A stretch of DNA of 24,721 nucleotides, from IMG/VR virus record IMGVR_UViG_3300042868_001482, positions 1 to 24,721 of that record; one strand, 5' to 3'. Under the pieces are notes generated by a model. That model was not told the origin of the DNA. It saw only the letters and a list, made by a program, of their open reading frames with translations, and made no database searches. Positions 1 to 24,721 of this stretch are shown here, in pieces. Origin of the DNA: a virus. Made by a program: the position numbers and the translations under genes. How positions within the stretch are numbered: position 1 is the stretch's first letter; each line of letters opens with the position of its first letter.

Positions 1-189
1 AGGGTATCCTTCAATGAGTCTGAGGACTGGAGTGAGTTTAAGGATCAACTGATTATGTTCCCAACAGCAGGTGTACATGATGACTTAGTAGATGCTCTAA
101 GTTACATTGACCAACTGGCTATAGCTTCTTATAACAGTGACTACGAAGAAGATGAGTGGGAAGTTTATGACAAAATTGCTGGCTACTAG
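1..189 (+). CDS. terL: Terminase large subunit, C-terminal end (partial)
   Basis: The open frame enters from the left edge and gives 62 residues before TAG. It carries the signature of the nuclease end of phage terminase large subunits: a phenylalanine-proline pair followed by HDDLVDALSYIDQLA, in which the HDD aspartates correspond to the last metal-binding acid of the RNase H-like nuclease domain. The protein is the ATP-driven motor that cuts concatemeric DNA and pumps it into the prohead through the portal. The portal gene lies about 1 kb downstream, which is a usual arrangement. The ATPase half is outside the window, so completeness cannot be judged. The acidic tail after the motif (about 25 residues rich in D/E/Y) is ordinary for the family. 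Confidence 0.85.
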   Translation, partial: RVSFNESEDWSEFKDQLIMFPTAGVHDDLVDALSYIDQLAIASYNSDYEEDEWEVYDKIAGY

Positions 190-238
190 CCGAAGAGGTT
201 ATTAATCAAGCAGGTTTACTGCGTAAAGGAAAATGACA

Positions 239-454
239 ATGGCAACTGGTTTGTATGCAAATATCAATGCAAAGAGAAAACGTATAGCCGCTGGCTCAGG
301 CGAAAAGATGAACAAGGTAGGCTCCAAAGCTGCACCATCTAAGATGGACTTTGTTAACTCAGCTAAGACTGCTAAGCCAACTAAGGCAATGCCCGTTAGA
401 GGTAGCCGTACATATACGAACAAGGCTAAGAAAGCCTCAAAGGGTATGTACTGA
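239..454 (+). CDS. Small basic phage protein between terminase and portal
   Basis: A 71-residue lysine/arginine-rich protein starting MATGLYANINAKRKR and containing an AAGSGEKM segment. ATG codons lie at 233 and 239. I chose 239 because the AAAGGA ribosome site (225-230) is 8 bases from it but only 2 bases from 233. It has no cysteine, no membrane segment and no recognisable catalytic motif. The high charge suggests a disordered, nucleic-acid- or capsid-associated protein, but that is inference. I recall similar short AKRKRIAAGSGEKM-type proteins in many environmental podophages, without an assigned function. The stop codon is one base before the next start, so the two genes are probably translated together. 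Confidence 0.7.
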   Translation: MATGLYANINAKRKRIAAGSGEKMNKVGSKAAPSKMDFVNSAKTAKPTKAMPVRGSRTYTNKAKKASKGMY

Positions 455-455
455 T

Positions 456-722
456 ATGCCAGCAGGTAAAGACTCTAGACTTGATAGAGCTGGTGTCAGT
501 GGCTTTAACAAGCCTAAGCGTACACCAAGTCATCCAACTAAGAGTCACGTTGTAGTGGCTAAAGAGGGTGATGAAGTTAAGACTATCAGATTTGGACAGC
601 AGGGTGTCTCAGGATCTCCTGAAGGTTCAGCACGTAGTGACTCCTTTAAAGCTAGACACGCTAAGAACATTGCCAAAGGTAAGATGAGTGCTGCTTACTG
701 GGCTAACAAAGTTAAGTGGTAA
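456..722 (+). CDS. Small basic conserved phage protein
   Basis: An 88-residue protein beginning MPAGKDSRLDRAGVSGFNKP. I start it at 456, directly after the previous stop and 11 bases from an AAAGGG site, rather than at the more upstream in-frame ATG at 351, which would run through the whole of the previous gene. The C-terminal half is conserved-looking: a KTIRFGQQGVSGSP segment and then SFKARHAKNIAKGKMSAAYWANKVKW-type basic helix with aromatic residues. That tail resembles a family of short phage proteins found beside terminases and portals. The function is unknown. The arginine/lysine and aromatic pattern would suit DNA or RNA contact, which is inference only. Confidence 0.7.
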   Translation: MPAGKDSRLDRAGVSGFNKPKRTPSHPTKSHVVVAKEGDEVKTIRFGQQGVSGSPEGSARSDSFKARHAKNIAKGKMSAAYWANKVKW

Positions 723-729
723 TAAATAT

Positions 730-1149
730 ATGCAATGCCCTATTGAAACACATGACGTTAAAGCTAACCTGAAGAACAGGGATTGGGCTTTTAAGAACGT
801 AGGCTATGGCCCAGCTAATCCTGAACTCTCCAATGGAGCTTTCTGGAATGAAAGAGCTAATGAGTGGCAGACAAGTCTCTCACAGGCTAAGTCAATGCGC
901 TGTGGTAACTGCTCAGCCTTCATCCAGACACCTCAGATGATGGAGTGTATACGTTCAGGTATAGACCAAGAGACTGATAGCTTTGCTGGTGATGTCGTAG
1001 ATTCAGCTAAGCTAGGTTTCTGTGAGTTATTTGACTTCAAGTGTGCAGCTGAGAGAACTTGTAGTGCATGGTTAGTAGGTGGCCCAATAACATCTAGCAA
1101 GGTCGAGATTGACGACAATGCTTTAGATGATTCAACTAAGGATATGTGA
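730..1149 (+). CDS. Cysteine-rich, putative iron-sulfur (HiPIP-like) phage protein
   Basis: With the start at 730, seven bases after the previous stop, the product has 139 residues. The central and C-terminal part carries six cysteines: C58 and C61 in RCGNCSAF, C73 in MMECI, C98 in GFCELF, C105 in FKC and C111 in RTCSAW, followed by a glycine-glycine-proline turn. The spacing C-x2-C, then C, then C resembles high-potential iron-sulfur proteins, and small HiPIP-like proteins are annotated in other phages. A zinc site is an equally simple reading. There is no signal peptide or membrane helix. The stop overlaps the GTG codon just upstream of the portal start, so it is co-translated with the portal. 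Its role in the phage is unknown. Confidence 0.65.
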   Translation: MQCPIETHDVKANLKNRDWAFKNVGYGPANPELSNGAFWNERANEWQTSLSQAKSMRCGNCSAFIQTPQMMECIRSGIDQETDSFAGDVVDSAKLGFCELFDFKCAAERTCSAWLVGGPITSSKVEIDDNALDDSTKDM

Positions 1150-1151
1150 TT

Positions 1152-3164
1152 ATGGATGAAATTGGTAAAGACAGTCCCTTTGAGGAACCTACAGAGTCTG
1201 AGAAGGACTTAACTTCTTGGATTATTGACCACACAGATCGCTGGCGTGACCACAGAGATGCTAACTACATTGACCTGTGGGAAGAGTATGAGCGTATCTT
1301 CCGAGGTCAGTGGGCTGCTGAGGATAAGCAACGTGAGTCAGAGCGTAGCCGTATCATCTCCCCAGCTTCTCAGCAAGCTGTTGAGACTCGCCATGCTGAG
1401 ATCATGGAAGCTATCTTCGGTCAAGGTGAGTTCTTTGACATCCAAGATGACGTTAAAGATGTCAATGGTAATCCCTTTGATGTTGAACAAATTAAGGTTC
1501 AACTACACGAAGACTTCAAGAGAGATAAGATTAAGAAGTCAGTTGACCATATTGAGTTAATGGCTGAAATATATGGTACAGGTATTGGTGAGATTATTGT
1601 TAAGACTGAGAAGGAATACATCCCAGCTACTCAAGCCATTCCCGGTATCTCTAACGCAGCTGCCATTGGAGTTCAAGAGAAGGATCGTATTGCAGTTAAG
1701 ATCAAGCCTGTCAATCCTAAGAACTTCCTTATTGATCCTAATGCTGATTCCATTGACGATGCTCTGGGCGTTGCTATCGAGAAATACGTATCTATTCACA
1801 AGATTGTTGAAGGTATTGAAAGAGGCATTTACAAGAAAGTAGACATCTCACCTCAGTTTGATGATGATAAGTTAGAAGCTACTCAAGACATCCGTAACTT
1901 TGAAGACGATAAAGTTAAGTTGTTAACTTATTATGGATTGGTTCCTCGTGAGTACTTAGAAGACTTGGAAGAGGGTGATGAGAATGAAATCACAGACCTG
2001 TTCCCAGATGACTCCGTAGCTGATAACCACTCTGACTTGGTAGAGGCTATCATTGTGATTGCCAATGATTCTATCTTGCTTAAGGCTGAAGCTAATCCTT
2101 ACATGATGAAGGATAGACCAGTTATTGCCTACCAAGACGATACAGTGCCCGGTAGGTTCTGGGGTCGAGGTACGATGGAGAAAGCCTACAATATGCAGAA
2201 GGCTATTGACGGTCAGCTTCGTGCTCACATGGACTCCTTAGCCCTCACCACAGCACCTATGATTGCTATGGACGCTACAAGACTTCCTCGTGGTGCTAAG
2301 TTTGAGATTAGACCCGGTAAGGCTATCTTGACCAATGGTGCACCTTCTGAGATCCTGTATCCCTTTAAGTTTGGTCAGACTGATGGTAATGCAGTAGGTG
2401 CAGCTCAGAACTTTGAGCGTATGCTCTTGCAAGCTACAGGCACAGTTGACAGCGCAGGTCTGCCATCTAACGTACCCCGTGACGCAGGTGCTGGTGGTAT
2501 GTCTATGGCTATGGCTGGCATCATTAAGAAGTACAAGCGTACCTTGAGTAACTTCCAAGAAGACTTCATGATCCCGTTCATCAACAAGGCTGCATTCCGT
2601 TATATGCAGTTTGACAGTGAGCGTTATCCTTCAGTTGACATGACCTTTATCCCTACAGCTACCTTGGGTATTTTGGCACGAGAGTTTGAACAACAACAGA
2701 TGATTGGTTTGTTGCAGACCTTAGGCCCTAACACTCCAGTACTGCCTCTGATCCTTAAAGGTATCTTACAGAACAGCTCATTGTCTAACCGTGGTGAACT
2801 TATGAAGGCTTTGGATGAGATGTCACAGCCTAATCCACAGGCTGCTGAAGCTGCACAGATGCAACAACAGGCTGCAATGGAGCTGGCACAGGCTCAGGTG
2901 GCTGATTTGCAGTCCAAAGCTCAGAAACAGTCAGCTGAAGCTCAGAAAACCATGGTGGAAGCTCAGATGATCCCTGAAGAGCAGCGTGTAAAGCTAGTTC
3001 AAGCAGCTTCTACTAACCTAGATAGCGGTGATGACTTCGAGAAACGTCTAAAACTGGCTGACATGATGCTAAAAGAGAAGACTATTAACCTGAAAGCTGC
3101 TGATATTGCCTCCAATGAGCGTATTGCAAGCCTCCAGATGGCTAATAAACGGATGAAACAGTAA
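1152..3164 (+). CDS. Portal protein
   Basis: A 670-residue protein at the position expected for the portal, between the terminase and scaffold/capsid genes. The ring would form the DNA entry and exit channel at one capsid vertex and dock the terminase and later the tail adaptor. Visible features are an N-terminal charged helical region, a long mixed alpha/beta body, and an Ala/Gln-rich coiled-coil C-terminus (about residues 555-640), typical of large podoviral portals and perhaps the barrel extension. The start is taken as ATG 1152 because the AAGGAT site (1138-1143) is 8 bases from it. The in-frame GTG at 1146 lies only 2 bases from that site. The assignment rests on size, order and general appearance, not on a catalytic motif. 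Confidence 0.85.
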   Translation: MDEIGKDSPFEEPTESEKDLTSWIIDHTDRWRDHRDANYIDLWEEYERIFRGQWAAEDKQRESERSRIISPASQQAVETRHAEIMEAIFGQGEFFDIQDDVKDVNGNPFDVEQIKVQLHEDFKRDKIKKSVDHIELMAEIYGTGIGEIIVKTEKEYIPATQAIPGISNAAAIGVQEKDRIAVKIKPVNPKNFLIDPNADSIDDALGVAIEKYVSIHKIVEGIERGIYKKVDISPQFDDDKLEATQDIRNFEDDKVKLLTYYGLVPREYLEDLEEGDENEITDLFPDDSVADNHSDLVEAIIVIANDSILLKAEANPYMMKDRPVIAYQDDTVPGRFWGRGTMEKAYNMQKAIDGQLRAHMDSLALTTAPMIAMDATRLPRGAKFEIRPGKAILTNGAPSEILYPFKFGQTDGNAVGAAQNFERMLLQATGTVDSAGLPSNVPRDAGAGGMSMAMAGIIKKYKRTLSNFQEDFMIPFINKAAFRYMQFDSERYPSVDMTFIPTATLGILAREFEQQQMIGLLQTLGPNTPVLPLILKGILQNSSLSNRGELMKALDEMSQPNPQAAEAAQMQQQAAMELAQAQVADLQSKAQKQSAEAQKTMVEAQMIPEEQRVKLVQAASTNLDSGDDFEKRLKLADMMLKEKTINLKAADIASNERIASLQMANKRMKQ

Positions 3165-3180
3165 ATAGTTAACAAAAGAC

Positions 3181-3209
3181 TTGACAAAGTGTTGTTTTTA
3201 TGCTACAAT
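3181..3209 (+). promoter_or_regulatory. Sigma-70 consensus promoter before the scaffold/capsid genes
   Basis: TTGACA at 3181-3186 and TACAAT at 3204-3209 are separated by exactly 17 bases. The -35 matches the consensus fully and the -10 at five of six positions. It lies in the 83-base gap after the portal stop and 39 bases ahead of the next start. It would drive the two small genes, the scaffold and the capsid gene. The sequence just upstream (AAAAGAC before TTGACA) is nearly the same as at the second promoter near 11486. Confidence 0.8.
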
Positions 3210-3222
3210 AACACTATTGTTA
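3206..3222. repeat. Short inverted repeats over the -10 box and start site
   Basis: TAACA-CTAT-TGTTA (3209-3222) is a perfect 5+5 dyad. The overlapping CAATA-ACAC-TATTG (3206-3219) is a second perfect 5+5 dyad. Together they cover the -10 element and the expected transcription start of the promoter at 3181-3209. This is a plausible operator or a hairpin at the 5' end of the transcript. In AT-rich DNA such short dyads can also occur by chance. Confidence 0.35.
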
Positions 3223-3247
3223 AGTATTACATAGAAGGATAAGCCAA

Positions 3248-3481
3248 ATGGCCCCTGATTTACAAAAATATTATGAAGAAACCTTCAATACCATGAGTAC
3301 TGAGGGTTGGAAGTACCTCATAGAGGACTTTGAAGAGATTAAGGCTAGTTTAAACAATCTCTCTACTGTCAACGATACACAAACACTATTTTATCGTCAA
3401 GGACAGTTAGACATTATTGAATTAGTTTTAGGGCGTAAGGCTGTGTGTGAGAAGGTATTTGAGGATTTAGAAGATGAGTAA
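3248..3481 (+). CDS. Small acidic conserved phage protein
   Basis: A 77-residue acidic, helical protein (MAPDLQKYYEETFNTM start) with a YRQGQLDIIELVL segment near the C-terminus. An AAGGAT ribosome site lies about 8 bases upstream of the ATG, and the gene is the first one after the promoter at 3181. It has a single cysteine, no membrane segment and no known motif. The end overlaps the next gene's ATG by 8 bases, which implies translational coupling. Proteins with a similar RQGQLDII(E)L segment are common between portal and scaffold in short-tailed environmental phages. I do not know their function. Confidence 0.7.
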   Translation: MAPDLQKYYEETFNTMSTEGWKYLIEDFEEIKASLNNLSTVNDTQTLFYRQGQLDIIELVLGRKAVCEKVFEDLEDE

Positions 3482-3722
3482 ACGCATCTATGACTTCTTA
3501 TGTACCAACGATCACATAACTGAATCGCTGGTTGATAGCGATCATACCACTGCTAAATGTAAGGTATGTAGTAAGGACGCTATCAGGGTTGTATCCTCCC
3601 CAAGGATAAAGCTGGATGGTTGCTCAGGCGATTTCCCTTCAGCTTCCGATAGGTGGGTACAGGTACGGGCTGAAAAGCTCAGGCAGGAAAAGAAGCAGAA
3701 CGCATCCCACGAGGGTGACTAA
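3474..3722 (+). CDS. Small zinc-ribbon-like protein
   Basis: An 82-residue protein starting MSKRIYDFLC. Its possible metal ligands are C10, H14, C29 and C32, with the last two in CKVCSKDAIRV. This is a compact arrangement like FmdB-type zinc ribbons, which begin with a short strand, a C-x-n-H/C knuckle and a distal CxxC. The C-terminal half is charged and likely disordered (RAEKLRQEKKQN). It starts inside the previous gene and is separated from the scaffold gene by 57 bases. The function is unknown. A regulatory or assembly-accessory role is only a guess. Confidence 0.7.
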   Translation: MSKRIYDFLCTNDHITESLVDSDHTTAKCKVCSKDAIRVVSSPRIKLDGCSGDFPSASDRWVQVRAEKLRQEKKQNASHEGD

Positions 3723-3779
3723 CTCTGAATTCATTTATAACACTCCTAAAACCCGTATAGGGCAGGACGAAAGGTAGGT

Positions 3780-4562
3780 ATGGCTCTCATTGACCAAGAA
3801 GACGAATTGGGACAAAGCGAATTTGATGCAGTAGAAGAACTACAACAGGCGAGACAACAATCACCTGAAGAACCACAACAACAAGTCTCTAATGTTCCCG
3901 ACAAGTATCGGGGTAAAAGCTTAGAAGACATCGTGACAATGCACCAAGAGGCTGAAAAGCTAATTGGAAGGCAGGCTCAAGAAGTTGGGGAAGTTCGGAG
4001 ACTAGCAGATGAGCTATTGAAACAGCAACTCTCTCAGAAACAAGTACAGCCTGCAGTAGTAGAGAATGAGGTAGACTTCTTTGAAGATCCTCAGTCAGCG
4101 ATTCGTAAAGCAGTTACAAATCATCCTGACGTATTAGCCGCTAAACAAGCTTCACAGCAACTTAGGCAGATTCAGACACAAGCAATGCTCAACAAGAAGC
4201 ATCCTGACTTTGCAGATGTAGTACGTGATGGTGAGTTTATTGAATGGGTTAAAGCCTCTCCCATGAGACTTAATATCTATGCAATGGCTGATGCTAATTA
4301 TGATTTTGCAGCAGCAGATGAATTACTCACGACATTTAAACAGATCCGCACATCTAAGACACAACAAACCACTGATGCCGGAAACACTGTACGCAAGCAA
4401 AACTTGTCAGCAGCGTCTGTAGATGTTGGAGGGACTGGTGAATCATCTAAGAAAGTATATCGTCGTGCCGACCTTATCCGGCTACGTATGACAGATCCCA
4501 ACCGCTATGAAGCACTCGAACCTGAAATTCGAACTGCCTATGCCGAGGGAAGGGTAAAATAA
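3780..4562 (+). CDS. Capsid scaffold protein
   Basis: A 260-residue, highly acidic and glutamine-rich protein immediately before the major capsid gene, the standard place for a scaffold. Residues about 10-50 are low-complexity E/Q. A DKYRGKSLEDIVTMHQEAEKL-type segment follows, then a long coiled coil (about 55-90), and the C-terminus is basic (YRRADLIRLRMTDPNRYEAL), as expected for the capsid-binding end of scaffolds. It would direct prohead assembly inside the shell and then leave. An AAAGGTAGG stretch just upstream of ATG 3780 serves as the ribosome site. No protease motif is present, so maturation proteolysis is not indicated. Confidence 0.82.
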   Translation: MALIDQEDELGQSEFDAVEELQQARQQSPEEPQQQVSNVPDKYRGKSLEDIVTMHQEAEKLIGRQAQEVGEVRRLADELLKQQLSQKQVQPAVVENEVDFFEDPQSAIRKAVTNHPDVLAAKQASQQLRQIQTQAMLNKKHPDFADVVRDGEFIEWVKASPMRLNIYAMADANYDFAAADELLTTFKQIRTSKTQQTTDAGNTVRKQNLSAASVDVGGTGESSKKVYRRADLIRLRMTDPNRYEALEPEIRTAYAEGRVK

Positions 4563-4594
4563 ATTAACAAATATATTCTTTAGGAGAATTAAAA

Positions 4595-5521
4595 ATGGCT
4601 TTAGGTACAGATCACGTCACGAAGACGACGGCAGATAAGTTCATCCCCGAAATTTGGAGTGATGAAATTGTTGCAACATACAAGAAGAACTTGGTGTTGG
4701 CAAACTTGGTTAAGAAGATGACCTTCAAGGGTAAGAAAGGTGACACCGTTCACATTCCTTCACCCACACGTGGCAATGCTACTGCTAAAGCAGCTTCAAC
4801 TCAGGTAACACTGATTGCAGCTACTGAGACAGAAGTTGTTGTTACTATCGATCAGCACTATGAGTACAGCCGCTTGATCGAGGACATCGTCGAAGCTCAA
4901 GCTTTGTCTTCACTGCGTAACTTCTACACTGAAGATGCTGGCTATGCTCTGGCTCGTCAAGTTGATACATCATTGATCCAAATTGGTCGTTCTGTCCAAG
5001 GCGGTGGTGGTACATCTGCTTACTCCGGTGCTTTCTCAGGTGCTGATGGTACTACAGCTTATGTTGGTGGTTCTACTAACACAGGTTTGGGTGCTCTCAC
5101 TGATGCAGCGATTCGTCGTTCCATTCAGCGTTTGGATGACAATGACGTTCCTATGGACGGACGTTTCCTTGCTATCCCACCTTCCAGCCGTAACACTTTG
5201 ATGGGTTTGGCTCGTTACACTGAACAAGCTTTTGTTGGTGAAATGGGTAATAACAACACCATTCGTAACGGTGAAATTGGTAACTTGTACGGTGTACCCG
5301 TGTTTGTTACTTCTAATGCTGATACCACTAACGGTACTACAGCTTGCCGTATTGCACTGTTGGCTCATAAAGACTTCGCAGTCTTCGTTGAGCAAATGGG
5401 CGTACGTTCACAGACTCAGTACAAACAAGAGTACCTCGGTACATTGTTTACTGCTGACACACTGTATGGCGTAAAAGAACTGCGTGACGGTTCAGCAGTT
5501 GCTTTGGCTGTTCCTGCGTAA
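4595..5521 (+). CDS. Major capsid protein
   Basis: A 308-residue protein with a strong AGGAG ribosome site 8-9 bases before the ATG and directly downstream of the scaffold. The N-terminal part has the signature of podoviral coat proteins of the HK97 fold: a KFIPEIWSDEIVATYKKNLV segment, then a VKKMTFKGKKGDTVHIPSP turn and the long spine helix beginning SRLIEDIVEAQALSSL. A glycine-rich loop (about residues 131-155) and a C-terminal beta domain follow. Codon use is uniformly GGT/GCT/CGT/AAC-type, in line with high expression. It is followed by a terminator. Assignment to the capsid is very likely. The precise sub-family (P22 coat-like or other) cannot be settled by eye. Confidence 0.92.
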   Translation: MALGTDHVTKTTADKFIPEIWSDEIVATYKKNLVLANLVKKMTFKGKKGDTVHIPSPTRGNATAKAASTQVTLIAATETEVVVTIDQHYEYSRLIEDIVEAQALSSLRNFYTEDAGYALARQVDTSLIQIGRSVQGGGGTSAYSGAFSGADGTTAYVGGSTNTGLGALTDAAIRRSIQRLDDNDVPMDGRFLAIPPSSRNTLMGLARYTEQAFVGEMGNNNTIRNGEIGNLYGVPVFVTSNADTTNGTTACRIALLAHKDFAVFVEQMGVRSQTQYKQEYLGTLFTADTLYGVKELRDGSAVALAVPA

Positions 5522-5547
5522 TCTTACGCTTACTAGCTTAAGTGCTT

Positions 5548-5577
5548 AAAGGTTCCCTCTTCGGAGGGTTCCTTTTT
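5548..5577 (+). terminator. Intrinsic terminator after the major capsid gene
   Basis: AAAGG, then CCCTC-TTCG-GAGGG, then CC and TTTTT form a hairpin with a stable UUCG tetraloop and a TT/TT internal loop, ending in a T5 run. It sits 26 bases after the capsid stop. It would make the scaffold/capsid transcript more abundant than the downstream fibre genes. Confidence 0.85.
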
Positions 5578-5615
5578 AATGTGTTTAGTAAAGCATATCA
5601 AAAAGGTAACATATT

Positions 5616-5789
5616 ATGAAATTTAAGTGTAAGCAAACTAATCAAATCTACAACTTTGAACACGCAGTTGATATTGTTTCAATGGAGAAGCACCCAGATT
5701 ACGAAGCAGTACCTGAATCTGAACCTGTGGTAGCACCTAAAGCAACTAAGAAAACAGTAAAGCAAGATGAAACCAATATCGACGGGTAA
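5616..5789 (+). CDS. Small conserved phage protein after the capsid gene
   Basis: A 57-residue ORF read directly from the sequence. It begins MKFKCKQTNQIYNF and has an HPDYEAV segment, a Pro/Glu-rich middle and a lysine-rich end. An AAAAGG site (5601-5606) lies 9 bases before the ATG. The product starts with a short beta-like segment containing the only cysteine and then looks disordered. Similar proteins beginning MKFKC and followed by a low-complexity tail are common right after the capsid gene in podophages. The last 23 bases overlap the next gene in another frame, so the two are probably coupled. The function is unknown. A minor head or joining component is possible. Confidence 0.68.
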   Translation: MKFKCKQTNQIYNFEHAVDIVSMEKHPDYEAVPESEPVVAPKATKKTVKQDETNIDG

Positions 5790-6099
5790 TGTTCTTACTG
5801 CAGCAACGCAGACTACTATTTTCACAGTACCCACAGGTTACTATGCTAAATGGAATCTTTGTTACGTTGTAAACCATTCAGGTAATAATAAATACATTGA
5901 TGTTGTATGGTATGACTCAAGTGCAGCAACTGAGGTTCACGTATTTGATAACTATGTATTAACTACTACTCAGTCTGTTACTTTTGGTAATGGTAATTAT
6001 GTTGTACTTGAAGAGGGTGATCAAGTTCGAGCAACGTCTGAGACTGGTTCCACAATGAATATTATTAACACGTTTGAGTTATACAGAAAAGGCGAGTAA
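5767..6099 (+). CDS. Small beta-rich structural protein (possible head decoration)
   Basis: A 110-residue, strongly beta-strand-like protein: alternating hydrophobic/polar stretches with TIFTVPTGYYAKWNLCYVVN and a YVVLEEGDQVRATSETGS segment that resembles jelly-roll or decoration-type virion proteins. There are no membrane segments or catalytic residues. The ATG lies inside the previous gene with only a weak ribosome site, so translation likely depends on coupling. Position after the capsid and before the large repeat protein supports a virion role. The exact role (head decoration, fibre cap) is inference. Confidence 0.62.
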   Translation: MKPISTGNVLTAATQTTIFTVPTGYYAKWNLCYVVNHSGNNKYIDVVWYDSSAATEVHVFDNYVLTTTQSVTFGNGNYVVLEEGDQVRATSETGSTMNIINTFELYRKGE

Positions 6100-6104
6100 C
6101 AATC

Positions 6105-7853
6105 ATGGCAACAACTCCTCAATCACTGACACCTGCACAGGTTGCTCAGATTGTAGCCGCAGGTCGTGGAAGTACTGTCAATATTGGCGGTACTTTGTAT
6201 GGCGGTAACTGGGCTGATATTGGTGATGGTGAGTCTAGACAAGAAGGTGCTCTTGCAGGTATTTATGGTTCTACAGGTATAGACCAAGCAGGTCAGCCTT
6301 TTTACTCCTATGATCCTTCAGGTGCTTTTACAGGGCAAGGTACAACTAAGGCAAGTCAATCATTCTTTGGTGGCTTAGCAGATGCTTTTAAAGATCCCGT
6401 AGTATTAGCAGCTTTAGGTGGTGCTGGTTACGCTGGTTTATTTGGTGGTGGCGGTGCTGCAGCTGCAGGTTTAACAGCTACTGAAGCCGCTGGACTAGGT
6501 TTAACAGCCGCAGAAGCATCAGCTTTAGGTCTTTCAGCTTCAGAGTTTGCAGCAGCGGCAGGAACAGCAGGGGTTGCAGGAGCAGCAGGAACAGCGGGAG
6601 CTTCAGGACTTACAGCTTCTCAAATTGCTAACTTAGCTAGGGCTGGTATCAGTGTTGCAGGGCTTATAGGTGCTGGTAACGCTGTCTCTAATATTGGAAA
6701 CAACAGAACAACCACTGCTACGCCTACTCCAGTGACTTACTCAGGTGGTGGTGCTGGCGCTGGTTACTCTCCTGACTACTTCAGTCAAGTACAGAGCAAC
6801 TACAATAGCTTGATGCCCGGAGTTCCTCGTAATGTTGCAAGTCCATTGCAGAACTGGTATTCAACTCAATTCAATCCCGGAGCTTCTGTTACAGGTAGTT
6901 TGTTTGGTGACATGGCTGGAGGTACTCCTGCAGGTAGCATGACTCCTACAACTCTTAAGCCTATAACTACCACTACTACACCAATAACTACTACTACACC
7001 TGTAATTACTGCTACTGCTGTTACTCCAACATACACTAACTTAACTAAGACAAGTACTGCTACAGATGTCTCTAAAGCTTATGCTGACTTTATTAAGAAT
7101 TCTGGTGGTAATACAGCAGCTAACAGAAAAGCAGCTACTGACTATTTAACAAACTTAGGTTTAACACAAGATCAGATTGGTGCTTCTTATAACGCTTATT
7201 TAGATACCCTACCAGCTGCAGGAAATACCTATGACGTATTGAATGCTAAGGCTAATGCAGGTAATGTAACACAAGCATATTCTACCTTCATTAAAAATGC
7301 TGGTGGTAATACAGCTGCTAATAGACAACTTGCAACTGATTACTTAAAAGATATTGGTGTTTCAGACACACTTATAAATCAAGCTTACTCAGATTATTTA
7401 ACTACACTTCCAGCTGCAGGAAATACATATCAAGAATTAAATGCAACAGCTGCTCCCACTAATATTGCACAAGCGTATTCATCCTTTGTTGGTGGTGCTG
7501 GTGGAGACACTGCTGAGAACCAACAGACAGCTATTAATTATTTGAAGGATATTGGTCTTTCAGATGAGCAAATAAATCAAGCCTACAACACATATTTAGC
7601 AGGAACTACTACTGGTGGTGGTGGAATGATGTCAGCAGGACAAAGCACGACAGGAACTGCAGCTGCACCTAGTTATACAACTTTAGGAGCAAGTAGTTCT
7701 CCTCGGGATATTGCTCTTGCTTATGCTGATTTTGTAGCTTCAGCTGGTGGTGATACTCCTGCCAATCAACAATTAGCTATAGATTATTTAACAGGTCTAG
7801 GTGTATCTCAAGATACAATCAATTCAGCTTATGGACTATTTACAGGTGCTTAA
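6105..7853 (+). CDS. Gly/Ala-rich virion-associated protein with four C-terminal 66-residue repeats
   Basis: A 582-residue protein starting 5 bases after the previous stop. The domains seen are: a short N-terminal domain (about 1-90); a Gly/Ala-rich hydrophobic stretch with glycine-zipper spacing (about 95-200), which could insert into a membrane; a conserved-looking YSPDYFSQVQSNYNSLMPG segment with a downstream SPLQNWYST motif (about 221-261); a Thr/Pro linker (about 279-310); and four copies of a helical repeat at 319-368, 385-434, 451-500 and 533-582. The last copy ends exactly at the C-terminus. Each repeat follows the pattern AYxxF...GGxTxxNxxxAxxYLxxxGxxxxxIxxAY. Similar repeat units occur, in my memory, in environmental phage proteins without known function. 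It may be a fibre-base, internal or adhesin-like protein. I do not assign one. Confidence 0.6.
   Translation: MATTPQSLTPAQVAQIVAAGRGSTVNIGGTLYGGNWADIGDGESRQEGALAGIYGSTGIDQAGQPFYSYDPSGAFTGQGTTKASQSFFGGLADAFKDPVVLAALGGAGYAGLFGGGGAAAAGLTATEAAGLGLTAAEASALGLSASEFAAAAGTAGVAGAAGTAGASGLTASQIANLARAGISVAGLIGAGNAVSNIGNNRTTTATPTPVTYSGGGAGAGYSPDYFSQVQSNYNSLMPGVPRNVASPLQNWYSTQFNPGASVTGSLFGDMAGGTPAGSMTPTTLKPITTTTTPITTTTPVITATAVTPTYTNLTKTSTATDVSKAYADFIKNSGGNTAANRKAATDYLTNLGLTQDQIGASYNAYLDTLPAAGNTYDVLNAKANAGNVTQAYSTFIKNAGGNTAANRQLATDYLKDIGVSDTLINQAYSDYLTTLPAAGNTYQELNATAAPTNIAQAYSSFVGGAGGDTAENQQTAINYLKDIGLSDEQINQAYNTYLAGTTTGGGGMMSAGQSTTGTAAAPSYTTLGASSSPRDIALAYADFVASAGGDTPANQQLAIDYLTGLGVSQDTINSAYGLFTGA
7059..7850 (+). 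repeat. Four tandem coding repeats of about 198 bp
   Basis: Repeat starts, judged from the protein alignment, are at 7059, 7257, 7455 and 7701. The first three have a period of exactly 198 bases, and a 48-base insertion rich in glycine codons precedes the fourth. Between copies, the CCAGCTGCAGGAAATAC stretch (at 7210 and 7410) is nearly identical at DNA level, which suggests recent duplication of the first two units. Confidence 0.8.
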
Positions 7854-7859
7854 TATACT

Positions 7860-10511
7860 ATGACAACAATTATCACAAAGAATAGCAGTACAGCCTCAGC
7901 AGCTCCTGCTTCAGGTGACTTAACCAAAGGTGAGTTAGCTGTTAACGTAACAGATAAGAAACTGTACACCAAAGACAATAGTGCAGCTATTGTTAAGATT
8001 GTAGGTTCCTTAGGTAATCAAGAAGCTTCAGCAGCTGCCATTACAGGTGGTACTGTTGCTGGAGTAGCTCAAACTGGTGGTACTATTAATAATACTCCCA
8101 TTGGTGGTACTACAGCTGCAGCAGTAACAGGCACTGTAGTTACAGCCACTACTAACTTTGTAGGTGCTTTGACTGGAGCTGTGACTGGTAACACAGCAGG
8201 TGTTCACACAGGTGCTGTCACTGGTAATGTCACTGGTAACGTAACAGGTAACGTAACAGCTTCCACAGGTACTTCAACATTCAACAATGTAACCATTAAC
8301 GGTACGTTGGACATGGATAGTGGTACTGCAGCTACTATTACAGGTCTTCCAACACCTACTAACTCAGGTGATGCAGCTAATAAGTCCTATGTAGATACAT
8401 CTATTAGTAACCTTATTGGTACAGCTCCTTCAACATTAGATACCTTGGGTGAGATCTCTGATGCCTTAAATGATGATGCTAATATTGCAGCTACGTTAAC
8501 TACAGCTATTGCAGGTAAACTTCCTTTAGCTGGTGGTACGATGAGTGGTGCTATTGCGATGGGTACGTCTAAGATTACTGGCTTAGGTACTCCAACTGCA
8601 GGTACTGATGCTACCACTAAGACTTACGTAGATGGTGTTGGTGATGCTAAGTTAGCCTTGGCAGGTGGAACCATGACAGGTAACATTGTCATGGGTGCTA
8701 ACAAGGTAACATCTACAGCTACTCCTTCAGCTAACAGTGATTTAACAACTAAAGTATATGTTGATGGTATTTTGGGTAGTGCTACAGCAGCAGCTACGTC
8801 AGCTTCAGCAGCGGCTACTTCAGAGACTAATGCTGGTAACTCAGCCTCTGCAGCTTCATCATCGGCCTCTGCAGCCAGTGCCTCTGCTAGTTCAGCTGCA
8901 TCGTCCTATGATAGCTTTGATGACCGTTACTTAGGTTCTAAAGCAACTGCACCATCTGTTGATAACGATGGTAATGCTTTGCTGACAGGTGCTTTGTACT
9001 GGAACACAGCTACAAATAACTTGTTTGTGTGGTCAGGCTCAACATGGACTAGCGCAGCGTTTACTGCTAGTGGCTTTGCTACTTTGACAGGCACAGAAAC
9101 CCTGACAAACAAAACGCTTACTGCACCAGTATTGACAAGCCCCAACATTACAACTGCATTGACTTTAACTAGTGCATCTGGCACATCAGGTCAAGTGCTT
9201 ACATCTGGTGGTTCTGGTGCTGCCCCTACATGGACTACTGTTGGTGCAACTCCGAGTGGCTCTAATACTCAAGTTCAATACAACAATGCTGGTGCATTTG
9301 GTGGCATTACTGGTGCTACAACTAATGGCACAGCATTGACCTTAACAGGCGCAATTCTTAATGGAACTATCGGTGCTACTACACCAGCATCGGGTAGCTT
9401 TACTACGCTTAATGCTACAGGTGTTACGACATTCTCTGCGGGAACTGCGGCATTACCCGCCTTGACAACAAGTGGCGACACAAATACTGGCGTATTCTTT
9501 CCTGCGGCAGATGTAATTGCTGCGAGTACGGGTGGTTCTGAGCGTTTACGTATAGATTCTAGCGGCAATGTTAGCATCGGGACAACAACGAATTCCACAG
9601 ACCCTTTATATATCAAAGGTTCTAATGCAAGTCAGTTATATACCACACATGAAAATTCTGCAGCGGGAGATACTGGTTTTCACTTAAAAAGAAGTGGAGG
9701 TACAACCAATGACGCATATATGTATCTTCCGTTAGGCTCAACTGATTTGAGATTTTATAATGGAGGTGGTGACAGAATCACAATACAAGGAAGTGGCAAC
9801 GTAGGTATAGGCGATACAAATCCTACTAACGCAAAACTTGTTGTTACTGGTGGTGGGATTGCTACCTCAATTATGACCAGTACTGTTGCACGATTTAGTG
9901 GCAGTGGTAATTCTATTCTCATTGGTGATGATGGAACTGATGGTGTAATTGGCGTAGGTAACTCTAGTTCAAATTTAGGATTTTTATCTCGTGTTGCTGG
10001 TGTTTATACAAAAACAATGGTGCTTACGTCAGCGGGTTATTTGCTTCTAGGATATACAACCAGCAATGGTAGTTATAACTTGCAAGTAAACAGTCAGATT
10101 TTTGCAACTTCATCTACTATTGCTACATCAGATGGTCGTTACAAAGAAGATGTAATTCCATTATCGGGTGCGCTTGATTTAGTTAATGCACTAAACCCAG
10201 TACAATTCAAATGGAAAAACCATCCAGTTCATAATTTTGATAGACAACAACCAACTGTGGGTTTTATTGCTCAAGAAGTTCAACAAGTATTGGTAGACAA
10301 ACCATATTTAAATAGCATTATTAAACACAATGAATGTATTCTTGAAAAAGAAGAAAAAGATAGTAATGGAAATATTATAAAAGAAGCCGTTATTGAAGAT
10401 TTTTTAGGTATTGCAGAAGGTAACATGATTGCAATTTTGACAAAAGCAATCCAAGAACAACAAGCCCTAATTGTCTCGCTCAAAGCACGACTTGATGCCG
10501 CCAATCTTTAA
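7860..10511 (+). CDS. Tail fibre with C-terminal S74 intramolecular chaperone domain
   Basis: An 883-residue fibre. The N-terminus has a KGELAVNVTDKKLYTKD segment typical of fibres and receptor-binding proteins. Residues 122-133 are GNVT triplets. Three repeats of the GGTMxGxIxMGxxKI...TKxYVD kind lie at about 145-179, 221-258 and 265-302. An Ala/Ser-rich coiled stretch (307-349) leads into a YDSFDDRYLGSKA motif. The distal part has repeated T/G/N-rich beta segments. The last 127 residues (757-883) are an S74-type chaperone: S757-D-G-R760-Y-K762, a core LNPVQFKW, GFIAQEVQQV, and a final AIQEQQALIVSLKARL helix. Such domains trimerise the fibre and are cut off just before the serine. Codon use changes near 9030. 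Confidence 0.85.
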   Translation: MTTIITKNSSTASAAPASGDLTKGELAVNVTDKKLYTKDNSAAIVKIVGSLGNQEASAAAITGGTVAGVAQTGGTINNTPIGGTTAAAVTGTVVTATTNFVGALTGAVTGNTAGVHTGAVTGNVTGNVTGNVTASTGTSTFNNVTINGTLDMDSGTAATITGLPTPTNSGDAANKSYVDTSISNLIGTAPSTLDTLGEISDALNDDANIAATLTTAIAGKLPLAGGTMSGAIAMGTSKITGLGTPTAGTDATTKTYVDGVGDAKLALAGGTMTGNIVMGANKVTSTATPSANSDLTTKVYVDGILGSATAAATSASAAATSETNAGNSASAASSSASAASASASSAASSYDSFDDRYLGSKATAPSVDNDGNALLTGALYWNTATNNLFVWSGSTWTSAAFTASGFATLTGTETLTNKTLTAPVLTSPNITTALTLTSASGTSGQVLTSGGSGAAPTWTTVGATPSGSNTQVQYNNAGAFGGITGATTNGTALTLTGAILNGTIGATTPASGSFTTLNATGVTTFSAGTAALPALTTSGDTNTGVFFPAADVIAASTGGSERLRIDSSGNVSIGTTTNSTDPLYIKGSNASQLYTTHENSAAGDTGFHLKRSGGTTNDAYMYLPLGSTDLRFYNGGGDRITIQGSGNVGIGDTNPTNAKLVVTGGGIATSIMTSTVARFSGSGNSILIGDDGTDGVIGVGNSSSNLGFLSRVAGVYTKTMVLTSAGYLLLGYTTSNGSYNLQVNSQIFATSSTIATSDGRYKEDVIPLSGALDLVNALNPVQFKWKNHPVHNFDRQQPTVGFIAQEVQQVLVDKPYLNSIIKHNECILEKEEKDSNGNIIKEAVIEDFLGIAEGNMIAILTKAIQEQQALIVSLKARLDAANL

Positions 10512-10520
10512 GGAAACACC

Positions 10521-10820
10521 ATGTCAGTAACTTGGACAATCTCACAACTAGACCGCAAAACAGCAGATGGCTTTGTAACTACAGCACATTGGCAAGCCAC
10601 AGCAGTAGATGGAGACTACACAGCATCCATCTATTCAACTTGCTCATGGGCAGATGGCACAGTCAATACGCCTTATGCAGACCTGACACAAACCACAGTC
10701 CTTGGATGGGTATGGGCTAATGGTGTTGATAAGCAAGCCACAGAAGCGGCTCTGGCGGCTCAGATTGCTTTGCAGAAAGCACCAGTAATGGCTTCTGGCA
10801 CTCCTTGGGGTCAAGCATGA
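10521..10820 (+). CDS. Small protein following the tail fibre
   Basis: A 99-residue protein with an AAGGAAA site about 8 bases upstream of its ATG. It contains many tryptophans (SVTWTIS, AHWQA, CSWADG, GWVW), a central PYADLTQTTVLGWVWANG segment, and a short Ala-rich helix near the end. Comparable proteins with a TPYxDLT...LGWV segment are common downstream of tail-fibre genes in environmental phages and are listed as domain of unknown function. The role may be a fibre-associated or assembly protein, but that is inference from position. It uses GGC and A/C-ending codons like the distal fibre and unlike the genes further along. Confidence 0.65.
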   Translation: MSVTWTISQLDRKTADGFVTTAHWQATAVDGDYTASIYSTCSWADGTVNTPYADLTQTTVLGWVWANGVDKQATEAALAAQIALQKAPVMASGTPWGQA

Positions 10821-10957
10821 AGCTAGAACTAGACGTTAATGAGATTAACTTTGTATTGCAGACTCTTGGTGAATTGCCAAGCAAGTCAGGCGTTTGGCCC
10901 CTGATTCTTAAAATAAAAGAACAGGCTGAAGCGCAAATTCCTAAAGACTCGGAGTGA
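10817..10957 (+). CDS. Short conserved phage protein
   Basis: A 46-residue ORF read directly from the sequence, starting MKLELDVNEINFVLQTL, then GELPSKSGVWPLILKIKEQAEAQI, two helices joined by a turn. The ATG overlaps the previous stop (ATGA), so it is translated by coupling. Proteins of this kind, with a short hydrophobic N-terminal strand and an LGELP...PLI.KI..Q pattern, are frequent next to phage fibre genes and have no assigned function. It has no signal peptide or membrane segment. Confidence 0.62.
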   Translation: MKLELDVNEINFVLQTLGELPSKSGVWPLILKIKEQAEAQIPKDSE

Positions 10958-10960
10958 GTA

Positions 10961-11194
10961 ATGGAAAACGAAGTCACTCATAAGCAAATCTACGACAGGT
11001 TGGTTGAAGTTGAAACCAAAGTAGATAACATAGAAAAGAACACAGAACACGTAATCAAAGCTTTTAACGCTGCGTCAGGTGCTTTCCTAGTACTTGAGTG
11101 GATCGCTAAAGCTGTGAAACCTATTATTATTATAGGTGCTTTCTTCGGGGCTATTTGGTTAGCTATTGACAACAAATTTAATGGAGTAAAATAA
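10961..11194 (+). CDS. XhlA-like membrane protein, possible holin or holin-associated
   Basis: A 77-residue protein with a soluble N-terminal helix (residues 1-30, with a RLVEVETKVDNIEKN coiled-coil pattern) followed by one hydrophobic segment (about 42-68, with IIIIGAFFGAIWLAI). A charged helix before a single C-terminal membrane helix is the layout of haemolysin XhlA-type phage proteins, which help holins or anchor to the membrane. A GGAG site (10951-10954) lies 6 bases upstream of the ATG. Unusually, it lies in the fibre region, about 7 kb before the other lysis genes. It could instead be a membrane anchor unrelated to lysis. Confidence 0.55.
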   Translation: MENEVTHKQIYDRLVEVETKVDNIEKNTEHVIKAFNAASGAFLVLEWIAKAVKPIIIIGAFFGAIWLAIDNKFNGVK

Positions 11195-11196
11195 CT

Positions 11197-11469
11197 ATGG
11201 CATTGGCAACTCTTTTAAGTGGCGTAGCAGCCACAGGTGCTTCACAAGGTATTCGTACAGACGGTCTAGTACCAGCTCATGTACAGATTTCAGGTATTAC
11301 TGTCGGTACAGTGGCTGTTCAAGGCTCTGTAGACGGTTCAACATGGGCTACAGTGGCTACAGCTTTGACAGCTGACGGTATTGTAACTCTTGCATCACCT
11401 ACACCTTATATACGAGCTAATGTAACAGCTTTTACATCGGGTACTATTACAGTTAAAATCTTTTATTAA
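11197..11469 (+). CDS. Small beta-rich protein, possible virion structural
   Basis: A 90-residue, mostly beta-strand protein without charged clusters or membrane helices: alternating hydrophobic and Thr/Ser/Gly residues with VAVQGSVDGSTWATV and a C-terminal YIRANVTAFTSGTITVKIFY-type strand. The pattern resembles small decoration or adhesin-like domains. It starts two bases after the previous stop and is the last gene before the second promoter. No function is assigned. A virion decoration or fibre-tip protein is inference. Confidence 0.55.
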   Translation: MALATLLSGVAATGASQGIRTDGLVPAHVQISGITVGTVAVQGSVDGSTWATVATALTADGIVTLASPTPYIRANVTAFTSGTITVKIFY

Positions 11470-11485
11470 AACAAGTCTAAAAGGC

Positions 11486-11514
11486 TTGACATTAACACTA
11501 AAGTATGTTAATAT
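11486..11514 (+). promoter_or_regulatory. Second sigma-70 promoter, before the tail/ejection genes
   Basis: TTGACA at 11486-11491 and TAATAT at 11509-11514 are 17 bases apart, and the -35 matches the consensus fully. It is in the 67-base gap before the tail adaptor gene, 22 bases from the start codon. The AAAAGGC just upstream of TTGACA nearly matches the AAAAGAC upstream of the promoter at 3181. Transcription from it would cover the adaptor, nozzle and ejection genes and perhaps the lysis cassette. Confidence 0.8.
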
Positions 11515-11536
11515 ATTGATTATATAAGGAACATTA

Positions 11537-12187
11537 ATGGCTACGACATATCTACAGTTGGTTAACAACGTACTCATACGGTTAAGAGAAACTGAAGTAT
11601 CGTCAGTTAGTGATACTCCTTATAGTTCTTTGATTGGTGTGTTTGTTAATGATGCTAAGAGAGAGATTGAAGATGCTTATAACTGGAACTGTTTAACTAC
11701 TACCATTGTTATTCCTACAGTAGCGGGTACTCGTAACTACACATTGACAGGTTCAGGTCAAAGGTTTCGCACTGACGATGTCTTAAATGACACTCAAGAT
11801 GTACCTATGAGGTCAGTACCCACTAATTGGATGAACAGACAGTACTACATTGGTACTACTCAAAACGCATCTCCTATATACTATAACTACAGCGGTATCT
11901 CCAATGATGATACTCAGGTAGATTTATGGCCTCAACCTGATGGTGTCTATTCACTTAGGTTTGAATTAGTTATTCCTCAAGTTGACTTAACTGCCAATGC
12001 TGACCTATTAAAGGTTCCTCCTCATTTAGTACAGATGTTAGCCTACGCTAAAGCTGTTGGTGAACGAGGTGAGGATGGAGGTTCAGCTTTCAGTGAGATA
12101 TATCAGCAGTATCGTCTAGCCTTGGCAGATGCTATTGCCATTGAGAAGAATCGTTATGAAGAAGAAAACACTTGGATTGATGTCTAA
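11537..12187 (+). CDS. Head-to-tail adaptor (tail tubular protein A type)
   Basis: A 216-residue protein with AAGGAA upstream of the ATG. It starts MATTYLQLVNNVLIRLRE and contains the FVNDAKREIEDAYNW helix and the WPQPDGVYSLRFE strand typical of podoviral adaptor proteins (T7 gp11-type tail tubular A). The C-terminus ends in a long amphipathic helix with AYAKAVGERGEDGG and an EIYQQYRLALADAIAIEKN pattern. It would bind beneath the portal ring and join the nozzle. Its stop shares one base with the following start, as expected for a complex assembled with the nozzle. Assignment is by pattern and order. Confidence 0.85.
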   Translation: MATTYLQLVNNVLIRLRETEVSSVSDTPYSSLIGVFVNDAKREIEDAYNWNCLTTTIVIPTVAGTRNYTLTGSGQRFRTDDVLNDTQDVPMRSVPTNWMNRQYYIGTTQNASPIYYNYSGISNDDTQVDLWPQPDGVYSLRFELVIPQVDLTANADLLKVPPHLVQMLAYAKAVGERGEDGGSAFSEIYQQYRLALADAIAIEKNRYEEENTWIDV

Positions 12188-13725
12188 TGGTTGCTAAACT
12201 CTTAACCACGACTGTAGCAGCTCCTGGCTTTATGGGGCTGAATACACAGGATAGCTCAGTCTCTTTAGAGGCTGGTTATGCTACTGTGGCTAACAACTGT
12301 GTGATTGATAAGTTTGGACGTATTGGTGCTCGTAAGGGTTGGACTTTATCTCACGCTGTTAACAGTGATTTAAGCACTGCTGACGTTAAAGCTATTGGTG
12401 AGTTAATTGACAATGCTGGTAACTCATACATTATTGCTGCTGGTAACAATAAACTGTTTAAGCTTGTAGGTTCTACACTTACTTTGCTGACATACGGAGG
12501 TGGCGGTACAGCTCCTACAATCACAGACAGTCACTGGCAGATGGCTCCGTTGAATGGTGTCCTGTATCTGTATCAAGCTGGACATGATCCTTTAGTGTTT
12601 GACCCTACAGTCAGTACAACTACTTTTAGACGTATCTCTGAGAAGACTGGTTACTTAGGAACTGTGTCCAGTAACAATACAGTTATCAGTGCCTATGGTC
12701 GTACATGGAGTGCTAATAACGCTACAGTTAAGAGTACCATTCAGTTCTCAGACTTACTTGCAGGTCATGTCTTAAGTACTGGTACAGCTGGTACACTGGA
12801 TGTATCTCAGGTGTGGCCTAATGGTGCTGATGAGATTATATCCTTAGCAGCTCACAATAACTTCTTAATTGTCTTTGGTCGTAGACAGATTCTTATCTAC
12901 TCTAATGCTACTGACCCTAACAATCTAACACTATCAGATGCTATTACAGGTATGGGCTGTGTAGCTAGAGACTCAGTAGTAGCTACAGGTGGCGATGTTA
13001 TCTTCTTGTCTGACTCAGGTGTACGTTCATTGATGCGTACCATCCAAGAGAAGTCAGCACCTATGAGAGACATTAGTGCCAATGTACGTGATGACTTAGT
13101 GTTAGAGATTAGCTTAGAGACTGCAGCTGACATTAAAGCTGTATATTCAGATAAGGAAGCCTTCTATCTGTTGTCTCTACCAACTCGTCAGTTAGTGTAC
13201 TGCTTTGACATGAGAGCACCTCTACCTAATGGATCTAACAGGGTTACAACATGGGATGGTCTAGTTCCAACAGCTTTTAAGTATACTCGTAACAGAGACT
13301 TGTTAGTTGGTGAGTCTGGTTACATTGGTAAGTACGATGGCTACAAAGACAATGCTAACTCATACTTATTGAAATACTTTACTAACTACTTTGACTTTCA
13401 GTCACCTACTGTGATTAAGATTATGAAGAAGGTAGGCGTAACAGTTATTGGTGGTCAAGGATATGCAGTTACTTTAAAGTTTGGCTTTGATTACAGTGAC
13501 ATCTTGAACACCAGACAGTTTGATTTAGCCAATGCAGCTATTGCAGAATACAACATAGCTGAGTATAACATTGGTGAATATGGTGGGTCGGCCTTTGATA
13601 ATAAGATTATTAATATTGGTGGTTCAGGTAAGGTTATTCAGCTAGGCTTTGAAACCAATGTATTTAATAGATCAATATCCATTCAGAAACTTGATGTCTA
13701 TGTTAAGACAGGGAAGACACGATGA
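12187..13725 (+). CDS. Tail nozzle / stabilisation protein (tail tubular protein B or P22 gp10 type)
   Basis: A 512-residue protein following the adaptor with a TAATG overlap. The N-terminal region has the GFMGLNTQDSS and NNCVIDKFGRIGARKGW motifs common to phage tail nozzles. A series of short beta repeats follows, as expected for a beta-propeller-like nozzle (GGDVIFLSDSGVRSL, NNFLIVFGRRQILIY). Near the C-terminus there is a short repeat, IAEYNIAEYNIGEYGG (about residues 453-468). It would form the channel below the adaptor that closes the DNA exit and carries fibres. The single CCWGG site of the window lies near its start (12223-12227). Confidence 0.85.
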   Translation: MVAKLLTTTVAAPGFMGLNTQDSSVSLEAGYATVANNCVIDKFGRIGARKGWTLSHAVNSDLSTADVKAIGELIDNAGNSYIIAAGNNKLFKLVGSTLTLLTYGGGGTAPTITDSHWQMAPLNGVLYLYQAGHDPLVFDPTVSTTTFRRISEKTGYLGTVSSNNTVISAYGRTWSANNATVKSTIQFSDLLAGHVLSTGTAGTLDVSQVWPNGADEIISLAAHNNFLIVFGRRQILIYSNATDPNNLTLSDAITGMGCVARDSVVATGGDVIFLSDSGVRSLMRTIQEKSAPMRDISANVRDDLVLEISLETAADIKAVYSDKEAFYLLSLPTRQLVYCFDMRAPLPNGSNRVTTWDGLVPTAFKYTRNRDLLVGESGYIGKYDGYKDNANSYLLKYFTNYFDFQSPTVIKIMKKVGVTVIGGQGYAVTLKFGFDYSDILNTRQFDLANAAIAEYNIAEYNIGEYGGSAFDNKIINIGGSGKVIQLGFETNVFNRSISIQKLDVYVKTGKTR

Positions 13726-13952
13726 GCAACTATACAAAAGCTACTAACTTTGCAGTCAAGGATAGCCTGAATACAGGTAATGCTGCAAAGATTATTAAGG
13801 GTACTGAGATTAACACTGAGTTTGATAACATTGCTTCGGCAGTGAGTTCTAAACCTGATGCTAACAACGGTGCATTAACAGGAACAGCCACTGCAGTAAA
13901 TCTTACTGTCTCTGGTACATTTACAGCAACAGTAGACGGAGGCACATACTAA
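13722..13952 (+). CDS. Stand-alone fibre N-terminal domain protein
   Basis: A 76-residue protein starting MSNYTKATNFAVKDSLNTG with a KIIKGTEINTEFDNIASAV helix. This sequence is what usually begins long podoviral tail fibres, where it attaches the fibre to the tail. Here it is followed only by about 25 residues of fibre-like TGTATAVNLTVSG and stops. It could be an adaptor that docks a separate fibre, perhaps the protein at 7860-10511, or the remnant of a fibre gene. It overlaps the nozzle gene by four bases (ATGA), so it is still likely translated. The stop looks genuine, because the following ATG is used by another gene. Confidence 0.65.
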   Translation: MSNYTKATNFAVKDSLNTGNAAKIIKGTEINTEFDNIASAVSSKPDANNGALTGTATAVNLTVSGTFTATVDGGTY

Positions 13953-13953
13953 T

Positions 13954-14967
13954 ATGGCTGATTTTGATTGGACAAGTTTATTAGGAGGCATAGCCTCTGG
14001 AGCTGTAGGTTCTATTGGTACTAACTACGCAGCTAACCAAGCAGCTGATGCAGCTACACAGTCTGCTGCTCAGGCTGCACAGATGGCTCAATTCAGACCT
14101 GTAGGAGTTACTACAAGGTTTGGTAAGTCAGGTTTTAACTATGACGATACTGGAAGGCTAATCGGTGCAGGTTATCAGGTAGCCCCTGACGTAGCTGCAG
14201 CTCGTGAAGGCTTGATGGGATTGGCTGGAACTAGCTTAGGACAAGCTCAGCAGATTCAAGCATATCAACCCAATGTCAATGCTCAAGCTGCAGGTCTGTT
14301 TAACTTAGGTGCTGGCTATATTGCTCAGACACCTCAAGCACAAGCTCAGCAGTACCTGACTCAGCAACAACAACTGTTAGCTCCCGGTCGTGAACAACAA
14401 CTTGCACAGCTGAGTAATATGCAACAGCAGCAGGGTCGTATGGGTCTAGCTACAGGTGCAACCACTGCAGGCTACACAGCAAATGCTCCCGGTTTAGCAG
14501 CGAGTAATCCTCAGTTTGCAGCTATGTACAATGCTAGAGCACAACAAGATGCTCAGTTGGCTGCACAGGCTCAGATGGCTGGACAGCAACAAGCTACGTT
14601 TGGTCAGGGTCTAATGACTGGTGGTATAAACTTAGCAGGTCAAGGCTTTGGATTACAATCACAAGCTCTGGCTCCATATACTCAGTATGCTCAACAAGCT
14701 ATTAACTTAGAGAATCAAGGTTTGAATGCTTTGACTCAAGGTACTGCATTGGGCGGTGCAGCAGCAGCACAGAACCAGCAAGCAGCTCAGTTGTATATGC
14801 AAGGTCAGAATACAGCTAACACAGCTCAACGTGCAGCTTTGCAAGGGACTGTTGGAGGACTGACAGATCCTATTAGTCAGTTGATTGCAGGTTTAACAAA
14901 CAGTGGTGGTTCTGGTGGTGTTAACTACAATGCTGTTATTAATCCCTACTTCCAGTCAAATCCTTAA
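13954..14967 (+). CDS. Internal virion / ejection protein 1
   Basis: A 337-residue protein, very rich in Gln and Ala. A glycine-spaced hydrophobic N-terminal segment (LLGGIASGAVGSIG, about 9-22) is followed by a helix with AANQAADAATQSAAQAAQMA and a conserved-looking RPVGVTTRFGKSGFNYDD block (48-65). The rest is Gln-rich helical, with TQQQQLLAPGREQQLAQL and similar segments, ending in a short glycine-rich tail. Small, Gln/Ala-rich proteins placed after the nozzle and before two larger ones are typical of the proteins ejected with the DNA (analogues of T7 gp14-16 or P22 gp7/20/16). It starts one base after the previous stop. Confidence 0.72.
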   Translation: MADFDWTSLLGGIASGAVGSIGTNYAANQAADAATQSAAQAAQMAQFRPVGVTTRFGKSGFNYDDTGRLIGAGYQVAPDVAAAREGLMGLAGTSLGQAQQIQAYQPNVNAQAAGLFNLGAGYIAQTPQAQAQQYLTQQQQLLAPGREQQLAQLSNMQQQQGRMGLATGATTAGYTANAPGLAASNPQFAAMYNARAQQDAQLAAQAQMAGQQQATFGQGLMTGGINLAGQGFGLQSQALAPYTQYAQQAINLENQGLNALTQGTALGGAAAAQNQQAAQLYMQGQNTANTAQRAALQGTVGGLTDPISQLIAGLTNSGGSGGVNYNAVINPYFQSNP

Positions 14968-14977
14968 GGAATAAATA

Positions 14978-16387
14978 ATGGCTACACCGTCAATACAAGG
15001 TTTGTTTGGAGGCATGAGTTCTCCTGAGGAAATGCAACAACAAGCAACTCAAGCTAAGGCTATGCAGTTTGCTCAGCTAACACCAGATCAACAACTAGGT
15101 ACGATGGCTTACAAGGGTGGTGCTAACTTAGGTCGTGGCTTAGCAGGTGCTTTTGGGGTTGACATCCAAGACCCGACTATCCAACGTGCTACTCGTTTGC
15201 GTCAACTTGCAAGTCAATACAACACCAACACAGCTCAGGGTCTTCGTGAGATGGCTGCTGCTTTGCAAGCTACAGATCCTGAGTCAGCTTTCCAGTTAAC
15301 TCAGCGTGCTATGACTATGGATGAAGCAGCTCAAAAGTCACGTAAAGAAGAAGCTGAGATTACATTAAAGAGTGCTCAAACATCTAAAGCTGGTTTTGAA
15401 ACTCAAGAACTATCTGATAAACAAGCAGCTAAGGGTGCTCGTGTTCAAATGTTGAAGGATGCTGGTTTAGGTGATTCTGAAGCTATGGGTATTGCTTCTA
15501 ATGATACAGCTTTTTCTAAATACATAGAAACTAAGAAAGTACCAGTGCCTTCTGACTATGCCGTACAAGCACAGAAGTTAGGATACACCGCTAAGCCTTA
15601 TCTGAGTGATTACACACCAGATCAAGTTAAGAAGATGGAAAAGGGTGTTGTTGCTAATAAACCTACTTCTGAGTTTGAAAGATTAGTGGAAAGTCTCCCT
15701 ATCTCAGACGACAAGAAACAATCAATGAAAGCTCAAAGAGTTACTTCTATGATAGCTGGGGATAGTTCAGGTCTTAAAGCTCTTTCAGCGGAATTGGCTC
15801 AAGCACGTATTGATGCTTTAAACTTAGAAACAAGACAAAAGAAAGATAAAGCTGATGATGAAAAGAGAATGGCTATTGAAAAGCTAAGCGGTGTAGAATC
15901 ATCTGTTGATACTACTCTTAATACTGCTGAGAAAGCATTAAAACTTGCTCCGGGAACAATGCTACAAGCTACTAATCAAGCTTTGTTTAATAACATTCCA
16001 TTCTCAGATGCTAAGTCAATGAAGAATTTAGTTAGTTCTTTGAACAGTGAGAAAGCCTTACAAGCACTGGAGCAGTTAAAAGCACAGAGCAGAACAGGTG
16101 CTACAGGTTTTGGAGCTTTGACAGCACCAGAATTGCAACTTATTATTGATAAGACACGTAGTTTAGACCCTACTGACAAGATGTTCAGGGAAAACTTAGG
16201 TATTATCATGGACGGTTGGAGAAAGATTAAAAACTCCTCAATGGATAGTCGTATCAACCTTCAAGGTAAGGGTGAGAAACTCTCTTCACTTAAGTCAAAG
16301 GTAGCAGCTGTTAAAGCTAGAGGATCAATGACAGCACAAGAGAAAGCTGAGATTGACGCTTTGAAAGCAGAACTAGGAGTTAATTAA
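14978..16387 (+). CDS. Internal virion / ejection protein 2
   Basis: A 469-residue, largely helical and charged protein. The N-terminus (MATPSIQGLFGG) is followed by Gln-rich helix, then segments such as DPTIQRATRLRQLASQY and DPESAFQLTQRAMTM and long coiled coils near residues 117-150 and 270-300. There is no signal peptide and no catalytic motif. It lies between two other probable ejection proteins with an AAGGA site before its ATG. Its stop shares one base with the next start. It likely helps build the trans-envelope channel during DNA delivery. The exact counterpart in T7 or P22 is not clear. Confidence 0.68.
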   Translation: MATPSIQGLFGGMSSPEEMQQQATQAKAMQFAQLTPDQQLGTMAYKGGANLGRGLAGAFGVDIQDPTIQRATRLRQLASQYNTNTAQGLREMAAALQATDPESAFQLTQRAMTMDEAAQKSRKEEAEITLKSAQTSKAGFETQELSDKQAAKGARVQMLKDAGLGDSEAMGIASNDTAFSKYIETKKVPVPSDYAVQAQKLGYTAKPYLSDYTPDQVKKMEKGVVANKPTSEFERLVESLPISDDKKQSMKAQRVTSMIAGDSSGLKALSAELAQARIDALNLETRQKKDKADDEKRMAIEKLSGVESSVDTTLNTAEKALKLAPGTMLQATNQALFNNIPFSDAKSMKNLVSSLNSEKALQALEQLKAQSRTGATGFGALTAPELQLIIDKTRSLDPTDKMFRENLGIIMDGWRKIKNSSMDSRINLQGKGEKLSSLKSKVAAVKARGSMTAQEKAEIDALKAELGVN

Positions 16388-18246
16388 TGGCTAATGAATT
16401 TGACATTTCTGGTATTCCAGTAGAAGGTCAGCCGCAAGTAGCACCACAAGCACCAAAGCCAATGGAAGACCCCGGTACTTCTGTTCTAAGTCCTAACTAC
16501 CGTCCTCGTGATGCCTTTGGTGGTCAGCAAATCGGTGGTGCTCTTGTAGGTATCCCTAGCACTGTGCTTGGCCCCGTAGGTTCTGCTGCTGGTTCTTTTG
16601 TTGGTGGTGCTGTAGGTGAAGCTGTTGAGCAAGTAGCTAGAGATGAACCGTTCTCATTAAAACGAGTAGGTATGGCAGGGTTTGAGGAAGCTGCTTGGGA
16701 TGTGGGTGGAAATCTTGTTCTTAAAGGCTTAGGTAAAACACTACGCTTTGGTGGTGATATATTAGGCTTTTCTAAGAAAGATATTCCAGATCCTAATAAA
16801 GCAGCTCAAACATTCTTGGAGAAACACGGGTCTTCATTACCAGCATCAGCCCGTACAGGAAGTAATTTTGATGCAACTTTAGAGGGTCTTGTAAATACCC
16901 CCGCTACCGCTGATTTGTTTAAGAACAAACAACAAGAGATTGCTCTTGCACTACAGGCGGGACAAAAGGATGTATTAAAGAAGTTTACAACTTCGCCTGA
17001 GTTTGAGCAAGCACTTCGTAGTGGCTCTTCAGCTCAAGAAACTTCTGGAAAAGAACTACACTCTTTTATTAAAGGTGGAGAGAAAGCTTTAAGCGAAGCT
17101 GTAGATCCTATTTATGAACGTCTGTGGGCTACAGCACCTAAGACTAACTTACTTGAAGTAACAGTTGGAGGTGCTCCACAAGTTAATATGTTCTCCGTTA
17201 AGGGTTGGGCTAATAAACAACTTCAAAATCCAGCTGAATTGACAGCAGGTCAAAAGTCTATTCTTAATGAAATGAAAGCCCTTCCACCAACTGTGGACTT
17301 CTTTACACTTCATAAGATGCGTTCACGTTGGTTAGCCGAGAATCGTGATAAATATGCTTCGCTTGGTTCTGAGAAAGATTCTAGAGCCTCTGGTACTATT
17401 TCAGGTGTTATTAAACAGTTTGACGATGCTTTAGACTTTTCAGCTAAAACAACCCTTCCTCCTGAGTTACTAAAAGAATATCGTACAGTAACTGAATCGT
17501 ATCGAAAGAGTATTCAAAGCCTTCAATCAGATACTATTCAAGAAGCTATGCGGCTGCATCCAGAAAAGGTGGGCGAGTATTTGTTTGCTAACGGAAATGA
17601 AACAACAGTTAAAGATGTTTTTAAAGCACTAGCTGAAGCGGGTAACTTAAATAAGAAGTCTTCTGCAGAAGTTATGAACGCTTTACGTGTTGGCTACTTA
17701 GACGGTCTTACACGTACGCCTGAGAATTTGCTTAAGTTCTCTACAGATCTAAAACAAAACACAAAGATGCAAAATACTTTCAATGTTCTTTTTGGAGGAA
17801 CAGCTCAGAAGGAAGCTATTGAGGCCATGAACAACGCTGCTAGGTTAGGGCTTGTTGCACCATCTAGAGAAGCAGGATTTAACATGGCTACAGCAGGAGC
17901 TATGAAAAACCTTGCAGGTGCAGCTGCATTGTATGGTTCTGGTTATATTATTCTTTTAAACCCTGAGCAACAACAACAAGCTAAAGACAACCTACCCGGT
18001 GTGCTTGTTACAGCTGGTGGGCTTTTATTGTCTCAACGTAACTTAGCTAAACTGTTGCTTGATCCTAAGGGTGCTAAGTCATTAAAATATGTTGCTATGG
18101 CTAAGGATAAACTTTCTAGCCCTACAGCCTTTACTAAGTTGGTAATTGAACCAATGAATAATATCTTAAATACTCCTATGTCTTTTGAACAGAATCCTTT
18201 TCAAATTAAGAGTGAGTACGATATTTCACACTTACCTATTAAGTAA
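16387..18246 (+). CDS. Internal virion / ejection protein 3
   Basis: A 619-residue protein. After a Pro-rich N-terminus there is a glycine-zipper hydrophobic segment at about 50-80 (ALVGIPSTVLGPVGSAAGSF), a sign of membrane insertion. A long helical body follows (about 130-500, including LHKMRSRWLAENRDKYASLG). Two more hydrophobic stretches lie near 510-526 and 538-549, with LYGSGYIILL and GVLVTAGGLLL. I see no lysozyme-like catalytic motif, so unlike T7 gp16 it does not appear to carry a transglycosylase. It is the last gene before the lysis cassette and starts with a TAATG overlap. Assignment as an ejection protein rests on position and membrane-insertion features. Confidence 0.68.
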   Translation: MANEFDISGIPVEGQPQVAPQAPKPMEDPGTSVLSPNYRPRDAFGGQQIGGALVGIPSTVLGPVGSAAGSFVGGAVGEAVEQVARDEPFSLKRVGMAGFEEAAWDVGGNLVLKGLGKTLRFGGDILGFSKKDIPDPNKAAQTFLEKHGSSLPASARTGSNFDATLEGLVNTPATADLFKNKQQEIALALQAGQKDVLKKFTTSPEFEQALRSGSSAQETSGKELHSFIKGGEKALSEAVDPIYERLWATAPKTNLLEVTVGGAPQVNMFSVKGWANKQLQNPAELTAGQKSILNEMKALPPTVDFFTLHKMRSRWLAENRDKYASLGSEKDSRASGTISGVIKQFDDALDFSAKTTLPPELLKEYRTVTESYRKSIQSLQSDTIQEAMRLHPEKVGEYLFANGNETTVKDVFKALAEAGNLNKKSSAEVMNALRVGYLDGLTRTPENLLKFSTDLKQNTKMQNTFNVLFGGTAQKEAIEAMNNAARLGLVAPSREAGFNMATAGAMKNLAGAAALYGSGYIILLNPEQQQQAKDNLPGVLVTAGGLLLSQRNLAKLLLDPKGAKSLKYVAMAKDKLSSPTAFTKLVIEPMNNILNTPMSFEQNPFQIKSEYDISHLPIK

Positions 18247-18251
18247 CTCCC

Positions 18252-18554
18252 ATGAGAAAGCTAATAGTAGTCCTACTAAGTCTAGGACTTTTAGCTTCTA
18301 CTCCCTCCAGCTCCTCCGATAACTGCAGTGTACGTGAGTTCTATGGCATAGCCTACACAGTACATAATCCTACTGAGCGTCACCAGCAGATGTCAGCATG
18401 GCTTACAAATCATCAGTACTTATGTAAAAGTACCGACATGACCGTAATCTGGAACAACCTAAGTGAATGGGCTGGAAGTGCAGATAGTGCAGAACTAAGG
18501 CACAAAGTTATTATTGCTTATAAGAATGCTAAAGCAAGGGAGGCTGGTAAATGA
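18252..18554 (+). CDS. Small secreted (signal-peptide) protein at the start of the lysis cassette
   Basis: A 100-residue protein with an N-terminal signal peptide: MRKLIVVLLSLGLLAST, then a serine run. Cleavage is likely near residues 17-22. The mature part holds two cysteines (in SSDNCSVREFY and QYLCKS) that could form a disulfide, plus an HQQMSAWLTNHQYL segment and a C-terminal helix. No lipobox is seen, so it is a soluble periplasmic candidate rather than a lipoprotein. I recall similar proteins (NCSVREFYGIAYTVHNPTERHQ type) in aquatic phages and prophages without a known function. Its position suggests a lysis or envelope role, but spanin identity is not supported. Confidence 0.6.
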   Translation: MRKLIVVLLSLGLLASTPSSSSDNCSVREFYGIAYTVHNPTERHQQMSAWLTNHQYLCKSTDMTVIWNNLSEWAGSADSAELRHKVIIAYKNAKAREAGK

Positions 18555-18790
18555 AAGTAGATGCTATCAAACTGTTTCCTTTGATAGAACCTCCAGCGTT
18601 ACCTAACAGTAGTGATGAACTTACTCGCAGGATTGAGAAGAAACAAGAAGAATATAAAGCTTCACTCAAGCAAAAGAAGATACAGAATGAGTTAGAGGAT
18701 ATACAGTTTCAGTTGTATCTTAAGAAGGCTGAGCAGAACAGGATTAGATTAGAGATATTCACTAATCGTAAACTAGATATGTACGTATAG
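18551..18790 (+). CDS. Small coiled-coil protein
   Basis: A 79-residue protein starting MKVDAIKLFPLIEPPALP, followed by a long charged helix (about 22-72, with RRIEKKQEEYKASLKQKKI and LKKAEQNRIRLEIF patterns). No membrane segment, signal peptide or cysteine is seen. It overlaps the previous gene by four bases (ATGA), so it is translationally coupled. The function is unknown. Despite its place in the lysis cassette, it lacks the membrane anchor expected of an Rz-type spanin. Confidence 0.6.
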   Translation: MKVDAIKLFPLIEPPALPNSSDELTRRIEKKQEEYKASLKQKKIQNELEDIQFQLYLKKAEQNRIRLEIFTNRKLDMYV

Positions 18791-18800
18791 GAGATTGATA

Positions 18801-19049
18801 ATGGATGATGTGAAAAGTAAACTAACTTTCTATGTTACTTTCATGGTTAGTTTTACATTATGTATATCTGTGATAGCCATGATGTGTGCCTTTGTCTTAG
18901 GCTTATGGGCTAAGGAAGTTGATAATGCTGAGATATTCAAGTTATTATCTCCAGCCTTCCAAACCATTATCGGTGGCTTTATTGGATTGTTAGCTGGTGT
19001 GAAGTTATCACACGATGATGACAGTAAACATTGTAACAGAAGGGATTGA
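18801..19049 (+). CDS. Two-helix membrane protein, candidate holin
   Basis: An 82-residue protein. ATG 18801 is chosen because TAGGAG (18788-18793) lies 7 bases before it. The in-frame TTG at 18795 is too close to that site. There are two hydrophobic segments: about residues 9-36 (FYVTFMVSFTLCISVIAMMC and beyond) and about 47-67 (LLSPAFQTIIGGFIGLLAGV). The ends are short and charged (HDDDSKH near the C-terminus). That is the layout of small holins or antiholins. The next gene is also a holin-type membrane protein, so which of the two triggers lysis cannot be told from the sequence. Confidence 0.58.
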   Translation: MDDVKSKLTFYVTFMVSFTLCISVIAMMCAFVLGLWAKEVDNAEIFKLLSPAFQTIIGGFIGLLAGVKLSHDDDSKHCNRRD

Positions 19050-19051
19050 AT

Positions 19052-19546
19052 ATGTTAGAGATGCTAGGTGGTGGTCTATTGGGTAGTATCTTCGGAGGTC
19101 TATTCCGAATGGCTCCGGAAGTCCTTAAGTGGCTAGACAAGAAGAATGAGCGTTCTCATGAACTCAATATGTTTAAGTTCCAGTGTGACTTAGAAGCTCA
19201 GCGAGGACAACAGAAGTTAGCTGAGATAGGTGCTCAACGTGAAGCTGCTATCGATACTGGTGTCATGAATGCCTTTCAGTCAGCTATTGAGCAACAGACT
19301 GAGATGGTTAAGGCTGCTGGTGGCTGGGTAGCTTCTCTGTCTGCCTCAGTACGTCCTGTGGTGACTTACTGGATCTTAGGTCTGTGGAGTTTTATCCACA
19401 TCTGGCTATCATACAATGCTTGGGTGTCAGGTATGCCTCCATTGGATGTCTTTAAAGTCATGATGTCAGCTGACTTTGCAGCCCTAGTATCAGGTACTTT
19501 GAACTACTGGTTCCTAGACCGTACACTGGCTAAACGAGGTCTGTAA
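19052..19546 (+). CDS. Holin, gene-transfer-agent type
   Basis: A 164-residue protein starting at ATG 19052 (MLEMLGGG), with a GAAGGG site 7 bases upstream. The TTG at 19046 is in frame but nearly touches the ribosome site. It shows the pattern of the 3-TM holin family described for gene transfer agents: a glycine-rich N-terminal segment (LLGSIFGGLFRMAPEVLKW), a long charged amphipathic middle with EAQRGQQKLAEIGAQ, an SASVRPVVTYWILGLW core and a second hydrophobic stretch near the end (FAALVSGTLNYWF). It probably makes the pore that lets the following lysozyme out. Its last base overlaps the lysozyme start. Confidence 0.72.
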   Translation: MLEMLGGGLLGSIFGGLFRMAPEVLKWLDKKNERSHELNMFKFQCDLEAQRGQQKLAEIGAQREAAIDTGVMNAFQSAIEQQTEMVKAAGGWVASLSASVRPVVTYWILGLWSFIHIWLSYNAWVSGMPPLDVFKVMMSADFAALVSGTLNYWFLDRTLAKRGL

Positions 19547-19986
19547 TGGACTTAAGTATTGCAGCTGAGCTGTGCAAGAGGTTTGAAGGGTTTAGAAGTA
19601 AGCCCTACTTATGTCCTGCCAATGTAGCTACGATAGGTTATGGCAGTACTTACTACGCTAATGGTACTAAGGTAACTCTGCAGGATGCTCACATGAGCGA
19701 ACCTGAGGCTGCAGAGCTTCTCTTAAAGGAGCTGGAGCATACCTACTTACCGGGTGTCTTAAGATACTGTCCTATTCTAGCTACTGACAACAGGAAGCTT
19801 AATGCCATTGTTGACTTTGCCTACAATCTAGGTGTTGGTAGACTACAAAGCAGTACCCTTCGTAGGAAGATTAATGCTCAGGAATGGGATGCAGCTAAGG
19901 AAGAGTTACTGAAGTGGAACAAGGGTGGCGGTAAAGTACTTGCTGGCCTTGATAAGCGAAGGAAAGCTGAAATAGCACTATTCTAA
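19546..19986 (+). CDS. Endolysin, GH24 lysozyme
   Basis: A 146-residue lysozyme of the T4/lambdoid GH24 type that cuts the peptidoglycan glycan chain. The catalytic core is readable: E14 in the FEGF motif, C23 and T29 in the segment YLCPANVATIGYGST, with spacing E-8 residues-C-5 residues-T. The position usually held by aspartate is a cysteine, a variant known in GH24 phage lysozymes and compatible with activity. Later features include the FAYNLGVGRLQSSTL helix-turn and the C-terminal KRRKAEIALF end. There is no signal peptide or SAR anchor, so release should depend on the upstream holin. It is the last gene of the rightward block. Confidence 0.93.
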   Translation: MDLSIAAELCKRFEGFRSKPYLCPANVATIGYGSTYYANGTKVTLQDAHMSEPEAAELLLKELEHTYLPGVLRYCPILATDNRKLNAIVDFAYNLGVGRLQSSTLRRKINAQEWDAAKEELLKWNKGGGKVLAGLDKRRKAEIALF

Positions 19987-20008
19987 GTTTCAAACTTACA
20001 ATTACAAG

Positions 20009-20047
20009 AAAGCCCCTTAGGAGTAATCCTTTGGGGCTTCTTTGTTT
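20009..20047. terminator. Bidirectional terminator between convergent blocks
   Basis: AGCCCC (20011-20016) pairs with GGGGCT (20033-20038). An inner AGGA/TCCT stem with a GTAA loop lies between them, separated by a TT/TT internal loop. On the + strand it is followed by TCTTTGTTTC and on the - strand by TTTCTTGT, so it can end transcripts from both sides. It lies between the endolysin stop (19986) and the stop of the leftward operon (20048). Confidence 0.85.
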
Positions 20048-20203
20048 CTAGTCTAGGATAAAGGCTATGGTTATAAATCCTATGTGTAAGTAGATGACTT
20101 GGTTAGCTTCCTCTGACATCTTATCATTCTCATCCATGATGTACAGTTCATCAGCTTCAATGCCAAAGACTAAACCAGTCTTGAATTCAAAATCAAGTAT
20201 CAT
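20048..20203 (-). CDS. Small protein translationally coupled to the ribonucleotide reductase
   Basis: A 51-residue ORF read directly from the - strand, starting MILDFEFKTGLVFGIEADEL. The middle is acidic (YIMDENDKMSEE) and the end hydrophobic (VIYLHIGFITIAFILD). The ATG and the stop of the reductase overlap as ATGA, so it should be translated after the reductase. Its stop TAG lies at the edge of the terminator. I recall short proteins with FKTG(F/L)VFGIE and VIYLH(L/I)GF patterns in phages, with unknown function. The final hydrophobic stretch could be a membrane-touching helix or a buried strand. Confidence 0.68.
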   Translation of the reverse strand: MILDFEFKTGLVFGIEADELYIMDENDKMSEEANQVIYLHIGFITIAFILD

Positions 20204-22104
20204 ATCTCACACGCACCAGCGGTACACGCTAGTGTCTGAGCACCTTCAACATTGTCAGTACCTTCAACCAGTTTGTCCCAGTCAATACCAGCTGGCATAG
20301 CAGCAACCATTGCATGATACTCTTCTTCAGTCATGGCCTCATAAGGAGCTTGTCGGTATGTTCCACCATCCATCGGTAAGAAGCTCACACCTGTAATCTC
20401 ATCAAAGTTATTCCACACCCATGCTCCAACTTCAGGCCACTCATTCTCATTAACTGAGATAGTCACTGATGGCTTATGCTCACAGTAGTGTCGCTGGAAC
20501 AGTAGCCACAAGCGCAGGTGCTTGATAGCATTCAAGTCTTCACGCAGTACAGCACCCTTCTCAACTCGCATTGGGAAGCTAAAGATAGTTGTGCTATCAG
20601 GCTTCATCACACACAGCTCAGACGGGAACCCCTGCTCTTTCAAGAATGCAGTCAGAGGGTCTTTGTTATCAGACCGAACACGACGAATAAAGTACTGACT
20701 ATGTTGAGGATGGATGCCACTAGCAGTGCCTGTAAGCTGCGATACAGTACCTTCAGGTTTAATGGCAGTAATGGCAGCACTGCGATTAATACCGATAGCA
20801 TCAGCAAACTCAGCGTTAGTGTTAATAGCAACATCTTTAAAGTCCTCTAAGATGGTAGGTAAATAAGAATCATCAGGGTCATTTAGCAAGGCATTGTCTA
20901 AGATACCAGTCATAGACACACCCAGCAAACGCTCATCTTCAGTGTTTGTCTGCCACACCTTACGAAGGTACGGGAAGTTAGTCATCGTTGATTGGAAGGT
21001 TCCTAGGATAGTGGCTAAGCGCACCTTAGTACGTAGAGTGTCCACAGTATCGTCGCTCCGAACAATAACAGAAGACAGATTACAGAATTGATAAGGTCTA
21101 AGGATAATCTCACTGCAAGGGTTTGTACCCCACTCTTTACCTAGTTCCCTGCGTCCACTCTTAGCTGCTTGTAGTTCACTGGCATAACGATTAAAGATAC
21201 CTCGCTCACCTGAGTGTGATTCATAGATACTTGACCACTCACGCATGAACTTACCTACGTCAGGCTTAACTTCGTAGATGGCACTGTTGTTAGCCAAGGC
21301 ACGTTGACCATTACCATCCCACCAGTTACCAGCTTTAGCGTGAGCCATACGGTCATCACCCAAGTCTGACAGTGAGATCATAGCAGACCTACGAACTCCA
21401 CCTACAACAACTACTTCGCCCACCTTGCAGAGGATGTCATGCGCTTCAAGCGAAGTGAGCTTACGGCCCGTTGCCCCTTTGAATTTAGCAACGACATAGT
21501 GGAATAAGGATATAAGTGGTTCTGGCCCTGACGCTCTGCCACCAAAGGTTTTAAGTCTTGCACCTGCTGGACGGACATTTGATACATCCCACTTTGGAAT
21601 CTCTCCAGCATATAGCAAGGCAATGACTTGTCGTAAGGCTTTAGCCCATCCCTCTTTGGAGTCTTTAACATTAATGACAGTGCCACTATTGTACAAATCA
21701 ACTGGAATCTCAGGTAACTTAGATACATACTTTTGCTCCACACTAAAGCCTACACCAGTTCCGCATAACAGAATATACATGGCCTCATCAAAGGCTTTAG
21801 GGTCATCAATGGGAAGGTATGAACAGTTATAGCCAGCTACATTCTGTCGTTCAAGAGCATCCCCAGCTGTCATGATGCTACGCATTGATGGCACTACTTC
21901 AAGGTTAGTCACAGCAGTCTGCAGTTGTTCACGCATTGCAGTACTTAGCGGGTAGTTATGCTTGTCTAGCAAGTGCTTGGTCATGAAGTCAAAGTAGCGA
22001 TTCACAGTCTCAGGCCAGTGCTCTCTCCGGCCTTTATCATCCAAGTAGCGAGAGTAGCGGCTCTTGCCAATGTATTCTTGGTATGGTGTCATTGTTGTAC
22101 TCAT
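20200..22104 (-). CDS. nrdJ: Class II (adenosylcobalamin-dependent) ribonucleotide reductase, monomeric RTPR type
   Basis: A 634-residue enzyme that reduces ribonucleotides to deoxyribonucleotides for phage DNA synthesis. Residues that match the Lactobacillus leichmannii RTPR layout are C94 (GYNCSYL), the NPCSEI motif with C330 as the thiyl-radical candidate, E332, and C341 (FCNLSS, 11 residues after C330 as in the reference). The C-terminal CTAGAC pair, C627 and C632, has the C-x4-C spacing of the redox-shuttle cysteines. It is shorter than the 739-residue reference enzyme. It needs adenosylcobalamin, so the host must supply B12. The ATG overlaps the upstream stop as TAATG, and the downstream gene overlaps its stop. 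Monomeric-type assignment is from the overall motif pattern. Confidence 0.92.
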   Translation of the reverse strand: MSTTMTPYQEYIGKSRYSRYLDDKGRREHWPETVNRYFDFMTKHLLDKHNYPLSTAMREQLQTAVTNLEVVPSMRSIMTAGDALERQNVAGYNCSYLPIDDPKAFDEAMYILLCGTGVGFSVEQKYVSKLPEIPVDLYNSGTVINVKDSKEGWAKALRQVIALLYAGEIPKWDVSNVRPAGARLKTFGGRASGPEPLISLFHYVVAKFKGATGRKLTSLEAHDILCKVGEVVVVGGVRRSAMISLSDLGDDRMAHAKAGNWWDGNGQRALANNSAIYEVKPDVGKFMREWSSIYESHSGERGIFNRYASELQAAKSGRRELGKEWGTNPCSEIILRPYQFCNLSSVIVRSDDTVDTLRTKVRLATILGTFQSTMTNFPYLRKVWQTNTEDERLLGVSMTGILDNALLNDPDDSYLPTILEDFKDVAINTNAEFADAIGINRSAAITAIKPEGTVSQLTGTASGIHPQHSQYFIRRVRSDNKDPLTAFLKEQGFPSELCVMKPDSTTIFSFPMRVEKGAVLREDLNAIKHLRLWLLFQRHYCEHKPSVTISVNENEWPEVGAWVWNNFDEITGVSFLPMDGGTYRQAPYEAMTEEEYHAMVAAMPAGIDWDKLVEGTDNVEGAQTLACTAGACEI

Positions 22105-22262
22105 TAGTCTAGTTCCTTTATTAAATATTCTTGTTTCTTCTCAATCAAATCATCAAACCTGTCAACAAGGTCATCACTCTGGAGTCCTAACAGTTCCAAG
22201 AGTGTGACCTCATCCAAACGCTTGAGAGCCTCTTTCAGTTCTTCAAAGGTTATGTTTAACAC
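22104..22262 (-). CDS. Small acidic protein upstream of the reductase (GTG start)
   Basis: A 52-residue acidic helical protein: (M)LNITFEELKEALKRLDE, then LLELLGLQSDDLVDRFDDLIE. I choose GTG 22262 over the more upstream ATG (22301), because GGAG lies 8 bases before the GTG and the NITFEEL start looks conserved. The 5' end overlaps the previous gene by 20 bases and its stop shares a base with the reductase ATG. No membrane segment, metal site or known fold is recognised. Its place between the DUF3310 gene and the reductase hints at a role in nucleotide supply or in controlling the reductase, but this is inference. Confidence 0.62.
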   Translation of the reverse strand: MLNITFEELKEALKRLDEVTLLELLGLQSDDLVDRFDDLIEKKQEYLIKELD

Positions 22263-22653
22263 ATTCGTTGCTCCGCACACGTTTATCAATCTCTCTGTCA
22301 ATGTACCACTTAGCCTTCTTCAGGTCTTCAATGGCATCCAACTTAAGGTCACAACGCCAGATATACTTGATTGCATTACCTAAGTTAAAGCCCATGTGTT
22401 CTGTAACTTGGATACATTCAATACCTGAGGGATGTTCTGTGTAGTGCTTAGGTTTGTGAACACTGTCAGTAGCCCATTCACTTTGGTCTGAGTCAACCCA
22501 CTCTTTAATAGCCTCACTCAAGGGTTTAGCTGCTTCTCGAATGTACATATTACGAGGAACCCATCTATCAAACTGATAGCAGTGGTTACATGGGTGAATG
22601 CTTTTATCTAGATTGCTATAAAAGCAGGTGTTACATTTATCAATCGCTTCCAT
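22243..22653 (-). CDS. DUF3310 protein with N-terminal zinc knuckle
   Basis: A 136-residue protein. Residues 7-25 hold CxxC...CxxC (C7, C10, C22, C25), a likely zinc knuckle. Residues about 66-122 match the DUF3310 pattern: VHKPKHYTEHPSGIECIQV, an AIKYIWRCDLK segment and the helical DLKKAKWYIDREI end. DUF3310 occurs in many phages and in the C-terminal part of T7 gp1.7, a nucleotide (dGMP/dTMP) kinase, so a role in nucleotide metabolism fits its place two genes before the reductase. A strong AGGGAGG site sits 5 bases before the ATG. The start overlaps the end of the upstream phosphoesterase by 14 bases. Confidence 0.82.
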   Translation of the reverse strand: MEAIDKCNTCFYSNLDKSIHPCNHCYQFDRWVPRNMYIREAAKPLSEAIKEWVDSDQSEWATDSVHKPKHYTEHPSGIECIQVTEHMGFNLGNAIKYIWRCDLKLDAIEDLKKAKWYIDREIDKRVRSNECVKHNL

Positions 22654-23407
22654 ATTTCCTCCCTAGGTATTCTACACTTAAAAACATCTCATCGAAGTGA
22701 CCATCTTGTACTTCATTCATCATCAGTAAGCCACGCCAATGACGGTTACTAAGTTGATCCATATACGACTCATCGTGTAGATAATAAGAGCCGACGATGA
22801 TAGCACAAATAGGCTTACCATCAGCACGCTTACCATAGGCGATCTGTTTCCCTTGTTGATGTCCTGCAACACAAGACATATGAAGCTTATTGATGATAGC
22901 ACTAGCAGCTCCAGCGGGTCTACCCATCGCACCCACAGGCCAGTAATGATTAAAGCCAACACCGTTAATGAACACAGGGTGTAGGAACCCGTGTACTTCC
23001 CAATCTTTTTCATACTCAAGATCCTTTGTAGATATTAAGCCTTCCAGTGTAGGATTGTTATTAACAGCCCTATCGATACGGTTCTCATGGTTCCCTAAAG
23101 TCATCACCATACGAGGCTTGTACACCTTATGCTTAGATTCCTTCTGAGCCTTCTGAGCTTCCTTCAAAGGGGCCAGTAACAACTTCATGGCCTCCTTAGC
23201 AGCTTCAACGTCCTTCTTGTAGCGTAGACCTTCAAAGTACTTACTACCCTTGATGTCATGGCTACTAAGGCTGGGCATATCTGCAAAGTCACCTATGTTA
23301 ACCACCACATCAGGTTTGTAATCGACAATGGCTTTACCAGCCCATGTCAGGTGCTTCAAAGGTACACCCTCTTTAATCTGACAGTCCGGGATGACTAAAA
23401 TCTTCAA
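22640..23407 (-). CDS. Calcineurin-like metallophosphoesterase (TTG start)
   Basis: A 255-residue phosphoesterase. Metal-binding motifs seen are D8-x-Q10 (IPDCQ), D40 (NIGDFAD), N106-H107 (TLGNHENR), H154 (NHYWP) and H183 (AGHQQG). Two positions hold glutamine (Q10, Q185), where many bacterial relatives have histidine. I recall the D-x-Q and GHxQ variants as usual in phage members. Start is TTG 23407, supported by AGGAG 6 bases upstream, within the end of the previous gene (35-base overlap). The substrate is unknown. Phage enzymes of this type may act on nucleic acids or nucleotides. It lies in the DNA metabolism operon. Confidence 0.85.
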   Translation of the reverse strand: MKILVIPDCQIKEGVPLKHLTWAGKAIVDYKPDVVVNIGDFADMPSLSSHDIKGSKYFEGLRYKKDVEAAKEAMKLLLAPLKEAQKAQKESKHKVYKPRMVMTLGNHENRIDRAVNNNPTLEGLISTKDLEYEKDWEVHGFLHPVFINGVGFNHYWPVGAMGRPAGAASAIINKLHMSCVAGHQQGKQIAYGKRADGKPICAIIVGSYYLHDESYMDQLSNRHWRGLLMMNEVQDGHFDEMFLSVEYLGRKYGSD

Positions 23408-23567
23408 TGTCTTCTCCTTTAACGGTTAGTCTATCACCTTCACGTATACCAGCTTTGATGGCCTCTAAGATACCAAAGGTAAGTAGTGATTGAGCTTCTT
23501 CAGGAGTCAAGTCAAACTGATACGTAGCATCACCATTCTCATGTTCTTTAATCAGATTCACGTTCAT
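23373..23567 (-). CDS. Small conserved phage protein
   Basis: A 64-residue protein beginning MNVNLIKEHENGDATYQFDL and continuing TPEEAQSLLTFGILEAIKAGI. A strong AAGGAGG site lies 6 bases before the ATG. The GDA(T/S)YQFDL...LL..GI..AI..GI pattern is widespread among phages and is usually annotated only as hypothetical. It is acidic and probably two-layered alpha/beta, without membrane or metal motifs. Its first 20 bases overlap the preceding gene and its last 35 overlap the phosphoesterase start, so translation of the three is coupled. The function is unknown. Confidence 0.68.
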   Translation of the reverse strand: MNVNLIKEHENGDATYQFDLTPEEAQSLLTFGILEAIKAGIREGDRLTVKGEDIEDFSHPGLSD

Positions 23568-23811
23568 TTTCAGCCTCCTTCAAGAACTCTTGAGCATCAC
23601 CAGTGTACATGAAGTAGCCTAAGACAATACCAATGGCTGCATTGACTTTCTTGTTCTCAGCAATGTCTTCAGGATGGCTACTGAAACCACCATTGATAGT
23701 GTTCATGTAAGTCTCTTTAAGTTTCTCCACAAGAATAACATCTGTGAAGTCTTCCCATACACTACGAAGTTCTTTAGACTTCTCCAAAGCTTCAATAAGA
23801 TTAGCTAACAT
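23548..23811 (-). CDS. Small helical phage protein
   Basis: An 87-residue, mostly helical and acidic protein: MLANLIEALEKSKELRSVWEDF, then a DVILVEKLKETYMNTINGG segment and a hydrophobic middle with AAIGIVLGYFMYTGD. It starts two bases after the endonuclease stop, with AGAGG about 9 bases upstream. No signal peptide is present and the one hydrophobic stretch is short. A family of such proteins exists among phages in replication operons, with no known function. It overlaps the following gene by 20 bases. Confidence 0.65.
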   Translation of the reverse strand: MLANLIEALEKSKELRSVWEDFTDVILVEKLKETYMNTINGGFSSHPEDIAENKKVNAAIGIVLGYFMYTGDAQEFLKEAENERESD

Positions 23812-23813
23812 AA

Positions 23814-24239
23814 TTATTTACCTCTTTCGTTTAACCATGACATTGGAATATCTTTATCGGCATACTGAAATCCGTGCTTGTTGCACCAATCCCCGTATGT
23901 AGTTTGACTTACCTTTGAGAGCTTAGACTTAGAGTTACTGAAGACAAATCTAATATCAAGTTCAGGATGTTGTTCCTTCACCATCAAGTGTTTCTGTCTA
24001 TCAGCAGTCATGAACCTGCCTTTGCTCTCAATGATAATACCATTCTTAAGTAGTAAGAAGTCAGGAGTGTATGTGCGTTTCTTCTCAGGCTGCGTGTACC
24101 CAATTATTAACTTCTCATACTCAAAAGGAACCTCTAAGGCTTTAAGTCTCTCAGCTATCTTGTCTTCTAAGCCTGACCTGAACCCATGCTTTAAAGCTAC
24201 TTGTCTGACTGTCAGTGGCTTCTTACGCTTAGGCTTCAT
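23814..24239 (-). CDS. Endonuclease I, Holliday-junction resolvase (T7 gp3 type)
   Basis: A 141-residue nuclease of the T7 endonuclease I family that cuts branched DNA and helps break down host DNA. The catalytic acids are readable: E25 (SGLEDKI), D60 (YTPDF), E71 and K73 (IIIESKG), the PD-(D/E)xK core, with spacing close to T7 (E20, D55, E65, K67). A central YEKLIIGYTQPEKKRTYTPD stretch and an RFMTADRQKHLMVKEQHP helix complete the fold. AAGGAC lies 6 bases before the ATG, and the start overlaps the SprT-like gene by 11 bases. It is likely a dimer. It works with the adjacent exonuclease in turning host DNA into phage precursors. Confidence 0.93.
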   Translation of the reverse strand: MKPKRKKPLTVRQVALKHGFRSGLEDKIAERLKALEVPFEYEKLIIGYTQPEKKRTYTPDFLLLKNGIIIESKGRFMTADRQKHLMVKEQHPELDIRFVFSNSKSKLSKVSQTTYGDWCNKHGFQYADKDIPMSWLNERGK

Positions 24240-24525
24240 TGTAGTCCTTCGTTAAATGATACTGGTGCAGGAAAGCTCCAAAGGTATCTACGAACTCTTC
24301 TTCGTGGTTTAGCTTACCCATTGTGAACATAATGGCATGAACTAACTCATGGTAGAAGGTCTGCTCAGTAGACTGCTTATTCATTCCTGTACGAATATTT
24401 ATAACTTGCTTCTCAGGATCACACTTACCCATGTCTTCCATGTGATCTACGTAGGTAACATTCCAGACTGATCCTGCGAGACTGAAGGAGGTTGCCACAT
24501 CTGGTTTGCTTCTCTTCTTAGCCAC
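24229..24525 (-). CDS. SprT-like HExxH metallopeptidase domain protein (GTG start)
   Basis: A 98-residue protein with the H59-E60-x-x-H63 zinc motif in QTFYHELVHAIMFTMG and a downstream acidic candidate ligand in the HEEEFVDTFGAF segment, an arrangement like SprT-like zinc peptidases. The preceding region, with WNVTYVDHMEDMGKCD and a QVINIRTGM strand, fits the family. The start is taken as GTG 24525 because the frame has no better start with sufficient sequence. The ribosome site is weak (GGTAAGC). It overlaps the exonuclease end by 79 bases in another frame, so exact start confidence is moderate. Cellular SprT/Spartan proteins cut DNA-crosslinked proteins. Phage roles are not known. Confidence 0.75.
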   Translation of the reverse strand: MAKKRSKPDVATSFSLAGSVWNVTYVDHMEDMGKCDPEKQVINIRTGMNKQSTEQTFYHELVHAIMFTMGKLNHEEEFVDTFGAFLHQYHLTKDYNEA

Positions 24526-24721
24526 AGGAGCTTACCGTTTTCCAGTACCCTGTCAGTATTGCCGTCATAAGCCTTGATACAAGCTTCATATAAATCCTTT
24601 TCAGTTGTACAGTCTTTGAGAATCTTATCAGCCTTTACAGGGCCAATACCTCTGATACCTTCAATGTTATCAACTCTGTCACCTGTCAGTATCTGTTTGT
24701 AGAAACTGTACAAGCCTTCAA
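24447..24721 (-). CDS. 5'-3' exonuclease, C-terminal part (partial, T7 gp6 type)
   Basis: The open frame enters from the right edge and reads leftward for 90 whole codons to the stop at 24447. It begins EGLYSFYKQILTGDRVDN and carries the helix-3-turn-helix DNA-binding motif NIEGIRGIGPVKADKIL, characteristic of flap-like 5' nucleases including T7 gp6 exonuclease. The downstream LENGKLLWLRREANQMWQPP segment is usual for the C-terminus of this family. The catalytic N-terminal acids are outside the window. The enzyme would remove RNA primers and degrade host DNA, together with endonuclease I encoded just downstream. Confidence 0.88.
   Translation of the reverse strand, partial: EGLYSFYKQILTGDRVDNIEGIRGIGPVKADKILKDCTTEKDLYEACIKAYDGNTDRVLENGKLLWLRREANQMWQPPSVSQDQSGMLPT

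Follow-up and report, generated by a model that had tools for sequence, protein, structure and literature searches.

A C-terminal repeat array exchanged as one cassette next to the tail fibre gene of metagenomic phages

The virus record IMGVR_UViG_3300042868_001482 (24,721 bases, analysed over its whole length and called the window hereafter) encodes, directly 5′ of its tail fibre gene, a 582-residue protein that ends in an array of four related units. Among relatives of this protein, the whole array is swapped as one cassette. Direct DNA comparison of four pairs of loci, each joining one carrier of the window's type of array (module A) to one carrier of a second type (module B), shows the similarity breaking off 38-42 bases beyond a conserved FNPGA motif and returning where the next gene starts. 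Between L013 (A) and L020 (B), identity is 93.3% up to about residue 283, no match is seen from there to the stop codon, and the 1266 bases that begin at the fibre start are again 80.7% identical. For L002 (A) against L019 (B), identity is 95.2% up to about residue 279 and 90.6% in the first 191 bases of the fibre gene; L014/L007 and L011/L015 show 74.9% and 84.6% identity before the swap and 86.4% and 82.2% after it, respectively. These junctions fall near the start of the Pro/Thr-rich tether that precedes the units. The capsid proteins of the window and L031 are 99% identical; the two carry different modules (A and C, respectively), and their DNA similarity ends near residue 58.

With somewhat less than even confidence, we read this protein as a modular component of the DNA-entry machinery, the units of which, like beads on a string, would contact a host-specific component of the envelope. 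The N-terminal part would hold the protein in or on the particle, and a flexible Pro/Thr-rich tether would carry three or four three-helix beads. The bead string would be exchanged for module B or C by recombination, bounded by the conserved N-terminal part on one side and the conserved beginning of the next gene on the other. The protein would be ejected or otherwise exposed during DNA entry, allowing the beads to bind, several at once, to the envelope component, and the cassette would change with the host. Presence in the virion, ejection, multivalent binding and an envelope ligand are the steps of this scheme that we infer. If the array is indeed the host-specific contact of the entry machinery, host range would be determined at two points, the fibre being one of them; the natural cassette boundaries mark the exact segment to test.

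The gene lies in a head-tail gene cluster (Table 1), and its neighbours, an SU10-type portal, an SU10-type adaptor and a P22-type capsid protein, place it in the virion region. Judging from these three protein families, the source is a distant SU10/HMO-2011-like short-tailed phage. The portal and adaptor genes match Pfam PF23899 (80.5 bits, cut-off 30) and PF24175 (59.2 bits, cut-off 27); the nozzle candidate at 12187-13725 has no match in the Pfam search. Further virion-region genes follow the adaptor before the endolysin. A search with the portal hits 25 phage records, most of them HMO-2011-like. The window has its portal, adaptor and capsid-protein families in common with HMO-2011-like and SU10-like phages, but portal identity is only 21-26% among the 20 records listed of the 25. 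HMO-2011 itself has a single 486-base gene between its capsid and tail genes, and no gene like the one studied here is annotated there; the accessible part of PMC10386132 contains nothing on HMO-2011 or SU10. Alleles of the 110-residue gene preceding the target gene fall into two groups, which share about 40-50% and 59-96% identity with the copy in the window.

Table 1. Position of the repeat-bearing gene, its parts and its neighbours in the window
Feature	Position	Strand	Remarks
SU10-type portal	1146-3164		
Scaffold-like gene	3780-4562		
P22-type capsid protein	4595-5521		
110-aa gene	5767-6099	+	phrog_1276 (function unknown); 5′ of target gene
Target gene, 582 aa	6105-7853	+	No known family
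N-terminal domain, residues 1-100	6105-6404	+	Modelled as a helix and five strands within residues 10-80
Gly/Ala-rich block, residues 84-205	6354-6719	+	Low model confidence
Conserved motif, around residues 221-256	6765-6872	+	Y225, P238, R242, W251 and Y252 nearly invariant
Pro/Thr-rich tether, residues 281-318	6945-7058	+	63% P+T
Unit 1, residues 319-368	7059-7208	+	Modelled helices 319-332, 338-350, 355-368
Unit 2, residues 385-434	7257-7406	+	Three helices modelled
Unit 3, residues 451-500	7455-7604	+	Three helices modelled; no counterpart in three-copy relatives
Unit 4, residues 533-582	7701-7850	+	Three helices modelled; C-terminal end of protein
Tail fibre	7860-10511	+	Peptidase_S74 chaperone domain; its start limits the swapped cassette
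SU10-type adaptor	11537-12187		
Gene matching phrog_5107 and phrog_3287	12187-13725		'Amidase' and 'virion structural protein', respectively
337-aa gene	13954-14967	+	L039 homologue fused to target-like N-domain
Endolysin	19546-19986		
Ribonucleotide reductase		opposite	

The reading frame and the four units had been recognised, at the positions given in Table 1, in a preliminary description of this DNA, and both are confirmed here, as is the fixed 198-base period of the first three units, which start 66 residues apart; unit 4 starts 82 residues after unit 3. Any two units are identical at 20-29 of 50 residues (40-58%), and local BLOSUM62 scores between the four 66-residue segments range from 116 to 200, the best of any pair in 500 shuffles being 60. 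Units 2 and 3 resemble each other most. The 48-residue unit pattern stops two residues short of the last residue of the protein. No extra copy was seen in the first 260 residues, where windows score at most 26 against unit 2, and Tandem Repeats Finder gave no row inside 7059-7850. The DNA between the first repeats, previously called nearly identical, is less similar than this implied: 37 of 48 bases agree between the linker that follows unit 1 and the one that follows unit 2, and sampling of 48-base windows in steps of 24 bases at a 198-base offset gives 38 of 48 at best. Likewise, the Gly/Ala block had been termed membrane-like, a view to which hydropathy lends no support. Computed over residues 88-205, the block holds 52% Gly+Ala and 8 charged residues, and none of its 19-residue Kyte-Doolittle windows reaches 1.6, a usual threshold for transmembrane segments (maximum for the whole protein, 1.33). 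The net charges of the units (-1, -1, -4 and -4) make DNA binding by them unlikely.

An AlphaFold2 model of the window protein, built from 28 sequences, has a mean pLDDT of 63.8 and a pTM of 0.31, so that the placement of domains relative to each other is unreliable. Within the model, ten-residue blocks of the units have a pLDDT of 65-88, mostly 74-88, and every unit is predicted to form three helices, in agreement with the repeated helical fold expected earlier. The Pro/Thr tether and the linker at 503-519 stay below 50, and the linkers between units are probably flexible.

Relatives were collected by scanning viral contigs with the window protein (9 loci), the family alignment (at least 37), module B (29) and module A (11). 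These sets overlap, and the number of loci is a lower bound. At the target locus, examined in the window and 41 other IMG/VR contigs, the C-terminus is one of three modules, A, B or C. Module A is the window's unit in three or four copies, so the anticipated variation in repeat number does occur: four copies are found in the window, L001, L002, L003 and L070, and three in L011 (identical to L012), L013 and L014. L071 has three intact units and a shortened fourth, and L005 is cut by the contig end. In the L071 protein (L071:2638-4404), the fourth unit is three residues shorter than that of L070 and so misses the unit pattern. Module B consists of three degenerate units over about 190 residues, an arrangement as three repeats that hhalign supports at 91-98%, and module C spans about 215-220 residues. 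A model of module B (12 sequences; pLDDT 85, pTM 0.74) predicts three sets of one short helix and three helices, so that the three-helix layout is common to the A and B models. In hhalign comparisons, module A aligns with the third B unit at 71% and with the other B and C pieces at 2-6%; whole-module values are 39% for A with B and 61% for B with C. Given the range of 2-71% between A and pieces of B or C, no common ancestry of the three modules is claimed.

The N-terminal part is mostly shared among relatives and is itself mosaic. L058 (5104-6582) and L060 carry module B at the same locus behind a different stretch of about 190 residues, which in part is similar to the L009 protein. The tether also varies, being a long Gly-Thr run in the class B proteins L019 and L020 and rich in Pro/Val, Pro/Thr or Gly/Asp in other relatives. 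The next gene begins 4-17 nt past the stop codon in 40 of 42 loci, the other two contigs ending earlier, and it starts like the window's fibre gene in 37 of these 40 and otherwise in three (L033, L070 and L071).

In keeping with the preliminary description, PHROG, Pfam, PDB profile and Foldseek searches tied the unit to no known family convincingly. The protein has no PHROG match at E 0.001, and all its Pfam rows fall below the cut-off, with no RecX or Ltp at E up to 1; by sequence, it thus matches neither a known ejection family nor a fibre family in PHROG or Pfam. In PDB sequence profile searches, module A found nothing at E up to 1, RecX included, and module B yielded four rows too weak to convince (best E 0.064). 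A tblastn search of 50,697 phage records, from which those very near the window may be absent, gave no match for the window protein, L004 or L041, one weak record for L009, and seven for L040 over its SGNH part only. Among pattern matches to modules A and B in genome scans, 0 of 52 and 0 of 22 encode a relative. Literature searches brought up no title on this bead array, which is not proof of its being unpublished. Since the family recurs in viral metagenomes, yet was found neither in PHROG and Pfam nor in the phage record collection, describing its modules would improve annotation.

The same parts occur in other phage proteins. These were compared as a set of 18 with low-complexity filtering and composition correction, and the E-values given for this comparison refer to that set and not to a database. 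A 744-residue protein of L075 has a single B-like unit at residues 110-153, followed by two units of the A type (about 193-316; 48% identity, 5e-27). Of the two genes flanking it, the preceding one matches the 'DNA ejection protein' phrog_4287 (2.9e-11) and the following one phrog_5880 (1e-62), of unknown function. In L063-L069, module B lies within proteins of 749-1075 residues, and in six of these seven the C-terminal region relates to the L075 ejection protein (hhalign 90.8%, E 1.2e-6). A segment of the GEFVVPADVV / GEYVMDAETV type is common to L063-L069 (residues 492-559 in L064) and to a Gly/Ala-rich neighbour, L075:4237-6081, which weakly matches tape-measure PHROGs. Fusions provide a second connection. 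In L039, a domain resembling residues 21-100 of the window protein (41%, 5e-10) is joined to a homologue of the product of gene 13954 (44%, 2e-15), and in L009, a segment like the L058 N-terminal domain (35-36%, 1e-5) is joined to another 13954 homologue (38%, 5e-15). Through these common units and fusions, the target is connected with proteins of the virion region and of ejection cassettes. A 53-residue match of the Gly/Ala block to L009 vanished after low-complexity filtering and was dropped. Gene 13954 was also compared with the phrog_4287-like family, and since hhalign gave only 0.06-0.35%, the name 'ejection protein' was not transferred to it. Residues of about 522-549 of the L039 protein form a helical stretch with a weak match to Pfam RecX_HTH1 (E 0.11, far below the cut-off).

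The reading of the protein as entry machinery draws on these units beside or within the ejection-cassette proteins of L075 and L063-L069, on the L039 fusion, on the location in the head-tail cluster, on the clean swap in the four A/B pairs and on the three-helix units separated by low-confidence linkers. It is weakened by the lack of PHROG and Pfam matches, of any hydropathy window reaching 1.6 and of a higher pTM than 0.31, by the position of the gene between the capsid and fibre genes and not among genes 13954-18246, and by the missing link between 13954 and the phrog_4287-like family. The known ejection proteins (T7 gp14-16, P22 gp7/16/20 and SU10 gp20-24) are likewise modular and encoded in the head-tail cluster, and the target has units in common with proteins from a cassette that includes a DNA ejection protein. 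It differs from them in its place between capsid and fibre genes and in its ending in swappable three-helix beads. Gp14- and gp16-like ejection proteins have membrane-spanning segments; the target has no 19-residue window at 1.6, but it does have the block of 52% Gly+Ala. According to the accessible parts of PMC8954989, ejection proteins are mosaics that have exchanged domains, and the ejection protein that bears a peptidoglycan-hydrolase domain can vary; those of PMC9509320 describe SU10 gp20-24 as lost on genome release. We suggest that the target may work like an ejection protein without filing it as one, since it matches no known ejection family.

The choice between modules B and C is linked to the neighbouring fibre. 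After clustering of 40 loci to 32, 13 of the 14 clusters with module B have fibre type I and one has type III, all eight clusters with module C have type II, and module A occurs with type I in five clusters, type II in three and type III in two. B and C thus follow fibre type and A does not. Fisher's test of B/C against fibre I/II gives p = 4.9e-6, which overstates independence, as the clusters are related and the genes adjacent. B and C showed no difference by upstream gene (29 of 32 clusters) or capsid allele (22 of 32; p = 1 each), in tests that have little power and use allele thresholds, 60% and 85%, chosen after the identity table had been viewed. Fibres next to different modules can be nearly the same, those of L014 (A) and L020 (B) being 95.6% identical over all 586 residues; none of the B-C fibre pairs reached 70% over 120 residues. 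That B and C follow fibre type is expected of a host-related part and favours a host-related role for the array.

The same linkage would fit an external adhesin on the tail, the fibre base or the capsid surface, with the beads forming a second receptor-binding array beside the S74 fibre, which we regard as possible and as the foremost alternative. An external place is favoured by the adjacency to the fibre gene, by the linkage, by the L009 units, which match phrog_14753 'head fiber protein' at 8.7e-4, and by L040:325-2442. The latter, encoded at the target locus, starts with a GDSL/SGNH hydrolase (PF13472, 1.1e-14) akin to domains of tail fibres and tailspikes and has the conserved motif of the target at its C-terminal end; the motif is also present in L041. 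A GDS motif and a DDLTHP stretch, which we assume to be catalytic, are visible in the L040 hydrolase. SU10 gp10, the gene of which lies between those of the capsid protein and the adaptor, is predicted to fold like the N-terminus of a head fibre, as stated in the accessible part of PMC9509320. Tail fibres and receptor-binding proteins with exchangeable distal parts also resemble the target in being conserved proximally and replaced distally, with junctions at conserved flanks. Unlike them, the target module is modelled as all-helical, belongs to a separate gene and differs beside 95.6% identical fibres. An adhesin is further opposed by the absence of any match to a fibre family, by the pairing of module A with all three fibre types, by purifying selection on the units (below) and by the recurrence of A and B units in ejection-cassette proteins.

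A narrower form of the entry reading, which we consider rather unlikely, would make the bead array a plug-in specificity part delivered with the DNA and recognising a host-specific target behind the surface receptor, whether periplasmic, in the inner membrane or intracellular. Were this so, it would add a second, internal layer of host range that could change without the tail fibre.

Comparison of eight class A proteins (L005, L012 and L071 were left out) shows that the same unit position is on average 70-83% identical between phages, different positions being 43-60% identical. For the C-module, dN/dS is 0.17-0.32 over six class A and three class B pairs, and for the N-terminal part 0.17-0.50. 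By these measures, the units are differentiated parts kept by selection. As every position is conserved between phages at such low dN/dS, change takes the form of replacement of the set, or loss or gain of one unit, and not of fast divergence. The comparison with receptor-binding or spacer proteins first made for the repeats remains a suggestion. Together with the different C-modules beside 95.6% identical fibres, conserved positions and low dN/dS disfavour a fast-diverging receptor binder. Beads that only set length or bulk in the entry apparatus, tuned by copy number and module type, would suit the three or four tandem copies, the long variable tethers and the similar module sizes (about 190-220 residues for B and C), but a plain spacer needs neither differentiated units nor conservation of each between phages, and the probable flexibility of the modelled low-confidence linkers also argues against it. 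We judge such a spacer unlikely. It is very unlikely that the C-module serves the neighbouring fibre by docking, folding or regulating it: adjacency of the genes and the B/C linkage would agree with this, but A occurs with three fibre types, A and B stand beside 95.6% identical fibres, and the window fibre has its own S74 chaperone domain.

Neither the window model nor module B has a confident match among solved structures. RecX is made up of three tandem three-helix repeats, and as a family it ranks first for the window model, with chains at Z 5.8, 5.2, 5.2 and 4.6, tied with unrelated chains; Foldseek retrieves RecX 3e3v with a probability of 0.98 and an E of 0.12. Tandem three-helix units are common to both, but the target differs in having separate beads on flexible linkers, in being encoded in the virion region and in showing no sequence match. 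With Z at most 5.8, this similarity is too weak to use. Module B reaches a best Z of 4.3 and does not list RecX; its rows for Ltp (4eqq, Z 3.4) and a surface-exposed lipoprotein were set aside as too weak. These similarities are what an ejected effector would build on, a RecX-like or Ltp-like helical repeat acting after entry on a host protein of recombination, defence or superinfection, which is highly improbable because all Z values lie below the level of 8-13 that the structure comparison tool gives for helical repeats, unrelated chains score equally well and no RecX or Ltp family matches the target. In the viral library, the fold search matched A0A6J5LS95 (5.8e-6), an unnamed protein of an uncultured phage.
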